Shown: piece after piece, positions 1 to 64,000 of the stretch
How the letters are laid out: each line of letters begins with the position of its first letter
Position numbering within the stretch: position 1 is the stretch's first letter
Origin: a virus
IMG/VR virus record: IMGVR_UViG_3300047472_000281
Span: 1 to 64,000 of that record
Strand: one strand, 5' to 3'
Length of the DNA stretch: 64,000 nucleotides
Notes under the pieces: generated by a model
Told to the model about the DNA's origin: nothing
Database searches by the model: none
What the model saw: only the letters and a program-made list of their open reading frames with translations
Program-made: the position numbers and the translations under genes

Positions 1-537
1 AAAGCGACCGGTTGCCGATCCTCGCATCAACCGCTTTACAAGGACGCGGCCATCCATTGTTTCCACGATCACCACCCTGTTGAGCATGTCCTTGCCAGGC
101 TTGGTGACTTGTTCCTCGAAGTAGAGCAGGGCGCCGTCTTCAGCGATCCCAGGCATTGAGCCGCCGCGGACCTCCAAGGCAGACGCCTCCGCTGTGCCGC
201 CAGGCGCTAGAGGGACATAGTCCCAACGGTCGTGGGCGGTTTCCATCACGACCTCGCCGTCGCTGGACGCGCCTACGGTGCCGATAACTCGGATGAGAGA
301 CTCTTCGATCGAGCCATCAGTCATCGGGCCTGCACCGTCATAAAGCCACTCAGGCCTCACCCTGAACGCCCGAGCGTATTCCTTGGCCTTCTTGTAGGAA
401 AATGGCGCGTTGCCATTCTCGTTGGCGTTGTAGGTCGCCGTCTTAAAAGACGGGTGGGCCTCCACAGCTTCGGAGGCGTGTTTGTAGCCGCGCGCTATGC
501 GCGCCTTCCGGAGGCGATCTGACGCTGTCTCTACCAT
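1..537 (-). CDS. CI-type phage repressor, S24 family (partial, cut by window edge)
   Basis: Reading leftward from ATG at 537 the frame stays open to base 1, giving 179 residues without a stop. The N-terminal part is helix-turn-helix-like (MVETASDRLRKARIARGYK). The C-terminal part has the LexA/CI autopeptidase pattern: a serine in VRGGSMPG and a lysine in GRVLVKRLM. The family binds operators as dimers and is inactivated by RecA-stimulated self-cleavage, which would keep the lysogenic state here. It is divergent from the Cro-like gene at 620. The canonical GDSM is GGSM here, so the serine assignment is by position. The last residues lie outside the window. Confidence 0.9.
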   Translation of the reverse strand, partial: MVETASDRLRKARIARGYKHASEAVEAHPSFKTATYNANENGNAPFSYKKAKEYARAFRVRPEWLYDGAGPMTDGSIEESLIRVIGTVGASSDGEVVMETAHDRWDYVPLAPGGTAEASALEVRGGSMPGIAEDGALLYFEEQVTKPGKDMLNRVVIVETMDGRVLVKRLMRGSATGRF

Positions 538-619
538 CGTAGGAAACCTACGCTGAGAAAGGATAGAATTCGTATCATTATGGCTTGTGCAATTAGGATA
601 GGTTTTATATCGTCCATGC
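538..619. promoter_or_regulatory. Repressor/Cro divergent operator-promoter region
   Basis: This 82-base AT-rich gap separates the leftward repressor from the rightward Cro-like gene. A perfect 5+3+5 inverted repeat, GTAGG-AAA-CCTAC, lies at 539-551 directly upstream of the repressor start, a natural autoregulatory operator. A TTGTGC box at 585-590 and TATAT at 606-610 could be part of the rightward promoter. If so, the Cro-like transcript would have almost no leader. Promoter boxes are inferred by eye; the palindrome is directly visible. Confidence 0.6.
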
Positions 620-865
620 ATGCGCTCTCATCCCGACATCATCGCCGACGCGGGTGGCCCCACTAAGCTGGCGGCCCGGATCTCCGTTGAAAAAGGCCTG
701 GTTAGTGCCTGGAAGCGGGAGAACAGCATCCCTGCAGCGTACTGGCCCCGCTTGGTCGCAGAGCATCTGTCCACCCTGGACGAATTGGCCGCTGCCGCCG
801 AGGCGCGGAAATTCCCCAAACTGGCCGCCGAGCGCCGTTCGGGCCAGGCCGAGGCGGCGGCATGA
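620..865 (+). CDS. Cro-like (YdaS/Cro-type) transcriptional regulator
   Basis: An 81-residue helix-turn-helix protein with the pattern GGPTKLAARISVEKGLVSAW, then IPAAYWPRLVAEH and an ELAAAA tail, as in small phage Cro/YdaS regulators. It would bind the operators at 538-619 and oppose the repressor at 1-537. No strong ribosome-binding site precedes ATG 620, and a promoter-like TATAT is only about 10 bases upstream, so leaderless translation is possible. The start could in principle be later. Confidence 0.8.
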   Translation: MRSHPDIIADAGGPTKLAARISVEKGLVSAWKRENSIPAAYWPRLVAEHLSTLDELAAAAEARKFPKLAAERRSGQAEAAA

Positions 866-919
866 CGCGCGGCCTCATCAGTTTCCCCATCCACGGTGTC
901 GAGCCCGTGGCCGGGAATA

Positions 920-949
920 GCGCGGCCGGGATCCTCCCCCCGGTCGCGC
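920..949. other. Strong hairpin between convergent genes
   Basis: An 11-bp inverted repeat (GCGCGGCCGGG at 920-930, CCCGGTCGCGC at 939-949, one G-T pair) lies between the end of the Cro-like gene (865) and the end of the leftward gene at 957. Its position suits termination of convergent transcripts, but neither strand has a U-run after it, so it is not a classical intrinsic terminator. Confidence 0.4.
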
Positions 950-956
950 CCCACAT

Positions 957-1175
957 TCAGCCCAGGATCTCGCAGGCCCTGCAGGTCGAGCACTTGGCCT
1001 CGATCCAGCGCTTCTCGATGACGTCGGGATGCAGGATGAACCCGTCGCGAGCCTTGACGCCTTTGAGCGCCTTGAGCCGTTTGCGGGTTTCCTTGCGGCA
1101 TTTCTCCGGCTTGGCCGGCCTGGCCGAAGACGTGATGGATGACGTCGCAGGACGCGCGGCGTTCAGACTGGGCAC
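957..1175 (-). CDS. Small hypothetical protein with paired cysteines
   Basis: A 72-residue leftward gene with GTG start at 1175 behind a good GGGGGAG ribosome-binding site nine bases away. The protein is lysine-rich in the middle and ends CSTCRACEILG, giving closely spaced cysteines that could bind metal. It follows two other small leftward genes that run against the early rightward operon. Function unknown. Confidence 0.6.
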   Translation of the reverse strand: MPSLNAARPATSSITSSARPAKPEKCRKETRKRLKALKGVKARDGFILHPDVIEKRWIEAKCSTCRACEILG

Positions 1176-1247
1176 TAGCGATCACTCCCCCAAGCAACGA
1201 GAGCTTAGCTGTCCACACAATTTTGAGGCGCGCAAGTATCCCGCGCG

Positions 1248-1538
1248 TCAGCGCCGCCGCTCTCGCTTTAGTGCGTGTCGGGCCGCAGCCCGTGCACGCG
1301 CCCGCACCGTGGCCTCTTTCAGCCATTCGACGGCCTCTTCGCGCGCTTTGGCGTCCGCCTCGGCTGTGGCGTTCGGTCGCAGTATGGTTACCGGATCGGT
1401 TTGGTTGAGAAGCTCGCGCATCACCTTGAGCGCATATCCGGGCTTGCGGATCTCGCCGACCATCAAGATCGCTTCGATAATCAGGTCGGCCCGAGTGGGC
1501 GGAGGCGGCGAGGACTGTTTTGACGCTTCGGCTGACAT
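1248..1538 (-). CDS. Hypothetical helical protein
   Basis: A 96-residue protein if it starts at ATG 1538; a TTG at 1589 would add 17 residues, and neither start has a clear ribosome-binding site. It has a proline stretch after the N-terminus, a helical body (LIIEAILMVGEIRKPGYALK) and a very basic arginine-rich C-terminus that might contact nucleic acid. No family recognised. It sits between two other small leftward genes. Confidence 0.55.
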   Translation of the reverse strand: MSAEASKQSSPPPPTRADLIIEAILMVGEIRKPGYALKVMRELLNQTDPVTILRPNATAEADAKAREEAVEWLKEATVRARARAAARHALKRERRR

Positions 1539-1671
1539 GGCCGTGCGTACCAGCGCGGGCTGCGCGAGCGGTACAGCTGTCGGTTTCAATGCGACGAAAG
1601 ACCGCGTCTTCCGTACCCATTTCAGTAGCTTCGCGGTTAATCTTCGCGTGGTGCGAGAACACGGTCACCGG

Positions 1672-1863
1672 CTATCGGTTCTTTTGGGGCGCGCGCTCTC
1701 GAAGGAACGGCGCCGGGGCGGGGGCGGCGACCCCATGCGCCGCCCCCTTCTTCAACAGCGACACCGCCAAGGCCAGGCCTTCGCGGCTGTAGAGCCTCAC
1801 CCCCGCCGACTTGGCGGCCTGCTTGGCGGTCTGGATCACGGCGCGGCTGCTGGGCGTCTTCAT
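1672..1863 (-). CDS. Small basic protein, paralogue of the 48333-48479 product
   Basis: 63 residues, ATG at 1863 with GGAG seven bases upstream, divergent from the gene at 1890 with only 26 bases between the two starts. Its core (AAKSAGVRLYSREGLA then LLKKG) matches the 48-residue product at 48333-48479 (AAKAAGKPLYSGAGLA then LLALA), so the phage carries two versions of this small protein in two leftward gene groups. Function unknown. Confidence 0.65.
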   Translation of the reverse strand: MKTPSSRAVIQTAKQAAKSAGVRLYSREGLALAVSLLKKGAAHGVAAPAPAPFLRERAPQKNR

Positions 1864-1889
1864 GGCGGTCTCCGGTCGACGGTGGAGCC

Positions 1890-2297
1890 ATGAACATGAC
1901 CCCCGCCCTGATCAAAGTCAGTCACCTGGAAGGGAACGACTTTGGCGCCGACGCCGGCCTGCCCGGCCGCCTGGCCGCGTTCCTGGCCCAGGCGCATCCG
2001 CACCACACCGCCAAGGGCGTGCAGGTGGCGCTGGCCGAACTGGGCGAGACCGTCGGACTGGACGCCATCAAGAAGTGGGTCGCGGGCACGGCTTGGCCGA
2101 CCTGGCCCTCGCACCTGGAAGCCCTGCTGTCGGCCTATGGCCAGGACTTCGTCGAGGCGGTGCTGCTGCCCTCGGTGTGGACCGCCGAAGACCTCGAACT
2201 GGCGCGGATCAGCCGCGCCCAGGCTGAATTGACCGCCCGGCGCGAGCGCATGGAAGCGGCCCGAACCCACCGGAGGCAGTTCCTTGGCCGTGATTGA
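1890..2297 (+). CDS. Hypothetical protein, first gene of the rightward early operon
   Basis: 135 residues, ATG 1890 with GGAG six bases upstream. A central segment (GVQVALAELGETVGLDAIKKWVAG) could be a degenerate helix-turn-helix, and the C-terminus is a charged helix. Its position at the head of the early operon would suit a regulator, but no family is recognised. Confidence 0.65.
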   Translation: MNMTPALIKVSHLEGNDFGADAGLPGRLAAFLAQAHPHHTAKGVQVALAELGETVGLDAIKKWVAGTAWPTWPSHLEALLSAYGQDFVEAVLLPSVWTAEDLELARISRAQAELTARRERMEAARTHRRQFLGRD

Positions 2298-2469
2298 TCG
2301 CACCGTGGCGCTGGCGACCCGCGCCGCCCTGACCGCCGTCGCCTGGGCGCTGGAAGGCATCGACGCCGTGGCCAAGGCCTTCGCCTGCGAGCCCGTCGAA
2401 CTGTGGGCCAACGAGGCCTGGGCCGACGTCGCCGCCAAGCTGGATCACGTGGCCAACGCGCCGCCCTAG
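2284..2469 (+). CDS. Hypothetical small alanine-rich protein
   Basis: 61 residues from TTG 2284 (or GTG 2290), overlapping the end of the previous gene by 14 bases. GGAGG at 2273-2277 supplies the ribosome-binding site. The sequence is alanine- and tryptophan-containing helix with no recognisable domain. Confidence 0.5.
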   Translation: MAVIDRTVALATRAALTAVAWALEGIDAVAKAFACEPVELWANEAWADVAAKLDHVANAPP

Positions 2470-2544
2470 CCGCGCCGAACCACCAACGGGCAAGGCCGCA
2501 CCCAGAAACGCGGCCGGGGTTATTGGGAACAAGGGGGTGGCGTC

Positions 2545-3150
2545 GTGGCCAACCGAAATCCGCTGATGCTCGTCGTCGACGAGATCGAAGCACTGGAACG
2601 CGAGAAGGCCGAGATCACGCTGCAGATCGCTGAGCGGAAAACCGCCGCCGTCAAGCAGGGTTTCTCTCGGAAGATCCTGAACAAGGTGCTCAAGCGCCGC
2701 ACGCTGTCAGAAGAGCAGCGCGACGAAGAAGACGCGCTGACCCAGATCTATGAAGGCGCCTTGGGCATGCTGGGTGGTACGCCGCTGGGCGAAGCCGCGC
2801 TGCGTCGCCTGAGCGAAGAGCGCAAGCGCGGTCCGGAAGGTGACGACGAGGACGCCGAATTGCCCTTCGAAGGCGAAGGCGAGCCCCCGGCGCCGGCGGA
2901 GCCGATCGAAGGCCACGCCGACGACAGCGAGGACGAGGCCCGCGCCAAGGGCGCCCAGGCCGCGCAAGCTGGTCTGCCGGTGCTGTCCAACCCCTACGCG
3001 CCGCGCACCAAGCAACGCGGCTGGTGGGACGAAGCCTGGTGCCAAGCGTCGGGTTCCGACGGCATGGACATCCCGGCCGCATGGCGTCCGACCCCCAAGC
3101 CCAAGAAGCCCAAACCCGGCGACGACACCCAGGAAGGCGGTGACGCTTGA
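2545..3150 (+). CDS. GapR-like (DUF2312) protein with RMF-like C-terminus
   Basis: 201 residues, GTG 2545 behind AAGGGGG. Residues about 9-80 fit the DUF2312/GapR pattern: VDEIEALEREKAEI, GFSRKILNKVLKRR, then RDEEDALTQIYEGALGML. GapR is a small alphaproteobacterial nucleoid protein that clamps overtwisted DNA. An acidic linker follows, then NPYAPRTKQRGWWDEAW near residues 150-166, which resembles ribosome modulation factor (PY-x-R-x-GW). Host GapR lacks this extension. A role on phage replication forks or in shaping host chromatin is inference. It precedes and overlaps the AAA ATPase. Confidence 0.75.
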   Translation: MANRNPLMLVVDEIEALEREKAEITLQIAERKTAAVKQGFSRKILNKVLKRRTLSEEQRDEEDALTQIYEGALGMLGGTPLGEAALRRLSEERKRGPEGDDEDAELPFEGEGEPPAPAEPIEGHADDSEDEARAKGAQAAQAGLPVLSNPYAPRTKQRGWWDEAWCQASGSDGMDIPAAWRPTPKPKKPKPGDDTQEGGDA

Positions 3151-4094
3151 GCCGGGGCCGCGAGAACGTCGGCATGAAACCCACGCCGCTGAGCGAGCTG
3201 GTCAAGACGCCTAAGGGCGATCCGAACCTCGAAGCGCTTAAGCAGTATGGCGACTTGCGCATGCCGGAGGAAAGCGAGGCCCCGATCCTGAACCCGGCGG
3301 TGCGCGAGAGCCTGCGCCAGCTGATGATGGAACTGCAGGCCACTCCTGAAGAGTTGGCGGCCGTCGGTCTGAAACACCGATCGCGCGGGATCCTGGACGG
3401 GCCACCTGGCACCGGCAAGACGACTTTGATCCATCACGTGGCTGCGCGTCTGGGCATGAATCTGTTGGTGGTCGAAGCGGCGAACGTCGCGTCGAAATAC
3501 GTCAACCAGTCGGCGGAACAGGTGGCCAAGCTTTTCGCCTTGGCGCGCCAGGTCGACGTCGTGCTGTTCCTGGACGAAATAGACGCCCTGGCGACCAATC
3601 GTTCGGACAGCAACGGTTCTGTGGGGCAGGAGGCTAACAAGGTCGTCATCGCCCTGTTGCAGCAGTTGGACCGCCACGACGGCATGGTCTTCGCCGCCAC
3701 CAACCGTCGTGACATCATCGACCCGGCGATCTGGCGTCGCTTCAATATGCAGATCACCGTCGACATGCCGCAGGACGAGCAGCGCTTCGCGATCGTCAAG
3801 CGCTACAGCCTGCCGCTGTTGGTGGAAGACGAGACGATCGCGGTCATCGCCCATATCCTTGAAGGCGCGTCGCCGGCTCTGATCAAGAACGTGATGGAGG
3901 GCATGCGCCGCGACCACGTGTTCGGCCCCAAATTGGGTCAGTCGATGGACGCGCCGTCGGTGTTCCGCCGCATCGCGTCTTCCTGCGCGCCGGCCGACAT
4001 CGCCGACCAGCCAATCCTGTGGTCCGACCAAGACAAGGCGTTCGCGCTGCTGGCCGATGCCCCCTGGCCGCCGCAACTGCCGAAGGCCGCCTGA
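3147..4094 (+). CDS. AAA+ ATPase
   Basis: 315 residues, TTG 3147 overlapping the previous stop, with AGGAAGG nine bases upstream; an in-frame ATG at 3174 is an alternative. Clear AAA+ motifs: Walker A GPPGTGKTT, Walker B VVLFLDEIDAL, sensor 1 AATNRRD and an arginine finger in IWRRF. The fold resembles the ATPase domain of FtsH or SpoVK-type unfoldases, without protease or membrane parts. It probably remodels a protein or nucleoprotein partner during early infection; the partner is unknown. Confidence 0.85.
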   Translation: MSRGRENVGMKPTPLSELVKTPKGDPNLEALKQYGDLRMPEESEAPILNPAVRESLRQLMMELQATPEELAAVGLKHRSRGILDGPPGTGKTTLIHHVAARLGMNLLVVEAANVASKYVNQSAEQVAKLFALARQVDVVLFLDEIDALATNRSDSNGSVGQEANKVVIALLQQLDRHDGMVFAATNRRDIIDPAIWRRFNMQITVDMPQDEQRFAIVKRYSLPLLVEDETIAVIAHILEGASPALIKNVMEGMRRDHVFGPKLGQSMDAPSVFRRIASSCAPADIADQPILWSDQDKAFALLADAPWPPQLPKAA

Positions 4095-4546
4095 TGCTGC
4101 GCGTCGCGCGTGATCATCCCCTGGCCCATGAGGCCATCGCGCGCCTTCGTGCCGGCGGTAAGGACTCGCGCGGCGACAAGGCGTTCGCGGTGGTCGCCGG
4201 CCTGGCCCCGCCGACGAAGGCCAAGCGCTCCAAGTACGGCGCCGTCCGCACCTTGGCCGACGGCATCTGGTTTCACAGCGCTAAGGAAGCCAAGCGCTGG
4301 CTGCAGCTGAAGCTGCTGTTGCGCGGCGGCAAGATCGCCGAGCTGCGTCGCCAGGTCCCCTTCGACCTGACCGTCGAGGGCGAGGTCGCCACGCGCTACC
4401 TCGCCGACTTCGTCTATCGCGACCTCGCGACCAGCCTGCTGGTCGTCGAGGACGTCAAGTCGGCCATCACCGCTCGGATCGGCGAATACCGGCTGAAGAA
4501 GCGGCTCATGAAGCTGATCCACAACATCGACATCCGGGAGGTTTGA
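4094..4546 (+). CDS. DUF1064 family phage protein, nuclease-like
   Basis: 150 residues; ATG 4094 overlaps the ATPase stop by one base. It matches the DUF1064 pattern: KYGAVRTLADGIWFHSAKEA, then ADFVYRD, LLVVEDVKS and YRLKKRLMKLIH. Family members are thought to have a PD-(D/E)XK-like fold and sit near phage replication and recombination genes, so DNA processing is likely. The exact reaction is not known. Confidence 0.8.
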   Translation: MLRVARDHPLAHEAIARLRAGGKDSRGDKAFAVVAGLAPPTKAKRSKYGAVRTLADGIWFHSAKEAKRWLQLKLLLRGGKIAELRRQVPFDLTVEGEVATRYLADFVYRDLATSLLVVEDVKSAITARIGEYRLKKRLMKLIHNIDIREV

Positions 4547-4548
4547 CC

Positions 4549-5181
4549 GTGAGTTGGACTGAAGAACGCGTCGGCTTGCTTAAAAAGCTTTGGCTGGAAG
4601 GCCAGTCGGCCACGCAGATCATGCGGCAACTCGGCGGCGTGACCCGCAACGCCGTCATCGGCAAAGTCCATCGGCTGGGCCTGACGGGCGAGAACGGCCC
4701 CAAACCACCTATCGCGCCGCGTTCCGGCGCCCGTGGACTGCCGCCGGCGCCGGTCGGCGGGGCAGCTTCGCCGCCGCGTCGGTACACGCATCCCTCCAAC
4801 GCTGTCGCTGACTTCTCCGCGCTTCCCAAGGCGCCGAAGGTGGCCTCCGCCCCGAAACCCGCGACAGTGCCGGCGCCTGAGCCGAAACCCGTCACGGTGA
4901 AGCCGGTGATCGCACTCGTCGGCACACCCGTGACGATGTTCGAGCTTGGCCGCTGTTGCTGCCAGTACCCCGTCGGCCGCGACCCCGGCCGCGGGAACAT
5001 GGACCGGCAGCTGTTCTGCGCCGAGCCCAGGAAGCCCGGCGGGTCGCCGTATTGCGACACCCACCACGCCGTCGCCTACAAGCGCCAGCCGACGGCCGCC
5101 GAGATCGCCGCCGCCAAGAAGTTCACGGTCGACTATGCCGACAAGCAGCGCGCAGACCTGAAACAGGCCGCCCGTCGATGA
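4549..5181 (+). CDS. gcrA: GcrA-family cell-cycle transcription regulator
   Basis: 210 residues. GTG 4549 is preferred because SW-T-E-ERV at its N-terminus matches host GcrA and GGGAGG lies seven bases upstream; TTG 4543 is also in frame. Residues 1-45 form the GcrA helix-turn-helix (LKKLWLEGQSATQI, GGVTRNAVIGKVHRLGL). A proline/alanine linker follows, then the C-terminal cysteine/histidine module (CCCQYPVG, LFCAEP, PYCDTHHAVAY). Host GcrA works with sigma-70 at promoters carrying CcrM-methylated GANTC sites. The phage copy could redirect that programme. Confidence 0.9.
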   Translation: MSWTEERVGLLKKLWLEGQSATQIMRQLGGVTRNAVIGKVHRLGLTGENGPKPPIAPRSGARGLPPAPVGGAASPPRRYTHPSNAVADFSALPKAPKVASAPKPATVPAPEPKPVTVKPVIALVGTPVTMFELGRCCCQYPVGRDPGRGNMDRQLFCAEPRKPGGSPYCDTHHAVAYKRQPTAAEIAAAKKFTVDYADKQRADLKQAARR

Positions 5182-5453
5182 GCGCGCGCGGGCCCAGTTG
5201 GTTCATTCCCATCGAAGCCGTGCGCGCCATGGCCGACGGCAACGGCACCGAGTTGCTGGCCCGCCTGTCGTGCAAGCACGCGCTGTTCGCCGCCCATGCC
5301 GAGCTGATCCTGACCGAGCGGCGGTTCCACGCCGACATCCGCTATGAACTGCCCGCCTTCCCCGGCCGAGAGCAGACGGCGGCCGTCTCGCTGATCACCG
5401 CGCCCCAGGAAAACGCCCTGGCCGGCGTGCGCATGGAAGGCGTGCGGTCGTGA
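5178..5453 (+). CDS. Hypothetical protein
   Basis: 91 residues; ATG 5178 overlaps the GcrA stop in an ATGA junction, implying translational coupling. A soluble mixed sequence (SWFIPIEAVRAMADGNGTELL) without a recognisable domain. Confidence 0.65.
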   Translation: MSARGPSWFIPIEAVRAMADGNGTELLARLSCKHALFAAHAELILTERRFHADIRYELPAFPGREQTAAVSLITAPQENALAGVRMEGVRS

Positions 5454-5662
5454 GCTTGGATCTCGCCGAAAACGCAGCCGCGATCGCGAATAGCGCCATG
5501 GCGAAGGCTCGCGCCGAGCACGGAGATCTGTACGCGAGAGAGATGGCGACCTGTTTCACGGCGGCCTGGGCGTGCGCGCTCGCTGGCATGGTCGGTGACC
5601 GCTCTGCCTCCATGCAAATCTATGCGCTGGGTGACGCGATCGCGACCGGGGATCGAAAATGA
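5450..5662 (+). CDS. Hypothetical small helical protein
   Basis: 70 residues from GTG 5450, coupled to the previous gene by a GTGA overlap and to the next by ATGA. Alanine-rich and helical with a mildly hydrophobic centre (FTAAWACALAGMVG). No family recognised. Confidence 0.6.
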   Translation: MSLDLAENAAAIANSAMAKARAEHGDLYAREMATCFTAAWACALAGMVGDRSASMQIYALGDAIATGDRK

Positions 5663-5874
5663 CCCGCACCCAGATGCAGGAGATCGCCGACCGGATCGCC
5701 AACGACGCCTGTGTCGGGGCGGTGGCCAGACACGGCGTCGCCCAGGCCGAGCTGCTGATGGTCGTGTGCCTCATCGCCTACGCCAAGCAGCTGTCGAGCT
5801 TGCGAGGTCCCAAGACGGCGGCCGACCGGCTCAACATCCTTGCCGATCAGATCGAGACAGGGACCTGCGCATGA
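5659..5874 (+). CDS. Hypothetical small helical protein
   Basis: 71 residues, ATG 5659 in an ATGA overlap. Entirely helical by eye, with a hydrophobic stretch LLMVVCLIAY near residues 32-41. It resembles its upstream neighbour in size and layout; unknown function. Confidence 0.6.
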   Translation: MTRTQMQEIADRIANDACVGAVARHGVAQAELLMVVCLIAYAKQLSSLRGPKTAADRLNILADQIETGTCA

Positions 5875-6329
5875 CGCGCCTTTCCGTACTGACCCACCAA
5901 CTTCTGCCGGGCGGCAAGGTGCAGTTGTCGCTGTCGGGTCCTGACGGCCGCAGCATGACCGCGCGTCTCGACACCGCCTACGTGAAGGCCAAGTGCTGGG
6001 GTTTACTTGCGGACCTGGATCCCGACGGCGTCATCGAAGCCGCGCTCGGGGATCGCACCATCGCATCGACGGCGCCGATCGAGCGGACCAAGCCGCTGGG
6101 CATCCGTATCCTGGGCGCGCTGCGCGATGGGCCGAAGTCGTGCCAGGGCCTGGCCGAGGTGCTGGGCGAGAAGAACAAGTCGATCACCCATCGGGCCCAG
6201 GAGATGGTCAGGCTTGGCAGGGCGCGCCGCTGCGACGCCACCGCCGGCATGGGGCGCGGCTATCCGGCGACCTATGCCCTGACCGACCTGGGCCGGACCT
6301 ATCTGGCCACGCGGGGGCTTGCCGCATGA
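5871..6329 (+). CDS. Winged-helix DNA-binding protein
   Basis: 152 residues from ATG 5871 (ATGA overlap). The C-terminal half (GIRILGALRDGPKSCQGLAE, then ITHRAQEMVRLGRARR and TYALTDLGRTYL) has the layout of a MarR/ArsR-like winged helix. It sits immediately before dnaB, so it may act in replication or regulate this operon. No closer family assigned. Confidence 0.7.
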   Translation: MTRLSVLTHQLLPGGKVQLSLSGPDGRSMTARLDTAYVKAKCWGLLADLDPDGVIEAALGDRTIASTAPIERTKPLGIRILGALRDGPKSCQGLAEVLGEKNKSITHRAQEMVRLGRARRCDATAGMGRGYPATYALTDLGRTYLATRGLAA

Positions 6330-7831
6330 GCCTGGTCCCCGCGATGGACCTGGGCCACGGGCGTGGCCGCACCGAGGACGACGGCTCGCGGCACGATAAC
6401 GCGCCCAAGGTCCAGCCCCACAACATGGAAGCCGAGCAGGCTCTGCTGGGCGTGCTGCTGTACGACAACGGCGCCTATGAGCGCCTGATCGGCGTCCAGG
6501 ACGGCCACTTCTACGAGCCGTTCCACAACCGGCTGTTCGCGGCCATTGAGACGAAGGTCCGCAAGGGGCAACTGGCCGAGCCGATCCTGCTGGCCGACGA
6601 GTTCGCCAAGGACCCGGCGTTCATCGAGCTTGGCGGCCTGCGCTATCTGGCCGATCTCGTCGACAGGGCGCCGCCGGCGATCAACATCGCCGACTATGGC
6701 CGAGCGATCTATGACCTGGCCTGTCGCCGGGCGCTGATCCTGCTGGCCGGCGAGATCGAGGCCGAGGCCCGCGGCGACGTCCCCCTGATTCTGCCGGCCC
6801 GCGACCAGATCGAACTGGCTGAGAAGAAGCTATTCTCGCTGGCCAAGACCGGCGACACCCAGGGCGGGCCGCAGTCGTTCGCGCACTATCTGACTGGCGC
6901 GGTGGTGATGGCCGCCGAGGCGTACAGCCGCCCAGGTGGAATATCTGGCCTCGCGACCGAACTGATCGATCTCGACGACAAGCTGGGCGGGCTGCGGCCC
7001 ACCGACCTGATCGTCATCGCCGGCCGCCCGTCGATGGGCAAGACCGCCCTGGCGACCAACATCGCCTTCAACATCGCCCGTCGCTACGCATACGAAGTCC
7101 AGCCAGACGGATCACACAAGACCGTCTCGGGTGGACGGGTGCTGTTCGACTCTCTGGAGATGAGCGGCGAGCAGTTGGCGCTGCGCATTCTCGCCGAAGC
7201 CTCCGAGATCTCGTCGCACAAGATCGCCAAGGGAGAGATCCAGGCCCACGAGTTTGGCCGCATCCGCGACGCGGCCACCGAACTGAATGAGATCCCGCTC
7301 TACATCGACGCCACCGGCGGCATCTCGCTGGCCAAACTGGTCGCCCGCGCGCGTCGTCAGAAGCGCCTGACCGGCCTGGATTTGGTGGTGGTCGACTATC
7401 TGCAACTGATCGACGCCGGGATCATCGGCGACTCGAACCGCGTCGTTCAGATCACTATGATCACCATGGCGCTGAAGGCCCTGGCCAAGGAACTGGAGTG
7501 CCCGGTGATCGCGCTGTCGCAGCTGTCGCGGCAGGTCGAGCAGCGCGAGGACAAACGGCCACAGCTTTCGGACCTGCGCGAGTCTGGCTCGATCGAGCAG
7601 GACGCCGACCAGGTGTGGTTCGTCTATCGCGAGCAATACTACCGCGAACGCGCCGAGCCGCGCGAAGGCACCCCCGAACACATCGAATGGCAGGTCGCCA
7701 TGGAGGCCTGCGAAGGTCTGGCCGACTGCATCATCGCCAAGCAGCGCCACGGCCCCATCGGCACCGTGCGCCTCGCCTTCAACCCCGACCTCGCCAAGTT
7801 TTCCAACCTTTCCCGGGATCGACGCCCGTAA
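6326..7831 (+). CDS. dnaB: Replicative DNA helicase DnaB
   Basis: 501 residues; ATG 6326 in an ATGA overlap. The N-terminal primase-interaction domain starts near residue 33 (PHNMEAEQALLGVLLYDN). The RecA-like domain has Walker A GRPSMGKTA around residues 232-241, Walker B LDLVVVDYLQLI, and the typical ALSQLSRQVEQREDKRPQLS and DLRESGSIEQDAD motifs. It unwinds DNA at the fork as a hexamer, probably loaded with help from the DUF1376 protein that follows. Length is normal for the family. Confidence 0.97.
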   Translation: MSLVPAMDLGHGRGRTEDDGSRHDNAPKVQPHNMEAEQALLGVLLYDNGAYERLIGVQDGHFYEPFHNRLFAAIETKVRKGQLAEPILLADEFAKDPAFIELGGLRYLADLVDRAPPAINIADYGRAIYDLACRRALILLAGEIEAEARGDVPLILPARDQIELAEKKLFSLAKTGDTQGGPQSFAHYLTGAVVMAAEAYSRPGGISGLATELIDLDDKLGGLRPTDLIVIAGRPSMGKTALATNIAFNIARRYAYEVQPDGSHKTVSGGRVLFDSLEMSGEQLALRILAEASEISSHKIAKGEIQAHEFGRIRDAATELNEIPLYIDATGGISLAKLVARARRQKRLTGLDLVVVDYLQLIDAGIIGDSNRVVQITMITMALKALAKELECPVIALSQLSRQVEQREDKRPQLSDLRESGSIEQDADQVWFVYREQYYRERAEPREGTPEHIEWQVAMEACEGLADCIIAKQRHGPIGTVRLAFNPDLAKFSNLSRDRRP

Positions 7832-7842
7832 CGGGGATTTGC

Positions 7843-9114
7843 ATGACAGACGCCCAGATTCTTCCAGACCCCCTGACGCCGCCCGGCTGCAACCTCAAAA
7901 GCATGCCGTCGATGCTGCTCGACGTTCAGCGCCTGTGCGACAGCGGGATCGCCAGCCACGAGAACGCCGAGGTGTTCCGCACCGCCATGCTGCTGTGGTG
8001 CAAGTCGTGGCATCAGATCCCGGCCGCCTCGCTGGATGACAAGGATTCCGAACTTGCCGGTCTGGCGGGGTTCGGCCGGGGCTCGCTCGACAAATGGATG
8101 GCGATCCGCGCGGACGTCCTGCGCAGCTTCGTCAAGTGCTCCGACGGCCGCCTCTATCACCCCGTCGTCGCCGAGAAGGCCCTGGAGCAGTGGATCAACA
8201 ACCTGATGCGCAAGGTGTCGGGCGCCAAGGGAAACGGCGCCCAGGGCAAGGCCGGAGCGAACGCCTCCGAGGCCCATATGGAAGCGCTGGGCGACGCCGC
8301 CTATCGCCTGCGCCGGCTGAACCCTTTGTCGGACACCTTCAAGAAGGACGCTGTGAAGGTCGCCCTGGCGCTGTTCGACGAAAGCCCGCTTCGACCCGAT
8401 CCGGACGCCGCGCGATTGGACCGCGAACGCATTGCGTCAGGCATGGTCGCGCACGGCGAACGCACTGCGTCACGCAGTGCGTCAGATATCGAGACGCAGC
8501 GCGTACCAACTGGGTCACGCAGTGCCGACGCACCGCGAACGCAAGATAAAGGGAATAGAAATATATCCCCCCAACCCCCCTTGGAGGGGGGCGTTCGCGA
8601 TGCGTTGTTCGACAAGATTTTCGCGGCCTATCCCGAGACGGGGAGGGCGTCGACCGATCAGCTGAAGGCCCTGAAGGCCCTGCCGGCGATCGTCGAGGAG
8701 ATCGGCGCCGATGCGCTGCTGGGCTGCGTGGCCAAGCTGGCCGCGTCGGACTATGCCCGCCAGGACGGCGGCAAGAAGGTTTCCAGCCTGCACCGCTGGC
8801 TGACCGGCGGGAAGTGGCGAAACTGGTTGACGACCGAGGCGGCACAGGCTTCGGCGCCGACCTGGGCCGGTCCTGCCGAAATCCGCGAAGCGATGATCGC
8901 CTACGTCGCCGACGCCAGGGGGGGCCGCGCCAAGGCCGAGGAATGGGCCGCCAGTTGGCTGGATAGCGTCACCACATGGTCGGAGGTGCCCAAGGCGATC
9001 GTCTGCCGGTCCGGGACGGTCCTGAAGCGGTTGCAGGAGGCGGTCGGGGCGATGCTGCGCACCGAATACGGCGTGCAGCTGCGCTTGGCCGTGGCCAGTG
9101 AGGTGGCGGCATGA
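7843..9114 (+). CDS. DUF1376 replication protein (initiator/loader candidate)
   Basis: 423 residues, ATG 7843. Residues 1-120 match DUF1376: a MPSMLLDVQRL segment, a WCKSWHQIPAASL segment and VKCSDGRLYHPVVAEKA. The centre (about residues 180-255) is a low-complexity linker whose DNA is packed with short repeats, like the lambda O gene that contains ori. The C-terminal part includes SSLHRWLTGGKWRNW. Placed directly after dnaB, it is the best candidate for origin recognition; that role is inferred from family and position. Confidence 0.8.
   Translation: MTDAQILPDPLTPPGCNLKSMPSMLLDVQRLCDSGIASHENAEVFRTAMLLWCKSWHQIPAASLDDKDSELAGLAGFGRGSLDKWMAIRADVLRSFVKCSDGRLYHPVVAEKALEQWINNLMRKVSGAKGNGAQGKAGANASEAHMEALGDAAYRLRRLNPLSDTFKKDAVKVALALFDESPLRPDPDAARLDRERIASGMVAHGERTASRSASDIETQRVPTGSRSADAPRTQDKGNRNISPQPPLEGGVRDALFDKIFAAYPETGRASTDQLKALKALPAIVEEIGADALLGCVAKLAASDYARQDGGKKVSSLHRWLTGGKWRNWLTTEAAQASAPTWAGPAEIREAMIAYVADARGGRAKAEEWAASWLDSVTTWSEVPKAIVCRSGTVLKRLQEAVGAMLRTEYGVQLRLAVASEVAA
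8422..8592. other. Candidate replication origin (iterons and AT-rich stretch inside a gene)
   Basis: GCGAACGCA occurs three times (8423, 8456, 8535); the first two continue into the near-repeat TTGCGTCA/CTGCGTCA. TCACGCAGTGC occurs at 8470 and 8514. A 19-base palindrome, GCACTGCGT-C-ACGCAGTGC, spans 8462-8480. An AT-rich run (8546-8566) and a C6/G6 hairpin (8575-8591) follow. Iterons plus an AT-rich melting region within the linker of a replication protein gene match lambda-type origins. Not tested. Confidence 0.6.
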
Positions 9115-9434
9115 TCCCGCTGGACCAAGCCATCGTGCTGGGGGCGTGTGTCGGCGCCGCCTGCCTGATGGGATACGCTCGAGGATCGCAAATTAAGGTG
9201 CGACCGCGTCCGCTCGTACTTCTGGTGAGGCGGCCTTGGCCAAAGCCGTTCAGTCGTCGCGCGGATGAATACTGGGTCCGTCTTCCGTTTGCCGGCGTTG
9301 AGGCCTTCACGGTCTGGAAGGGCGAGGATCCTGCCCCCGACGGTGGTTTCCACCGCAGCTGGAAAGCGGCCAGCGATCGCATCGCCGAAATTCAGGCGGC
9401 CGAGAGGGCCGCCGGTGGCGAGGCGTCAGCATGA
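9111..9434 (+). CDS. Hypothetical protein with N-terminal hydrophobic segment
   Basis: 107 residues, ATGA overlap at 9111. Residues 5-23 (DQAIVLGACVGAACLMGYA) could form one membrane helix, followed by a basic stretch and a soluble C-terminus rich in tryptophan and charged residues. No family recognised. Confidence 0.6.
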   Translation: MIPLDQAIVLGACVGAACLMGYARGSQIKVRPRPLVLLVRRPWPKPFSRRADEYWVRLPFAGVEAFTVWKGEDPAPDGGFHRSWKAASDRIAEIQAAERAAGGEASA

Positions 9435-9667
9435 CCCCCGAACTCAGCATGGCGATCAAGTTCGTCGAGAACGCGGGCTATCGGGTTCTTAAGCCGAAGC
9501 GCGCCGGCCTGCCGCCAGAGGCCATCAAAGCGGTTCTGCAGGCGCGACGAAACGATGATCCGTTCATCCGCATCGCTCGGCGACTGGGCCTGACAAAGGG
9601 CCAAGTGGCGGGCGTGACGACGCGCTATCGCCTCAACGACCTAGGTGTTGTGGAGCGACGCCGATGA
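9431..9667 (+). CDS. Small helix-turn-helix-like protein
   Basis: 78 residues, ATG 9431 in an ATGA overlap. The segment FIRIARRLGLTKGQVAGVTTRYR looks like a helix-turn-helix of the GcrA or sigma-region-4 type. It lies just before the terminase ATPase paralogue. DNA binding is inferred from this motif only. Confidence 0.6.
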   Translation: MTPELSMAIKFVENAGYRVLKPKRAGLPPEAIKAVLQARRNDDPFIRIARRLGLTKGQVAGVTTRYRLNDLGVVERRR

Positions 9668-10635
9668 CCGCTCAAGCATTCGGCGAGGCCCATCGGATTT
9701 ACACGGATGGACCCCGGACCGGCTTCTACCGGGCCGACAGCACCCCGTGGGCGCCGGGGATCTACGACGCCCTGTCGGAACAAAGCCCATGGCGTGAAGT
9801 CTATGTGGTCAAGGGCGCTCAGCTCGGGCTGACAGAGATCGGCATGATCTGGATCGGAGACGGCGCTGTCCAAGGCCTGCCTGGTCTCGTAATCGAGCCC
9901 ACCGAGCGACATGCGCACCAGATCGCCAGCCGGAGGTGGACGGGCTTCGTCAACACCGCGCAGCCGCTTCGAGACCTGTTCGGCGGTGGTCAGCGCCAGT
10001 CGGCCCTGCAGTTCACATCGGACACGACGGACGTCACCTTCGCGGGATCAGGTAGCCCCGCCAGCTTTGTCTCTGCCGTCCCAGCCCGCGTGCTCGTCGA
10101 CGACTACGATCGGTGTTCGCGCTTAAAGGGGGAGGGTGGCTTACTGCCCCTGATGCGCGACAAGATCGACGTCTGGGGAGAGCGCGGCAAGCTGTTCATT
10201 CCCAGCACGCCGGCCTGGGCCAACGATGGCATCTGGCCGGAATGGTTGCGGACCGATCAGCGGCTGTTCGAATGCCCGTGCCCGCTCTGTGGCCATCGCC
10301 AGCCTTGGGTCTGGGAAGACCTGCGCTGGAACCCCGGCCAACCCGAAACCGTCCATCTGACCTGCCGATCCTGTCGCGCGGGGCAGGTCGAATGGGCCTG
10401 GAAGTCTAAGTGGCGCGCCGGGCAATGGCGCGCGACAGCGGCCGTCTCTGATCCAAAGCGGGTCGGTTTCCACCTGTCGACCCTGTACGCGGCGCCGGGG
10501 ACCCAGCCGTGGGAGCGCATTGCGAGGTTCTACGAAGAGGCGCGGGACAGCCGCGATCCCCTGAAACTTCAGGTGTTCATCAACAGCGCCATGGCCTTGC
10601 CGGATGCGCATACGAAGATCGGTGGCGCGCTGTGA
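9664..10635 (+). CDS. Terminase GpA-type ATPase domain paralogue lacking the nuclease domain
   Basis: 323 residues, ATGA overlap at 9664. It aligns along its length with residues about 30-360 of the true large terminase (14717-16705): VVKGAQLGLTE for VAPKGTQLGFTE, ECPCPLCGH for ECPCPGCGH, and GFHLSTLYA in both. It ends exactly where the nuclease domain would begin. The Walker B position reads VDDYDR instead of GDEVDR, so the catalytic glutamate is aspartate. A GTGA overlap couples it to a separate nuclease gene. Its role is unknown; it may be a DNA translocase or a relic. Confidence 0.85.
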   Translation: MTAQAFGEAHRIYTDGPRTGFYRADSTPWAPGIYDALSEQSPWREVYVVKGAQLGLTEIGMIWIGDGAVQGLPGLVIEPTERHAHQIASRRWTGFVNTAQPLRDLFGGGQRQSALQFTSDTTDVTFAGSGSPASFVSAVPARVLVDDYDRCSRLKGEGGLLPLMRDKIDVWGERGKLFIPSTPAWANDGIWPEWLRTDQRLFECPCPLCGHRQPWVWEDLRWNPGQPETVHLTCRSCRAGQVEWAWKSKWRAGQWRATAAVSDPKRVGFHLSTLYAAPGTQPWERIARFYEEARDSRDPLKLQVFINSAMALPDAHTKIGGAL

Positions 10636-11285
10636 GCGGTTCGGACGCCGAAGAGCGGGTGAGGGCGGTCGCGGTTGCCGCGTTGCGCCTCGAGATGCCG
10701 ACGGCGCGGATCATCCATGAACTGGATGTCGGCGGCGCCCGTCTGGACCTGGCCGCGATCGAGACCGACCGCATCGTGCTGGTCGAGATCAAGAGCGAGC
10801 GGGACGTTCTGACCCGTCTGGCCGGCCAGCTGCGGTTCGCGCTGTCGGTCACCGACGACGTGCGGGTGGTCTGCACCCCGCGCCACCAGGCCAAGATCAC
10901 GGCGGCGCGTGTGCCCTACATCCACGAGGGGCCAGATCGCGGCGCGAACGCCCTGCACATCAAGGGCCTTCAGCACTGCAGCCTGCATGTCGAGAGCCCC
11001 GCGGGCCTAGTCAAGGCCTGGGCCAACCACCCCCTCTACAACAAGAACTGGAACCGCGAACGCATCCGCGCCGAGCACGTCATGGACCTGATGCTGCAGT
11101 CCGAGGCCAAGGAAGCGCTTCGGCCGCTCGGCGCCAAGTCCCGGTGGATCCAGAGGGAGGTTACGGCCTTCGCGATGGAGCACCTGTCCGGCGCCCAGAT
11201 CCGGCGAATGACCTGCGCGGCGCTGCGGGCCCGACACTTCGCCCGGGCTGATGCCCCCATTCAAGCCGAGAGGATCGCGGCATGA
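10632..11285 (+). CDS. PD-(D/E)XK-type nuclease
   Basis: 217 residues, GTG 10632 overlapping the previous stop. The pattern GGARLDLAAIETDRIVLVEI followed by KSE gives an aspartate and an E-x-K triad as in PD-(D/E)XK endonucleases, with a conserved glutamine in the next helix (AGQLRFALS). The C-terminal half is basic and helical. Coupling to a nuclease-less terminase ATPase suggests the two act together; this is inference. An MmcB-like repair nuclease is another possibility. Confidence 0.7.
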   Translation: MSGSDAEERVRAVAVAALRLEMPTARIIHELDVGGARLDLAAIETDRIVLVEIKSERDVLTRLAGQLRFALSVTDDVRVVCTPRHQAKITAARVPYIHEGPDRGANALHIKGLQHCSLHVESPAGLVKAWANHPLYNKNWNRERIRAEHVMDLMLQSEAKEALRPLGAKSRWIQREVTAFAMEHLSGAQIRRMTCAALRARHFARADAPIQAERIAA

Positions 11286-11536
11286 GCCGGAAGTTTCGAC
11301 CTGGCCGCCTTTTGCTGGCCGGCTGTCTGGCGGCGCCATTGTGCTTTGGCTTCTCCACCCTCGTCGTCGATGCGAACCAGAGATCCTTCGAGCGGGGGCA
11401 GTTGGTCGGCCAATGCCAGGTGGTCGTGAACCTCGTCGCCGCGAAGAAGCGCGCGGACCCCAGTTGGAGCCCGCCTCCGGGTGATCTGATGCAGAGGTGC
11501 AGAATTGCGCTCGCAAACGTTAGGGAGGGGAGCTGA
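11282..11536 (+). CDS. Small secreted or lipoprotein-like protein
   Basis: 84 residues, ATG 11282 in an ATGA overlap. The N-terminus is basic then hydrophobic (RLLLAGCLAAPLC), with LAGC fitting a lipobox. The rest is short, soluble and contains two further cysteines. An envelope location is plausible but the gene lies in the middle of a replication operon. Confidence 0.55.
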   Translation: MSRKFRPGRLLLAGCLAAPLCFGFSTLVVDANQRSFERGQLVGQCQVVVNLVAAKKRADPSWSPPPGDLMQRCRIALANVREGS

Positions 11537-11781
11537 TGGCAACGATCACATGGCGAGTCGAGGACTTTCGCACAGGCAAGGTCCGCGACGGCGAAAGCGC
11601 TGATGTCGGCGCCGCCCAGAAAGCCGCCTTGGCGGTGGTGCGTGACCTGGGGCGCAAGGATCTGGCCGGCATCAAGGCGACGGTCGTCCGACGACCCCGG
11701 AGTGCGCCGCCGAAGATCATGAACGCCAAGCTGGGCGAGCGCGGTCAGATCGAGTGGGTTGAGGCGGCGCTGGATGCTTAA
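11536..11781 (+). CDS. Hypothetical protein
   Basis: 81 residues; ATG 11536 overlaps the preceding TGA by one base. A soluble, basic protein (ATITWRVEDFRTGKVRDG) without recognisable domain. It overlaps the next gene by eight bases. Confidence 0.6.
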   Translation: MATITWRVEDFRTGKVRDGESADVGAAQKAALAVVRDLGRKDLAGIKATVVRRPRSAPPKIMNAKLGERGQIEWVEAALDA

Positions 11782-12094
11782 GGACCAAACCCCTGACGAT
11801 TGGCATCCGTGCGTCGTCCTGGACTGCCGCCGCACGGGCAAGGTGCTCAAGGCGGGCCGGAAGTTCGTCTGTCACATCCACGTCGGCAAGGTCGGGGAGA
11901 AGCTGATCCGTGACCACACCCGGCACGCGGCGGACCTGATCGACGCCCAGCGCCGCGCCGCGCTCAAGCCGGCGGCGAGTGACCGACCGGTGGTTGCCGC
12001 CAGCTTCGCGGAGGGCATGGCCTGGAACCGCATCGTGCTGCGGGCCGGTGAATTGTTCGGCGTAAAGCCAGAGTTCGGGGGAGAAGCGTCGTGA
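11774..12094 (+). CDS. Hypothetical protein with possible metal-binding residues
   Basis: 106 residues from ATG 11774; TTG 11759 is an in-frame alternative. The N-terminal half has HPCVVLDC then FVCHIH, a cysteine/histidine spacing that could bind zinc. The remainder is helical. It overlaps both neighbours, consistent with coupling. Function unknown. Confidence 0.6.
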   Translation: MLKDQTPDDWHPCVVLDCRRTGKVLKAGRKFVCHIHVGKVGEKLIRDHTRHAADLIDAQRRAALKPAASDRPVVAASFAEGMAWNRIVLRAGELFGVKPEFGGEAS

Positions 12095-12999
12095 CGAGGA
12101 AGACCGCCAGGAAAGGCCTGTTCAAGCCCGGCTTCGCCGGCGCCAAGGACGAGAGCCTGGGCATGCCTGGCCGCGGCCAAGCCATCCCGGATGAGGGCGC
12201 GTTCGATGCGCTGGAGCAGCGCATCCACCGGGCCATGCTGACCTTGACCCGGATGTCGGGCGACGGCCCGTCCTCGCGCACCGGCTTCTGGCCCGACTAT
12301 GTCGTCGAACTGGCCGACCGCATCGAGCGCGAGAAGGAAGAGGCCGCGCCGCCGCGTCGCTTCCGCCCGACCGGAACCGACGTCGACGACCTTTTGCCGG
12401 CGCTGGAGCTGCTGCAGGGCCTGCGCGTCGAGTATTTCCAGCTGGTGCGCTACAAGGCCGTCGACGATTTCCGCCTCGACGGCGGCGCAACATGGGTCGA
12501 CCTGGGCGACAGCTTCGGGCGCAGCGACTATTGGGCGCGCGAGAGCTATCGCCGCGCCATGCTGCAGGCGGCCAAGCGCGCCGGTCTGGTGTTCTCGGCG
12601 CCGACTGAATACGCGGTGGTCTGGGTGACCGTCATGTACGACGGCCTGCTGATGACCTGGATCGGCACGTCCAGCAATCCGCGCCAGACCCTCTATGACA
12701 AGAAGGCCCACAACCCTGCCGAGATCGTCGATTGCTCGGCGGTGTGGGTGGCCGACAAGGCCACGGCGAAGGTCGTCCTGGACCAGACGCGGGCGCACCA
12801 CACAGCCGATCGCAAGCACGGCGGCTGGCACATCCTGAACCCCTTCGACGCCGAGGCGACGATCATGGACAAGGTCGAGGGGCTGAAGGCGACCTGGCGC
12901 ATGGAATACTTGGCCGGCGAGCCGATCGAGGCGCCGGTGCGCCAGACGATCGAAGACGTGGCCGAGGCGGCCATGATGAGCATGGAAGGGGACGTTTGA
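12091..12999 (+). CDS. Hypothetical phage protein, DNA-binding candidate
   Basis: 302 residues, GTG 12091 in a GTGA overlap. A basic N-terminus precedes a helical central block (ALELLQGLRVEYFQLVRYKA, then FGRSDYWARESYRRAMLQAA) that resembles a helix-turn-helix module, and a C-terminal region with an RQTIEDV segment. The position late in the early operon is where lambda-like phages keep late regulators. No family assigned with confidence. Confidence 0.6.
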   Translation: MTRKTARKGLFKPGFAGAKDESLGMPGRGQAIPDEGAFDALEQRIHRAMLTLTRMSGDGPSSRTGFWPDYVVELADRIEREKEEAAPPRRFRPTGTDVDDLLPALELLQGLRVEYFQLVRYKAVDDFRLDGGATWVDLGDSFGRSDYWARESYRRAMLQAAKRAGLVFSAPTEYAVVWVTVMYDGLLMTWIGTSSNPRQTLYDKKAHNPAEIVDCSAVWVADKATAKVVLDQTRAHHTADRKHGGWHILNPFDAEATIMDKVEGLKATWRMEYLAGEPIEAPVRQTIEDVAEAAMMSMEGDV

Positions 13000-13313
13000 T
13001 GGCCATCCGCGAGCAAGAGACCGGCGCGCTCATCGAGTTCCTCAACGGGCTGTTGGAGGTCGATCGCCGGGCGATCACTCGCCTTGTCGCGACGCGCGTC
13101 CTTTGCGGGTCAGCTCTCGGCGAGCACCCGACCGTGCAGGTCGGCGTCCTGAAAGGTGTTGGGTTGGAAGTGGGCATGCTCGGCGTGCTGAACGGCTTCT
13201 GCGGTGTGTTTGACGAAGGCCCCAAGAAAGGCTGGGGCCCGATCATGGCGATCTACGACGGCGACCAGATCGCCCGTTTCCGCCGCACCGACGAGAAGGC
13301 CATCGACGCATGA
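12999..13313 (+). CDS. Hypothetical protein
   Basis: 104 residues; ATG 12999 overlaps the previous TGA by one base. A compact soluble protein with glycine-rich hydrophobic segments (VLKGVGLEVGMLGVLNGFCG). No recognised domain. Confidence 0.6.
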   Translation: MAIREQETGALIEFLNGLLEVDRRAITRLVATRVLCGSALGEHPTVQVGVLKGVGLEVGMLGVLNGFCGVFDEGPKKGWGPIMAIYDGDQIARFRRTDEKAIDA

Positions 13314-13687
13314 CCGTCGCCAAGACCGACGTGACGCTGCTCGACGATGAGATATTCGGCCGCGCCTGGTACTACGAGAAGCTGGTGATCGACCCGCCGG
13401 TTTTCGAAGGCAAGGTTCTGCCCGTGCGCTCCGAGGACGGGCGGGTCATTGGCGCCGCCAGCTTGCACGCGGCCGCTGATCGGGTGAGCGCCGATGTCGA
13501 GATCACGGATCCCCTAGCAGGTGAGTTCTTCCGAGACGCCCTGGCCGGACCTTTTGCGGTCTACAAGGTCGGACGGTGGGAGGCGACAGATCAGATAGGC
13601 GCCAATGGACTACCCGTTTGGCTCGCCTGCGATATCGATTTGGTCAGCGTGACCCTCATGCCGATCGCGAAGGAGCCAAAGTCATGA
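13310..13687 (+). CDS. Hypothetical protein
   Basis: 125 residues, ATGA overlap at 13310. A beta-rich-looking sequence with alternating hydrophobic strands. No family recognised. It is the penultimate gene before the terminase region. Confidence 0.6.
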   Translation: MTVAKTDVTLLDDEIFGRAWYYEKLVIDPPVFEGKVLPVRSEDGRVIGAASLHAAADRVSADVEITDPLAGEFFRDALAGPFAVYKVGRWEATDQIGANGLPVWLACDIDLVSVTLMPIAKEPKS

Positions 13688-13890
13688 GGTGGGAAAAGCG
13701 GCAGACCGGCGACTGGCGGCTGTTCGACGCCGAGGGCGAGATCGCGGGGGCGGTGGTCTGGCAGGATTTGGGACAGGGCCGGGTGTGGAACAGCGTCTCA
13801 GCGCGGCTTGCCCATGGTCCAGAAGAGGGCAAGCTAACCGAGTGCAAGCGTCGGCTGGAGCGCCTGTGGGACGAGGCCGGGAAGGCCTGA
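13684..13890 (+). CDS. Hypothetical small protein, last gene of the early operon
   Basis: 68 residues, ATGA overlap at 13684. Contains WEKRQTGDWRLFDAEGE and a basic C-terminal helix. It ends 120 bases before the small terminase gene. Confidence 0.55.
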   Translation: MRWEKRQTGDWRLFDAEGEIAGAVVWQDLGQGRVWNSVSARLAHGPEEGKLTECKRRLERLWDEAGKA

Positions 13891-14010
13891 ACGACGTGCC
13901 CGTGAAAAAAGTCAAATCTAGCAGATTGACCAAACCCCGGTTTTGGGCGAATCAACGCCTAGCCGGGGCGAATCACGTTCCGCCGAAGTCGACGACACGG
14001 ACGGCCTGAA
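13891..14010. other. Candidate cos / terminase-binding region
   Basis: A 120-base gap directly upstream of the small terminase gene, where lambda-type phages keep cos. It holds a direct repeat, GGGCGAATCAACG (13945-13957) and GGGCGAATCACG (13966-13977), and a spaced inverted repeat CCCCGG (13935-13940) / CCGGGG (13963-13968). These could be terminase-binding and nicking elements. Position and repeats are visible; the function is inferred. Confidence 0.45.
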
Positions 14011-14769
14011 ATGGCCACGCGGAAGTCGGCGAAAAGCTCAAAGAAAACCAAGGCTTCCAAGCTTCCTCATGCGGGAGGCGACCTTGTCACGGCCGCCGAG
14101 TACGCGCGCCGGGTCGGGATCTCGCCCCCGCGCATGACGAAGTTCTTTCACGAGGGCATGCCCTTCGTGAACGGCAAGGACGCCGAGGGCCGGCGCGACT
14201 GCAAATTGGTCGATGTCCATGCCGCCGATCTGTGGCGGATGGCCAATACCGACATCCGCATCGATGCGGATGGGCGTTTGCGTGGACTGGAGTCGGGCGC
14301 TCGCGCGCCGGCTCCGGTTCCCGCGGGGGCGCTGGCTGGGACGGGCGTCCCCTCGCCAGCGGCCGAGCAGGCGACTCCCTCCCCCGTCTCCGGGGAGTCG
14401 CCTGCATCACCTAAGCCGCCCGCCGAGGAACTGACCGGCTCGCAGCTGGCGGCGGCGCGGATCGCCGAGGCCAAGGCCGCCGGCGTCGAGGCCGACACCG
14501 ACTACAAAAGGCAGCGGCTCGCCGCAGCCCAAGGGCTGCTGGTCGACCGCAAAGCGGCGATCGGAGCCCACCAGGCCTTCGTCCAGAAGGTCGGGGTCTC
14601 GATCGACCGCATGCCACAGAATTACGCCTCCAAGATCGCGGCGCGACTTGGGGTCTCGGAACACGAGGCCTTCAAGGCGCTCAAGGAAGTCGTCGCCCAG
14701 CAGATGAGAGAAGATCTTGCCCGCGACGCTCGCAGCCACGCCGACGCCGCCAGGCGGCGAGGGGGATAA
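14011..14769 (+). CDS. terS: Terminase small subunit (Nu1-like)
   Basis: 252 residues, ATG 14011. The N-terminal winged helix (TAAEYARRVGISPPRMTKFF) matches the DNA-recognition domain of lambda Nu1-type subunits. A proline/alanine linker follows, then a helical assembly region with YKRQRLAAAQGLLVDR. It should bind the cos site and hold the large subunit, which overlaps its 3' end. The unusually long low-complexity linker (about residues 95-145) is the only odd point. Confidence 0.85.
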   Translation: MATRKSAKSSKKTKASKLPHAGGDLVTAAEYARRVGISPPRMTKFFHEGMPFVNGKDAEGRRDCKLVDVHAADLWRMANTDIRIDADGRLRGLESGARAPAPVPAGALAGTGVPSPAAEQATPSPVSGESPASPKPPAEELTGSQLAAARIAEAKAAGVEADTDYKRQRLAAAQGLLVDRKAAIGAHQAFVQKVGVSIDRMPQNYASKIAARLGVSEHEAFKALKEVVAQQMREDLARDARSHADAARRRGG

Positions 14770-16705
14770 CGACAACTGGCCATACCTGCTCGGCGGGGCT
14801 GAACTTCTAGACGCCGAAGCGGCGATGATGGCGCCGCAGAAGCGGCTGACACCTCTGGAGTTCGGCGACGAGCACCGGACGTACACCAAGGAAGGCCGCG
14901 CCTCGCGCTGGCGCTCCGAGGATACGCCCTGGGCCCGCGAGATCCTGGAGACCCTGGACGAGGACAGCCCGTTTCGGCGGGTGGTGGCGCCCAAGGGCAC
15001 CCAACTGGGCTTTACCGAGCTTGGCCTGATCTGGGCCGGGCAGGGGATCATGCAGAGCCAGTCTCTGCTGATGATCCTGCCCAGCGAGGCGGTCGCCAAG
15101 CGGATCGTCAAGACCAAGTTCAAGCCGATGCTCAAGACCACGTCGGTCTTGGCCAACGCCTTTCCGGGGCGGTCGGTCGACACGGCGCTGCACTTCAGCA
15201 ATGACGCCGTCGACCTGATGTTCGGGGGCTCCAACAGCCCCAACAACTTCGCCTCGCTGACCGTCCAGCGGTTCATGGGCGACGAGGTCGATCGCTGGTC
15301 GCCGGAGCTGCTGAAGGAAGGCGACCCGGTCGACCTGGCCGAGAACCGGATCGCCGAGTACGGCTTTCTGGGGAAGATGTTCCTGCCGTCGTCGCCGACG
15401 GTCGAGGGCGCGTCGATCGTCTGGCGCGAGTGGGAACAGTCCGACAAGCGGGTGTTCGAATGCCCCTGCCCGGGCTGCGGCCACAAGCAGCAGTGGCTCT
15501 GGGAAAACATCAAGTGGGAGCCGGGCGACACCGACAACGTCACGCTGAAGTGCGTGGCCTGCGAAGAGAAGTTCCCGGAGGTCGACTGGAAGACCATCTG
15601 GAACGACGGGACGTGGCGCGCCACTGAGCCTAACCCGGTCCGCCGGGACACGGCGGGCTTCCACCTGTCGACCCTGTATGCGCGGCTTGGCCAGCGCACC
15701 TGGGCCCAGCTGGCCCAGCAGTACGAGGCGGTCATCAAGTCGGGCCTGTCGGCTCGGATGCAGGTGTTCGTCAACACCATCCTGGGCCTGCCCTGGAAGA
15801 TCACCGAGGACGCGGTCGCGGTCGACGCGCTGCGCGAACGCCTCGACGACAGCCTGGAAAAGGGCGTCGTCCCCGCCGGCGCCCTGCTGCTGACAGCGGG
15901 CGTCGACTACCAGAAGAACCGCCTGGAAGTGTTCATCTTCGGCTGGGCGCGGGCTCGCGAGAGATGGCTGGTCGACAAGGTGGTCGTGCCGCGTCTGACG
16001 CTGGACGGAAAGATGCGTCCCGCCAAGGCGATAGCCGACGATCTAAAGGCCATGGCCCTGGAAAAGGATTGGCCGCACGAACTGGGCGGCACGCTGCAGG
16101 TCGAGATGGCCTTGCACGACGCCGGCGACCGACCTTCGGACGTGTTCGATGTCCTGGAGCACCTGCGGCCAGACCGGAACGTGGCCTCGAAGGGCTTCGA
16201 GGGTTGGGGCCGGCAGATCCACTTCTCGGCGCCGAAGATCATCGACGTCCATCGCGACGGCAAGGTGGTCAAGTCCGGTCGCCTGCAGATGAGCATCTAC
16301 ACGGCCGAGGCCAAGCGGGCTTGGTACGACGACCTTCGCCGGGCGCCTTCCGAGGACGGCGGCGCGTCGGAGCGCTACGTCCACCTGCCGATGTGGATCG
16401 ACGAGGAAGAGGGCCTGCTGGCCGGCTTCGTCTCCGAGGAGATCCGCAAGTCCACGCGCGGCAAGATCCGCTGGGAAAAGATCGTCGAGCGCAACGAGCC
16501 GCTGGACTGCGCGATCATGGGCGAAGGCGCCCGGTGGCAACTGAAGTCGCACCGCTGGAACGAGGCCGACTGGCTACGCCGCGAGGCGATGGTCAACACG
16601 AACCCCGTCGCCGCGCCACCTGACCGGCCAGACGATGACGAACCGCCGCCGACGTCGGGCGGGTTCGTTCGAGCAGAAAAGAATTGGTTCAACCGCAACC
16701 GTTAA
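14717..16705 (+). CDS. terL: Terminase large subunit, GpA family
   Basis: 662 residues from TTG 14717, overlapping the small subunit gene; ATG 14824 would give 626 residues and keep the whole ATPase. Motifs: Walker A-like VAPKGTQLGFTE near residue 95, Walker B FMGDEVDRW, and a zinc-like CPCPGCGH ... CVACEE pair near residues 249 and 279. The C-terminal nuclease domain opens with LLLTAGVDYQKNRLEV. The enzyme cuts cos and pumps DNA into proheads. Full-length for GpA. A shorter paralogue is at 9664-10635. Confidence 0.95.
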   Translation: MPATLAATPTPPGGEGDNDNWPYLLGGAELLDAEAAMMAPQKRLTPLEFGDEHRTYTKEGRASRWRSEDTPWAREILETLDEDSPFRRVVAPKGTQLGFTELGLIWAGQGIMQSQSLLMILPSEAVAKRIVKTKFKPMLKTTSVLANAFPGRSVDTALHFSNDAVDLMFGGSNSPNNFASLTVQRFMGDEVDRWSPELLKEGDPVDLAENRIAEYGFLGKMFLPSSPTVEGASIVWREWEQSDKRVFECPCPGCGHKQQWLWENIKWEPGDTDNVTLKCVACEEKFPEVDWKTIWNDGTWRATEPNPVRRDTAGFHLSTLYARLGQRTWAQLAQQYEAVIKSGLSARMQVFVNTILGLPWKITEDAVAVDALRERLDDSLEKGVVPAGALLLTAGVDYQKNRLEVFIFGWARARERWLVDKVVVPRLTLDGKMRPAKAIADDLKAMALEKDWPHELGGTLQVEMALHDAGDRPSDVFDVLEHLRPDRNVASKGFEGWGRQIHFSAPKIIDVHRDGKVVKSGRLQMSIYTAEAKRAWYDDLRRAPSEDGGASERYVHLPMWIDEEEGLLAGFVSEEIRKSTRGKIRWEKIVERNEPLDCAIMGEGARWQLKSHRWNEADWLRREAMVNTNPVAAPPDRPDDDEPPPTSGGFVRAEKNWFNRNR

Positions 16706-16736
16706 AGCGCCGCCGGCGCCGAGGAGACATGACGAC

Positions 16737-16952
16737 ATGGCCGCTCTGACGATCGAGCAGCAGATCGCCCACCTCGTCAAAATGGCGGGGACCGGCGTCC
16801 TGGAGTCGGAGCAGGCCGACGGAAAGCGCGTGAAGTTCGCCGACATCACCGAGTTGAAGGCCCGCATCGCGTTCCTGCGATCGGAACTGACCAGCCCGCC
16901 CGGAACGGTGCGCGTCACGCGCACGACCTTCGCTAACTTCCGTCAAGACTGA
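16737..16952 (+). CDS. gpW-like head-tail joining protein
   Basis: 71 residues, ATG 16737. The small helical layout with GKRVKFADITELKARIAFLR and a basic tail fits lambda gpW (68 residues), which plugs the filled head before tail attachment. It lies between terminase and portal genes exactly as W does in lambda. Confidence 0.8.
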   Translation: MAALTIEQQIAHLVKMAGTGVLESEQADGKRVKFADITELKARIAFLRSELTSPPGTVRVTRTTFANFRQD

Positions 16953-18661
16953 TGGCCGGCTTCATGGAGCGGGCGGTGGACGGCGTGATCGCCGTCTTCG
17001 CGCCCAAGGCCGCGCTCATGCGGCGCGGCGCCCGCAATGCTCTGTCGGTTCAGAACGACGGCCAGGCGCTGCTGGCGGCCATGCGGATGGAGTCGCGCAA
17101 GTACGCGGCCGCCTCGCGCGACCGGTTCACGGGCGGCTGGCGCGCCAATGGTTCGTCCGGCAACGCCAACCTGCAGCCCGACCTGGCGCTGATCCGCGCC
17201 CGCACGCGGGGGATGGAGCGGGACAACCCGTACATCACCGCCGCGACCCGCAACCTGACGGTCGACCTGACGGGCCTGGACATGCGGGCCACGCACGAAA
17301 ACCCCCGTCTGGCGAAGAAGGCCCAGCAGGCGTGGAACCGCTTCAAGAAGAAGACGAAGTTCCACATCCGCCAGAAGGTGGTGGTCCGCGAGACGATCAC
17401 CGGCGGCGAGGCTCTGATCGTCTGGCGGCCCAAGGGCAACCTGCCCAACCAGCGCATGCAGGTGCTTGCCGGCGATCACCTGGACACCAGCAAGACCGAG
17501 ATCCTCGCCAACGGCAACAGGATCGTCATGGGGGTCGAGTTCGACTCCGAAGATGGCGATCCGGTCGCCTACTGGATCTTCCCCGAGCACCCCGGCGATC
17601 TGGTGACCCGGAAGATAGCCTGGGTCTCGGAGCGCATTGACGCCCGCTATGTCGACCACGTGTTCGAAGAGTTGTGGCCGCAGCAGGCGCGCGGCGTGCC
17701 GTGGTTCTACGGCTCGGTCCTGACCTTCGACGAGATCGCGCAGCTGGAAACGGCGATGCAGGTCAAGAAGCGGGTCGAGGCCTGCGTGACCGTGTTCCGC
17801 ACGCCTGGCACCGATCCCAACGCCGGATCCGACGACCCGATCGGAGCGCGCAAGCGCGAAGCCGACGGCCGCATGCTCGAGGAAGTCGCGCCGGGCATGA
17901 TCCTGCACGGCAACGTCGGCGACAAGTTTGAGATCGTGAACCCGTCCAGCAACGGCGACGGCGGCGACTTCCTGCGCGCCCAGCTGATGAAGGGCTGCGC
18001 CGGCATCGGCGTGCCCTACCACATGGTCACGGGCGATGTGACGAAGGCGAACTTCTCCAGCCTGCGCGCCGACCTGATCCCCTATCGGGCCCGCCGCGAG
18101 GACTGGGCCTATACGGTGTTCACGCCCAAGGGCATCGAACCCGCCTTCCGACGCTGCATGGAACTGGAAGCGGCCATCACCGGCGACCAGCGCTATCTGG
18201 ACGTGATCGGCGAGGAAAGCCTGCCGCCGATGGAGTGGATTGATCCGCTCAAGGACATCATGGCGCTGAAGGAAAAGCTGCGGATCTTCCCCGGCATGCT
18301 GCCCGAGACGTTGGCCAAGCTCGGCCTGGACTGGCGCGTGCAGGTCGACACCCAGTCGGAGGTCGACCAGTACGTCGACCTGAAGAACGTCACCTATGAC
18401 GCCGATGCGCGTCGCGTGAACGGCGCGGGCGCGCTGCAGACCGTCAAGGCCGGCGAAACGCCGACCGACGCCGGCGCCCAGGCCCAGGCGGCGATCAATG
18501 AGCGCACGACTGAGTTCGCGCTGCGGATCTGGGACGCCCTGGATGAGCGCGACGGCGCATCACTGAATCTCGCCTTCGCCGAGGCCGCCCAGGCGGTTCG
18601 GTCGGGAGACCCCGCCGCCGCCGGCATGCACGCCGTGCTGATGGCCCTTACTGAACGCTGA
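16952..18661 (+). CDS. Portal protein, lambda gpB family
   Basis: 569 residues; ATG 16952 overlaps the stop of the preceding gene. Typical features: DNPYITAATRNLTVDLTG early, VVVRETITGGEALIVW, an internal QVLAGDHLD segment, PWFYGSVLTFDEIAQLETAM and PYHMVTGDVTKANFSSLRA in the second half. The portal forms the twelve-fold channel for DNA entry and exit. Length is normal for the family. Confidence 0.95.
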   Translation: MAGFMERAVDGVIAVFAPKAALMRRGARNALSVQNDGQALLAAMRMESRKYAAASRDRFTGGWRANGSSGNANLQPDLALIRARTRGMERDNPYITAATRNLTVDLTGLDMRATHENPRLAKKAQQAWNRFKKKTKFHIRQKVVVRETITGGEALIVWRPKGNLPNQRMQVLAGDHLDTSKTEILANGNRIVMGVEFDSEDGDPVAYWIFPEHPGDLVTRKIAWVSERIDARYVDHVFEELWPQQARGVPWFYGSVLTFDEIAQLETAMQVKKRVEACVTVFRTPGTDPNAGSDDPIGARKREADGRMLEEVAPGMILHGNVGDKFEIVNPSSNGDGGDFLRAQLMKGCAGIGVPYHMVTGDVTKANFSSLRADLIPYRARREDWAYTVFTPKGIEPAFRRCMELEAAITGDQRYLDVIGEESLPPMEWIDPLKDIMALKEKLRIFPGMLPETLAKLGLDWRVQVDTQSEVDQYVDLKNVTYDADARRVNGAGALQTVKAGETPTDAGAQAQAAINERTTEFALRIWDALDERDGASLNLAFAEAAQAVRSGDPAAAGMHAVLMALTER

Positions 18662-18669
18662 GAGGCCCC

Positions 18670-20826
18670 ATGAAAAAGACCCTGATGGTCGGCGCCGCGC
18701 TCGCGGCGGCGCTGCTGACGCGTGAGTCGCCGCCGCCCGGCGTGACCCACGAACGCGGAACGCCGCCGCCCTCGCGCGGCGAGCGCTTCATGGCGTTCAC
18801 CGGCAGTTCGTACGATCCGGCGACCCGCGAGTGCGACGCCACCTTCGCCACCGGCGAGGTGGTGTCGCGCTGGTATGGCACGGAGCAGCTGCAGATCGAT
18901 ACCGCGTCGATCATTCTGCGTCGGGTGGCGCTCAACCAGTGCCGCCTGCTGTTCGGCCACGACAGCCGCCAGCCGATCGGCTTGGTGATCTCGGCCGAGG
19001 TCGTCAATGGCCAGTTGGTCGGCCGCGTCCGCTTCGCCGAGACGCCGCAGGGCGACCTTTATGCTGGCATGGTCCAGCGCGGCGAGCTGACCGGAATCTC
19101 GGTCGGCTACAACGTCTTGCAGTGGACGCTCGTCAGCGAAGTCGACGCCGACTCCGACGCGTGGACCGCCACCCGATGGGAGCTGATGGAAGTCAGCCTC
19201 GTAACCGTTCCCGCCGACCCTTTTGCCGGGGTCAGGTCGGCGGAGCCTGCCCCAGCTAGCCCGCCTGTCGCCGATCCCGGCGCTGGCCAACGTTCTGAAG
19301 AGGAAAAAGACATGCTGACCATTGCTCAGGTGCTGGCTCTGCGCGCTCAAGCGCGTGCGCTGGGCGTCACCGCCGAGGCCGCCGAGGCGGTTCTGACCCG
19401 CGAGGGCATCACCCACGCCCAAGCCCTGGAAGAAATCATGGGCCTGGCGACGGCCGCCCGCGCCGCCGCCACCGCCGCGCCGGCTGTGGTCGCCGCCGCT
19501 CCTGCCCCCGCGCCGACCCCCGCCCTCGCTGGCGGCCTGAGCACCGCCGACGCTCTGAACCTGCGCAGCCAAGCCGTGGGCTATGGCATCGCCGAGGATA
19601 CTGTCGACGCGATCCTCAGCCGCCAAAACATCACCCGCCCCGAAGCGTCCGAGGCCATTCTGACCGCGGCGGCTTCGGCTCAGCGCGCCGCTGTCGCCCC
19701 GGTTCCGGCCGGCGGCGCCGCGCGCGTCACGGTCGACGAACGCGAGGTGCAGGCGGCCCGTATGACAGAGGCGCTGGCCGCCCGGATGGGCAACCGCGCG
19801 CCGGACTCCAGCGGCCGCGAGTTCATGGGCTGGAGCGTTCTGCATATGTGGGCCGAGCGCGCCGGCATCGACGCCCGCGACCCGGTCCGCATCTACGACA
19901 CCATCGCCCGCAACTTCGGTCCGAGCATGTCTGTTCGCAGCGGCGCCATGATGACCACGGCGGACTTCCCGCTGATCCTGGAAGGCGCCGCCAACCAGAC
20001 CCTGATGGCCGCCTACAATCTGCAGCAGCCCAGCTATCGCAACTGGGCCGCCAAGAAGCAGTTCCAGGACTTCAGGCCGCACCACTTCTATCGCATCGGC
20101 GACTTCCCCGAACTGCTGCCGTTGGGCGAGGGCGGCGAGATCAAGGCCGGCTCTTTCAAGGAAAGCAAGGAAAGCGCCGAGCTGGGCACCAGCGCGCGCC
20201 TGGTCATGATGACCCGGCCGATGCTGATCAACGACAACCTCAACGCCTTCGGCGACTTCGCCGGCGGCGCGGGTCGTTCGGCCGCGCGTCGGGAAAACCT
20301 TCTGGCCTATACCTCGATCCTTTCGAACGCGGGCCTTGGCCCGACGATGTCGGACGGCAAGACCATGTTCCACGCCGACCATGGCAACCTGGCCGCCTCC
20401 GGCACCGCCATCACCGAGGACAGCCTGTCGGCCGCCCGCGAGGCCGGCTACGTCCAGAAGGATCTCGACGGTCACGAGCTGAACATCGACTTCCCGATCC
20501 TGCTGCTCGGTCCGAAGAAGCTGACCGAAGCCGAGAAGCTGCTGATCGAGGTCCAGCCGACCAAGACCGCCGACGCTCAGATCTTCGCCGGCAAGCGCCG
20601 CCCGGTCGCCGACGCGAAGATCAAGGACAAGGCCTGGTGGAACCTGGGCGACCCCGCCAACGGCGAGTCGAACTTCGTGTTCGGTTATCTCCGTGACCAG
20701 GAAGCTCCCGAGCTGCGCCAGGACAAGCCGTTCAACTATGACGGCATCGGCTTTGGCGTGATCCACGACTTCGGGTTCGGCGCCAACGAGTATCGCTTCG
20801 GCTACAAGAACGCCGGCGACAACTAA
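18670..20826 (+). CDS. Prohead protease - scaffold - major capsid fusion
   Basis: 718 residues. Residues about 40-205 are an HK97-type prohead protease, with His97 (LFGHDSRQPIG) and Ser144 (ELTGISVGY). Residues about 215-345 are an alanine-rich helical scaffold-like region. Residues about 350-718 are a Mu gpT-like major capsid protein ending GFGANEYRFGYKN. An internal ATG at 19312 with its own ribosome-binding site could make scaffold-capsid without protease. The first 17 residues are hydrophobic (KKTLMVGAALAAALL), unusual for this family. Self-cleavage to separate the parts is inferred. Confidence 0.9.
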   Translation: MKKTLMVGAALAAALLTRESPPPGVTHERGTPPPSRGERFMAFTGSSYDPATRECDATFATGEVVSRWYGTEQLQIDTASIILRRVALNQCRLLFGHDSRQPIGLVISAEVVNGQLVGRVRFAETPQGDLYAGMVQRGELTGISVGYNVLQWTLVSEVDADSDAWTATRWELMEVSLVTVPADPFAGVRSAEPAPASPPVADPGAGQRSEEEKDMLTIAQVLALRAQARALGVTAEAAEAVLTREGITHAQALEEIMGLATAARAAATAAPAVVAAAPAPAPTPALAGGLSTADALNLRSQAVGYGIAEDTVDAILSRQNITRPEASEAILTAAASAQRAAVAPVPAGGAARVTVDEREVQAARMTEALAARMGNRAPDSSGREFMGWSVLHMWAERAGIDARDPVRIYDTIARNFGPSMSVRSGAMMTTADFPLILEGAANQTLMAAYNLQQPSYRNWAAKKQFQDFRPHHFYRIGDFPELLPLGEGGEIKAGSFKESKESAELGTSARLVMMTRPMLINDNLNAFGDFAGGAGRSAARRENLLAYTSILSNAGLGPTMSDGKTMFHADHGNLAASGTAITEDSLSAAREAGYVQKDLDGHELNIDFPILLLGPKKLTEAEKLLIEVQPTKTADAQIFAGKRRPVADAKIKDKAWWNLGDPANGESNFVFGYLRDQEAPELRQDKPFNYDGIGFGVIHDFGFGANEYRFGYKNAGDN
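19300..19314 (+). promoter_or_regulatory. Internal ribosome-binding site and start inside the protease-capsid gene
   Basis: GAGGA at 19300-19304 followed eight bases later by ATG 19312, in frame, at the protease/scaffold boundary (residue 215). Translation here would give a 504-residue scaffold-capsid product, an arrangement similar to lambda C/Nu3. Visible in sequence; use untested. Confidence 0.6.
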
Positions 20827-20854
20827 GCCTCGACCCCACCGTCTCCCTGACCCT

Positions 20855-20897
20855 GCGAGGGCCGCCCGGCGAAAGCTTGGGCGGCCCTCGCCGTTTT
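20855..20897 (+). terminator. Intrinsic terminator after the capsid gene
   Basis: A perfect 13-bp stem (20855-20867 with 20879-20891) around an 11-base loop, followed by CGTTTT. The U-run is short, so it may only partly stop transcription, giving more capsid than downstream message. Confidence 0.7.
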
Positions 20898-20932
20898 GAG
20901 GCCCGCGACAGGGCCGAGCAAGGTTCAACACC

Positions 20933-21439
20933 ATGGCTAAGAACTTCATCTACAGCGGGTCGACGCACGACGCGCTGGTCGCTCCGGCCGGCGGCGTCGT
21001 CTCCGGCAAGGGCTATCTGATCGGCGCCATCTTCGTCATCGCCCTCACGAGCGCGGCCGAAGGCGACCTTTTCACCGGCCGTGAAGACGGCGCCTGGGAA
21101 CTGGACGCCGTCGGCCACGTCAGCGCCCAAGCCATCGGCCAGGGCGGCCCCGTCTATTGGGATACCGCCGCCGGTAAGGCGACCAAGATCCCGTCGGCCA
21201 CCACGGTGCTGATCGGCGCCGCGATCGTGGCCAAGCCGACGGCCGACACGACCGTGCAGGTCAACCTGTGGGGCCGCGCCGCCGCTCCCGTGGCCGCCAT
21301 CACCAAGCCGGTGGCGACCGCCGCGACCGCGACCACCCCCTATGGCTTCGCGAGCCAGGCCCAGGCCGACGCGCTGGTCACCGCCGTCCGCGCCCTGATC
21401 GACGCGGCCGGTCTGCACGGCATCGCGATCCCGGCCTAG
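20933..21439 (+). CDS. Capsid decoration protein (DUF2190-like)
   Basis: 168 residues, ATG 20933 with AAGG upstream. The N-terminal half (VSGKGYLIGAIFVIALTSAA, then GPVYWDTAAGKAT) fits DUF2190/RecA-like capsid cement proteins that stabilise expanded heads. The C-terminal 50 residues are an alanine-rich extension. It follows the capsid gene and the terminator at 20855. Confidence 0.8.
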   Translation: MAKNFIYSGSTHDALVAPAGGVVSGKGYLIGAIFVIALTSAAEGDLFTGREDGAWELDAVGHVSAQAIGQGGPVYWDTAAGKATKIPSATTVLIGAAIVAKPTADTTVQVNLWGRAAAPVAAITKPVATAATATTPYGFASQAQADALVTAVRALIDAAGLHGIAIPA

Positions 21440-21450
21440 GCCGGGATCGC
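21425..21450. repeat. 26-bp perfect palindrome over a stop codon
   Basis: GCGATCCCGGCCT at 21425-21437 is followed by its exact reverse complement (21438-21450); the stop codon TAG at 21437-21439 is at the centre. A second inverted repeat (GACGCGGCGGC 21466-21476, GCCGCCGCGTC 21493-21503) follows. Both may protect the 3' end of the decoration message or act as attenuators. Neither has a U-run. The remaining gap to 21600 shows nothing else. Confidence 0.6.
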
Positions 21451-21600
21451 ATAGAGAAGGAGTTCGACGCGGCGGCACCGAAAAGCATCGGCGCCGCCGC
21501 GTCGGACGACAAACGTCATTCGCCTGGGTCAGCCAGGCCACTTCTGAATGCTGACCGCTCCCCCTTCCGCCGGATAGTCCGGCCCTCCAAGGACGAGACC

Positions 21601-22134
21601 ATGGCTAATCACAACCGCACCTCCGGCGCGGCGCCTTCGCACGCCCAGGCCAAGGCCGCTCTTGCCGTCGCCCAAGCCGAGGTCGCCACCGCCCAGGCCG
21701 CCACCGCTGTCGCCCAGGCCGCCGCCGCCCAGCAGACGGAAACCGTCGATAGCGGCGCATCGGACAGCGCGATCAGCGGCGCCGGCGATGACGCCGTCAT
21801 GGGCAGTGACGGTCGGGACTCCATCGACGCCAGCGCCTCCGGCGATAGCCTGGCGGGCGCCGACGGAAACGACACGGTCACTGGTCGTGATGCGAACGAC
21901 GCCGGCGCGGCGCAGGGCGACGGCACTGGCGACCTGGGCGACCTGGGCGACGACGCGATCCCCGATGTGGAGCCGGGAAGCGACCCGGTGTGGCTTACGA
22001 CCCGATCCAGCGGGGAGTTCGGCCCGGACGGCAAGTTCGTCGACCTCTCCCAGAACTTGGCCAACACCATGCCCGAGGGCTTGCTGGTCCGCGCCACGGT
22101 CGCGCAGCTGGCGACCCGCCCGCGCAGCCTCTGA
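21601..22134 (+). CDS. Head/neck protein with repeated C-terminal module (FI-like position)
   Basis: 177 residues. Residues 15-45 are an alanine/glutamine helix, residues 48-120 an acidic serine/glycine/aspartate-rich stretch, and the last about 50 residues (WLTTRSSGEFGPDGKFVDLS then MPEGLLVRAT) form a module shared with the product at 22989-23354. It occupies the place of lambda FI, which helps the terminase-prohead interaction; the acidic middle is similar in style to FI. Function inferred. Confidence 0.65.
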   Translation: MANHNRTSGAAPSHAQAKAALAVAQAEVATAQAATAVAQAAAAQQTETVDSGASDSAISGAGDDAVMGSDGRDSIDASASGDSLAGADGNDTVTGRDANDAGAAQGDGTGDLGDLGDDAIPDVEPGSDPVWLTTRSSGEFGPDGKFVDLSQNLANTMPEGLLVRATVAQLATRPRSL

Positions 22135-22160
22135 GTTTAAGCGACCTAGGAGCCGGCACG

Positions 22161-22520
22161 GTGGAACCAGATGACTTGGACGACATGGTCGTCGACCTGA
22201 CCTATGAAACCCATGGGCTGGCCGCGACCTATGCTCCGCCATCGGGCGCCGCCGTGCCGGATATTCTTCTGGTGCTCCACCAGCCCAAGGCGGACCAGGC
22301 GCGCTCCTCGGCTTTCGATCTGAACGGCGGTTTGAGCATCGCCGAGAATGTCCTGACCGCCTGCGTGCGATCCTCCGAGGTCGCCCAGCCCGAGGCGGAG
22401 GGAACCTTCACCTTCAACGGCGGCAAGCTGGCCGGCCAGGTCTTCCGGTTGGGCGCCGATCCGACCGCCCACGAGGGCCAGACCCGCGAGTGGCGGCTGA
22501 AGCTGCAGAAAGTCGCCTGA
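22161..22520 (+). CDS. Head-tail joining protein (FII-like)
   Basis: 119 residues from GTG 22161, with AGGAG eight bases upstream. The size, position and strand pattern (PDILLVLHQPKADQARSSAF, then LTACVRSSEV, EGTFTFNG, RLGADPTAHEG and EWRLKL) resemble lambda FII-type connectors that complete the head for tail binding. Confidence 0.7.
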   Translation: MEPDDLDDMVVDLTYETHGLAATYAPPSGAAVPDILLVLHQPKADQARSSAFDLNGGLSIAENVLTACVRSSEVAQPEAEGTFTFNGGKLAGQVFRLGADPTAHEGQTREWRLKLQKVA

Positions 22521-22966
22521 TGGCCAACAAGGTTCGCGACGCCCACCAGCGCCTCTGGGCGCTGGTCGAGGCGACCTTTCCCGACGCCAGCCGTCACCGC
22601 AATCCGGCTGGGCCGCGCGCGCCAACCGCCAAGGCTGGCGGCCTGGCCCAATATGTATCGCTGACCGACGACAACATGCCCGACATCGTTGGGGTGATGT
22701 GCGGCCCGGTCTACGACCTGAAGGCCACCCCCGAACTGACTTTCGCCTTCAGCGGCAAGACCAAGGACGAGCGCCAAGAGGCCGCTTACGCCCAGGTAGA
22801 ACTTCTGAAAGCCGCCATCGCCGCCGACCGCCAGCTGAGCGGCGCGGTCTCGTATTGCGACATCGCCGGCGTCCAGCCGACCGATGTGGCCGACAGCGAC
22901 TGGATGGCCGGTGGCCTCTACGTCCAAGTCGGCCTGCTGCTCGACGCACCAACCCCCGCCGGCTGA
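22520..22966 (+). CDS. Tail terminator-like protein (gpU position)
   Basis: 148 residues; ATG 22520 overlaps the previous stop. The pattern YDLKATPELTFAFSGKTKDE then AYAQVELLKAAIAADRQLSG is typical of the small tail-completion proteins found before the tail tube gene in alphaproteobacterial siphophages. It probably caps the tail tube during assembly. Confidence 0.7.
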   Translation: MANKVRDAHQRLWALVEATFPDASRHRNPAGPRAPTAKAGGLAQYVSLTDDNMPDIVGVMCGPVYDLKATPELTFAFSGKTKDERQEAAYAQVELLKAAIAADRQLSGAVSYCDIAGVQPTDVADSDWMAGGLYVQVGLLLDAPTPAG

Positions 22967-22988
22967 GCCGGCCAACCCCGAGAGCAAC

Positions 22989-23354
22989 ATGACCAAAGCC
23001 ACTACCGGCCCGGCCGCCCTTAGCGCGGCCGGCGTAACCCTGTCTGCCGCGCTGGCCGCCGACACAGTCGCTGCTGGCGCGGGATCGGACACGACCGGCG
23101 ACGCAAAGGCCTTGCCGATCCCCGCGGCGACCGAAGTCGCCAACACCGCCCCGATCGGCGCCGCAACGACTGACGCCGTGGCGGTACCGCTGGCCGACGT
23201 CGATGCTGTGCGCATGCCGTACCTGACGACCCGCGCGTCAGCCGAGTTCGGCGGCCAGGGCGTCTGGGTCGATGCGTCGGACGAAGAGTTCGAAGCCGCC
23301 CCCGAGGGCCTGCTGGCCGTCCCCACCGAGGATCAGTTGGCCCTGCGCCGCTGA
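22989..23354 (+). CDS. Protein with the repeated LTTR-EFG module
   Basis: 121 residues, ATG 22989 with GAGAG upstream. The first half is alanine/threonine-rich and flexible. The last about 45 residues (YLTTRASAEFGGQGVWVD then APEGLLAVPTEDQLALR) match the C-terminus of the product at 21601-22134. Both genes lie in the head-tail junction cluster, so both may bind a common partner. Function unknown. Confidence 0.65.
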   Translation: MTKATTGPAALSAAGVTLSAALAADTVAAGAGSDTTGDAKALPIPAATEVANTAPIGAATTDAVAVPLADVDAVRMPYLTTRASAEFGGQGVWVDASDEEFEAAPEGLLAVPTEDQLALRR

Positions 23355-23392
23355 GCCTTTCCCCTCCCAGCCTCGTTTGAACGGAGAGCACC

Positions 23393-24349
23393 ATGCTCGG
23401 CCTTGATACTACCGTCTCGCTCGGCAAGCAGGCTTCGGCCAGCGACCCGACCACCCTGGCGCGCCAGTCGCTGCAGGTCTATTCGATCACCGGCGGCCAG
23501 TCCGAGAACCTCGTCGACGACGAGATCCTGGGCGGGGGTCTGAACAACTCGTCCGACCCCACCGAGGCCGCCCCTGGCCTCGACGACCACAAGGTGACGA
23601 TCAAGTTCCCGCTCTGCATCGCGCAGGCGCCCTGGTGGTTCGCCGCCTTCTTCGGCACGGAAGCCGCTAGCGGCACCGATCCCGACTTCGAGCACCTCTG
23701 GCACTCCGGCGCCGCGCTGCCGTACATCTTCCTCGAGCACAAGATGACGACCGGCCGTTATCGCCGTCACTTCGCCATGGTCGGCGAAAGCCTGACGATC
23801 GACCTCGACGCCGAGCGTGAAGGCTTCGCCCAAGGCGAGATCACCTTCGTGGGCATGAAGGAACTGAAGAACTCGGCCGCCTTGGCCGGCGTCGTCACCG
23901 CCACCCCCGACCTCGACCGCCCGGCCGCCAAGCTGGCCAGCGTCATCTACAACGGCGTGGCCGGCGGCGACCTGATCGGCGGCAAGTTCACCTTCGCGCG
24001 CAAGCTCAAGCGCTATCGTGCCGCCGACGGCACCGGCATCCCCTACAGCGTCGAGCAGAACGGCAAGTCGACCCTGTCGGGCTCGCTGCGCACCCGCTGC
24101 CGCGCCGACACGATCTATGACGACGGCGTGGCCCACACGCCGCGTTCGCTGTCGCTGCAGCTGCTGCGCGCGGCCGGTCGTGGCATGAAGTTCGACATGG
24201 CCCATATGCGGGTCAATCGGACCCCTATCAGCATCGAGGGCGCCGATGAGATCGAACAAAACTACGACTATCGCGCCTGGCAGACGACCGCTGACGCGGC
24301 GCTGAACGTCACCGCGATGAATACCGAAGACACGATCGCGTTCGCCTGA
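23393..24349 (+). CDS. Major tail tube protein
   Basis: 318 residues, ATG 23393 with GGAGAG. It starts LGLDTTVSLGKQASASDPTT and has the long beta-rich layout of siphophage tail tube proteins (ITFVGMKELKNSAALAGV, FTFARKLKRYR). Placed between the tail terminator and the frameshifted chaperone genes, as lambda V is. Confidence 0.85.
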   Translation: MLGLDTTVSLGKQASASDPTTLARQSLQVYSITGGQSENLVDDEILGGGLNNSSDPTEAAPGLDDHKVTIKFPLCIAQAPWWFAAFFGTEAASGTDPDFEHLWHSGAALPYIFLEHKMTTGRYRRHFAMVGESLTIDLDAEREGFAQGEITFVGMKELKNSAALAGVVTATPDLDRPAAKLASVIYNGVAGGDLIGGKFTFARKLKRYRAADGTGIPYSVEQNGKSTLSGSLRTRCRADTIYDDGVAHTPRSLSLQLLRAAGRGMKFDMAHMRVNRTPISIEGADEIEQNYDYRAWQTTADAALNVTAMNTEDTIAFA

Positions 24350-24864
24350 TGGAAGGCTTCGCCCCGGCGGTTTACGCCCCGCGCAAGGCGGGCGAACTCC
24401 GCATCGCCGTGCTCCAGGAAGGAAGCGGCGAGAACGCCCCGCCGCTGGCGGTGCAGTTCGCCGTTCCCGACTATCTGGAGATCTGCAAGGCCGAGGCGAA
24501 AGCCGCCGAGGCCATGGCGGCGATCCGTGAAGCGTCGGGGCACCTGACGGTCTATGGCCTGAAGGATCGCAAGATCGACGACACCGACTTGGCGGGCCTG
24601 GCCCGCCTGGTCAGCAATGTCGAGACCGCGCGACACCTGTGGCGAGACTGGAACTTCCACGAGAAAGACGGGGAGGGCGTCCTTCACAAGGTCGCCCTCA
24701 ACGCCGCCAACATCCTGCGCCTCCTGGAGGACTCGGGTTGTCGGACCGCGTGGGCGGCGCACTTCGACGCGGCCACGCCGCTGGAGCGCGCCGAGGGAAA
24801 CGTCTCCGCCGCCTTGCCGAATGGGAACACGGTGAAGGCGGCGACTGGTGCAGACGTTGCGTAA
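24349..24864 (+). CDS. Tail assembly chaperone (gpG-like)
   Basis: 171 residues; ATG 24349 overlaps the tube stop. A helical protein, in the place of lambda G between tube and tape measure. Near its end (codon 150) is a GGGAAAC slip site, and the -1 frame stays open to 25184, so it is the short product of a G/GT pair that coats the tape measure during assembly. Confidence 0.85.
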   Translation: MEGFAPAVYAPRKAGELRIAVLQEGSGENAPPLAVQFAVPDYLEICKAEAKAAEAMAAIREASGHLTVYGLKDRKIDDTDLAGLARLVSNVETARHLWRDWNFHEKDGEGVLHKVALNAANILRLLEDSGCRTAWAAHFDAATPLERAEGNVSAALPNGNTVKAATGADVA

Positions 24865-25184
24865 AGCTCGATCGACCCTGTAGCCGCGGCCTCCCCCAGG
24901 TATCCGGACGGTTCTGTCCCCGGATCGCCAACCAGCCCCGGACGGCCGAGGGTCACCTGGCCCTCGATATCGGCGACCGCCCGGGCAATTGGGCCCGCGC
25001 GGGCCAGCTGGCCAGCATCGTCGGCCTCAACTGGTCGGCGGTGGTCGGCCTGATCCCATCGGCCGCCGACAGGGAGAAGATCGAGCACCTGCTGAAGGCC
25101 TATGAAACCGGCCTGATCTCGGGCGCGGCCAAGGCGGCCAGGGCGGCGCAGGACAAGGCCGACAAGGTCAAGGAACAGCAATGA
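24349..25184 (+). CDS. Tail assembly chaperone frameshift product (gpGT-like)
   Basis: Produced by a -1 shift at 24795-24801. The first 151 codons are those of the gpG-like gene. The reading then moves back one base and continues GK then RLRRLAEWEHGEGGDW to the stop at 25182-25184, for about 278 residues, close to the 279 of lambda gpGT. The T part ends in a helical region (WSAVVGLIPSAADREKIEHL) and a lysine/glutamine-rich tail. The extension has no start of its own. Confidence 0.85.
24795..24801 (+). promoter_or_regulatory. Programmed -1 ribosomal frameshift site GGGAAAC
   Basis: In the gpG frame the heptamer reads G GGA AAC, the required X XXY YYZ phase, and slipping gives GGG AAA. Lambda uses GGGAAAG at the same place. 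Only the site and the frames are seen; efficiency is unknown. Confidence 0.85.
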
Positions 25185-25819
25185 TCGGGTACCGGCAGCG
25201 AGGCGACGACCTGGCCGCCTTCGTGCGCGGTTCCTTGATCGACAGCCAAGAGGCCGAACAGGCCGCCGTCCGGATGTCGGCGTTCCGGGCGGCGCGTGAA
25301 TGGCGTCGTCAGATCAAGACTGGCTTCCGGACCGGCTCTCGCCTCTACAAGGCCAAGGGCTGGTCCAAAGGGGTCTTGGTCAGGAAGCGGACGCCGGTCC
25401 GCTATGAGGTCGGCGACAAGGCCACCTATTCTAAGGGCCGCTCGCAAAAGGTCGGGCTGTCGTGGGTGTTCGACAACGCGCCGACCATCCGAGGCCGGCG
25501 CGGCTGGGTGGCCGTCCCGATCGAAGGCCGAGCGCCGGTGGCGTCCAGCGGCCGCCGCTACATGTGGCCTAGCGAGGCCGCCGCCGCCGGCTATGAACTG
25601 GAAATCGCCCCCGTCATGGGCAAGCGGTACAAGCTGATCATGGGCCGGCGGGGCCCACACGACCACTGGATCGCCATGTGGTTCTACATCCCGCCATACC
25701 GGGCCAAGAAGGGCCTGGACCTTGACGGCATCCATCGCCGCCAAGACGCCGCGATCGATCAGGTCTGGGGCGAAGAACTCGACAAGCGCACCGCGAGGCG
25801 GGCCCGCCGCTCCTTCTGA
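25181..25819 (+). CDS. Minor tail protein (DUF6441-like)
   Basis: 212 residues; ATG 25181 overlaps the gpGT stop and has AAGGAAC upstream. Basic protein with an aromatic core (HDHWIAMWFYIPPYRAKKGL). Proteins of this size and composition commonly precede the tape measure in alphaproteobacterial phages; the DUF6441 assignment is tentative. A role in tail assembly is inferred from position. Confidence 0.6.
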   Translation: MIGYRQRGDDLAAFVRGSLIDSQEAEQAAVRMSAFRAAREWRRQIKTGFRTGSRLYKAKGWSKGVLVRKRTPVRYEVGDKATYSKGRSQKVGLSWVFDNAPTIRGRRGWVAVPIEGRAPVASSGRRYMWPSEAAAAGYELEIAPVMGKRYKLIMGRRGPHDHWIAMWFYIPPYRAKKGLDLDGIHRRQDAAIDQVWGEELDKRTARRARRSF

Positions 25820-25873
25820 GCCGGGCTCTCGCCGCAGTGCGCCTCCACCACAACGCAAGGTACGGGCAAAGCC

Positions 25874-28800
25874 ATGGCGGTTCGCGAGTCGAAGCTGGTC
25901 TTCTCCGCGCCGGGGGCGGACTCCGCCAAGATGCGCGTGGTCAGCCTGACCGAGGCGCTGGAGACCCAGAAGCGCCGCAGCGACGAATTGTCCGTCACCC
26001 TGGCTAGGCAAAAGGTGGGCGTCGATCTGTTCGGCGCTGTCTCGCAGTCGGCGACGGCCAAGGTCACCAGCCTGACCAACAGCATCGGCCCGCTGGGCGC
26101 CGGTCTGGGCGCGCTGAGCCGCGGGATCGACCCCGGCGTCAATGGCCTGCTGAAGTGGGCGTCGGCGGCCGAGAAGGTGAGCCTCACCAACCGGCTGATG
26201 AACACCGCCTTCATCGGCGGTACGACGGCCATGATCGCCGGCAGCATCGCCTTGGGCGCGATGATCGACGACGCCATTCGGGCGGGCGACACCTATTCGA
26301 CCCTGCACGCCAGGATCCGCACCTTCTCGGACGGCCTCATCGCCACCGCCGAGAACGAACGGGCGATCTATGCGGCCTCGAAAGAGTCGCGGGTTGCCGT
26401 GGCTGACCTGACGACGCTCTACACTCGCCTGTCGCCGGCGGTGAAGGACTATGGCCGCAGCCAGCAGGACGCCCTGACCATCACCCAGTTGACCAGCAAG
26501 GCGCTGGCCATCCAGGGAGCGGACGTCCGCGAGCAGGCCGCCGCCACGGTGCAGTTCAGCCAGGCCATCGCGTCCGGCGTGCTGCGCGGCGACGAACTGC
26601 GCTCGCTGCTGGAAAGCTCGCCGCAGCTGCTGCGCTATGTGGCCCAGAACCTGGAGATCAACGGCAAGGTCGGCGTCGCCTTCAGCCAGCTGCGCAAGCT
26701 GGGCGAGGCCGGCACGCTGACCACGGACAAGCTGATCTCGGCGCTGCTGAAGGCTCAGCCGGCGATCGAGCGCGACTTCATCAACGCCCCGAAGACCGCC
26801 CAGCAGGGCTGGGTGGTGCTGAAGGATCAGGTCACCCGCACGGTCGGCACGATCGACCAGACCATCGGCGGCCAGCGGGCGGTGGTCGAATGGCTCGGCA
26901 AGATGGCCGATGGCGCCGAAAAGTGGCGCCAGAAGATGCTGCTGGACCCAGCGTCGTTCAACGGCTTGAAGGCGGCCGGCGACTTCATCGGCGACGCCGT
27001 GGCCTCGATCGGCACGCTGGGCAAGGTCGCCGCTGAGAACTTCGACACCATCGTCACGGCCGGTGAAGGCGTGATCGCCCTGAAGCTGGGCTCGGTCATG
27101 GCCAGCTGGTTCGCGGCCGCCGCCCAGGGAGCCAAGAACGCTTATGTCGATCTGAAGGGCTTCCAGGACGCCGCGCGTTTCCAGGCCGGCGCGACCCAGA
27201 ACCCGGTCATGGCGCAGGCCGCCACCGCCGCCCGCGCGGCCGCCACCGCCGCCGACGTCGCGGCGACCGAGAAGGCCGCCGCCGCCGAGATGGCGCAGGC
27301 TCGCGCTCTGGGGGTCCGCAGCGCCGCCGACAAGGCCCAGGCCGTCACCGAAGCGGCCCGTCGAACGGAGGCCAATGCGCAGGGCCGCGCCCAGGCGGCC
27401 TTGGCCAAGGTTGAGCGCGACGCCGGCAAGGACATTGCCACAGCTCAGCGATTGAAGGGCGAGGCGGCGGAGATCCGCGCCCGGCTCGAGGAAGACGCCA
27501 ACCGGCGCATCGCCGCGTCCGCCAAGGCGGCCGACGCCGCTACGGATGCGAAGGGGCTGTCGAAGGCGGGGATCGGCACGGCCGGCTCCTACTACGGCAA
27601 GCTGGCCCAGGAAGACGCCCGCACGGCGGCCATGCTCACCGACCAGCAGCGCCAGCAGCAACTGGCCAGATTGCGCGAGATCGAAGTTGCCGAGGCGCGC
27701 GCGGCCGCCACCATCGAAGCCAGCGAACATCGCAAGGCCGCCGCTGTCGTGGCGGCGGACGCCGAGATCGCGTCCGCGTCGAACGCGGTGATCGCGCGCC
27801 AGGCGGCCGAGGCGGAGTCCGCCGCCCTGGTCGCGGCGGCCGAGCGTAGCGAAACCCAGGCCAAGGGCGCCAACGTCGCGGCGACGAACGCCGCCGCCGG
27901 CGCCGCCTTGCGCAACACGGTGGCCCAGGAAACTGAGGCGCTCGTCACCAAGGACGTGACGACCGCCATGCTGATCAAGCAGGGCGCCATGAAGGTCGGC
28001 GTCGGCCTCTACAACCTGCTTGGCGGCGCCGTCGGCGTGGCGACCCTGGCGATTGGCGGTCTGATTTGGGCGGTCATGGAGGCCAACCGGGCCGAGAAGG
28101 AACACTACGACGCGATCCGCGCCACGGTAGACGTCACCGATCGGCTACGCGCATCGACGCAGGAACTGACAGCGGCGACCTGGGCGGAGGTGCCCGGCAT
28201 CCTGGCGGCGGCCAAAGCGCTGCGCGAGAAGGCCGCCGCCGCCGAGGCTGACAACCGCGCGACGCTGCGCGGAAAGCAGGCCCGGCTCGAAGAGGTTCGC
28301 GGCCAGATGAAGGCGCCCGGCTCGCCGGAAGCCGCCCAGGGCCTGATCTATGAGGCCGCAAGTCTTGAAAAGGCGATCACCAAGCTCGGTGGCGCGCTCG
28401 GCAACGAGAACTTGAACGCCGCGACCCGCGCTCAAGCGGCCTATCGGGAACAGATCATCGCTGCTGCAAAGGAGAAGTCCTATGCCCAGACCCAGCTGGA
28501 TCGCGGTACCGACGCCTCTGGACGCACGCTGAGCGCCGAGCAGAAATCGTCCCTCACCCAGCTGGTGAACGGCAAGCAGGCGTGGCTGCAGACCCAGGTC
28601 GACAAGATCCAAGTCGACATGGCGGTGGTTGACCGAAAACTGGCCCTGACCGACGTCAAGCGCCCGCGCGGTCAATCCACGGCGGAAGACAAGCAGGGTC
28701 TGGCGGCGCTCAGCAAATCGCTGGGCGAGATCTTCAACTATGCGTCTGAAGGCGCTCAGCCATCGCGGACGGGTAAGCCGACAACGCCGACGACCAAGCC

Positions 28801-30403
28801 CAAGAAGGTCGCCGTTCCGGGCGGTGTTTCCGAGGCTTACACCGATCTCCTGAAAGCCGGCTTCCTGCAGCTGAAGGGCGGCGAGGGCTATGCCGCCGAC
28901 GATGGCAAGGTGTCGCTGAACGGCAAGAACGTCACGGCCCGCTCGGCCGACGAAGCGACCGCTCTGGCCAACTACGTCAAGGTGGTCGAGAGCCTGAACG
29001 ACGCGACCGACAAGCAGTTGGCCAAGAAGGCCGAACAGCTGGGCGTGTCGGTCAAGACGCGCGCCGAGCTGAAACTGGCCGCCGGCGCCGTGCTCGCCGA
29101 GGAGATGGCCAACAGCAAGGCCGCCCAGGCCGACGAGAAGTGGGCCGACATCAAGGCCGAGATGACGGGCACGACCCGTACGCAGATCAAGGCCGAGAAC
29201 GACCTGCAGCGCCTGATCAAGGACGGCCTGGAGCCCAAGCAGGAAGACATCGACGCCTATAAGGCCTGGATCAAGGCGCGAGAGGCCGCGTCCAAGCTGG
29301 CCGAGCGACTGCAGCTGGCCAATCCAGTCGTCCAGCGCGGCTTCGACACGGCGTTGTCTGGATCCGTCACTCCGGTGGACAGCCGCGGCGTCGTCGACGA
29401 GGCCGCTGCGATCAAGCGTGTGATGGCCGCCCGCGCAGCGGTGATGCTTGATGAAGACCGGGCGGTTCGCGAGGCCATCGACCGGCTGAAGCGGACCGGC
29501 GAGGTCAATGACGTCAACGCGGCCCAGAAGGCAGCCGATCTGAAGGCGGGCTATGCGGTCGCGCTGGAAATCCAGACCCAGGACCAGATCCTGGAGATCC
29601 GTCGGGGCTATCTCCAGGAAAACACCCAGGCGGCCGAGCAGCAGGCGGCGGAATCGGCTGACGCGATCGTCGGCGCCCTGAAGGATGCGACCTTCGGCGG
29701 CGACTACCATGACGTCGGCAAGCGGATCGGCGGCGACATCATGTCGGCGATCTATGACGAGATCCTAGGCAACCCTCTGCGCCTGCTGATCAAGAGCGCG
29801 ATCAGCGGCCTGATGACGCCAGGGTCCGGCGTCGGGCTGTTCGGCGGCCTGGTGAACGCCGGCCTGGGCATGGTCGGCCATGCCAACCTGAGCACGACGA
29901 TCGCCACATCCATCGCCAAGAACCCGAACCTGTTCGCCGACGGCCGTGTGCCTGGCTACGCCAACGGTCGCCTGAATGGCCGGATGGACGGTCACATCTT
30001 CCGGGGGCGCGGTGGTCCGCGTGGCGACGAAAACATGGTGCGGATCAGCGACAAGGAAGCGATCATCAACGCGCAGAGCACAGCGCGGTATCCCGGCCCG
30101 CTAGACGCGATCAATAAAGGCGTCTTCGAAGAATATATCTATGGCCGCCGCCACGCCGACGGCTTCGTCCCTCAGGCGCCCCGAGTGAACCTGCCGTCAT
30201 CGGCGATCAGCCGTCGGGAGGGCGACGTGTATCTCGTTAACCAGACGGGCGTGGATGCTAGGGCGACCAAGCGCACCGACGAGCGCGGCAACACCCACAT
30301 CGACCTGAAGCCCTTGGCCGACCAAATGGCCAGGAGCGCGGGCCAGTCCGGCGCCCTGAAGCGCGGCCTGCAGCAGTCGCCCCAAACCAAGACGAGAGCG
30401 TAA
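25874..30403 (+). CDS. Tail tape measure protein
   Basis: 1509 residues, ATG 25874. Residues about 130-330 carry the tape-measure domain (YAASKESRVAVADLTTLYTR, SKALAIQGADVREQAAATVQ, RGDELRSLLESSPQLLRYVA). The middle (about 440-690) is a long alanine-rich coiled coil. A hydrophobic segment follows near residues 705-735 (VGLYNLLGGAVGVATLAIGG), and the C-terminus is glycine-rich. It sets tail length and probably assists DNA entry. At about 0.15 nm per residue a tail near 220 nm would be expected. Confidence 0.95.
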   Translation: MAVRESKLVFSAPGADSAKMRVVSLTEALETQKRRSDELSVTLARQKVGVDLFGAVSQSATAKVTSLTNSIGPLGAGLGALSRGIDPGVNGLLKWASAAEKVSLTNRLMNTAFIGGTTAMIAGSIALGAMIDDAIRAGDTYSTLHARIRTFSDGLIATAENERAIYAASKESRVAVADLTTLYTRLSPAVKDYGRSQQDALTITQLTSKALAIQGADVREQAAATVQFSQAIASGVLRGDELRSLLESSPQLLRYVAQNLEINGKVGVAFSQLRKLGEAGTLTTDKLISALLKAQPAIERDFINAPKTAQQGWVVLKDQVTRTVGTIDQTIGGQRAVVEWLGKMADGAEKWRQKMLLDPASFNGLKAAGDFIGDAVASIGTLGKVAAENFDTIVTAGEGVIALKLGSVMASWFAAAAQGAKNAYVDLKGFQDAARFQAGATQNPVMAQAATAARAAATAADVAATEKAAAAEMAQARALGVRSAADKAQAVTEAARRTEANAQGRAQAALAKVERDAGKDIATAQRLKGEAAEIRARLEEDANRRIAASAKAADAATDAKGLSKAGIGTAGSYYGKLAQEDARTAAMLTDQQRQQQLARLREIEVAEARAAATIEASEHRKAAAVVAADAEIASASNAVIARQAAEAESAALVAAAERSETQAKGANVAATNAAAGAALRNTVAQETEALVTKDVTTAMLIKQGAMKVGVGLYNLLGGAVGVATLAIGGLIWAVMEANRAEKEHYDAIRATVDVTDRLRASTQELTAATWAEVPGILAAAKALREKAAAAEADNRATLRGKQARLEEVRGQMKAPGSPEAAQGLIYEAASLEKAITKLGGALGNENLNAATRAQAAYREQIIAAAKEKSYAQTQLDRGTDASGRTLSAEQKSSLTQLVNGKQAWLQTQVDKIQVDMAVVDRKLALTDVKRPRGQSTAEDKQGLAALSKSLGEIFNYASEGAQPSRTGKPTTPTTKPKKVAVPGGVSEAYTDLLKAGFLQLKGGEGYAADDGKVSLNGKNVTARSADEATALANYVKVVESLNDATDKQLAKKAEQLGVSVKTRAELKLAAGAVLAEEMANSKAAQADEKWADIKAEMTGTTRTQIKAENDLQRLIKDGLEPKQEDIDAYKAWIKAREAASKLAERLQLANPVVQRGFDTALSGSVTPVDSRGVVDEAAAIKRVMAARAAVMLDEDRAVREAIDRLKRTGEVNDVNAAQKAADLKAGYAVALEIQTQDQILEIRRGYLQENTQAAEQQAAESADAIVGALKDATFGGDYHDVGKRIGGDIMSAIYDEILGNPLRLLIKSAISGLMTPGSGVGLFGGLVNAGLGMVGHANLSTTIATSIAKNPNLFADGRVPGYANGRLNGRMDGHIFRGRGGPRGDENMVRISDKEAIINAQSTARYPGPLDAINKGVFEEYIYGRRHADGFVPQAPRVNLPSSAISRREGDVYLVNQTGVDARATKRTDERGNTHIDLKPLADQMARSAGQSGALKRGLQQSPQTKTRA

Positions 30404-31290
30404 TGGCCGGCAACGGACTGACGAACGCCAGCTTCCTTGACGGGGTTGGCGCCTGGACCGCCGTGGGCGGAACCCTGAGCGTCGACGAAGGGGCGCCAGG
30501 ACGGGGCGGCCAGGGCAGGGCAGTGCTCACCGCGACCCGCAACGCCACCGCTGGCGGTCAGACCGCTGGCGCCCGCTCGCAGGGCATCGCGGTGGTAGCC
30601 GGCCGGATGTTGGAGGTCGCATGCCTGTACGGATCGACCGCCACGAACGTCGAGGCGGCCCTGGCGGTCTATTCCGGCGCGACGCTGCTGTCGCGCACTG
30701 TCCTGCCCCGCGGCTGGATCGCAGACGGCCCGAGCCGTCACGGCGCGCCGGAAACGTTGAACTCGGCCTATGCGCTGATGGCGGCGCCGAACACGGGCGA
30801 CGCCAAGATCGAGGTGGTAGCGACGTCAGCCGCCGCCGGCGCAATGGAGGCCTGGCTCTCGAAGCCCTATCTCGACGGCGCCTGGCAGGACCGGAAGACC
30901 TATGTCTGGGATCCCGGTGCCTTCGACAATATCGACCTGGCCGGCTATCGGGTCTGGCCGCCCGCGTTCCCGCCTGTCCTGCTGGAAGGCTACAGCGCGA
31001 AAAAGACGCCTATCCGCGAGGCGTCGACCGGCGATGGCGGCCGCGAGGAGACGATCCGCAAGGCGGGGATCGCCGCGACCCGGTTGACGGGCCGCATGCG
31101 GATGACGAGGGCGCTCTACGCCGATCTTGAGGCCTTCTTCGGCGCATCGGACCAGCCCTTCCTGTTCGTGAGGCCTGACACCGCCCAGTTGTGCAAAGCC
31201 ACATGGCTGGCCGATGGCGAACCGGACACCGAGCCGACCGGCGTGGGCGACGTCTACGCCTCGTTCGGCCTGCAGCTGGTGGTGCTGTAG
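30403..31290 (+). CDS. Distal tail protein with carbohydrate-binding-like N-terminus
   Basis: 295 residues; start overlaps the tape measure stop (TAATG). Residues 1-150 resemble a beta-sandwich carbohydrate-binding module (NGLTNASFLDGVGAWTAVGG). Residues 170-295 are like siphophage minor tail proteins located before gpL (RALYADLEAFFGASDQPFLF). It probably links tube and tip and may help receptor contact; the sugar-binding part is inferred from pattern only. Confidence 0.65.
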   Translation: MAGNGLTNASFLDGVGAWTAVGGTLSVDEGAPGRGGQGRAVLTATRNATAGGQTAGARSQGIAVVAGRMLEVACLYGSTATNVEAALAVYSGATLLSRTVLPRGWIADGPSRHGAPETLNSAYALMAAPNTGDAKIEVVATSAAAGAMEAWLSKPYLDGAWQDRKTYVWDPGAFDNIDLAGYRVWPPAFPPVLLEGYSAKKTPIREASTGDGGREETIRKAGIAATRLTGRMRMTRALYADLEAFFGASDQPFLFVRPDTAQLCKATWLADGEPDTEPTGVGDVYASFGLQLVVL

Positions 31291-31758
31291 ATGACGCTGA
31301 CCGGGAACATGGTCCGCGACCTCTATGCCGAGCAGGCCAAGCCCGGCGCGGTCCTGCTGAGCATCACGGGTCAGGGCCTGGCCGAACCGTTCCTGGCCAC
31401 CAGCTGGCCCGGCGGTCTGGCGGCCGACGACACCTTCTATCCCTACGTGCCGTTCACGATGGACTGGCCGGGCTCCGGCGAGGGCGAGCCCAGCCGGGCG
31501 GCCAAGCTGGTGGTGCACGCGAGCGGCGAGGCGGTCGAGATGATCCGCCTGGTCACGGGCGGCCAGCCGGAGTGCGAGATCAAGCGCGTGCGCGTGGTGG
31601 CGCCGAATGTCGCCGAGCGGGCGCTGCGCAAGGGAACCATGACGAGCGCGACGCTGGAGGGCGGGACGATCAACATCCCGATCAACGGCCGCGACTACGC
31701 CAAGGAACCGGCGGTCGGCGCGCGCTACACGATCGGCCGGACTCCCGGCAACTACTGA
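31291..31758 (+). CDS. Minor tail protein (gpL / DUF1833-like)
   Basis: 155 residues; the start follows the previous stop directly. It fits the short alphaproteobacterial version of lambda gpL that lies before the NlpC/P60 protein (PYVPFTMDWPGSGEGEPSRA, then EGGTINIPI). A tail tip component. Confidence 0.7.
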   Translation: MTLTGNMVRDLYAEQAKPGAVLLSITGQGLAEPFLATSWPGGLAADDTFYPYVPFTMDWPGSGEGEPSRAAKLVVHASGEAVEMIRLVTGGQPECEIKRVRVVAPNVAERALRKGTMTSATLEGGTINIPINGRDYAKEPAVGARYTIGRTPGNY

Positions 31759-32177
31759 TGATCAGCCCCGCCGAGCTCGCCCTTCTGGCCAAGGCCGAGG
31801 GGTACATCGTCGTGCCCTATCGGCTGCATGGCGCGAGCGTCGAGGCCTGGGACTGCCTGGGCTTGGTCAAGGTGCTGGCGCCGATCCTGTTCGGCTGGGA
31901 AGCGCCCTATGGCGTGGGCTTCTACAGCCGCAGGGACGCTGTGATCCCTGAACGCCGCGCGGCGCTGCTGGAACAGGGCGCCAGGGCCTGGAAGCCGTGC
32001 ATCGCAAGGCCCGGTGTGGTCGCGCTGTTCAAGGATCTGGGGCGGCCAAATCACGTGGCGCTGATGCTGACCGCCAAGACCTTCATCCACGCCCGCGATG
32101 AGACGACCGGAACCGTGATCGAGGACATGACCAGGACTTGGTCGGACAAGCTTGTGGGATATTTCGAATGCGCGTGA
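31758..32177 (+). CDS. Tail tip NlpC/P60-like peptidase (gpK-like)
   Basis: 139 residues, ATG 31758 overlapping the previous TGA. Catalytic pattern: Cys33 in WDCLGLV, His99 in PNHVALML and a further His111. The family cleaves peptidoglycan peptide bonds and here should aid cell-wall penetration from the tail tip. It corresponds to the peptidase half of lambda gpK; the JAB half is absent. Confidence 0.85.
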   Translation: MISPAELALLAKAEGYIVVPYRLHGASVEAWDCLGLVKVLAPILFGWEAPYGVGFYSRRDAVIPERRAALLEQGARAWKPCIARPGVVALFKDLGRPNHVALMLTAKTFIHARDETTGTVIEDMTRTWSDKLVGYFECA

Positions 32178-35100
32178 TTGAGCGGTGCGACACGGCGGTC
32201 GGGCTGTTCATCGCCAGGAATCCGTCCGCGCCCGAGACGCGCGCCGCCGAGGTGCAGGCCGGCGCCGACCTAGCCGACCTGATCGCCCACGCAGTCAACA
32301 TCGGCGCCCTTGGCGAAGACGACCTGCCGGACCTGCGGGTCTATGTCGACGGCGAGTCGGTGCCGTTCGCGACCTTCGAGGAAAAGGTCGAAGCGCTGGA
32401 TCTGGTCCCGGCGGCCGGGTCGATGGTCAATCTGCAAGTCGAGCCGGCAGGCGGATCGAATAGCAGCGCTCGGACGGCGCTGACCGTCATCCTGACCGCC
32501 GTCGCGGTGGTCGCCGCCTTCACCGTCGGCCCGTTCACGGCGGCGCTGTGGCAGCTGGGCGCGGCGATCGTTCCGCAGCTGACCTTCCCGATCAAGGCGC
32601 CTGACACCCTGGCGGGTCCGAACGACCAGGGCGCGCTGAACTCTGCCGCCAACCAGCGCCGGTTGCGCGGGATGATGCCGCTGCAGTTGGGCGAGGGGCG
32701 GGCGGCGTTCGACGTCGCCGCCAACGCCTACAGCAGCATCATCAACGGCGAGGTGTGGCTGACCGTCATTTTCGGCGTTCACTACGGCCCGTGCTCGATC
32801 CGCGACTACAAGATCGGCGAGACGCTGCTGTCGGACTATCCGGCCGAAGACGTTCAGATCGAAGAAAAGCTGCTGCCGGGTGAGCGGATCTTCTCGCTCT
32901 ACGCCCAGAGCGTGTCCCCGCAGCCGATGCAGGACGAGTTGGACCTGGGCGGCGCCGGCGAGGTCCACACCACGGCAGAGCAGTGCGAGCGCGTCGAGGT
33001 CGACCTGACCTGGCCACAAGGTCTATCGTTCCGCAAGGACTCCGGGTCGATCGTCCAGCAGGAAACCCGCTGCAAGATCGAGTGGGCGCCGGTCGGCTCG
33101 GACAGCTGGTCGGCCGCGCCGATCGAGAACGGACCGTTCAGCGACCGCCTGGGCGCCGCCCTGCCGGTCGGCACGGTTGACGTGATGGCCAAGACCCAGG
33201 ATCCGGTGCGCCGCACCTTCTCCTGGACCAAGGGCAACGCCGACCAGATCAAGGTTCGGGTGACCGCATGGGACCCTGAAGGCGACGACGCCACCAAGGC
33301 GACCCAGACCGTCTTCTGGACCGATCTGCGCTCGATCGTCTTCAAGCAGCCCATCGTCGACCAGAACCTGGCTTGCGTGGCGTTTCGCATCAAGTCTAGC
33401 GACGACCTGGGCGGCACCCTGCCCACGGTAACCGGCGTGGTGACCCCCCACGCCCCGGTCTATGACAGCGAGACCGGTGTCTGGGACGACGACCTAGCCA
33501 ACTGGGCGCCGACAGCCAACCACGCCGCCCATGTGCGCATGCTGCTGATGGCTCCGGCCGCCGCGAAGCCGGCGGACCCGGACGAGTGGGGCGACAGCTT
33601 CGGCGACGTCTATGACCTGATCGAAGAGCGCGGGTGGAAGGGCAGCTATCGCCTTGACCGCGAGGCCAGCCAGGAAGACGCCCTGAAGATCCTGGGCGCG
33701 ATGGGGCGGTTCTCGGCCTATGACGCGGGCGAAGGCCTGGTGCTGGTGCCGGATTGGGAAAAACCGGTCGCGCGGCAGATCTTCACTGGCCGCAACGTCG
33801 AAAACTACAGCTACACCCGGACGTTCCCCGACCCGTGCCACGCTGTCGTGGTCGAGTTCCAGAACATCGACGAGGACGGCAAGGCCGACGAGGTCATCAT
33901 CTATGCCGAAGGTTTCAGCGCCTATGGCAGCGAGGCCACCGAGGACGAAGAGGCCACGCTTCCCGCGACCCTGCTGGAGACCATCCGGCTTGACTGGCAG
34001 GCGACGGGAGATCGAGCGACCAAGGAAGGCTATGTCTTCCTGGCCAAGCGCAACATCTCGGTCGAGGCGCACGAGTGGACCGCCGGGCCCAGCGCCATCG
34101 CGGCGTCCTATGGCGCTCGGGTAAAGCTGCGGCACTATTCGGCGCTGTACGGCGCCGGTGAGGGCAGGGTTCAGTTCCGCCACTTCTCGGGCGGTCTGGT
34201 CAGCGGCGTTCGCCTCGACGACGAAGTCGAGATGGTCGAGGGCGAAACCTATGCCCTCGACGTACAGCGGACCGACCGGATCATCCCCGGCATGCTGCTG
34301 GTCACCACGCCAGGCCGCACCCGCGACCTGATGTTCCCGGTGGCGCTGGCGCCGGAAGACGCGCCGGAGGCCGACGACACCGTCGCGTTCGGCCGCACCG
34401 ACGTGGTCACGGAAGATCTCGAGATCGTGGACTTCTCGCCTTCAGGCGATCAGGTGCAGATCTCGGCGCGCAAATACATCGGACCGGAGTTGGTGGCCGC
34501 CGAGACCGGCGACATCCCCGAGTTCACGACCAAACTGACACCGACGGCCAGGGCGCCGCGCCCGCGCCTGCTGGGCATCACGGCGGCCTCTCCAGACGGG
34601 GTGAAGATCGCCTTCGATGTGGCCGAGGTGCGCGGCGCGCTGATCGAGAGCTTCCCGGTTCGCTGGCGTCGTTCGACCTCGGACACCGACGAGAACCCCT
34701 GGCAGATCCTGACGCCACTGGCGGCCAATCAGCGGCTGGCGATCACCCCGCCGTTCCCCGATGCCGCGTCGGCCGGCCAGGATCCGGAGTCGGCGTACAA
34801 GGTCGATGTCGAGATCCGCAGCAAGCTGCGCTCTGGCGACGTCTCGGCGCCGTTGCTGGTCACCGACATCCAGGTGTCGCGCCTTGTCAAGCCGCCGACC
34901 GGCTTCGCGGCCGCCGGCGTCAAGCGGACGGCTGCGGACGGCTCGTCCTATCCGGCGCTGACCGTCAGCGCCAACGCCATCACGTCGGGCCTCGAGCAGG
35001 ATCTGATTGTCGAGATCCGCCCGGCCGGTGGCTCGGACACGTCCTGGAAGAGCGCCGGCCAGCCGCTGGCGGCCAGCAACCCGATCGGCGACTTCACGGC

Positions 35101-36328
35101 GGTGACCAGCGGGTCCCTGCTGGACACCCGCGCGCAGTGGCGCACCAGCGACAACTGGACCTCAGAATGGGTCGAGATCAGCGACGTGCTGATCCCCCTC
35201 AACGCCCTGATCAGCGCGGGCGTGACCACGATCGGGGGGCTGACGCCGGCGGAACTGGTCGCGGCTTTCGAGGCGACCGTCGATCAGGGCCGCGAGCTGA
35301 CGCGGGCCACGCTGGAACTGAGCCTGCGGGCGATCGAAGAGCGCGGCCAGCTGATCACCGAGACGTTCCACAATGGGGTCAGGGTCAAGCGGATCCTGAT
35401 CAACGACGATCAGACCTGGGACGATGGCGACAAGTCGTTCTGGGAGCGGATGAGCCTGATGGCCATCCTGGCTGATGACGGGCTGTCGATGATCGTTCAG
35501 CACGACACGCTGATGTGGTCGCCGACCGAGAGCTATGCGACCCACGTCGAGGGCATTCGAACCCAGATCGGAACCGACATCGCGACGGCCACGGAGTCGA
35601 TCCACACATGGGTCGACGAGGACAGCGCCGGGTCGATCTGGATCCGCGACCTCGAGGTGGCCTTCGGTCTCGACTTCATCGGGTCGATCACCGAGACGAC
35701 CTCGATCGTGTCGGGGATCGGCGGCACGTATACGCTGGCCTTCGACATCAATGGCCACGCCAGCGGCTTCCGCCTGGCCAACGATGGTTCGCTGTCGTCG
35801 ATGGTGTTCCTGAGCGACGAAATCGGTTTCGCCAACAATGCCGGCGACGTCGTCTACCCGCTGTCGATCGTCGGCAGCATCGTCCGGGCGACGAACTTCG
35901 AAGCCGACATGATCAAGGCCAACACGATCACGGCCGACCGGATCATCGGCGGCGAGATCACCGACAGCGTGTTCTCGTCGTCGGGCTCGACCTATGGTCT
36001 TTCGATCGGCTCTTGGACCACGGTCCGGACCATCAACTACACCAGCATCGGCGGCCGCCTGCAGATCCTGAGCCAGGCGACGGTGGAAGCGGTCGCGCCG
36101 AGCGACGCCTATTTCGGCTTCCAGATCGTGGTCGACGGCAGCGTGCTGGACGATTGGCCAAAGCGGGTCCTTTCGGGTGACTACGCCCGCGAGTTCGCGC
36201 TGTCCAACTGGACCCCGTCAGCCGGCGCCCACACGATCGAGTATCAGATCCTGCTCTATGGCGGCAGCGGCGCGGGCAACTCGCTGAACCAGCTTCTCTA
36301 CATCACCGAATACAAGACGGAGCACTGA
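32168..36328 (+). CDS. Tail tip host-specificity protein (lambda gpJ-like)
   Basis: 1386 residues from ATG 32168, overlapping the peptidase gene by ten bases. A hydrophobic stretch near residues 95-135 (LTVILTAVAVVAAFTVGPFT) resembles the lambda gpI hydrophobic region, so gpI and gpJ may be fused. Next come the gpJ hub domains (LNSAANQRRLRGMMPLQLGE), fibronectin-like repeats and a C-terminal beta-rich tip. It forms the central tip that recognises the host and holds the peptidase. No separate gpI gene was seen. Confidence 0.9.
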   Translation: MRVIERCDTAVGLFIARNPSAPETRAAEVQAGADLADLIAHAVNIGALGEDDLPDLRVYVDGESVPFATFEEKVEALDLVPAAGSMVNLQVEPAGGSNSSARTALTVILTAVAVVAAFTVGPFTAALWQLGAAIVPQLTFPIKAPDTLAGPNDQGALNSAANQRRLRGMMPLQLGEGRAAFDVAANAYSSIINGEVWLTVIFGVHYGPCSIRDYKIGETLLSDYPAEDVQIEEKLLPGERIFSLYAQSVSPQPMQDELDLGGAGEVHTTAEQCERVEVDLTWPQGLSFRKDSGSIVQQETRCKIEWAPVGSDSWSAAPIENGPFSDRLGAALPVGTVDVMAKTQDPVRRTFSWTKGNADQIKVRVTAWDPEGDDATKATQTVFWTDLRSIVFKQPIVDQNLACVAFRIKSSDDLGGTLPTVTGVVTPHAPVYDSETGVWDDDLANWAPTANHAAHVRMLLMAPAAAKPADPDEWGDSFGDVYDLIEERGWKGSYRLDREASQEDALKILGAMGRFSAYDAGEGLVLVPDWEKPVARQIFTGRNVENYSYTRTFPDPCHAVVVEFQNIDEDGKADEVIIYAEGFSAYGSEATEDEEATLPATLLETIRLDWQATGDRATKEGYVFLAKRNISVEAHEWTAGPSAIAASYGARVKLRHYSALYGAGEGRVQFRHFSGGLVSGVRLDDEVEMVEGETYALDVQRTDRIIPGMLLVTTPGRTRDLMFPVALAPEDAPEADDTVAFGRTDVVTEDLEIVDFSPSGDQVQISARKYIGPELVAAETGDIPEFTTKLTPTARAPRPRLLGITAASPDGVKIAFDVAEVRGALIESFPVRWRRSTSDTDENPWQILTPLAANQRLAITPPFPDAASAGQDPESAYKVDVEIRSKLRSGDVSAPLLVTDIQVSRLVKPPTGFAAAGVKRTAADGSSYPALTVSANAITSGLEQDLIVEIRPAGGSDTSWKSAGQPLAASNPIGDFTAVTSGSLLDTRAQWRTSDNWTSEWVEISDVLIPLNALISAGVTTIGGLTPAELVAAFEATVDQGRELTRATLELSLRAIEERGQLITETFHNGVRVKRILINDDQTWDDGDKSFWERMSLMAILADDGLSMIVQHDTLMWSPTESYATHVEGIRTQIGTDIATATESIHTWVDEDSAGSIWIRDLEVAFGLDFIGSITETTSIVSGIGGTYTLAFDINGHASGFRLANDGSLSSMVFLSDEIGFANNAGDVVYPLSIVGSIVRATNFEADMIKANTITADRIIGGEITDSVFSSSGSTYGLSIGSWTTVRTINYTSIGGRLQILSQATVEAVAPSDAYFGFQIVVDGSVLDDWPKRVLSGDYAREFALSNWTPSAGAHTIEYQILLYGGSGAGNSLNQLLYITEYKTEH

Positions 36329-36330
36329 CC

Positions 36331-36555
36331 ATGGCCCGCGTCCTGGCCGTCTTCTACGACGGCGATGTCGCCGTGAGCGCCTTCAAGGGCTCCCAGGCAC
36401 ACTTCGAAGCCAACCGCGACAACGAGAACCTGCCCTGGCGGGTCCTAACCGGCACGCCGTGGGGCGACCTGCCGAACTATCGCGGCGCACCCACCCTGAC
36501 TGAGTTCGACGCCTGGGTCGCCGCCCAGGCTCCCGATCCCCTGCTGCTCACCTAG
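36331..36555 (+). CDS. Hypothetical small protein between tail tip and fibre genes
   Basis: 74 residues, ATG 36331. Sequence ARVLAVFYDGDVAVSAFKGS then EFDAWVAAQAPD. It may be a small tail accessory. No family recognised. Confidence 0.6.
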   Translation: MARVLAVFYDGDVAVSAFKGSQAHFEANRDNENLPWRVLTGTPWGDLPNYRGAPTLTEFDAWVAAQAPDPLLLT

Positions 36556-36566
36556 GGCCCAAGCAC

Positions 36567-36803
36567 ATGACCAACCCGCCAGCCGCCAACCCCGCCCAGG
36601 GGCTGGCGATCGAGAAGCTGCGCCTGCTCGAAGCCCACCACCAACTGTCAGAGCGCATCAAGTCCGACACCGTCGAGCTGGAGCGCGTCAGCGCCCGCCT
36701 GGGCGAGGTGATCGGCGAGATGCGCGGCCGCAAGGCGGGCGCGGCCGAAGCCCGGGCCGAAGCCGCCAAACCCGACAAGCCCCCCACCGAGGATCAAGTC
36801 TGA
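36567..36803 (+). CDS. Small coiled-coil protein
   Basis: 78 residues, ATG 36567. Residues 12-55 form a heptad-like helix (IEKLRLLEAHHQLSERIKSD), and the tail is alanine/lysine/proline-rich. It overlaps the fibre gene start by one base. It may assist fibre trimerisation or attachment. Confidence 0.6.
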   Translation: MTNPPAANPAQGLAIEKLRLLEAHHQLSERIKSDTVELERVSARLGEVIGEMRGRKAGAAEARAEAAKPDKPPTEDQV

Positions 36804-39800
36804 TGCCGTCCCTGCCGACTTCCACGCCGACCTTCGCGAGCCAGTTCGCCGCGCTGCTGGTCGATCAAGGCGTGACGCTCGACAATGCGACGACCTTCGC
36901 CACGTCCTTTTCCACCCAGCTGACTGACTGGCTGGGCGGCGAGGGGGCTATCCCCGCCGCGCTGTCGCAGAAGCTGGCGACGGCGATCGGCAACATCAAC
37001 ATCGACGCCCTGCAGCGCATCGAGTGGTGGACCGGGACGATCACCGGCGGGCCGAACAGCGACGGCCTGTATCCGATGACCAACGCGGCCGGGGTCACGA
37101 CGCCGTTCCCCTGCCTGGCCAAGATCCTGTTGGATGTGAAGGGCCTGATCCCAAAGGGCGAGAAGGCGACCTATGCCGAACTGCCGGCCTCCGGAAACAG
37201 CGTCGGTGACATGTGGAATGTCGCGCTTGACGGCCGTTCCTATGTATGGGGCACCGGCGCCAGCTGGATCGACATGGGCGCTTTCCGAGGCGCAACGGGC
37301 GCGAGCGCGGGCCAGGAGTTCACCATCGCCGGCGGCAACGCCGCGTCGGATCCTGGCAACGGCAAGATCAAGTTCAACAACGCCACGCCGGCCAGCGTGA
37401 CGGCCCTCTACGTCGATAACCTCAATCAGGGCGGCTCCGACGTCACGGCCTGGCTTGACGCGATCAGCCTGCAGACCACTGCGATCCGCGCCCAGTTGAC
37501 CCTGCGCCAGGTCGGTTCCGACAAGGTGATGACGTTCAACGTCACCGGCGCCGTGACGAACGCCGCGAGCTACCGGACGATTCCTGGGGCGGTGGTCGGC
37601 ACCGCGCCCGCGTTCGATGTGGGCGCTCGCCTGCAGCTTTCGGTGGGCTTTACTCCGGCTATGCTTGCCGAGGCGGCGGCGGCGACGGCGGACGCCAACA
37701 CCAAGGCAGGTCTGGCGGACACTGCAGCGACCAATGCCAACACCAAGGCCGGCCTCGCGCAGACGGCGGCGACGGCGGCCGACACAGCGAGAACCGATCT
37801 CGCGAGCGCCAGCGCTACGATCTTCGCCGCCAAGGACACCACGGTCGCTGCCCGGGACGAGGTCGTGGGCGTCTATGGCTCGAACGCCACCACTGGGACC
37901 TACCCAGCCGTAGACGGGACCAACACGTTCGCCTCAGGGCTGACCGCTTATCCGAACTCGCCGGTCACCGTGGCGGGCAACATCACCGGCGTTTCCCTGT
38001 TTGTCGCCGAAGCCGGCGCCGCCACGCTCGTGGTCTCATCGCTCAACGGGGACGGCACCCTAAAGCTTGAGGCCTCCAAGGACGTCACTCTCGCGATCGG
38101 CGTTAACACCTTCGAGGACTGGTATCCTAGCGTAAGCGTGGGCTGGTTCGTGGGTGTCTACCGGGCGGTCTCCGGACCCAGGTACGCGACCGGCGCCACA
38201 ACGTACTACACGACAGGGCTCACCGGCGCGGCTAGCGCTAAGACATCCGCATCGGCCAACCTGCGCCTGAGCTACCGCGTCGAGACTGGCATGCTCAAGC
38301 GCATGCGGGTGGAAGAGGTCGCGTCAGCCGACGCCGTCGAGAAGATCACCGGCTCGACGACGACCTTTGGCACCTATCCCCCTGGCGATGGCTCGAACAC
38401 CCTTGCCAGCAACATCACCACGATCCCGCAGGTTGCTTCGACGAAGGCCGGCACTGTCACTGACGTGGCGGTGCACGCGCTGCTGGCGGGCGCCGCGACG
38501 ATCTGCGTGGTGTCGCTGAACGGCGATGGAACCGTCAAGCTCGAAGCCTCGGCGCCGGTGACGCTGGCGGTTGGGGCCAACGACTTCAGCGGTCTAACCT
38601 TGCCCATCCAGGTTGGCTGGTACGTCGGTATCCATGCGGCCGCCTCGACGATCCGATATGCCGGGACTACACCCGGCATATATTACACGACCGGCATTCC
38701 TGGGCTGGCCACCGCCAAAAGCACGAGCACGGTGGGTGCCAAGATCGCCTATAAGGTTCGTACCGGGCTCACCTTGACGGCCGCTGGAGAAGCTTTCAGG
38801 GCGAAGGCCGCCGAACTGGCCAACTCCACGGCCATTGCGGCGGAGACGGCCCGGGCCGGAGCCGCAGAGACTTCGCTGCAGGGCCAGATCACCGGGTCAA
38901 CGGTTCAGCAGGGCTTGTACCCCGCCACTGATCAGACCTTCTCGCTGGCCGATGGCTACACCGCCATCAATGGGTCACCGATCTCCGCCGCTGGTCGACT
39001 CTCAACGGTGTCGGTGTTCGTGGCGGGCGCTCAGACCGGAACCCTCTGCTTGCTGACCAAGAATGGCTCCAACCAGTTCACGCTGGTGGCCAGCAAGGTG
39101 GTGACCCTCGCGACGGGCCTAAACGCCCTGACTTGGTCGCAGGCTGTCGCCGCGGGCCAATACCTGGGCCTCTACGCGCCCGGCAACGGTGTCGGTTCGA
39201 ATAAAGGTGTGAAGTACGCCTCGGCGGGCGGCGCGGGGCTCAACAACTACTACGTCAGCGGCTTGCCGGCGACGGACTCGGCTAGCACCGCTCTTGGCAC
39301 GAACACTCTCCTGTCGTTGGGATGGTCGTTCGCCCAAGGCCTTGGCACCCGGCTGACCGCCGTCGAGGACACTCAGGCAACCGAGTCGGGAGCAGCAGCG
39401 GCCGTGGCGGCCGAAATCACGCGGGCGACAAACGCTGAAGCCGCACTGCAGGCCCAGATCACGGGCTCGAACGTCAGCCAAGGTCAGTCGCCGGCGGTCC
39501 ACCTCTCGTTCGGCTTGGCCGACGGCTATACCGCGATCCCAGGCACGCCCATCAGCGCCAGCGGCAAACTGGCCTCGGTGTCGGTCTACTCCTCGGGTGC
39601 TCAGGCCGGAAAGCTCTGTCTTCTTACCAAGAACGGCGCGAACCAGTTCACGCTGGTGGCCTCCAAAGATGTCACCCTGATCAACGGCCTCAACACTCTC
39701 GCTTGGTCGTATGCCATCACCGCCGGCCAATACATTGGTGTCTATGCGGCGGGGCCAGGGGGTGGCGGAAACCATGGGGTTGAGTACGCGACGACCGGCG

Positions 39801-41251
39801 GACCGGGGCTCAATAACTATTACCTTTCCGGCGTCGCGGCGACGAACACGGCCAGTTCGGCGCTTGGGACAAACAGCCTCTTCGCCATCGGCTGGACCTT
39901 TGCCCTAGGCCTGGGCACCCGGGTAACTGCCCTTGAGGATGCTCTTGCTTCGCCTCCGGCCCCCGCGTCGTTGACGGCGGCAGGTATTGGCCTCCTGGAT
40001 GCGGCCGACAAAACCGGGGCGACAGACGCGACGGCTGTATTCGCGGCGGCCGTCGCCGCTCACCCTGCGCCTTATGTGCCGCCTGGGATCTTCGCCGTCA
40101 CCGCGCTAGCGTCTGGTGGCGCGGGCTTCTGGGGGCCCGGCAAAGTCTATGTCAATGGCGTCCGCTATCCGCTGCCGGCGAGGCCGTCGAAGACCACCTT
40201 GCACCACAAACTGCGGTCAGGTTTTGGGCGGCTAGCGGGTACAGGCTCGCCGCTTGTCCTGATCGGCGACAGCTTGAGCGCGCACTTCACCGCGTCGGTG
40301 TTGGGCAAGCATTGGTTTAACCAGCTGGAGGACTTCCTCAATATTGACAGCGCGCCAGGGTCGGAGCCATCCACGGTGGTGGTGCGCAACGATGACGGCA
40401 CTACAGGAGAGACAGCGGCATTCTATGGCTTGACGGTGTCGGGCGGCTCTAACGGGACGCGCGGGCCTGTCGGCAAGTCCGTGATCCTGGCGGCCGGTGA
40501 CTATATTGAGCTGACGGGCGCCTACTCAGAGGTCGACGCTTTCTATCAGCAGCAATCTGGCGCGGGCCACATCCTGTTCAGCTACAACGGCGGAGCGGCA
40601 TACAAGGATGTGGATGCGTCGGGTGCGACGACCTTGGACAAGTACACCGGCCCTAGCGCCACCGGCCAAACGGCCTCTGGCACCTATCGCCTGACCGCCA
40701 GTGGCGGACCTGTGGAAATTACGGGCATATTGCGCCACGCGCCGACCCTGTCGACGGGCGGCACGCCGCGACCGATTCGCTGTATGCGGGCTGCTTATGG
40801 CGGCTACACGGGCTCAAACTTCACCGACGCGCGGATCGACAGCATCATCGCCCAAGCAACGTCAGCGGCTGGCGGGCCAAACCCTGAATACATCATGGCG
40901 CCCTTTACGAACGACATGCTGTTCGGCTCTGCTCCCCGGCCGGCGACTTATGAGGGCAACCTTAATCGGATGATCGCTCGTGTCCAAGCGACGACACCGA
41001 GCCGGGTATCCCTGCTGACCCCGCCCCGTCCCCGCTTCAGCTCATGGGGAAGCTATCTTACGGCAGGCCAGGACTTCGACACCTTCCTGGCGATTGCCCA
41101 AAAGGTTGGTGCGTCCACCGGTTGCCCCGTGCTTTCGCTCGATACGGTAGACTTCGACGCCGAGGGATTATTCGGCGCCGACCACCTGCATTGGAACGAC
41201 GCGGGCAACGATCGTGTCTTCGACATCTTCGCGGAGTGGCGTGCCCAATAA
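36803..41251 (+). CDS. Tail fibre with four repeated domains and C-terminal SGNH hydrolase
   Basis: 1482 residues. After an N-terminal attachment region and an alanine/threonine coiled segment (about 290-350), four related beta domains begin near residues 352, 513, 694 and 884. Each has a Y-TTG/YY-SG signature. Residues about 1135-1482 form an SGNH/GDSL hydrolase: Ser1157 in IGDSLS, an N in PFTNDM and Asp1460/His1463 in GADHLHWNDAG. It probably binds and de-esterifies a surface polysaccharide. The substrate is unknown. Confidence 0.85.
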   Translation: MPSLPTSTPTFASQFAALLVDQGVTLDNATTFATSFSTQLTDWLGGEGAIPAALSQKLATAIGNINIDALQRIEWWTGTITGGPNSDGLYPMTNAAGVTTPFPCLAKILLDVKGLIPKGEKATYAELPASGNSVGDMWNVALDGRSYVWGTGASWIDMGAFRGATGASAGQEFTIAGGNAASDPGNGKIKFNNATPASVTALYVDNLNQGGSDVTAWLDAISLQTTAIRAQLTLRQVGSDKVMTFNVTGAVTNAASYRTIPGAVVGTAPAFDVGARLQLSVGFTPAMLAEAAAATADANTKAGLADTAATNANTKAGLAQTAATAADTARTDLASASATIFAAKDTTVAARDEVVGVYGSNATTGTYPAVDGTNTFASGLTAYPNSPVTVAGNITGVSLFVAEAGAATLVVSSLNGDGTLKLEASKDVTLAIGVNTFEDWYPSVSVGWFVGVYRAVSGPRYATGATTYYTTGLTGAASAKTSASANLRLSYRVETGMLKRMRVEEVASADAVEKITGSTTTFGTYPPGDGSNTLASNITTIPQVASTKAGTVTDVAVHALLAGAATICVVSLNGDGTVKLEASAPVTLAVGANDFSGLTLPIQVGWYVGIHAAASTIRYAGTTPGIYYTTGIPGLATAKSTSTVGAKIAYKVRTGLTLTAAGEAFRAKAAELANSTAIAAETARAGAAETSLQGQITGSTVQQGLYPATDQTFSLADGYTAINGSPISAAGRLSTVSVFVAGAQTGTLCLLTKNGSNQFTLVASKVVTLATGLNALTWSQAVAAGQYLGLYAPGNGVGSNKGVKYASAGGAGLNNYYVSGLPATDSASTALGTNTLLSLGWSFAQGLGTRLTAVEDTQATESGAAAAVAAEITRATNAEAALQAQITGSNVSQGQSPAVHLSFGLADGYTAIPGTPISASGKLASVSVYSSGAQAGKLCLLTKNGANQFTLVASKDVTLINGLNTLAWSYAITAGQYIGVYAAGPGGGGNHGVEYATTGGPGLNNYYLSGVAATNTASSALGTNSLFAIGWTFALGLGTRVTALEDALASPPAPASLTAAGIGLLDAADKTGATDATAVFAAAVAAHPAPYVPPGIFAVTALASGGAGFWGPGKVYVNGVRYPLPARPSKTTLHHKLRSGFGRLAGTGSPLVLIGDSLSAHFTASVLGKHWFNQLEDFLNIDSAPGSEPSTVVVRNDDGTTGETAAFYGLTVSGGSNGTRGPVGKSVILAAGDYIELTGAYSEVDAFYQQQSGAGHILFSYNGGAAYKDVDASGATTLDKYTGPSATGQTASGTYRLTASGGPVEITGILRHAPTLSTGGTPRPIRCMRAAYGGYTGSNFTDARIDSIIAQATSAAGGPNPEYIMAPFTNDMLFGSAPRPATYEGNLNRMIARVQATTPSRVSLLTPPRPRFSSWGSYLTAGQDFDTFLAIAQKVGASTGCPVLSLDTVDFDAEGLFGADHLHWNDAGNDRVFDIFAEWRAQ

Positions 41252-41320
41252 GGGTACGGCGCACAGGCCTCGCGAGCAAATCGCATTTCCGGAACGACCG
41301 GTTGTGCTAAAGCTTAACCA

Positions 41321-42004
41321 ATGACCAGTCGGCCCAGCATCGCCTTGGCTCTGACCCTGCCGATTTTGGCAGGATGCGGCCTGCTGGTCGGATACAAGGC
41401 TTACCCTCTTCGCCATCCGGCTAACACGCATGCGGTCAGGGATAGAGCCATCGCCTCCCAGGCGGCTCAACTCGGCCACGTGGACACGCTTCTCGTCGGC
41501 GACAGTATTGTTGAGCTGTCCTACATCCCAGAGCTTTGCGGAACCGTGCTCAACGCGGGTGTCGGAGGTTCTGGGATTGCGGAGTTAGAGGCCGAGCTAC
41601 CGGTTCTACAACGAGAACTGAAGCCTAAGCTCATCGTGATCGCTACTGGCGTGAACGAAGGGGCGAGGGCGAAGAAGGTAGATGTAGCCGATTTCCGAGG
41701 GCGTTACGTGGGTCTGATCAGACTCGCTAAAGCATCGGGTGCGAGAGTTGCGGTGGCCAACGTGCCTCCGGTTTCGGACGTCGGCCCCTTGGGCGTGAAG
41801 AATTTCGATCCCGCTGTTTTGCGGGCGCTCAGCTCGGCCGTCGACTCGTCTGCCGCGCAAGAGAACGTAAAGCTGTTGGACGTGCGCGCGGCCCTCGAAG
41901 GCCCCGATGGGGCGTTGAGGCCCGATGACACCGAAGATGGCGTGCATTTGCGGCCAAGCGGCTACGGCCGCTGGCGCCCGGTCATCATGACCGCCTGCAA
42001 GTAG
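41321..42004 (+). CDS. Lipoprotein-like SGNH/GDSL hydrolase
   Basis: 227 residues, ATG 41321. The N-terminus is a signal with lipobox LAGC (Cys19). SGNH residues: Ser62 (LLVGDSIVE), Gly80 (NAGVGG), Asn112 (TGVNEG), and Asp206/His209 (EDGVHL). A membrane-anchored esterase made by the infected or lysogenic cell could remove O-acetyl groups from the surface polysaccharide the fibre recognises, blocking reinfection; that role is inference. The 69-base gap before it could hold its own promoter. Confidence 0.8.
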   Translation: MTSRPSIALALTLPILAGCGLLVGYKAYPLRHPANTHAVRDRAIASQAAQLGHVDTLLVGDSIVELSYIPELCGTVLNAGVGGSGIAELEAELPVLQRELKPKLIVIATGVNEGARAKKVDVADFRGRYVGLIRLAKASGARVAVANVPPVSDVGPLGVKNFDPAVLRALSSAVDSSAAQENVKLLDVRAALEGPDGALRPDDTEDGVHLRPSGYGRWRPVIMTACK

Positions 42005-42053
42005 GCTGGCCGAAAGCCAGCCGACAATCTTTTCATCAGTAAGGGAGGGCCAG

Positions 42054-42422
42054 ATGGCCGACACCCCGGGCGAGCCACATCTGCTGGCCGTCCTTAGCAA
42101 ACTCGCGCCCCTAGCACCGGGGGTAGCAGGCGCGGTCCTGTCCATGGCGTTCGGCGAGAAGCTGACCGTCAGGGGCAAGGCGCTCAGCGTCTGCATCGGC
42201 CTGGCGTGCGCGCTTTGGCTGGCGCCGGCGCTGATGGCGTTGCTCTCGGCCATCTGGCCGTGGGGCAAGCTGCCTGTCGAGATGGGCCAGGCGGTCACCT
42301 TCCTGACCGGCCTGTTCGGCATGATCGTGTTGGCTGGCCTTGCCCCCTGGCTGGGCAAGGTGGCCGGCGATCCGCTCAGCCTGCTGAAGGTGCGGATCAC
42401 GACCGGGGAGGTTCAGCCGTGA
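42054..42422 (+). CDS. Holin candidate
   Basis: 122 residues, ATG 42054 behind GGGAGGG. Three hydrophobic segments (about residues 18-34, 42-64 and 78-100) with a short charged C-terminus match phage holins of the three-helix type. It opens the lysis cluster. Confidence 0.75.
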   Translation: MADTPGEPHLLAVLSKLAPLAPGVAGAVLSMAFGEKLTVRGKALSVCIGLACALWLAPALMALLSAIWPWGKLPVEMGQAVTFLTGLFGMIVLAGLAPWLGKVAGDPLSLLKVRITTGEVQP

Positions 42423-42802
42423 TCATGTACCTTTCAGTGTTCCTCGGCGCGTGCATCGTGCTGGTCATCGTCCTGGTGGCGCTGTTCGGCTGGGGCGGCA
42501 TTCTCTCCCTCACCCAGCGCCTCAGTCTGGCGGCCATCGCCGCCGGCATCGTCTGGGCAGGGCCGGGCAGGGCGCTGGGCCGCGAGCCCGGCCCCGGAGA
42601 CGCCTTGCTGCTGATCGGCGTGCTGGTCTACCTGATCGCCACCTATGGCCCGCGGATGTTCCAGCGACTCGACGGCCTGGACGGCGCCGTTGACGGTCGG
42701 ATCGACGGTCCCTTCTCGATCGAGAAGGGCAGGGTCGCCGCCAAGCACATGGAGGTCGATCGCCTGCGCGCCAAGACGGCCCGCGAGCGCGGCCGGCCAT
42801 GA
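42419..42802 (+). CDS. Membrane protein of the lysis cluster
   Basis: 127 residues from GTG 42419, with GGGGAGG seven bases upstream and a GTGA overlap with the holin candidate. Two or three hydrophobic segments (YLSVFLGACIVLVIVLVALF, LSLAAIAAGIVWA, ALLLIGVLVYLIATY), then a charged C-terminus. A second holin or antiholin is possible. Confidence 0.65.
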   Translation: MIMYLSVFLGACIVLVIVLVALFGWGGILSLTQRLSLAAIAAGIVWAGPGRALGREPGPGDALLLIGVLVYLIATYGPRMFQRLDGLDGAVDGRIDGPFSIEKGRVAAKHMEVDRLRAKTARERGRP

Positions 42803-42900
42803 TCGCGCGCGCCTGGGATCGGCTGCTGGAATTGATCCTGGCCGCCGTCGTCATGGCGCTGCTCTACGCGTACCTGCGGCGACGCTCGCCGCCGAACTGA
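42799..42900 (+). CDS. 33-residue single-pass membrane protein
   Basis: ATG 42799 in an ATGA overlap with the previous gene; TGA at 42898-42900. The product has one hydrophobic helix (LLELILAAVVMALLYAY) followed by RRRSPPN. A basic tail behind one helix is typical of small lysis-associated membrane proteins. Too short for ordinary gene finders, but coupling and composition support it. Confidence 0.55.
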   Translation: MIARAWDRLLELILAAVVMALLYAYLRRRSPPN

Positions 42901-42950
42901 ACGACTGAACGCCTGGCGTTCAGCACCCCCTCACATCAAAGGACGTCACG

Positions 42951-43166
42951 ATGACCGAAGCTCAGGTCCAGCACATGGTTGACCGCTTCCTGGCGTGGAA
43001 GCTGCCCGAAGCCTTCCGGCCGGACGGCGGCATCACCTTCAAGGCCGAGTTCAACGAACACACCGACCACCCGATGAAGCACGAGCCGAGTGGGACCAAT
43101 CTGCTCGACGCCTCCCAAGCCCAGGCGATGGTGCGTCACATGCTGGACGGCCTTCCGCAGGGCTAG
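42951..43166 (+). CDS. Hypothetical protein beside the endolysin
   Basis: 71 residues, ATG 42951 with AAAGGA upstream. Soluble, acidic/histidine-rich (VQHMVDRFLAWKLPEAFRPD). Similar short proteins accompany lysis or tail genes in alphaproteobacterial phages. Function unknown. Confidence 0.65.
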   Translation: MTEAQVQHMVDRFLAWKLPEAFRPDGGITFKAEFNEHTDHPMKHEPSGTNLLDASQAQAMVRHMLDGLPQG

Positions 43167-43199
43167 TCCCTCCCCCCACATCGCTAGAAGGACATAATC

Positions 43200-43610
43200 A
43201 TGGGCCCCATCAGGTTCCTGACGATCCACTGCGCCGCTACACCTGAAGGACGCGACGTCAGCCCGGAAGACATCGCCGCCTGGGACATCAAGAAGTTCGG
43301 CCAGGAGAGCTATCACCACATCGTCACGCTGGACGGCGCCGACCATGTGCGCTTGGCCGACAACGTGAAGGGCGCCCACGTCGGCGGCGCCAACACCGGC
43401 AACATCGGCGTCTGCTATGTCGGTGGTTGCGATAAGGCGATGAACGCCAAGGACACCCGCACGATCGCCCAAAAGGCCACGCTGGCCAGGATCGTGAAGA
43501 CCTATCAGGCCAAGTACCCCGGCCTGATCGTCAGGGGGCACAACGAATGGCCCGGCGTCGCGAAGGCCTGTCCGTCGTTCGATGTCAGCGAATGGCTGAA
43601 GGCGCTGTGA
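43200..43610 (+). CDS. Endolysin, N-acetylmuramoyl-L-alanine amidase (T7 lysozyme type)
   Basis: 136 residues, ATG 43200 with GAAGGA upstream. It fits the Amidase_2/T7 lysozyme family in full: zinc ligands His10 (TIHCAAT), His114 (RGHNEWPG) and Cys124 (KACPSFDV), with Tyr38 and Lys122 at the catalytic positions. It cleaves the amide bond between muramic acid and L-alanine. No signal peptide, so release should need the holin. Confidence 0.93.
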   Translation: MGPIRFLTIHCAATPEGRDVSPEDIAAWDIKKFGQESYHHIVTLDGADHVRLADNVKGAHVGGANTGNIGVCYVGGCDKAMNAKDTRTIAQKATLARIVKTYQAKYPGLIVRGHNEWPGVAKACPSFDVSEWLKAL

Positions 43611-43831
43611 CCAAGGCCGCCATCGATCGCGAGGACGTGCTGGAGGTGTTGTTCGACATCACTCCTGTGCGGGTTCGCAAGGGTCGGCCGAACGCCTCCA
43701 CCCCCGAAGACGACGACGTCAGGGCCATGGGCCGCCAGATCGGGCGGTTCCTGGAAGACCTGCCGGGCGAAGTCACCGTGTCGGAGCTGCGCGAGCTGCT
43801 GACCGAAGCCACAAGCAGGACAAACGCATGA
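43607..43831 (+). CDS. Hypothetical protein
   Basis: 74 residues from GTG 43607 (GTGA overlap with the endolysin); ATG 43592 is an alternative. Charged helical protein (RKGRPNASTPEDDDVRAMGR, LPGEVTVSELRELL). No recognised family. Confidence 0.6.
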   Translation: MTKAAIDREDVLEVLFDITPVRVRKGRPNASTPEDDDVRAMGRQIGRFLEDLPGEVTVSELRELLTEATSRTNA

Positions 43832-44433
43832 CCAAGGTCTTCTTCTGCGAAGAAACGCCTCACATCGAGGTGTTCCTGCGCCGCTTCGTCTTCAGCAAGG
43901 GCGACGGTGGGTGTTCCCACGACGCGTCCAGCAAGACACCGCTCGGCCGCTTCGAGTGGCCAGTGCGCAGCTATCTCGACGGCGACGTCATGGACGTCGA
44001 TCGCGGCCACGCGCTGTGGCCGGTCGCCTGCGACGCCTGCGGCTACCTCTTCCAGCCGACCGACGAGTGGCAGGCCTATCAGTGCAGGGTCATGCGCAGG
44101 ATCGACACCGGCGAGGAACTGCCCGTTACCCGCCATCTGAGCAGTCTCCCGCCTGGCGCGGTCTTCGAATGCTGGTGGTCGGGCCGAGTCGGCGCCGACG
44201 GTCGATCCCTGGCGGTGGTCACACCTGGCGGGGAGTGGATGATCGACAGCCGCGCCTCCAACTGCACCAAGCCCGATGACGACACGCATCGCTGCTGGGT
44301 GCGGCACGGGCGGCCGGAAGATGGTGACCTGCACGTCGACAAGGCGGGGCTGACCTGCGAGGCGGGCGCCGGCTCAATCATCGCCGGCGACTTCCACGGC
44401 TTCCTGCACCACGGCGAACTGAGGCCATGCTGA
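43828..44433 (+). CDS. Hypothetical protein
   Basis: 201 residues, ATGA overlap at 43828. Contains HALWPVACDACGYLFQPTDE with a CDAC pair and GEWMIDSRASNC; also aromatic-rich. It resembles uncharacterised proteins from rhizobial and Caulobacter phages. Role unknown. Confidence 0.7.
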   Translation: MTKVFFCEETPHIEVFLRRFVFSKGDGGCSHDASSKTPLGRFEWPVRSYLDGDVMDVDRGHALWPVACDACGYLFQPTDEWQAYQCRVMRRIDTGEELPVTRHLSSLPPGAVFECWWSGRVGADGRSLAVVTPGGEWMIDSRASNCTKPDDDTHRCWVRHGRPEDGDLHVDKAGLTCEAGAGSIIAGDFHGFLHHGELRPC

Positions 44434-44543
44434 TGAAACAGGATGAACCTGGCCTTGTCGTGCCGATCGTCCTGATCCTGATCTGTGTGATCGGCGCCGT
44501 CTGCCTGGCTTCGGGCCTGCCTCTCGGGAGCACATGGGTATGA
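44427..44543 (+). CDS. 38-residue single-pass membrane protein
   Basis: ATG 44427 overlaps the previous gene's end; TGA 44541-44543. After KQDEPG comes one hydrophobic helix (VVPIVLILICVIGAVCLA). It also overlaps the i-spanin start at 44534. A second in-frame ATG is at 44433. The overlaps on both sides support it as a real small lysis-cluster protein. Confidence 0.5.
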   Translation: MLMKQDEPGLVVPIVLILICVIGAVCLASGLPLGSTWV

Positions 44544-45001
44544 ACCTGCCCGACCTCACACCGACCGGACAGATCCGCAAGGTCGGCAAGCTGATCGCGA
44601 TCGCCGTGGCGGTGGTCATCAGCATCATCGGCGCGCTGGTTGTGATGAAGTTCGTCGGCGATCCGTTCGGCTTCGGTAAGCGCAAGACCGAGACCGCCCA
44701 GGCCACCGCCACCGTCAATGGCCAGCAGGCCGCCAGCAACGCCGCTGGAGCGGCCATCAATGACAATCGGGCTGGCAACGTCGCCCGGCTCGATAGAACC
44801 GCCCAGGAGGGCCAAAATGCGATCTGGCGTGCGGATGATCTCGACGCTGCTTATGGCAGCTACCTCGCTCACCTTGAGTGCCTGCGCGACCAGGGTCGTG
44901 CCCCTGTCGCCGTTCGTGCAGCTGACGACCGGGGACCGGACGCCGGCGCCGAACCCGACGGCGCCTGCGAGGCCGACGCTGCGGCCAGCGACCAGCCCTG
45001 A
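44534..45001 (+). CDS. Rz: i-spanin (Rz-like)
   Basis: 155 residues, ATG 44534 with GGGAG upstream. Residues about 20-41 form one inner-membrane helix (LIAIAVAVVISIIGALVVMK), followed by a periplasmic helical region. The o-spanin gene is read in another frame within its 3' half. Together they fuse inner and outer membranes at the last lysis step. The periplasmic tail loses helix where the genes overlap, as usual for nested pairs. Confidence 0.8.
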   Translation: MGMNLPDLTPTGQIRKVGKLIAIAVAVVISIIGALVVMKFVGDPFGFGKRKTETAQATATVNGQQAASNAAGAAINDNRAGNVARLDRTAQEGQNAIWRADDLDAAYGSYLAHLECLRDQGRAPVAVRAADDRGPDAGAEPDGACEADAAASDQP

Positions 45002-45191
45002 GGCCAGGGAAGAGCGCGACTATCTGATGGCGGTGGTGATCAAGCCGCTGATGGCCTTCAGTCTGCTCCAGGAGCGCGCCAAGCAGGCCGAGGGCCAGCG
45101 GGCCGACGGCGTGGTCGCCAAGGTAGACGCCTTCAATACGGCGGTCGAGCGCAAGCGGCGCTGGCTACCCTGGGCGCGCGACAAGCCCTGA
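44817..45191 (+). CDS. Rz1: o-spanin lipoprotein (Rz1-like), nested in the i-spanin gene
   Basis: 124 residues from ATG 44817, AGGAGG six bases upstream. Signal peptide with lipobox LSAC (Cys23), then a proline-rich stretch (TPAPNPTAPARPTLRP) typical of Rz1, and an unusually long helical C-terminus past the end of the i-spanin gene. The nested start in a shifted frame is the classical spanin arrangement. Confidence 0.85.
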   Translation: MRSGVRMISTLLMAATSLTLSACATRVVPLSPFVQLTTGDRTPAPNPTAPARPTLRPATSPEAREERDYLMAVVIKPLMAFSLLQERAKQAEGQRADGVVAKVDAFNTAVERKRRWLPWARDKP

Positions 45192-45218
45192 CCATATTGC
45201 TGACGTCAAGAACATGGT

Positions 45219-45250
45219 GCGCCCCTGGCTTCGGCCGGGGGCGCTTTTTT
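45219..45250 (+). terminator. Intrinsic terminator of the late operon
   Basis: Stem GCGCCCC (45219-45225) with GGGGCGC (45238-45244), an inner GGC-ttcg-GCC tetraloop, then six T. It lies 28 bases after the o-spanin gene. The opposite strand has no U-run, so it acts for rightward transcription only. Confidence 0.92.
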
Positions 45251-45266
45251 GATTCCTGGGCGGTGG

Positions 45267-45584
45267 TTATCGCCTGACCCGGCCGGCTTGCGCCGCCGGC
45301 CGGCGGCTGCGGATATCATGCAGAAGCGAACGTCGGTGGCGAGCGGCGGCCGAACTTGCGAGGAATCGGCGCAACCAAGCATGCCCATTGCGCGTGATCG
45401 TGCAGGTACCCGTCCATTTGATGTCGGCCGTGGTGAAGTCCGCCTCGTCCTTGAGCGGATCCACATAGGCGTGGCGGGCTGGCCAGGTCAGGCTTGGGAA
45501 CGTCAAGTCGACGGAGACCACTTCCACCCGCTCGCCGTTCACCGTCATGAGCGACCAAGAACCCGCCTGAACGGCGCCGGTCAT
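45267..45584 (-). CDS. Hypothetical protein, last gene of the leftward accessory operon
   Basis: 105 residues, ATGA overlap with the upstream gene at 45581. Contains VEVVSVDLTFPSLTWPARHA and a basic C-terminus. No family recognised. It faces the late operon terminator. Confidence 0.6.
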   Translation of the reverse strand: MTGAVQAGSWSLMTVNGERVEVVSVDLTFPSLTWPARHAYVDPLKDEADFTTADIKWTGTCTITRNGHAWLRRFLASSAAARHRRSLLHDIRSRRPAAQAGRVRR

Positions 45585-46141
45585 AGGTCGCCGCCGCGCG
45601 GCCGCATGGCGAGGCGGGTCACGTTGGGGTCGTCGACTACCTTTAAGGCTTCACGCAGATAGGGCGTGTCGGCGGCGCGCCACCGGCCGGCCGCTTCGAA
45701 CTCGTCCTGCAAGGCCATGTTCTTCTTGGCCCAGTCGATCGCTATCTCGGTCTTGCCGACCGAGGCGGGCTTGTGGATGACGACGATCTCGCCATCAGCC
45801 ATCCAGCGGTCCAGACCCCAGAGGCCAGTTCCGCCGGGCGTGCCCTCGAACCGCCAGCCACGGCCCTCGCCGAGGGGCGTCCTTCGCTCCATCCAGTGCT
45901 CGCCGAGTCCCCTGACACGATCGGGGTAGAGGCATTCCTTGGCGTCCAGGATCTTCATCCCAAGGCAGGTTCGCGCTCCGTCAGCGTCCCGCCCGAGCGC
46001 GGCGGGGTAATCCACGCCGATTTCGTTGACCTCTGCGCCGGTCAGCCAGACATAGTACGGGCGCTCCTGACCGCCCTCATCGGCCGCGGCGAGCAGTCGG
46101 CGGGTGTCCAATTCGGCCAGAAGCTGCTTCAGAATGCTCAT
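45581..46141 (-). CDS. Hypothetical protein
   Basis: 186 residues, overlapping both neighbours. A tryptophan-rich middle (GLGEHWMERRTPLGEGRGWR) and HKPASVGKTEIAIDWAKKNM, which is not a true P-loop because the first glycine is absent. Function unknown. Confidence 0.65.
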   Translation of the reverse strand: MSILKQLLAELDTRRLLAAADEGGQERPYYVWLTGAEVNEIGVDYPAALGRDADGARTCLGMKILDAKECLYPDRVRGLGEHWMERRTPLGEGRGWRFEGTPGGTGLWGLDRWMADGEIVVIHKPASVGKTEIAIDWAKKNMALQDEFEAAGRWRAADTPYLREALKVVDDPNVTRLAMRPRGGDL

Positions 46142-46419
46142 GGCAGGCGCCCCGGAGGTCTCGGGACAGGGCGAACGCCCGTTGAGCCCTGGATGATGGC
46201 GTCGAGATCATGCTGGACGGCGGCCAGGCCACGCTGAAGGTGGTAGGCTAGGTCGCTACCGTCAGTCCCGTCGAGCTGCCGCCATGTGGTCATGAAGTTG
46301 AACTCACGGTCGGCGTTCTCGATGTGGATCGCGATACCCTCAGGAAGGACGATGAGGGTGGTTGGGAATCGCGCCTTATCAGCCATCTCGGCCGCCGCTC
46401 GTAGCTGCAGGGTCCACAT
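46138..46419 (-). CDS. Hypothetical protein
   Basis: 93 residues, coupled by overlap with its neighbours. Sequence WTLQLRAAAEMADKARFPTT, then a strand pattern and a helical middle, with a proline-rich end. No recognised domain. Confidence 0.6.
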   Translation of the reverse strand: MWTLQLRAAAEMADKARFPTTLIVLPEGIAIHIENADREFNFMTTWRQLDGTDGSDLAYHLQRGLAAVQHDLDAIIQGSTGVRPVPRPPGRLP

Positions 46420-46820
46420 CAGATCTCACCTCCAACAAAGGTCTCGTACAAGGCTAGCCGGGTGCGCTGGAGTTCCAGGGTTTGGTAGCCCTTCGCCGCG
46501 TCATCGTAGCTCTGGTTCAGGTCGATGATGGGCATTGGAAAGCTGGACGCGCGAGCTTCGGCCAGATCAATAGGATCTCCCTCGCCCACGCCGACGATGG
46601 GCGGCGACAGGCGGGGATCGTATCCCAAGGCCTTGACCCAGCGGGCGCGCTCGCGATCCATCTGGCGCAGCGCTCGTATGGCCGGCGAGCCATAGATCCG
46701 CTCGAACACCTCGCGCGGGATGTGGTGCAGACGTCCGGTATGGCGGCTGATGTAGAAGTTCGCCGACGGCCGCCGCCAATACTTGCTCTTCACCCGGTGG
46801 TTGGCGGTGCGGAGACGCAT
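46419..46820 (-). CDS. Hypothetical protein
   Basis: 133 residues; start overlaps the stop of the gene upstream by one base. Basic N-terminus (RLRTANHRVKSKYWRRPSAN) then YISRHTGRLHHIPREVFERI. Could bind nucleic acid, but no family is seen. Confidence 0.6.
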   Translation of the reverse strand: MRLRTANHRVKSKYWRRPSANFYISRHTGRLHHIPREVFERIYGSPAIRALRQMDRERARWVKALGYDPRLSPPIVGVGEGDPIDLAEARASSFPMPIIDLNQSYDDAAKGYQTLELQRTRLALYETFVGGEI

Positions 46821-47053
46821 CAGTCCGGCTCCCCGATGCCCAGCAGCCCGCGAAGGCTCGCCTGGATTTCATGCCGGCCCAAGCGCCGGGCCATGCTCAT
46901 GGCCTTCGCAGCGGTGTTGGCCGAGGCCTCGTCGTCGAAGGTGATGCCGCCGAAAGGGCCAAGCTTGTCGCTAAGCCAGATCGTCCAGCGCTTGCCGTTG
47001 GGCTTGACGAAGAAGTCGTCGGCGATGGTGTCGTAGTGGACGAGCGCGACCAT
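46820..47053 (-). CDS. Hypothetical protein
   Basis: 77 residues, one-base overlap with the upstream gene. Compact soluble protein (KPNGKRWTIWLSDKLGPFGG). Function unknown. Confidence 0.6.
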   Translation of the reverse strand: MVALVHYDTIADDFFVKPNGKRWTIWLSDKLGPFGGITFDDEASANTAAKAMSMARRLGRHEIQASLRGLLGIGEPD

Positions 47054-47295
47054 CAGGCTTTCTCCGCTCGGACTTCGGCGATCATCGCCGAGAAAGCATC
47101 GGCCAGAATGCCAGGGCGGGGCTGGCCGGCCATCGCCAACGCAAACTCGCGGAGCCCGGCCCTGACCATCGCTATATCGCGATCCTGCAGCGTGAATAGG
47201 AAGTCATCGACCAACTCGGCAGGAGTCTTGGCGCGCGCCATACCCTCGGCCGCAACTTCGAGCAGTCTTTCGCGCATTGTCTGTGGGTGAGCCAT
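47053..47295 (-). CDS. Hypothetical helical protein
   Basis: 80 residues from ATG 47295, whose start overlaps the stop of the gene at 47295-47816. Fully helical (RERLLEVAAEGMARAKTPAE, FALAMAGQPRPGILADAF). No recognised family. Confidence 0.6.
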   Translation of the reverse strand: MAHPQTMRERLLEVAAEGMARAKTPAELVDDFLFTLQDRDIAMVRAGLREFALAMAGQPRPGILADAFSAMIAEVRAEKA

Positions 47296-47816
47296 CAGAC
47301 GGGCTCCCGGTCCATGACGACCGTGACGTCGTGGTTGTCGGTCCACAGCCAGCAGGCTGCGCGGGTGATGGCGGCGTCGACGACGGCGAAGAAGAAGCCC
47401 ACGCCAGGATCGTTCAGCACGTCCAGCTGCTCGGGCTCGAGGCGCAGGCCATGATCGGGGAGGCGGAGCAGCTTCAGGATATGCCGCTCGCCCAGCGGCC
47501 GGCGGATCGGCGCCGACAGGCCGTCAGGATCCGCGCGGCGGGCCGCCAGCGCCTCTTCCTGCAGTTCCTTGGCCAGAGCCTCGACGGCCGTCTCGATCGA
47601 CCACAGGGCGTCGCGCAGGGGATTGGGATAGCCGATCTTGGCTGAGCGCTCCCAGGACACCACGATGCTGTTGGTGGTCTCGCCGCGGCCGGCGTTGATC
47701 GCGTTGGCCAGGGCGGAGATGTGCCGGCGCTCCAGATTGATCGCGGTGCGCATCCCCCGGCTCTCTGGGCCGGTCAGGGGGCGGTCTCGGTGGCCGAACA
47801 GGGCGCGGGAGGTCAT
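47295..47816 (-). CDS. Hypothetical protein behind a start-associated stem-loop
   Basis: 173 residues, ATG 47816 with AAGGAACC upstream and a copy of the conserved stem-loop at 47838-47853. Helical first half (RTAINLERRHISALANAINA) and a C-terminal GVGFFFAVVDAAITRAACWL region. No family recognised. Confidence 0.65.
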   Translation of the reverse strand: MTSRALFGHRDRPLTGPESRGMRTAINLERRHISALANAINAGRGETTNSIVVSWERSAKIGYPNPLRDALWSIETAVEALAKELQEEALAARRADPDGLSAPIRRPLGERHILKLLRLPDHGLRLEPEQLDVLNDPGVGFFFAVVDAAITRAACWLWTDNHDVTVVMDREPV

Positions 47817-47837
47817 GGGCGGTGGTTCCTTGGTGAG

Positions 47838-47853
47838 CCGTGCTCCTGCGCGG
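47838..47853 (-). repeat. Start-associated stem-loop, copy 1
   Basis: Upstream of the gene starting at 47816. On the leftward RNA: CCGCGC, four-base loop AGGA, GCACGG, with one C-A mismatch. The AAGGAA ribosome-binding site follows. The most diverged copy of the family. Confidence 0.65.
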
Positions 47854-47866
47854 CGTGGTTGCGATA

Positions 47867-48217
47867 TCAGAGGCGGCGCTTGGCCAGGGCGAGTCGTTCC
47901 ATCCGGACAGCTTCACACCACCATGCGGCGCCGAGGATCCGTGTCGAGGGCGGCTCTTCAAGCCAGGCCTCCACCTCCGCCTGGGCGCCGGCGGTGTCGC
48001 CGTAATCCCCCTGGATCTGGAGGAAGATCAGATAGGCGTCCTCGACCAGCACATAGGCCAGGGCCTTAGACCCGTTCGACGCGGCGATGCACGCCTGCAG
48101 AACGTCCAGATAGATCAGCGCGGCCTGCTGGGTGTTCAGGCCCATGGTCAGGGCGAGCTTGGCGATGCGCTCGTCGGTCGCATCGTTCTCGGGCGTGGCC
48201 TGCGAGGGGTTCGGCAT
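47867..48217 (-). CDS. Hypothetical protein
   Basis: 116 residues from ATG 48217 with AAGGAG upstream; a longer upstream frame is unlikely since it would cross a structured repeat. Sequence DERIAKLALTMGLNTQQAAL, then a helical body and GAAWWCEAVRMERLALAKRR. Unknown function. Confidence 0.65.
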   Translation of the reverse strand: MPNPSQATPENDATDERIAKLALTMGLNTQQAALIYLDVLQACIAASNGSKALAYVLVEDAYLIFLQIQGDYGDTAGAQAEVEAWLEEPPSTRILGAAWWCEAVRMERLALAKRRL

Positions 48218-48275
48218 AACGGCTCCTTGGCCTAGCAGAGTAGCACCGAGGGCGGATTGGGCCATAGGCTTCGCA

Positions 48276-48337
48276 GCTGACCCTTTCGCGTTTTGCGTCC
48301 ACCCTTCACGCTGAAAGGGTGGCCTGAAAGGGTCAGC
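48276..48337. repeat. Nested inverted repeat built from four GAAAGGGT-type units
   Basis: Outer arms GCTGACCCTTTC (48276-48287) and GAAAGGGTCAGC (48326-48337) are perfect complements of 12 bases. Inside are CCACCCTT (48299-48306) and AAGGGTGG (48315-48322). ACCCTTTC/GAAAGGGT units thus occur in both orientations within 62 bases between two leftward genes. Could be a protein-binding array or an RNA attenuator. Confidence 0.7.
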
Positions 48338-48479
48338 CATGGGCGAGCACTCCAAAGCCTTGCCGGGCAAGGGCTAGTAGGGGGCGAAGGGTGGCCAATC
48401 CGGCGCCCGAATAGAGCGGTTTTCCAGCCGCTTTCGCGGCCGCTCGGGCGTCACGGATAAGGGTCGATTTGGAAGACAT
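48333..48479 (-). CDS. Small protein, paralogue of the 1672-1863 product
   Basis: 48 residues from ATG 48479, AAGGAG nine bases upstream. ARAAAKAAGKPLYSGAGLAT then LLALARQGFGVLAHG, with the AAK-AG-LYS-GLA core shared with the 63-residue product at 1672-1863. Its stop lies within the nested inverted repeat. Function unknown. Confidence 0.65.
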   Translation of the reverse strand: MSSKSTLIRDARAAAKAAGKPLYSGAGLATLRPLLALARQGFGVLAHG

Positions 48480-48507
48480 GGGCGTCGTCTCCTTAGGCGA
48501 GGGCCGA

Positions 48508-49425
48508 TTAGGCCGGAGGGTTGTTGGGAGGGGCGGTGTCGCTGAAGGGCAGGGGCGTCCAGCCGGCGAACCAGTCGTCGTCGAGACCACCAAGGCCGAA
48601 GGGCCCAGCGAGCCCCCAGCCCTCGTCAAGACCTTCATCAACACCGTCGGTGTCGATGCCTGGGTGACGGATCACGACCCAGAGGCCGCCAAAGCGATCG
48701 AGATCGGCGCGCCCGGGGATTTCCGGCTTGAAGCGGGCCAGGACCGGCGTCCTGTTCTTCAGGGCCTTCGACATCGGGCGCAGAGCGTCGAGCAGTGGAC
48801 CTTCCCATGTTGCCCGGCCATGCTCGCGCATCTTCTCGTCGATTGCCAGGCGGCAGGACCGCAGAGCGTTGGGCTCGGAGTCCTGCAGGTCGACGTCCTG
48901 GTCGCCCAACATCAGGCGATTGACGTTGTGGTTCATGACCAAGCGCCAGCGATAGGTCGTGCCGTACTTGGCATTGAGCCGGATATTGGCCTCGTCCAAG
49001 TAGTCGAGGCGGGCCTTGTCGGCTTCCAGCGCCGCGCACCTAGCCTCGGCGGCGACGGCGCGTGCGACCTGCTCCTCGCAGCGCAGGGCCATGTCCTCGG
49101 CGTTTTGGCGCCACGTCATGGGCCAGAGAGGCCCACAGCCATTGGGGCAGGGCTCGGTCTTGTTGTCGCCAGCCGTGATCGCGCCCGACTGGGCGTGGAG
49201 CACGTTGCGGACCAGGACGAACGAGCACTTGGCGCACCGCATCATGCCGGGGACGACATCGGCTCTGGCCGCCGAGCTGTCGCCCGACAAGGCTTGGGCC
49301 GCAACCACTAGCAGCGAGGCCGTTTCCTGAGCGTAGGGCGTGGCGCCGATCACTTCGCCCCGCATGAAGCGGTCCGCTAGCTCCAAGAGGCGCGGCGTGG
49401 GGTCAACTGTTTGGGGGGAAGACAT
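48508..49425 (-). CDS. Hypothetical zinc-ribbon phage protein
   Basis: 305 residues, ATG 49425 behind AAGGAACC and a stem-loop copy. N-terminal region LLELADRFMRGEVIGATPYA, then CAKC (about residue 64) and CPNGC (about 93) as a zinc ribbon, a helical segment (MALRCEEQVARAVAAEARCA) and a long C-terminus. The ALRCEEQVA helix is common in phage accessory proteins of the Eaa/Ead style. Function unknown. Confidence 0.7.
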   Translation of the reverse strand: MSSPQTVDPTPRLLELADRFMRGEVIGATPYAQETASLLVVAAQALSGDSSAARADVVPGMMRCAKCSFVLVRNVLHAQSGAITAGDNKTEPCPNGCGPLWPMTWRQNAEDMALRCEEQVARAVAAEARCAALEADKARLDYLDEANIRLNAKYGTTYRWRLVMNHNVNRLMLGDQDVDLQDSEPNALRSCRLAIDEKMREHGRATWEGPLLDALRPMSKALKNRTPVLARFKPEIPGRADLDRFGGLWVVIRHPGIDTDGVDEGLDEGWGLAGPFGLGGLDDDWFAGWTPLPFSDTAPPNNPPA

Positions 49426-49445
49426 GGCGGTGGTTCCTTCGTAAG

Positions 49446-49462
49446 CCGCGCCTCATGCGCGG
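49446..49462 (-). repeat. Start-associated stem-loop, copy 2
   Basis: Perfect 6-bp stem CCGCGC/GCGCGG with a five-base loop, upstream of the gene starting at 49425. GCTGATT lies just outside on the plus strand, as in most copies. Confidence 0.85.
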
Positions 49463-49510
49463 GGCTGATTGGGCTGTAGGCTTCAGGTCGAGGCTGATTG
49501 GGCTGCAGGG

Positions 49511-49936
49511 TCAGGGCCAGCCGCTCTTCATCATACGCCGGCCGGGCGGAAACGGCGGCTTGACCAGGGTCAGATCGATTTGCACCGTGTTGGCGGTTTC
49601 ACGCCTGACGGCCGATCCCAGCGGCGCACCGGTCAGATTGTTGACGATGATCGCGGGCTGAGCGACGACTGCGCCCGACTCGATATCCTCGGTGCTCCAG
49701 CCGTTCGCAGCGGCCAGGGACCAGAGTGCAGCCACCCGCCGCGCGGCTTGGACGCGCTCATCTTGCGTCAGCAGGTAGGAATAGGCAGTGGTGGCCAAAC
49801 CGAGAAAGCGGCCACCGACCTTGATCCGAACGCTGCGCCACCGGTCCCATTTCGCCGGCTTGGCCGCTAGCGGCTCGTTGTCGCCGCCGCGCTTTCCGAT
49901 GGTGTTCGCCTCTTCGATCGCAAAGGGTGTGACCAT
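49511..49936 (-). CDS. Hypothetical protein
   Basis: 141 residues, ATG 49936 behind AAGGAACC and a stem-loop copy. Sequence VTPFAIEEANTIGKRGGDNE then RWRSVRIKVGGRFLGLATTA, beta-rich by eye. No recognised family. Confidence 0.65.
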   Translation of the reverse strand: MVTPFAIEEANTIGKRGGDNEPLAAKPAKWDRWRSVRIKVGGRFLGLATTAYSYLLTQDERVQAARRVAALWSLAAANGWSTEDIESGAVVAQPAIIVNNLTGAPLGSAVRRETANTVQIDLTLVKPPFPPGRRMMKSGWP

Positions 49937-49957
49937 GGCGGTTGGTTCCTTGTGTTG

Positions 49958-49974
49958 CCGCGCCACATGCGCGG
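49958..49974 (-). repeat. Start-associated stem-loop, copy 3
   Basis: Perfect 6-bp stem CCGCGC/GCGCGG with an ATGTG loop on the leftward RNA, upstream of the gene starting at 49936. Confidence 0.85.
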
Positions 49975-49995
49975 GGGCTGATTGGGTCGCAGGGT

Positions 49996-51177
49996 TCAGG
50001 CGAGAGCGGGCTGGCGCGGCAGGACGTCGCCGTCGAACCACTCTAGGTGGGCCATGGCGGCGTCCTTCTTGGACTTCGCTGCCAGCAAGTCTTCAAACCG
50101 CTGGATCACGGCCTCGGGCGTTGGGAACGTGTTCTCCAGACCATGATGAGCCAGGATGATCTCGCGGGCCGCAACGACCTGCACCGCCTCGTCATAGGTT
50201 GGGGCGCGCAGAGGCCAGCCCTTCACGTACCGCAAGCCCTTGGGCAGACTGGCCTCGAGGGCTTGGCGTTCGGCGCCGCGCACCTTGCCGACGGCCAGGC
50301 CTGCCGCGAGGGCCGGTGAGATCAGGTGCGGCGACACATCGCCTAGCCAGCGCGTGGGCTGAAAGCTGAAGGTCGAGTTTGCCTCGACGCCGACCAGGTG
50401 ACGATAGACCGCGTGGTTGTCCTCGCTGCGCGACGAGGCTTCCTGATCACGGACCTTTTGCAGCACGCAGTAGGAGCAGCCCAGGCGAGACGTCCCGTGA
50501 ACGCTGTAGGCAACGTGAAGGGGCAGGGCGTGGCGTTCATGATAGGCGAACACTTCGCCCAGCAGAACCTCGGCCGCTGGATGCCAGGACATCAGCGTCG
50601 TTCCGTCGCGCTTGGACCAACGAGGCTCGGGCTTCGACACCGGCGCCAAGCTGCGCGCGGGGCTCTCTTCGCGCCGGATCCCGATGACAGAGATGATCAC
50701 GCGGCCGGGGAAAGCCTTCTGGAGGGCGGGCGAAATCACCTGCTGCTTGAGCTCGGCCGTGCAGAAGCGGAGACTAGCGCTCGACCAGGGTCCAATCAGG
50801 TTGAACACCTCCAAGGCGGCGTACCGGCGTTTACCCTCGGCGAAGCGGGCCTCCCAGCGCGAAATCATGTCGTGGCGGCCATGGCGAACCACCATCAGCG
50901 GAACGCCCAGCTGCTCGGCGATGCGCTCGCACATCGGCAGGCTTTCCTTCCACTCGATCCTGCCCAGGTCGGCGTGGATTGCCACGCGGTCCTCTTTCGG
51001 GTGGCCCAGCATGTCCAGGAGCCGGTTCGCGGAATGCGCGGCGACCGAGGAGTCCTTGCCACCGCTCAGGCTGAAGGCAACGACGGCACCGGCTCGGATG
51101 GCCGCCAGGACCTCGGTGTCGACCGCGATCCCGACCTCGCGGAACATCTCGATCTCTTCGGCGGTGGTCATCGTCAT
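49996..51177 (-). CDS. PAPS reductase-like / adenine nucleotide alpha-hydrolase protein
   Basis: 393 residues from ATG 51177 (AAGGAAC nine bases upstream, stem-loop copy before it). PP-loop SGGKDS at residues 38-43, then HADLGRIEWKES, CTAELKQQV, GIRREESPARS and GCSYCVLQ, the usual order in the PAPS reductase/DndC-like family. These enzymes activate substrates by adenylylation. In phages they are linked to sulfur metabolism or to nucleic-acid modification; which applies here cannot be told. No dnd-type partner genes are seen nearby. Confidence 0.85.
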   Translation of the reverse strand: MTMTTAEEIEMFREVGIAVDTEVLAAIRAGAVVAFSLSGGKDSSVAAHSANRLLDMLGHPKEDRVAIHADLGRIEWKESLPMCERIAEQLGVPLMVVRHGRHDMISRWEARFAEGKRRYAALEVFNLIGPWSSASLRFCTAELKQQVISPALQKAFPGRVIISVIGIRREESPARSLAPVSKPEPRWSKRDGTTLMSWHPAAEVLLGEVFAYHERHALPLHVAYSVHGTSRLGCSYCVLQKVRDQEASSRSEDNHAVYRHLVGVEANSTFSFQPTRWLGDVSPHLISPALAAGLAVGKVRGAERQALEASLPKGLRYVKGWPLRAPTYDEAVQVVAAREIILAHHGLENTFPTPEAVIQRFEDLLAAKSKKDAAMAHLEWFDGDVLPRQPALA

Positions 51178-51195
51178 AGGGTCGTTCCTTGCTGG

Positions 51196-51214
51196 CCCGC
51201 GCCACATGCGCGGG
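51196..51214 (-). repeat. Start-associated stem-loop, copy 4
   Basis: Perfect 7-bp stem CCCGCGC/GCGCGGG around ATGTG, upstream of the PAPS reductase-like gene (start 51177). Confidence 0.9.
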
Positions 51215-51232
51215 CTGATTGATCTGGTGGGT

Positions 51233-51466
51233 CTACTGGCAGGCGACGTCGATGCTGGAGCGCAGCTCTTCGAAGTGGCCGGGCAGATCGTCCTGCAGGG
51301 TGGTGATCGCGTCCTGCATCTTGATTCCGCTGTCGGCGCCCTGAAGGCTCTCAGGGAGGTTTTCGAACGCGGCCTGTTCAGCGGCGAGCACCTCTTCGAC
51401 AAGGGTCTCGGCCTGATTGATCAGCTCGGCGGCTTGCTGGAGCATCTTGCGGCGGTCGTTGTTCAT
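51233..51466 (-). CDS. Small acidic coiled-coil protein
   Basis: 77 residues, ATG 51466 behind AAGGAAC and a stem-loop copy. Helical and acidic (RKMLQQAAELINQAETLVEE, GHFEELRSSIDVAC). Unknown function. Confidence 0.65.
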   Translation of the reverse strand: MNNDRRKMLQQAAELINQAETLVEEVLAAEQAAFENLPESLQGADSGIKMQDAITTLQDDLPGHFEELRSSIDVACQ

Positions 51467-51484
51467 GGCTTCGTTCCTTGGTGA

Positions 51485-51501
51485 CCCACGCCATGCGCGG
51501 G
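51485..51501 (-). repeat. Start-associated stem-loop, copy 5
   Basis: On the leftward RNA: CCCGCGC, three-base loop, GCGTGGG, with one G-U pair in the stem. Upstream of the gene starting at 51466. Confidence 0.85.
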
Positions 51502-51519
51502 CTGATTGAGCTTTAGGGC

Positions 51520-52317
51520 TTAGGCGGCCAGGTCGCGGCGCACCCCGATGAAGACTGCACCACGCGGCGCGCCATCCCTGGTCTTGCCGCAAAGCCGCAC
51601 CGTGCCCAGTCGGCCGGGCAGATTGCCCCGTTGGGTCCAGAGCGACGCGGCCTGAGCGCGCGGCATGGCGACCGGCGCCGAGAACAGGCGCCCGGCATAC
51701 TCAAGGGTGACAGACCCGACAGCGTCTGGATCGTCCAGCCGAGCGCGAACAGACCTGATAACGCCCTCTAGCTCGCCGGTCGGCTTCAGCTTGACCGCCT
51801 CGCAACGCGTGGAAGAGGCGTTGCCCTCGCGATAACCCCACGTCCCGGCCTTCAGAACCAAGCCCTCGCCATTGCGGGCGACCACCTCGGCGAACGCCTC
51901 GTTGACGCTCTCAAGGGAGCGATGACAGAGGGCGGGCGACACCTGGACGACATCTTGAGCGCCAAGGGACGCCACAGCCTGCCGCACCTTCGCCAGACGA
52001 TCCACAAAGGCCATGGAAGAGCCGGCCAGGTCGAAAACCATGAAGCGCCAGCCAGAGGGGAGAGCACCCGAACCCATGAAGGCGGATTGCGCGGCCTCAA
52101 AGCCGCCGGGGGCGGTCAGTTCGCCATGGTGACCCCACAGAGCGCGCTGGGAGAGGAAGGCGCGGGCCTCCGGATTGGGAAGGGGAAGGCCCTCTTTCGT
52201 ATGCAGGCCCATAGAGGGGCAGACCAGGCCGCCGACTCCATCGTGCTTTTCCTGCGACCAGCAAGGGAAGGGGAGGCGGGAGAGATCGGCCGTAACCGGG
52301 TGCATCGGCTTGAGCAT
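51520..52317 (-). CDS. Small ATP-dependent DNA ligase
   Basis: 265 residues, ATG 52317 behind AAGGAAC and a stem-loop copy. Nucleotidyltransferase motifs in order: motif I Lys24 in EKHDG, motif III HGELT (64-68), IIIa FMVFDLAG (92-99), IV EGLVLK (151-156) and V KLKP (176-179). The remaining about 85 residues suit an OB fold. It should seal nicks using ATP, for phage replication or repair. It is shorter than T7 ligase, like the minimal bacterial and viral ligases. Confidence 0.85.
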   Translation of the reverse strand: MLKPMHPVTADLSRLPFPCWSQEKHDGVGGLVCPSMGLHTKEGLPLPNPEARAFLSQRALWGHHGELTAPGGFEAAQSAFMGSGALPSGWRFMVFDLAGSSMAFVDRLAKVRQAVASLGAQDVVQVSPALCHRSLESVNEAFAEVVARNGEGLVLKAGTWGYREGNASSTRCEAVKLKPTGELEGVIRSVRARLDDPDAVGSVTLEYAGRLFSAPVAMPRAQAASLWTQRGNLPGRLGTVRLCGKTRDGAPRGAVFIGVRRDLAA

Positions 52318-52336
52318 GGCGGGCGTTCCTTGGTGA

Positions 52337-52355
52337 CCCGCGCCACATGCGCGGG
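52337..52355 (-). repeat. Start-associated stem-loop, copy 6
   Basis: Perfect 7-bp stem CCCGCGC/GCGCGGG around ATGTG, upstream of the ligase gene (start 52317). Confidence 0.9.
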
Positions 52356-52388
52356 AGAGGCTGATTAAGGGGGCGGGTTAGGCGGTGG

Positions 52389-52724
52389 TCAATCTTCCTC
52401 GTGTTCTTCTTGGGCGGTGGTTTCGTCATCGCCCTCCGGCTGCTCTATCCCGGCGTCTTCGTGCGACACGAACACCCACGCCATGACATAACCGCCATCA
52501 CTGCCCTCGGACACGATCGCGTCGCCGTCGACTTCGACTTCGCCTTCGCTGAGAAAGCCGGTGTTGCCGGCGCCATCCGCATAGGCGGACAGGTGCGGTT
52601 CGGTCTGGCGCTGATGCTCAGCGAAGACGGGAACGGCGCGCCCGAAATTCAGGCCGGCTTCAATCAGCGCCAGTAATTGGTCTTCTAAGCTCGGGGCGGT
52701 GGTGCTCTGGACGGTCGCGGACAT
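52389..52724 (-). CDS. Hypothetical acidic protein
   Basis: 111 residues, ATG 52724 behind AAGGAAC and a stem-loop copy. Central NFGRAVPVFAEHQRQTEPHL then a strongly acidic C-terminus (EQPEGDDETTAQEEHEED). Acidic tails of this kind occur in DNA-mimic proteins, but nothing else supports that. Function unknown. Confidence 0.65.
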   Translation of the reverse strand: MSATVQSTTAPSLEDQLLALIEAGLNFGRAVPVFAEHQRQTEPHLSAYADGAGNTGFLSEGEVEVDGDAIVSEGSDGGYVMAWVFVSHEDAGIEQPEGDDETTAQEEHEED

Positions 52725-52742
52725 GGTTGCGTTCCTTGAAGG

Positions 52743-52761
52743 CCCACGCCACATGCGCGGG
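52743..52761 (-). repeat. Start-associated stem-loop, copy 7
   Basis: On the leftward RNA: CCCGCGC, loop ATGTG, GCGTGGG, with one G-U pair. Upstream of the gene starting at 52724. Confidence 0.85.
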
Positions 52762-52776
52762 GCTGGCCATACAGGC

Positions 52777-53175
52777 CTAGAGCTGTTCCGAAGGGAAATT
52801 CGGCGTTTCGTTCGAAGCGAGGGCGGCTTGCAACTGCTCCACGAGAGCCTTGTTGTCCTCGGTGTTTTCGTAGGTCCCGTCGGCGATGCCGGATTCAAGG
52901 TCTTCCAGGTAGGACTGCGCAGCGTCGCTAAGGCGGTCGAGGACCGAACGCCGGACCAGAACGAACGGGTCTGACGGTATGGCGGGCGGATCGTACTGCG
53001 ACACCGACCCGCCGGTAACCTTCATGATGTTCCGCCCACGCTTGCGAAGGCAAATCTCGTTTCCGAGTTCACCAGCATGCTCGAAGTTGTAGGCCTCGAC
53101 GTCGCCGCTCCAAGCGCCGGGGTTGCCGGCGTTCGTGCAGTAGAGAACCTCAACATGATATCGGCCTTTGGGCAT
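52777..53175 (-). CDS. Hypothetical protein
   Basis: 132 residues, ATG 53175 behind AAGGAAC and a stem-loop copy. N-terminal half PKGRYHVEVLYCTNAG then SGDVEAYNFEHAGELGNEIC suggests a small alpha/beta fold. The acidic C-terminal helix contains ENTEDNKALVEQLQAALASN. Unknown function. Confidence 0.65.
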   Translation of the reverse strand: MPKGRYHVEVLYCTNAGNPGAWSGDVEAYNFEHAGELGNEICLRKRGRNIMKVTGGSVSQYDPPAIPSDPFVLVRRSVLDRLSDAAQSYLEDLESGIADGTYENTEDNKALVEQLQAALASNETPNFPSEQL

Positions 53176-53193
53176 GGTCTCGTTCCTTGCTGG

Positions 53194-53212
53194 CCCGCGC
53201 CACATGCGAGGG
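53194..53212 (-). repeat. Start-associated stem-loop, copy 8
   Basis: Seven-bp stem with one mismatch (GCGAGGG facing CCCGCGC on the plus strand), loop of five. Upstream of the gene starting at 53175; GCTGATT follows twice. Confidence 0.8.
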
Positions 53213-53255
53213 CTGATTGGCTCATATGGTCGCCGGGCTGATTGGCCTGGCGGGT

Positions 53256-54449
53256 CTAGGCGGCCAGACGCAGCGCCACGGCTCGCGGGGCGTCCAGCGT
53301 GACGCAGGTCCCGTCACTCGCGGTGAGGCGGAAGGCGAAGCCCCCGGCCAGGCGCCGGGCGGTGTAGCGGACTAGGCCGCCCTCCGGCGCCGTGGCGTGG
53401 CGCTCGACCAGCAACAGCAAGGCGCGGGCCTTGTGCTTCGCCTCGGTCGATGCGCGTTCGAAGGCCGCGACGATTCCCGCCAGATCGAAGACGACGGCCG
53501 CTCCGTCGAGGTCATGCATGTTGGTCGGCGCCGTGGCTCCAGGAACGGCCGTCGCTTTGGCGACGATGACGGGCGGAAGTTCGAACGCTGCGACAGCGGC
53601 CGCACGGCGCGACGCCAGAAAATCGCATGCGCCGTCCGCGACGCGCAGATGGCCTGAGCCGTCCATTTCATAGGCGATGCCGGGGCTATGGGCTCGGCCT
53701 CGGAAGATGCGCCCGCCTTGGGCGGAAATCTCCGCCTCGCGCCAAAACAGGCGCGGCGGGACGATTCGGGCTTCGAGATTGGCCGCCTCATTGGCGTCGC
53801 CGGCGCCGTAGCGGCCGCCAGGGGGCGGCGTGAACGTCTCGCCGGTGTTCTCGTCATAGATCGCCAACAGAGCGGCCATCGGACGCACACGGGCGAGGTG
53901 TTGCCAATCGGGCGAGTCGGCCATCACGCCACACGACGTGCGAACCTGCATGGCGCGCAGCTCCACCCCGGCCATGGCCTCCAGCTGTCGGGCATACTCA
54001 TGGCGAGCGCGGAGGCGGCGCAGCGTGTCGCCAGCCGCTAGGGCGGCCGCCCAGCGGGTCTGGGGCTTCCCGCCGTGATAGACGACGCCACAGACGCGGG
54101 TCGCCGTGCCATCGGCCCAGACGCACCAGAACGCGCCGGTGGCGGCCTTGTTGCGGGGAGGGCGGGAAAACAGCGCGGCTAAGTCATCCTCGACCCTCTC
54201 AGCCCGCGCCGTGCGCTTCTTGGCGGCTACGGGAGCGGCTTGCTCGCTGGGAGCGCCAAGGGCGGCCGAAAGAGGCGCGGAGGGGCGCAAGGTCGCACCG
54301 ATGATGATTTGCCGCTGCAGGGCGCGGGCCAAGGCGTGCGCGGCGGCTTCATAGGCCGAGGCGGCGCCGGAAGTGCGCGCCAGGTCATAGAGCGCCAGGG
54401 CGGCTTGGGGGGAGGTGGCGCCCAGAGGGGCGGCTAGGGTGGCGATCAT
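53256..54449 (-). CDS. Hypothetical large accessory protein
   Basis: 397 residues, ATG 54449 behind ACGGAAC and a stem-loop copy. Alanine-rich N-terminal helices, then GAFWCVWADGTATRVCGVVY and a repeated pattern of aliphatic strands. No catalytic motif or family is recognised. It is the longest gene of the accessory operon. Confidence 0.65.
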   Translation of the reverse strand: MIATLAAPLGATSPQAALALYDLARTSGAASAYEAAAHALARALQRQIIIGATLRPSAPLSAALGAPSEQAAPVAAKKRTARAERVEDDLAALFSRPPRNKAATGAFWCVWADGTATRVCGVVYHGGKPQTRWAAALAAGDTLRRLRARHEYARQLEAMAGVELRAMQVRTSCGVMADSPDWQHLARVRPMAALLAIYDENTGETFTPPPGGRYGAGDANEAANLEARIVPPRLFWREAEISAQGGRIFRGRAHSPGIAYEMDGSGHLRVADGACDFLASRRAAAVAAFELPPVIVAKATAVPGATAPTNMHDLDGAAVVFDLAGIVAAFERASTEAKHKARALLLLVERHATAPEGGLVRYTARRLAGGFAFRLTASDGTCVTLDAPRAVALRLAA

Positions 54450-54468
54450 TGGTCAGTTCCGTTTCAGG

Positions 54469-54485
54469 CCACGCCGCATGCGTGG
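54469..54485 (-). repeat. Start-associated stem-loop, copy 9
   Basis: Stem CCACGC/GCGTGG, loop of five. The fourth pair is A-U here where other copies have G-C or G-U: a compensatory change. Upstream of the gene starting at 54449. Confidence 0.85.
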
Positions 54486-54537
54486 CGGTTAGAACGTCGA
54501 GCCGTTCGGCGAGGCCCTGCAGCGCTAGGCGGAAAGG

Positions 54538-54927
54538 CTAGTTCAGGGCGGGCGGGTTCATGGGCCAAGTGGACCAATCTCCCGCGTCGCCGCTTTTGGC
54601 GTTGTCTCGGTCCTGCCAGGCGCGGGCGGCGTCCTCAGTAGGGAAGGGGCCAATCACAGGCGTCAGCAGTTCGGGTCTGAAGACAACCCAACCAGCGGCG
54701 GCTTCTTGGAACACAAACACATATCCCTTGATGGTCTCGCCGCCGACCAGCTCGCCCGGGCCGCAATAGCGCTCAGCGAGGGCTTTGGCCGCGGCCATGT
54801 GATTAGCGCTCTGCGAAAGGTTGTGATCGTAGGGCACAACGACGCGGCTATCCTGCTGGCGCGCCACGATGCGCGCGCTCTTGGTATTCGTCGCACCTAA
54901 AAAGCTGGTCTCAATCGCTGATCGCAT
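54538..54927 (-). CDS. Hypothetical protein, first gene of the accessory operon
   Basis: 129 residues, ATG 54927 behind AAGGAAC and a stem-loop copy. Contains YVFVFQEAAAGWVVFRPELL and DAARAWQDRDNAKSGDAGDW. No family recognised. The operon promoter should be in the 400 bases to its right. Confidence 0.65.
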   Translation of the reverse strand: MRSAIETSFLGATNTKSARIVARQQDSRVVVPYDHNLSQSANHMAAAKALAERYCGPGELVGGETIKGYVFVFQEAAAGWVVFRPELLTPVIGPFPTEDAARAWQDRDNAKSGDAGDWSTWPMNPPALN

Positions 54928-54945
54928 TTGGTCGTTCCTTGCTGA

Positions 54946-54964
54946 ACCACGCCGCATGCGTGGT
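54946..54964 (-). repeat. Start-associated stem-loop, copy 10
   Basis: Seven-bp stem ACCACGC/GCGTGGT, A-U in place of G-C at two pairs, both sides changed together. Upstream of the gene starting at 54927. Confidence 0.85.
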
Positions 54965-55331
54965 CGGGATGTTGGCGCCATCCTGACTTCTCCGAGTTGG
55001 TGAGGTCAGAACCTCGAGCCTTTCATGATGCGCCTCGACCAAATGCGAGACGTCCAGGACGGCGCCGACAGCCGAAACATAGGCGCGGGCGATGCTGCGT
55101 CAACAAGAAAATGCAGTGCGTAGCAAGTATTCAACAGCTCAGGCTCCGGGCGCTGACGCGATAGCGCCCGGTAATGCAGTAACCGTCTGGTCACGCGGCG
55201 GGTCCTTCCTGCCGGGAATGAATATGCGGGGAAAAGACCCGCCGGTCTAAACTGAAAAATATTTAGAAACGATGGTGTAGTGTAGGGTGGATATTGTCGC
55301 GGAAAAATCCGGCGGCGCGGCGTCGTCGCCC
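54965..55331. other. Non-coding region upstream of the accessory operon
   Basis: About 370 bases without a convincing gene. A 9-bp perfect hairpin (CCGGGCGCT 55146-55154, AGCGCCCGG 55163-55171) and an AT-rich patch near 55247-55275 are visible. It should contain the leftward promoter for 54927-45267, but I could not place -35 and -10 boxes with confidence. Confidence 0.5.
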
Positions 55332-55372
55332 TTGTGGAATATTCCAATGCGGCATATATTCCAGTCTGGAAT
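55332..55372 (+). promoter_or_regulatory. Promoter with two operators for the XRE gene
   Basis: TTGTGG (55332-55337), 17 bases, TATATT (55355-55360). Two inverted repeats overlap these boxes: TGGAAT-ATTCCA (55335-55346) and ATTCCA-GTC-TGGAAT (55358-55372), which share one half-site. The layout is that of an autoregulated repressor or antitoxin promoter. Confidence 0.75.
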
Positions 55373-55394
55373 TATCCAAGTTGGAGCAACGAAA

Positions 55395-55709
55395 ATGACC
55401 GACGTGAAGTATGAGGATTGGCGGCCGGCTCTGTCGCCTGAGGAGGAAGCCCAGGTCGCCGAAGGCGTAGTGGCGCTGAAGGCGCGTGTTTCCTTGCTGC
55501 GCACGCTGCGCGAGCGCATCGGTCTAACTCAGGCCGAATTGGCCGAAATCCTTGAGACCTCCCAGTCGAACGTCTCCAAGATCGAAGCAAAAGACGACCC
55601 ATACGTCTCGACGCTCAGGAAAGTCATCGAGGCGAAGGGCGGAAAGCTGAAGGTGATCGCGACCTTCCCTGAGGGCGACATCGAGATTCCACTGTTCTTG
55701 TCGGTTTAG
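55395..55709 (+). CDS. XRE-family regulator, HigA-like orphan antitoxin candidate
   Basis: 104 residues, ATG 55395 with GGAG eight bases upstream. Helix-turn-helix RIGLTQAELAEILETSQSNV then SKIEA, followed by the C-terminal strand pattern GGKLKVIATFPEGDIEI common in HigA antitoxins. No toxin gene adjoins it. It lies beside attP under its own promoter, as genes expressed in lysogeny do. It may neutralise a host toxin or regulate locally; unproven. Confidence 0.8.
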   Translation: MTDVKYEDWRPALSPEEEAQVAEGVVALKARVSLLRTLRERIGLTQAELAEILETSQSNVSKIEAKDDPYVSTLRKVIEAKGGKLKVIATFPEGDIEIPLFLSV

Positions 55710-55715
55710 CCGGCG

Positions 55716-55982
55716 CTATCGGCGCCTACGCAGCGGCCGGGTCGGCGTGCCTGGCGATGGGCCGTAGTGAAAGATGACCTTGTGCCCGCAGCCTGGCGTG
55801 GGGCAGGTCGGGCTGCGATCGGACAGGTCGAAGCCCTCGCCGTATTTGGCGATGATCGCGTCGAGATCCACCGGCCGGAAGAACTGGCACTTTGCGCACA
55901 TGACGTTGACGACGGCGGTCGACGCCTTGAGCGCGCCGACCGATTGCGCCCAGGTTGGCAGGTAGGCGGGGTTCTTTCCCAT
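55716..55982 (-). CDS. Zinc-ribbon protein beside attP
   Basis: 88 residues from ATG 55982, GGAG upstream. CAKC at about residue 29 and CPTPGC at about 60 form a zinc ribbon; the end is basic. Convergent with the XRE gene and separated from it by six bases. Function unknown. Confidence 0.65.
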   Translation of the reverse strand: MGKNPAYLPTWAQSVGALKASTAVVNVMCAKCQFFRPVDLDAIIAKYGEGFDLSDRSPTCPTPGCGHKVIFHYGPSPGTPTRPLRRRR

Positions 55983-56014
55983 GGTCAGCTCCAGCGAACG
56001 GAGCCGGAACATTA

Positions 56015-56264
56015 TTCGGGACTATTCCGGGACTTCTAGTCCCGAACCACCCCTTTTTTCGCCATTTGTTCCCACTTTCGACCACGTTTGAAGTGGCCGT
56101 TTTTGGGAGAAAAGTGTAGTGAAAACAAAGAGAAAGGTGGTGCCGGATGAGGGGATTGAACCCCCGACCTTCGGTTTACAAAACCGCGCTGTGAAGTGGC
56201 GCAAAGCCAGGCTCAATAAGGTGTTGAAGGCTGCGGTCTCGGAGTGGTTCGGGAGTATTCCGGG
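56015..56264. other. attP region with integrase arm-type repeats
   Basis: The tRNA-derived core (56138-56191) is flanked by matching 17-base repeats TTCGGGACTATTCCGGG (56015-56031) and TTCGGGAGTATTCCGGG (56248-56264), 16/17 identical. An inverted copy, TCCCGAACCAC at 56040-56050, is the exact complement of GTGGTTCGGGA at 56245-56255. Core plus arm sites on both sides next to int is the attP plan of lambda-type integrases. The rest of the 327-base gap shows nothing else. Confidence 0.8.
56138..56191 (-). other. 3' part of a tRNA gene, probably tRNA-Thr(UGU), as att core
   Basis: On the leftward strand the sequence has the 3' anticodon arm with TGT in the loop, a variable loop, a T-arm (GGGGG-TTCAATC-CCCTC), the 3' acceptor strand ATCCGGC and ACCA. 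The D-arm and 5' acceptor strand are missing. It is therefore not a working tRNA but the segment that would restore a host tRNA after integration. Confidence 0.85.
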
Positions 56265-56309
56265 GAAGTCTGCAAGCGCGGCGGGCCCAAAAAGGACCTC
56301 GGTGGGGCC

Positions 56310-57443
56310 TTAGCCCGTCGCCTGGCCGTCGTCGACCACCTGGGCGGCCGCTACCGGAGCCGCAACGACTTCGTCTTCCAGGGCCGAGCGGAGATCGCTG
56401 GAGAGCACGTGCGCGTAGCGCTGCGAACTCTGGATCGTGGCGTGGCCCAGGAGCGCCTGGACGGCCTTCAGGTTCTTGGTGCGCTTCAGAACGGTCGAGC
56501 CGGCGTGGTGGCGCGCGCCGTGGATGCGTCGGGCGCCGGTGAGCCCCGCGGCGTCCGCCGCCTTGCTGACGCGGTATTCGATCTGGTTGTACGTGTAGCA
56601 GACCAGCTTCTTGCCCTGCTGGTGGAACCACAGGTGTTCGAGGCCGGCCTCGACGGCGCAGGAGTGGCGGGCGGCCAGGGCGCGGCCGTGGTCCAGGCGA
56701 AGGGGAATGACCAGCAGGACGTCGCGCTTGCGGCCCTTCTGCAGGGTCAGCGTCGGATCCTCGGGGTCGAGGTTCAGCGCCGAGGGCGGGAACAGCAGCT
56801 CGCCCAGGCGCAGGCCATAGGTCAGCAGCATGTCGACCGCGAGCGCCATGTCTTCCTCGGCCGCGGCGATCCATCCTGTCCGCTCGGCCGGACTGTAGAG
56901 CCGGCTCAGGCCGCGCGGCTCCCGCAGACGCAGGACGCGCCAGTCGATATCGGGCAGGCCATGCGGGGTCTCGGCCGGCGTCCAGTGCGTTCTGGCGCGG
57001 CGGAGGATCGGCCGGAGGGTTTCGATGACGTCCCGGTTCACGGTCGAGTTTGACGGCTGATAGACCAGCGCGTCGTCGGCATGGCCGCGCTTCAGCGTCT
57101 GTTTCTTCCGGTCTTCGATCGCGGTGGCGACGATGTCCTGGCCGATCGAGCCCAGTGTTTTGTTCTTGCCGATCAGCGCCACCAGGTTGTGAACCCTGCG
57201 CTCGACATCGCGATTGTCGCCGCGATGGATGCCGACCTCTTCCCACCAACGGCCGGCGGCTATGTCCAAGGTCATCAGCGAGACCGCGCCCAACTGGCCG
57301 GTGGCGGCCGCCATGCGCTTCTTGGTCTCTACGGCCTCGGCTGCACGACGCGTAGCCTGACCGGTCGATCCATGAAACCGCGTCCCGCCGATGACGAAGT
57401 CGTACTGCCAGAAGCGGCTTTTGGTCGGTTTGTAGACGGACAC
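56310..57443 (-). CDS. int: Tyrosine-type integrase
   Basis: 377 residues, ATG 57443. Catalytic set: Arg212 (TYGLRLGEL), a lysine in QKGRKRD (236/239), His308-x-x-Arg311 (HGARH), His334 (GHATI) and Tyr343 (QRYAHV). The N-terminus (KSRFWQYDFVIGGTRFHGST) is the arm-binding domain. It recombines attP with a tRNA gene. Transcribed from the leftward early operon. Confidence 0.95.
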   Translation of the reverse strand: MSVYKPTKSRFWQYDFVIGGTRFHGSTGQATRRAAEAVETKKRMAAATGQLGAVSLMTLDIAAGRWWEEVGIHRGDNRDVERRVHNLVALIGKNKTLGSIGQDIVATAIEDRKKQTLKRGHADDALVYQPSNSTVNRDVIETLRPILRRARTHWTPAETPHGLPDIDWRVLRLREPRGLSRLYSPAERTGWIAAAEEDMALAVDMLLTYGLRLGELLFPPSALNLDPEDPTLTLQKGRKRDVLLVIPLRLDHGRALAARHSCAVEAGLEHLWFHQQGKKLVCYTYNQIEYRVSKAADAAGLTGARRIHGARHHAGSTVLKRTKNLKAVQALLGHATIQSSQRYAHVLSSDLRSALEDEVVAAPVAAAQVVDDGQATG

Positions 57444-57688
57444 TGCTCCGGCTCCTTGGGCTTCACGACTATCGGCGGCGGGTTGATCAGATAGGCCCGC
57501 AGCACCGCCTCGCTATAGGTCGGCCTGCTGCCACGCGGGCACGCCTGGATGTCGCCAGACGCAGTCATCGCTCGCAACACCTTCACGTCAAGACCGATCA
57601 GCTTGGCGGCCGCCTTGGCAGTGATCGTCGCGCGGTCCGCGAACTCGACTTGGAATCGCGCTTCGGTGGCCGGACCGAGGAAGGTCAT
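57329..57688 (-). CDS. Excisionase-like winged-helix protein
   Basis: 119 residues, overlapping the integrase start by 115 bases in another frame. Residues about 22-65 (KAAAKLIGLDVKVLRAMTAS, YSEAVLRAYLIN) resemble an AlpA/MerR-type winged helix, as in Xis proteins. A proline/serine-rich tail lies in the overlap. Placement next to int supports a directionality-factor role, which is inferred. Confidence 0.65.
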   Translation of the reverse strand: MTFLGPATEARFQVEFADRATITAKAAAKLIGLDVKVLRAMTASGDIQACPRGSRPTYSEAVLRAYLINPPPIVVKPKEPEQCPSTNRPKAASGSTTSSSAGRGFMDRPVRLRVVQPRP

Positions 57689-58191
57689 GACGACCTTCCC
57701 GCAGGGACAAGAGCTGCGGCCAGGGCGGCTTCAGGCGTCGCGCCAGACCCGATCAAGGTCCACTCGCGGTCGTTCACGCCGCCATTGACCCGGTGAACGC
57801 ACCAGCCGTCGTCGCCTTCGTCGGCCCTGTGATAGTCGAAGCTGAGCTCGAAGTTCTTGTTCTCGCCGAGCCGCTTCAACAGGTCCATCTCCCCCAGAGC
57901 CGCAGGTGCGGGAGAGGCGTCGGAGTTAAGCCGGATATGGCCGGTGATGCCCGGCTCCTTCAAGCGCTCGGGGTGAGCCGCGCGGTAGGCCGAGAACTCG
58001 TCCAGGCGGTCCATCACGGCCTGTCGGTGGTGCGGGTGGCTCACCATGTCGAGATAGGCCATCAGCACGGCGATGGAGTGCTTGTCGCGAGCGCGAAACA
58101 GGATCACCGGCTCATCATCGGGGATCGCCTCGCCCGATACGCGGTTGACGAACCCGCCGTCTTCGAACTTGAACTTGCGGTCTTCAGCCAT
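57685..58191 (-). CDS. Hypothetical protein
   Basis: 168 residues, ATGA overlap with the excisionase candidate. The N-terminal EDRKFKFEDGGFVNRVSGEA and IPDDEPVILFRARDKHSIAV are like phage proteins of unknown function that carry a short adaptor-like strand-helix. No family assigned. Confidence 0.65.
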   Translation of the reverse strand: MAEDRKFKFEDGGFVNRVSGEAIPDDEPVILFRARDKHSIAVLMAYLDMVSHPHHRQAVMDRLDEFSAYRAAHPERLKEPGITGHIRLNSDASPAPAALGEMDLLKRLGENKNFELSFDYHRADEGDDGWCVHRVNGGVNDREWTLIGSGATPEAALAAALVPAGRSS

Positions 58192-58759
58192 GGGTCAGGA
58201 CTCCGGTGCGGCTGTCGACGATCCCGACCGCGCAGGCCCGCCAGAGCAGAACGTCGACCGTGGCGACCTTGAAGCCGCTTTCGGCGGCCAGGCGCTCGCA
58301 CAGGGCCTGCGCGGTGCAGCCGGCGTGGTCGGCAAGACGCTGAAGGTGGACATCGGGCTTGGCGACCTGCGCGCCGAAGTTCTTGGCCAGGTGATATTTG
58401 GTGATCTTGCCGATGTAAGGCAGGCCGCCGCAGAATTCGACGAGATCACCCGTGGTCTGAAGGGCGGCGTACAGTTGGTCGCGCTCCGCCCAGATCCTGT
58501 CGATCGCCTTGGCCTTGCCGACGTTGCGCAGGCCGTCGAACGCAGGCCGTCCGGCTTCTAGGGCGGTCATGACGCGGTCGTAAATCTTGCGCGCGGTGGC
58601 GAACTTCATGCCCCCGTTGCAGATGACAAAGATCGCCTCTTGAGCGAAGTCCTCGGCGGTCGCTGGCATCGTGATCGCTTCCGACCAGGCGATGTCGTCT
58701 TCGCCCCATTCGGTGCAACGGAGGCGTTCGACCATGATCTTGAAATCGGACGGGCTCAT
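58184..58759 (-). CDS. HhH-GPD DNA glycosylase-like protein
   Basis: 191 residues from ATG 58759. A helix-hairpin-helix at about 111-130 (GGLPYIGKITKYHLAKNFGA) is followed by KPDVHLQRL, where Asp136 takes the place of the catalytic aspartate of HhH-GPD base-excision enzymes, and by VDVLLWRACAVG. The family removes damaged or modified bases. Target base unknown; protection of phage DNA or attack on modified DNA are both possible. Confidence 0.75.
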   Translation of the reverse strand: MSPSDFKIMVERLRCTEWGEDDIAWSEAITMPATAEDFAQEAIFVICNGGMKFATARKIYDRVMTALEAGRPAFDGLRNVGKAKAIDRIWAERDQLYAALQTTGDLVEFCGGLPYIGKITKYHLAKNFGAQVAKPDVHLQRLADHAGCTAQALCERLAAESGFKVATVDVLLWRACAVGIVDSRTGVLTHG

Positions 58760-59346
58760 CGCGTTGCTCCATCGGTAGCGGACCTCAGAACCGCGGTCGA
58801 CAGAGCCAGCGGACCCAACAGGATCGAGCACGTGCCCGCGCCCCCCTCGACGCCGAAAGCCCAGTGGCTGAGGTTGAAGAATAGGGCGAGGCCCACGGGG
58901 TCCGACATTCTCCAGAACCAGAGCGTTCTCCATGATCCCGGCGGGACCAGTTCGACGCGCGTCAGACCCGTTTCCAACCCGGTCGGCCTCGGATAGGTGG
59001 CCTCTACGGCCGTCAAAATCTGATCGGCTAGGCTGCGTTCGGAGGTGAACACCGGCGCGCCGGCGCCTGTGCCTTCCTCCGCGATCATGCGGGCGATCAA
59101 GTCGGCGACAGGCCGCTCAAACGGCACCTTGCAGTTCAAGCAGCGCGCGCCGTGAAGGATGGGCCGGTCATAGTTCGCCGGCACGGTCCAGGTTTCCGGC
59201 GTCTTGTGCAACGCGCTGATGCAGGTCGGACAGATGATCCATCCGTCCCAATAGTGCCGCCACCCGGCGACCTCGGCCGCGCTAAGAGCCCGGCCGCGAA
59301 CGGGGCTGAGTCCTAGAATTCCACCTTGTTGAACCGCGTCGGTCAT
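58756..59346 (-). CDS. Hypothetical protein with CxxC pairs
   Basis: 196 residues, ATGA overlap. Two cysteine pairs, CPTC (about 39-42) and CLNC (about 69-72), probably bind one zinc. The rest is aromatic-rich (WRTLWFWRMSDPVGLALFFN). Function unknown. Confidence 0.65.
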   Translation of the reverse strand: MTDAVQQGGILGLSPVRGRALSAAEVAGWRHYWDGWIICPTCISALHKTPETWTVPANYDRPILHGARCLNCKVPFERPVADLIARMIAEEGTGAGAPVFTSERSLADQILTAVEATYPRPTGLETGLTRVELVPPGSWRTLWFWRMSDPVGLALFFNLSHWAFGVEGGAGTCSILLGPLALSTAVLRSATDGATR

Positions 59347-59924
59347 GCCGCCACCGCCTCGGCCCGCTCGGCGATGATCGCAGCAGTGAAGTGTGGCCAG
59401 ATCTCAGACCAGAACCCCTCGGCTTGCGGGTCGTACTTCTCCCACTTGTCGTCGTAGAGGTCGTGTCGCGACATAAGGCAATTGGACTCGCTGTCCCATT
59501 GGGCGAGGAAGTGCTGGCAGTTAAAGGCGTCGCCCCGCGCGCTCTCGATCGCATCGAACAGCTGTCTGGCGTCGGCGCGCGTCAGACCATCATGGCGGCG
59601 CCGTTCAACCACCAAGCCGCGCGCCTTGTCCGCTGCCTCGCTAACGTCCAGCGGCGTCCAGAGCCGCAAGCCCATCATCTTCTTCATGGCGTAGTCGAAA
59701 TCGAGGCTCGCCAGGAAGTCGCGCCAGTCGCCGCCGATGTGCGACCAACAAAAGCCGAACGATCCGTAATCGGAGATCACGCTGACGTTGACCCAGCGGC
59801 GCTCGCCGGAGGTCAGCTTGTCGTCCGTGACCACGCCATGGTCGACATAGAGGTAAGCCCAGGCCCAACCGTTCCGGACGGTGTAGCGGGTGGCAGGTGA
59901 GGTGTTGACGGTCAGTTTGGTCAT
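59343..59924 (-). CDS. Hypothetical phage protein
   Basis: 193 residues, ATGA overlaps on both sides. Beta-rich N-terminus (RNGWAWAYLYVDHGVVTDDK) and a C-terminal segment with CQHFLAQWDSESNCLMSRHD. Widespread but uncharacterised phage sequences have this aromatic layout. Function unknown. Confidence 0.65.
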   Translation of the reverse strand: MTKLTVNTSPATRYTVRNGWAWAYLYVDHGVVTDDKLTSGERRWVNVSVISDYGSFGFCWSHIGGDWRDFLASLDFDYAMKKMMGLRLWTPLDVSEAADKARGLVVERRRHDGLTRADARQLFDAIESARGDAFNCQHFLAQWDSESNCLMSRHDLYDDKWEKYDPQAEGFWSEIWPHFTAAIIAERAEAVAA

Positions 59925-60358
59925 GGCTGCACCAGATCATCAGGAACGTTGAACCAGCCCTGGCCGCCCTTCCAGGGGATCGGCGTGTCCAGGAGGCGTC
60001 GGTCTTCGCCGCGCCAGGCGAACCGGCCGTCTTCCCAGAGGCCGAAGATGCGATCGAGGTTGTGGGCTGGCGCGACGCCGGTCATCGGACCCATCTTTCG
60101 GCAGTCGGTTATGACGACCGAGCCTACCAAGGCGCCGAACGGCAGGGTCTTGCGCCATCTGGAGCCGAAAGCGCCCACGGCGGCGGCTTCGGCCTCCGCA
60201 CCGATTATCGCCGGCGTCACGACGCGCTTGGCGGCATGGATCATGACCCGCTGGCCGATGATGGCCGGAGGACAAACCCAATGACGGGTCTCGTTGACCT
60301 TCAGTTCGTCGTGGAGATAGGCGCTGGCGTAGGGTTGCCAGAGGGAGATCGCCTTCAT
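59921..60358 (-). CDS. ASCH/PUA-like domain protein
   Basis: 145 residues. It begins KAISLWQPYASAYLHDELKV then NETRHW, and continues with GQRVMIHAAKR and GALVGSVVITDC: the ASCH pattern of a PUA-like beta-barrel. Such domains bind RNA or modified nucleic acids, or hydrolyse modified cytidines. Substrate unknown. Confidence 0.8.
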   Translation of the reverse strand: MKAISLWQPYASAYLHDELKVNETRHWVCPPAIIGQRVMIHAAKRVVTPAIIGAEAEAAAVGAFGSRWRKTLPFGALVGSVVITDCRKMGPMTGVAPAHNLDRIFGLWEDGRFAWRGEDRRLLDTPIPWKGGQGWFNVPDDLVQP

Positions 60359-60843
60359 GACGTCACCTCCGGCGCCTTCAGGCGGATGTGATTGCCGTCG
60401 TTTTCGATCAGGAAGAGCGTGCGCAGGCCCTCGGCCTGTTCGGTTAGCAGACGCTGCATCTCGGACTCGCTTTCGATCTCCGAAATGCAGGAGATGACCT
60501 CGGAGATCGCGCGGCAGACCAAGAAGCGCCTGCCCGCGCGGCGGCGCCGCATCGCGCGGTCGCTCTCAAGGGCCTGTTCCCCTGCCGATTTGGGGTATGG
60601 GCCCCATAGGCCGTTCCCCTTCAGGTGATCCTGAAGGTCTTGGCAAAGGGCGTGGAACTGCGAACGGCCCAGCAGTGCTTCTAGGTCATCGCAGACCTTA
60701 TCGTACCAGGGCTGGCGTTCAGCCGACCGACCGAGGCTGAACAGCCTCAGTCCCCAAGCCAGCTGATAAACCGGTGTCGCCGGCGCGCCGTAGCGGATCG
60801 CTGCGGCCATGACCGGGTGGCTGGTGCTATCGCGCGAGATCAT
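60355..60843 (-). CDS. Hypothetical protein
   Basis: 162 residues from ATG 60843 (ATGA overlap with the DUF5131 gene). Helical, with a basic middle (RAMRRRRAGRRFLVCRAISE) and an acidic end. No family recognised. Confidence 0.6.
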   Translation of the reverse strand: MISRDSTSHPVMAAAIRYGAPATPVYQLAWGLRLFSLGRSAERQPWYDKVCDDLEALLGRSQFHALCQDLQDHLKGNGLWGPYPKSAGEQALESDRAMRRRRAGRRFLVCRAISEVISCISEIESESEMQRLLTEQAEGLRTLFLIENDGNHIRLKAPEVTS

Positions 60844-61904
60844 GCGCCCACCTCCGGCATGGCGTTGTGCTCGATGCCGTCCAGTAGGCGGCCAGACGCC
60901 TTCTTGCCGATGAATTTCAGCTGGGTGCCCAGCGTATGGACCCCGTCGTCGTCGAGCCGTTCCCAAGCGACGGCGTAGCGCCCCTGACTTGACTGTAACA
61001 ACGAGACCGAACCCAGCGGATGCGTGACCTCAGTCGCCCGGAACGGACGGTCGAGGTCCGGGTCGGCACCCCATGCGCCCCACTGTTTGAAGAAGAAGTC
61101 GACGCCCTCCGCCTCGCAGGCGTCGCGGAGCCGGCGGACCCAGTCGGGGTGCATCGGGCGCGCGCCGGCGCCGCTCTCGCCGCCGACGATGATCCAGTCG
61201 AGCGGCGGGACGTCGGGAAACGGCTCGCCGTCGTCGTCCTCGCAGTCGGTGTCCCAGCGCAGCGGGTTCAACTCGCTGTACCCGCCCATGACATCGATCG
61301 GGCCGGGGTCGATCGGACTCAGCATCGGCTCGACCGAGACGAAGCGTTTGGCGGCGATCGTCCACAGCAGCTCGGGGACGCGCTCGTCCCACATGATCTG
61401 GTTCTCGGCCGACACGCCCAGCCAGACGTTCGGAAGCGGCAGTTTCACGCCGTCGGGAAAGAGGTCGTACATGCCGGTGGCCACGAGGCGGTCGTGCAGG
61501 TTGGCGGCCAGTCCCGCGAAATACTCCCGCATCCGCTGGGAGCGCTTGGTCAGCACCTGATACGTGTGCCAGGGCGAAAGGTGCATGATCGCGACGACCA
61601 TATCGATCCAGGCGTCAGGAACGCCTTCCGCGAACAGGTCGCCGTGTGCGCAGACAAAGATGCGGCGCGGCTTCTTCCAGTGGATCGGCTGAGACAGCCA
61701 GCCTTCGTTCAGGCGGACCTCGCCGGTCCAGACTGGGCCGGCCTTGCTGGGCTTGGTCAGGCCGGCGCGGCTGGGGTGGTGCTGGAGCCGCCCGCCTGCG
61801 AGCTTCATCGCATAGCAGTTGGTGCAGCCAGACGAGACGATGTCGCAGCCCGTGATCGGGTTCCAGGTCGCGTCGGTCCATTCGATGTGGGACTTGTCGG
61901 CCAT
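60840..61904 (-). CDS. DUF5131 (phage Gp37/Gp68) family protein
   Basis: 354 residues, ATG 61904. The family signature IEWTDATWNPITGCD is followed by SSGCTNCYA, a C-x6-C-x2-C cluster resembling radical-SAM iron-sulfur sites. KKPRRIFVCAHGDLF and IIVGGESGAGARPM are further conserved blocks, and FFKQWGAW lies near the end. Common in phages and near defence genes, but its reaction is not established. Next to it lie other nucleic-acid-handling genes. Confidence 0.88.
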   Translation of the reverse strand: MADKSHIEWTDATWNPITGCDIVSSGCTNCYAMKLAGGRLQHHPSRAGLTKPSKAGPVWTGEVRLNEGWLSQPIHWKKPRRIFVCAHGDLFAEGVPDAWIDMVVAIMHLSPWHTYQVLTKRSQRMREYFAGLAANLHDRLVATGMYDLFPDGVKLPLPNVWLGVSAENQIMWDERVPELLWTIAAKRFVSVEPMLSPIDPGPIDVMGGYSELNPLRWDTDCEDDDGEPFPDVPPLDWIIVGGESGAGARPMHPDWVRRLRDACEAEGVDFFFKQWGAWGADPDLDRPFRATEVTHPLGSVSLLQSSQGRYAVAWERLDDDGVHTLGTQLKFIGKKASGRLLDGIEHNAMPEVGA

Positions 61905-61905
61905 G

Positions 61906-62175
61906 TCAGGCGGCCTTTCCTTTGAACGCGCCGATGCGCAGGGTCTCGCGAAGGGTCTGTTCGCCGACCAGAGCGGCCGCCCAGACGCCGGTGTCGTAGC
62001 TGGCCGCTGCTAGCGGATCGGGGGACGGCAAGGTGCTCTGATGGCGCCGCCATGCGGCCACGTGCGCCAGCGCCTCGCCGGCGGTTTCGAACGTCATCGG
62101 CCAGAATGCCACGCGGCCGTCCCGATAGAGGAACACCGGATAGGCCCGAGCCCTGGAGTTGAAGGGGCGCGACAT
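61906..62175 (-). CDS. Hypothetical protein
   Basis: 89 residues, starting one base into the stop of its upstream neighbour. RARAYPVFLYRDGRVAFWPM is beta-like, then helices. No recognised family. Confidence 0.6.
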   Translation of the reverse strand: MSRPFNSRARAYPVFLYRDGRVAFWPMTFETAGEALAHVAAWRRHQSTLPSPDPLAAASYDTGVWAAALVGEQTLRETLRIGAFKGKAA

Positions 62176-62876
62176 CAGGCGGCCCTTTCGATGCCAGAGG
62201 CCTCGATTTCCAGCCGCTCGACCCGCGTCCAGATGGCCTGATAGGTTTCACGCGGCAGCAACTCGCGCGCCGCGTCGATGAACATCCGCTCGCGACCGCT
62301 GTTCTGCTCGGCGGTCTTGGCGACTCTATCAGCGCGGCTGATCACGCCCCGGCGGACCTGCAGGGCAGAGCGGAGCGACTTCATCGCGCGGATCAGGGTG
62401 TTGGTCGCGGCTAGGAAGCCCTCGTCGCGCTGGCCCGATGGGAACCCGATCTCGTCGTTCCGGTCATTCTCGACAGCGACGATGCGTTCCGCCAGCCAGG
62501 CGACATGGCGGTCGATCTCGACGACGGTGGAAATGCCTTCAGGGTCGATCTGAGGCCGGCGGGCGAGCACTTCGTTCGTCAGAGGGTCATTGTCGCCGGC
62601 TGGCCGCACGTGAGCGACGCCCTTGATAGGCTTGGGCCCCGATTGACGCCGGAGGGTCTTGATCCGTGCCCAGAGGAGTTTGGACGCGTGACGATGGGCC
62701 GTCAGCGCGCCGATCGCCCGATGGCGCCAACCGTCCACGTCGTCCTGGGTGTTCTGAAGGGTGGTCTCGATCCGCGTCACGACCAGATCGACCTCGTCGC
62801 GAAGCGCGATCAGGGCATTGAGGTCCGTGATTGCCTCGACCTGCGCCGCAGTAGGGAGTTCGATGCGCTCGCCCAT
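62175..62876 (-). CDS. Hypothetical coiled-coil protein
   Basis: 233 residues from ATG 62876, with GGAG upstream. Long helices (LNALIALRDEVDLVVTRIET, NTLIRAMKSLRSALQVRRGV) with a basic middle (LLWARIKTLRRQSGPKPIKG). A structural or recombination accessory role is conceivable, with no direct evidence. Confidence 0.6.
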   Translation of the reverse strand: MGERIELPTAAQVEAITDLNALIALRDEVDLVVTRIETTLQNTQDDVDGWRHRAIGALTAHRHASKLLWARIKTLRRQSGPKPIKGVAHVRPAGDNDPLTNEVLARRPQIDPEGISTVVEIDRHVAWLAERIVAVENDRNDEIGFPSGQRDEGFLAATNTLIRAMKSLRSALQVRRGVISRADRVAKTAEQNSGRERMFIDAARELLPRETYQAIWTRVERLEIEASGIERAA

Positions 62877-62877
62877 A

Positions 62878-63144
62878 TCAGTCGGCTCCGAAGATGCAGG
62901 CGGTGAGGTCGCGGCCGACATTGGCGTCCGCGAGGGTGAGGGTCAGCCGCGGCGGCTGTTCCACCGTGCTGTCGTCGGCGAGCCCGACCTTCCATTCGCC
63001 GGCCAGGCCCAGGGCCCGCATATCGCGGACGGCGTCGGCCAGGCGGTTGAGCGCGATGCGTCGCGACTCGGCGGTCTTGCGCACCTTCTCGGCCGCCACC
63101 TGGGCGATCGAGTTAGCCGTGGCGAAGGGGCGGGCGGCGCTCAC
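62878..63144 (-). CDS. Hypothetical protein
   Basis: 88 residues from GTG 63144, coupled to the SciP-like gene by a GTGA overlap. Helical first half (QVAAEKVRKTAESRRIALNR), then a strand-rich end. No family recognised. Confidence 0.6.
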   Translation of the reverse strand: MSAARPFATANSIAQVAAEKVRKTAESRRIALNRLADAVRDMRALGLAGEWKVGLADDSTVEQPPRLTLTLADANVGRDLTACIFGAD

Positions 63145-63386
63145 AGCCGCAGATCCTGGATGTGCCCGTTGGCCAGGCCTCGCTGGCCGTGGGCGATGTG
63201 CCGCTTGTCCCAGCCGTGAAACTCCTCGGCGCTCAGGCCGTGAGCCTTCAGCACCTCGTAGAGCGTCAGTTCGCCCTTGCGGACGGCGAGCACCACGGCC
63301 GCCTTGCGGCCTGGCGTCCAGCGGCGGACGGGGGTGAGCAGGTGCAGCGGGCTGGGCGGCGGAGCACGGTGCGGAACGTACGGCAT
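63141..63386 (-). CDS. SciP-like (DUF1153) transcription regulator
   Basis: 81 residues from ATG 63386. After a short N-terminus with PPP, residues 20-74 fit DUF1153/SciP: RRWTPGRKAAVVLAVRKGEL, TLYEVLKAHGLSAEEFHGWD and HGQRGL. In Caulobacter SciP binds CtrA and blocks activation of CtrA-dependent promoters in G1 cells. The phage copy is a little shorter and diverged after HGWD. DUF1153 belongs to a wide helix-turn-helix group, so CtrA binding is inferred. Confidence 0.78.
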   Translation of the reverse strand: MPYVPHRAPPPSPLHLLTPVRRWTPGRKAAVVLAVRKGELTLYEVLKAHGLSAEEFHGWDKRHIAHGQRGLANGHIQDLRL

Positions 63387-63388
63387 GG

Positions 63389-63601
63389 TCAGGTGTCCAT
63401 GATCTCGGTTTGGGCAGGGCCCGCGCGCACGCCGAAGGCAAGGCCGGTGTGGGAGACGAGGGTGGTCAAGACACCTTGGGTCACCCATGCGGCGGCCAAG
63501 TCCTGGGCCAGACGCTCAGCGAAGGCTTCGGGCATGCGGTCCTCGTCGATCGTGACGTGGGCGACGTGCTGGACCAGAACAGCGAAGGTACGCGCGGCCA
63601 T
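63389..63601 (-). CDS. Hypothetical small protein
   Basis: 70 residues between the XRE regulator and the SciP-like gene, separated from both by two bases. Sequence AARTFAVLVQHVAHVTIDED then a helix. Unknown function. Confidence 0.55.
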   Translation of the reverse strand: MAARTFAVLVQHVAHVTIDEDRMPEAFAERLAQDLAAAWVTQGVLTTLVSHTGLAFGVRAGPAQTEIMDT

Positions 63602-63603
63602 GA

Positions 63604-64000
63604 TCAGGCCGTCGCGCTCTGCGGGGTCGTCAGGATCCGCGCGCAGGTGATCATGCCGCTGCGCGCCATGGTCGAGGCCTGCAGGTAGCGCTGGGCGATC
63701 TCCAGACCGCCCGGCTCGACCGTCAGGCGGATGGCGGGGTTGTCGATCTCGGCCGTGCTGGTCGGGTCGGTCTCGAAGCCTTCAAAGAAGGCGGCTGGCC
63801 CCACATCGAGCCTTTTGGCGATGGCCCAGAGCTTGGACGCCGAGACTCGGTTATGGCCGTTTTCGTACTTCTGGACCTGCTGGAACGACAGGCCCAGGCT
63901 ATCGGCCAGCTGCTCCTGGCTGACGCCGATCTGCTTGCGACGGCTGCGGATCATCGCGCCGACGTGCTTGTCGATCTGGGTGGCGGCCTTGGCGGGTGTT
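63604..64000 (-). CDS. XRE-family transcriptional regulator (partial, cut by window edge)
   Basis: Although ATG 63954 could start a 116-residue protein, the frame continues upstream to the window edge, and its residues (ATQIDKHVGA before MIRSRRKQIG) match the usual N-terminus of this family, so the gene probably starts beyond 64000. The helix-turn-helix is VSQEQLADSLGLSFQQVQKY ENG. Related proteins are common in Caulobacter and rhizobia. As first visible gene of the leftward operon it may control that operon. Confidence 0.85.
   Translation of the reverse strand, partial: TPAKAATQIDKHVGAMIRSRRKQIGVSQEQLADSLGLSFQQVQKYENGHNRVSASKLWAIAKRLDVGPAAFFEGFETDPTSTAEIDNPAIRLTVEPGGLEIAQRYLQASTMARSGMITCARILTTPQSATA

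What the first reader, a model, noticed from the sequence alone, without database searches (positions are those of the whole stretch)
47838..54964. Family of ten start-associated RNA stem-loops in one phage operon
Ten genes of the leftward accessory operon (starts 47816, 49425, 49936, 51177, 51466, 52317, 52724, 53175, 54449, 54927) share a block upstream: AATCAGC (most copies), a 6-7 bp stem with a short loop (usually ATGNG), then AAGGAAC and the start codon. Four stems are all G-C, two have G-U and two A-U at the same pair, the path expected under selection for an RNA helix on the leftward transcript; two have one mismatch. Mycobacteriophage start-associated sequences are the nearest described analogue. 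It may be a translation switch, processing site or binding site for a phage RNA-binding protein.
Basis: partly seen in the sequence, partly recalled or inferred. Interest (0 to 1): 0.88.

Follow-up and report, generated by a model that had tools for sequence, protein, structure and literature searches.

The report
Start-associated RNA hairpins in phage operon
In one operon of a Caulobacter-type temperate phage, ten genes (and their counterparts in related phages) each carry a small RNA hairpin at a near-fixed distance before the ribosome-binding site; the hairpin's pairing has been preserved by evolution, which points to a shared RNA-level control of these genes whose exact role is untested.

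Summary
Ten copies precede the ten named start codons on the minus strand; none occur elsewhere in the 70-kb record (0.25 expected by chance per strand). I found 19 more in two related phages (one a prophage of Caulobacter sp. Root343) and four diverged ones in two distant relatives. A covariance model separates the 29 close copies (30-63 bits) from background (19 bits or less).

Pairing is preserved: over 18 distinct stems from five phages, 4 of 7 base pairs show compensatory changes and 18 cells are changed on both sides (shuffles 6.9 +/- 1.9; 0/500). Orthologous genes show it directly. Geometry is rigid: loop to GGA is 14 nt in 30 of 33 copies and 15 in three, even where loop and spacer sequences differ.

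Best explanation: an RNA stem-loop plus Shine-Dalgarno module controlling translation initiation of a fast-changing early operon, recognised by the 30S subunit or an unidentified factor. RNA-level selection is well supported; the translational role is inferred. It belongs to the known but unexplained kind of phage 'start-associated' repeats (mycobacteriophage SAS; Microbacterium cluster EG inverted repeats), but in sequence it is neither. New variant of a known kind.

The parts
54927..54964 (-). Element 1: hairpin 54946-54964 (ACCACGC-ATGCG-GCGTGGT), GGAAC 54934-54938, ATG at 54927; gene 54538-54927 (first gene of operon)
   Evidence: (51.0 bits)
54449..54486 (-). Element 2: hairpin 54468-54486 (GCCACGC-ATGCG-GCGTGGC), GGAAC 54456-54460, ATG at 54449; gene A 53256-54449
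   Evidence: (39.4 bits)
53175..53212 (-). Element 3: hairpin 53194-53212 (CCCTCGC-ATGTG-GCGCGGG, mismatch at pair 4), GGAAC 53182-53186, ATG at 53175
   Evidence: (55.1 bits)
52724..52761 (-). Element 4: hairpin 52743-52761 (CCCGCGC-ATGTG-GCGTGGG, G-U at pair 4), GGAAC 52731-52735, ATG at 52724; gene B
   Evidence: (47.3 bits)
52317..52355 (-). Element 5: hairpin 52337-52355 (CCCGCGC-ATGTG-GCGCGGG), GGAAC 52325-52329, ATG at 52317; gene C, ATP-dependent DNA-ligase family
   Evidence: (52.9 bits); gene:
51466..51501 (-). Element 6: hairpin 51485-51501 (CCCGCGC-ATG-GCGTGGG, 3-nt loop, G-U), GGAAC 51473-51477, ATG at 51466
   Evidence: (45.8 bits)
51177..51214 (-). Element 7: hairpin 51196-51214 (CCCGCGC-ATGTG-GCGCGGG), GGAAC 51184-51188, ATG at 51177; gene D, PAPS-reductase family
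   Evidence: (62.4 bits); gene:
49936..49975 (-). Element 8: hairpin 49957-49975 (6 bp of CCCGCGC-ATGTG-GCGCGGC), GGAAC 49945-49949, ATG at 49936
   Evidence: (50.9 bits)
49425..49463 (-). Element 9: hairpin 49445-49463 (6 bp of CCCGCGC-ATGAG-GCGCGGC), GGAAC 49433-49437, ATG at 49425
   Evidence: (54.1 bits)
47816..47854 (-). Element 10: hairpin 47837-47854 (GCCGCGC-AGGA-GCACGGC, tetraloop subtype), GGAAC 47825-47829, ATG at 47816; gene E 47295-47816
   Evidence: (39.9 bits)
55076..55103 (-). Candidate operon promoter TTGACG-16-TATGTT upstream of the first hairpin, conserved in the Root343 prophage; a consensus match only
49463..49511 (-). Example of the accompanying 20-nt motif ACCCT-N7-AATC[ACT]GCC between stop codon and hairpin (two tandem copies here, beginning at 49511 and 49482, the second as AGCCT)

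Best explanation
Each gene of the leftward early/accessory operon carries its own standard leader: a 7-bp RNA stem-loop whose 3' side ends 7 nt (rarely 8) before the GGA of the Shine-Dalgarno sequence, so the stem ends 16-21 nt upstream of the AUG, at the upstream edge of an initiating 30S subunit. Shown: the pairing is selected, the distance to GGA is nearly constant, the copies are confined to this operon, every close copy is start-associated, and orthologous genes keep it while neighbouring genes are replaced. Inferred: it works on the mRNA at translation initiation, either as a docking or boundary element for the 30S subunit or as the site of a trans-acting (probably phage-encoded) RNA-binding factor that sets translation of all these genes together. 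In either case it lets newly acquired genes be plugged in with the same expression signal.
For: 29 close copies in three phages (10, 11 and 8), all directly before an ATG on the coding strand, and four diverged copies before genes A and E in two more. Compensatory pairing: 27 aligned copies, 94.2% of cells paired, 14 cells changed on both sides against 4.5 +/- 1.7 shuffled, 0/500; 18 distinct stems from five phages, 4 of 7 pairs compensated, covariation 0.356 against 0.101 +/- 0.030, slid versions 0.10 or less. Within orthologs: gene A pair 4 is A-U in the window, C-G in Root343, L106 and L123; gene C G-C against A-U; gene E pair 4 G-C against C-G and pair 6 C-G against G-C. Geometry: loop to GGA 14 nt in 26/29 and 15 in 3, and 14 nt in the four diverged copies although loop (AATTGC, CATTGC, CATCGC) and SD (GGAG) differ. 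GGA to ATG spacing is that of a normal SD. Phage-specific: the Root343 genome has only the 8 prophage copies; no other strong match in 390 Caulobacteraceae genomes. Gene turnover: only 5 of 11 operon genes have homologs in phage G1, against 20 of 22 structural genes.
Against: No experiment or transcript data. Folding does not show that the hairpin by itself frees the SD: mean SD accessibility 0.49 with the hairpin and 0.50 with its bases forced unpaired, although both exceed other genes of these phages (0.36; p = 0.0006). In genomic context several copies are not predicted to fold dominantly (probability near 0 for five of 29). Pair 4 is unpaired in 5 of 29 close copies. No RNA-binding partner protein was identified. 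One ortholog (ligase gene in Root343) lacks the element. Rows are related sequences, so shuffle counts are not probabilities.
Confidence: 0.55

Rival explanations
1. mRNA processing and stability element: the polycistronic transcript is cut in the single-stranded ACCCT-N7-AATC[AC]GCC stretch just upstream, and the stem-loop then protects the new 5' end of each gene's mRNA.
For: A 5' stem close to the 5' end is a known stabiliser in general (own knowledge); the ACCCT-N7-AATCMGCC motif follows stop codons and abuts most hairpins; the motif persists in the two distant relatives.
Against: The motif is missing before genes A and E and the first gene, which keep the hairpin. Stem protection alone would not require a near-exact 14-nt distance to GGA. 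No nuclease candidate was found; the proteins scanned by family models showed no CRISPR-type (Cas6) or other RNase family apart from an exonuclease domain.
Confidence: 0.2
2. Recombination joints: short conserved gene-boundary sequences, kept alike by exchange, that let gene cassettes be swapped; regulation is secondary.
For: Operon gene content turns over quickly with the element at nearly every boundary; neighbouring copies can be nearly identical over about 55 nt (G1 58862 and 58529); 20-nt motif in tandem copies.
Against: Recombination needs identity, not pairing: compensatory changes and fixed distance to GGA are unexplained. Orthologous copies resemble each other at least as much as copies within one phage (means 0.63 and 0.59) and gene E keeps its own loop type in three phages.
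Confidence: 0.12
3. DNA operator or stoperator: a dyad bound as DNA by the phage repressor or another regulator to stop transcription in the prophage.
For: The phage is temperate (integrase and HTH regulator next to the operon); L5-type stoperators lie in short intergenic gaps in one orientation (own knowledge; asymmetric stoperators are described in PMC9283540).
Against: No AATCNGCC copy lies in the divergent regulator-operon interval and no further copy of the hairpin was scored there; that interval instead holds other AT-rich palindromes. Base identity changes freely while pairing is kept, loop and flanks are always in mRNA orientation, and distance to the SD is fixed. Wobble counts (5 G-U on the mRNA strand, 3 A-C) do not decide it.
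Confidence: 0.08
4. The loop AUG is the real start, or starts a short leader peptide overlapping the SD.
For: Loop AUG in 25 of 29 copies; 13 are in frame with the gene without a stop, giving MWRGPARNET-like extensions.
Against: 11 are out of frame, one has a stop, four copies have no AUG; no SD precedes the loop AUG; the four diverged copies have no AUG in the loop. The 5' arm covaries although it would lie outside the peptide.
Confidence: 0.03

Closest known systems
18-bp start-associated inverted repeats of Microbacterium cluster EG phages (Hyperion, Squash, OneinaGillian; PMC7302621)
   Same: 8-10 inverted repeats in short intergenic gaps of a leftward non-structural arm, 14-22 bp upstream of start codons, conserved although the surrounding genes differ; I re-read Hyperion and find the SD between repeat and start, and G-C to A-T changes on both arms in two copies.
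   Different: Sequence GATCAACC-NN-GGTTGATC is nearly invariant with a 2-bp spacer; no loop conservation or RNA covariation was reported; lytic actinobacterial hosts.
Start-associated sequences (SAS/ESAS), cluster K mycobacteriophages (PMC3203893, PMC11373665, PMC12699233)
   Same: Multiple near-identical copies at translation starts of non-structural genes; SD-bearing core plus upstream inverted repeat; function unproven.
   Different: SAS is a 13-bp asymmetric GGGATAGGAGCCC; ESAS repeats are 17 bp and overlap predicted SigA promoters. Here the core is a 7-bp hairpin with 3-6 nt loop and no promoter.
26-bp start repeat of Citrobacter phage Mordin (PMC4611695)
   Same: SD-containing repeat before eight genes of unknown function.
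   Different: Unrelated sequence; no hairpin described.
PeSL mobile regulatory cassettes of T4-type phages (cited in PMC4503421; originals not held)
   Same: Repeated intergenic stem-loops in a region of gene turnover.
   Different: PeSLs combine an early promoter with a stem-loop terminator; here neither promoter nor T-tract.

Membership tests
SAS/ESAS (cluster K) | 13-bp asymmetric GGGATAGGAGCCC at the SD | tested here: not met
   Core is GGAAC or GGAG preceded by a variable spacer
SAS/ESAS (cluster K) | Located at starts of a subset of non-structural genes | tested here: met
   29/29 before ATG, all in the leftward operon
SAS/ESAS (cluster K) | 17-bp imperfect inverted repeats with variable spacer containing SigA-like promoter | tested here: not met
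   7-bp stem, 3-6 nt loop; promoter-like hexamers upstream of only 3 of 29 copies
Microbacterium cluster EG inverted repeat | Inverted repeat 14-22 bp upstream of start codons in short intergenic gaps | tested here: met
   Stem ends 16-21 nt before ATG; 19 nt in the four diverged copies
Microbacterium cluster EG inverted repeat | Consensus GATCAACCNNGGTTGATC | tested here: not met
   Stem sequences share no such consensus
PeSL (T4-type) | Early promoter followed by stem-loop terminator | tested here: not met
   One promoter-like site in 12.5 kb, upstream of the operon; none of the hairpins is listed as terminator-like
L5-type stoperator | Same site also at the repressor-controlled early promoter | tested here: not met
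   No AATCNGCC copy and no hairpin match in 54978-55394
Rfam RNA families | Match at gathering score | tested here: not met
   No match in window
Translation regulator site of phage RNA-binding protein | Cognate protein binds the hairpin | not testable with these tools
   No candidate identified; structure predictions of genes A and E were of low confidence

The most novel reading that the evidence does not exclude
A previously undescribed class of phage cis-acting RNA: a stem-loop locked in register with the Shine-Dalgarno sequence and read by a phage-encoded factor whose loop preference has co-evolved by lineage (ATGNG or AGG[AC] against [AC]ATYGC), forming an operon-wide translational regulon into which new genes are plugged.
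Probability: 0.25. Interest if true: 0.78.

Novelty: new variant of a known kind. Interest (0 to 1): 0.62.

Why it matters
Start-associated repeats have been reported in several unrelated phages since 2011 and their role is stated to be unknown or unproven in the papers read here. This family gives direct comparative evidence that such a unit can be an RNA structure (compensatory pairing, fixed distance to the SD) and names a tractable system, a prophage in a sequenced Caulobacter isolate (Root343), in which the question can be tested. It also suggests how phages could give newly acquired genes a uniform expression signal.

Tried and rejected
(1) Thermodynamic insulation of the SD by the hairpin: blocking the stem bases does not change predicted SD accessibility. 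(2) Host repeat: no copies in the Root343 chromosome outside the prophage; weak single hits in other Caulobacteraceae, where inspected, looked like chance or terminator-like hairpins. (3) L011 viral hit: inside a coding sequence without the 5' arm, chance. (4) 42 further viral contigs with the core pattern and the other genome hits: best were isolated matches, no multi-copy arrays. (5) PAPS-reductase relative in IMGVR_UViG_2811995277_000002 has no element, so the element does not follow that gene family. (6) A second hairpin GGC-CAATCY-GCC around the distal AATC motif: present in some copies only, not kept. (7) No close isolate phage in INPHARED by DNA or by gene E. (8) Structure predictions of genes A and E: mean pLDDT 50 and 43, not used. 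(9) First MAFFT alignment misplaced two short-loop rows, so pair counts were made on A2 without them and on arms-only A5.
Full report
Check of the observation. The window (66% G+C) is bases 1-64000 of a 70,333-base viral record. On the minus strand, ten genes between 47816 and 54927 are each preceded by a short stem-loop, a 7-nt spacer ending in CAA or similar, GGAAC and an ATG. No other copy exists in the record on either strand, and the combination hairpin + GGAAC + ATG is expected 0.25 times per strand.

Relatives. A pattern scan of viral and genome collections found two further carriers: IMGVR_UViG_3300028584_000650 (G1, 11 copies) and a prophage of Caulobacter sp. Root343 (IMGVR_UViG_2643221642_000002, G2; 8 copies, two of them just outside the IMG/VR boundary). 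Terminase large subunit is 92% and 77% identical to the window's, so these are one phage group. The phage is temperate, with a tail tape measure gene, an integrase and a divergent HTH regulator beside the operon. A profile of gene E then led to a fourth relative in another Caulobacteraceae genome (G374 contig 14, L106), and the accompanying AATC motif led to a fifth (IMGVR_UViG_3300048577_000441, L123). In these two, orthologs of gene A (about 36% identical) and gene E (about 44%) again have a 7-bp stem-loop before the SD, with different loops (AATTGC, CATCGC, CATTGC) and with GGAG instead of GGAAC. The covariance model of the close copies barely sees them (17.4 bits), so they are independent evidence for the stem rather than for the sequence. 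L106 and L123 resemble each other closely and should be counted as roughly one lineage.

Is it an RNA helix? In the 27 rows that align cleanly, 94.2% of cells are paired (shuffled 86.0 +/- 1.4), with 14 double changes (4.5 +/- 1.7) and covariation 0.224 (0.080 +/- 0.020), each reached by 0 of 500 shuffles; sliding the partner by 1-3 columns destroys it. Collapsing to the 18 distinct stems of all five phages gives 92.9% paired, 18 double changes (6.9 +/- 1.9) and compensated changes at four of seven pairs; the two innermost pairs never vary. These shuffle counts do not correct for relatedness, so the ortholog comparisons matter: gene A changes A-U to C-G, gene C G-C to A-U, gene E G-C to C-G at pair 4 and C-G to G-C at pair 6. 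Some copies break pair 4 (5 of 29), and gene F keeps the break in two phages, so pair 4 is tolerant. G-U on the mRNA strand (5) against A-C (3) does not by itself separate RNA from DNA.

Geometry. The distance from loop to GGA is 14 nt in 26 of 29 close copies and 15 in three, although the spacer sequence varies, and it is again 14 in the four diverged copies (counted on the sequences). GGA to ATG varies in the normal SD range. The stem therefore ends 16-21 nt upstream of the AUG, at the edge of the region an initiating ribosome covers (own knowledge). This tie to the SD rather than to the stop codon or the AUG is the strongest pointer to translation initiation. Folding offers no support for a simple unmasking effect, so recognition by the ribosome or by a factor is preferred; this step is inference.

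Transcription context. The only promoter-like site found in 45000-57500 is TTGACG-16-TATGTT at 55103-55076 on the operon's strand, 112 nt upstream of the first hairpin and conserved in the Root343 prophage; one such site is about what shuffles give, so its conservation is the better argument. Three of 29 copies have promoter-like hexamers just upstream. None of the hairpins is listed as terminator-like.

Evolution. Only 5 of 11 operon genes have homologs in G1 or G2, against 20 and 18 of 22 structural genes, and gene order differs around a kept A-B-C core. The element goes with most genes, including ones without homologs. Copies of orthologous genes are about as similar (0.63; one pair is misregistered and lowers it) as copies within one phage (0.59), and gene E keeps its own loop type in three phages, so both descent with the gene and spread within a genome are likely.

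Accompanying motif. AATCAGC is the tail of a 20-nt motif, ACCCT-N7-AATC[ACT]GCC, that starts at or just after the upstream stop codon, often in two tandem copies; it also stands before genes without the hairpin and recurs in L106 and L123. It is not needed for the hairpin (absent before genes A, E and the first gene).

Comparison with the known. Rfam has no match. Published phage start-associated repeats are the right kind: SAS/ESAS of cluster K (PMC3203893; a later paper states the role is ill-defined and places predicted promoters in ESAS, PMC11373665), a similar pair in Microbacterium cluster EF and, closest in position, the inverted repeats of cluster EG (PMC7302621), plus Mordin (PMC4611695). 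None shares the sequence, and none was reported with compensatory pairing in the passages read. Reading Hyperion directly I find two copies in which the outer pair changed on both arms, so the EG repeat may be a comparable case. I file the present element as a new variant of this kind, not as a member of SAS or EG.

Verdict. Observation confirmed and strengthened; RNA-level selection likely (about 0.85, my estimate); translation-initiation role 0.55; trans-acting factor unproven.

Noticed in passing
window 4549-5181 (+), 2545-3150 (+), 63141-63386 (-): The phage encodes relatives of Caulobacter cell-cycle/nucleoid regulators: GcrA (PF07750, E 2e-34), GapR DNA-binding domain (PF10073, E 1e-11) and DUF1153 (PF06627, E 3e-14; the SciP family, from own knowledge). 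Homologs of all three genes are in G1 and G2.
   Followed up: partly
window 48250-53260 (-), L106 2900-6360, L123: 20-nt motif ACCCT-N7-AATC[ACT]GCC placed at or just after stop codons, often in tandem, same strand as the genes, in all five related phages (L123 two to three copies); function unknown.
   Followed up: partly
window 54985-55050 and L015 610-760: Leader between the promoter-like site and the first start hairpin: in Root343 a longer hairpin GTCCTGG...CCAGGAC with inner GCTCGC-ATGCG-GCGAGC; the window has TCTGAC...GTCAGGA at the same place (sequence).
   Followed up: no
window 55290-55400: AT-rich palindromes (ATTCCAGACTGGAAT, TGGAATATTCC) in front of the divergent HTH gene 55395-55709, a candidate operator.
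   Followed up: no
window 9664-10635 and 14825-16705 (+): Two ORFs match terminase large subunit models; the first covers only part of the profile.
   Followed up: no
Caulobacter sp. Root343 NZ_LMDF01000007.1 about 304151-304650: The IMG/VR prophage call ends at the start of gene A; two more start hairpins and a further operon gene lie just outside its boundary.
   Followed up: yes
window 49996-51177 (-): PAPS-reductase-family gene in the operon with weak similarity to BrxP (BREX) and SspD defence proteins.
   Followed up: no
L060 (Microbacterium phage Hyperion), record positions near 57000 and 60733: Two start-associated inverted repeats have the outer pair changed from G-C to A-T on both arms, hinting that pairing may be kept there too.
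   Followed up: partly
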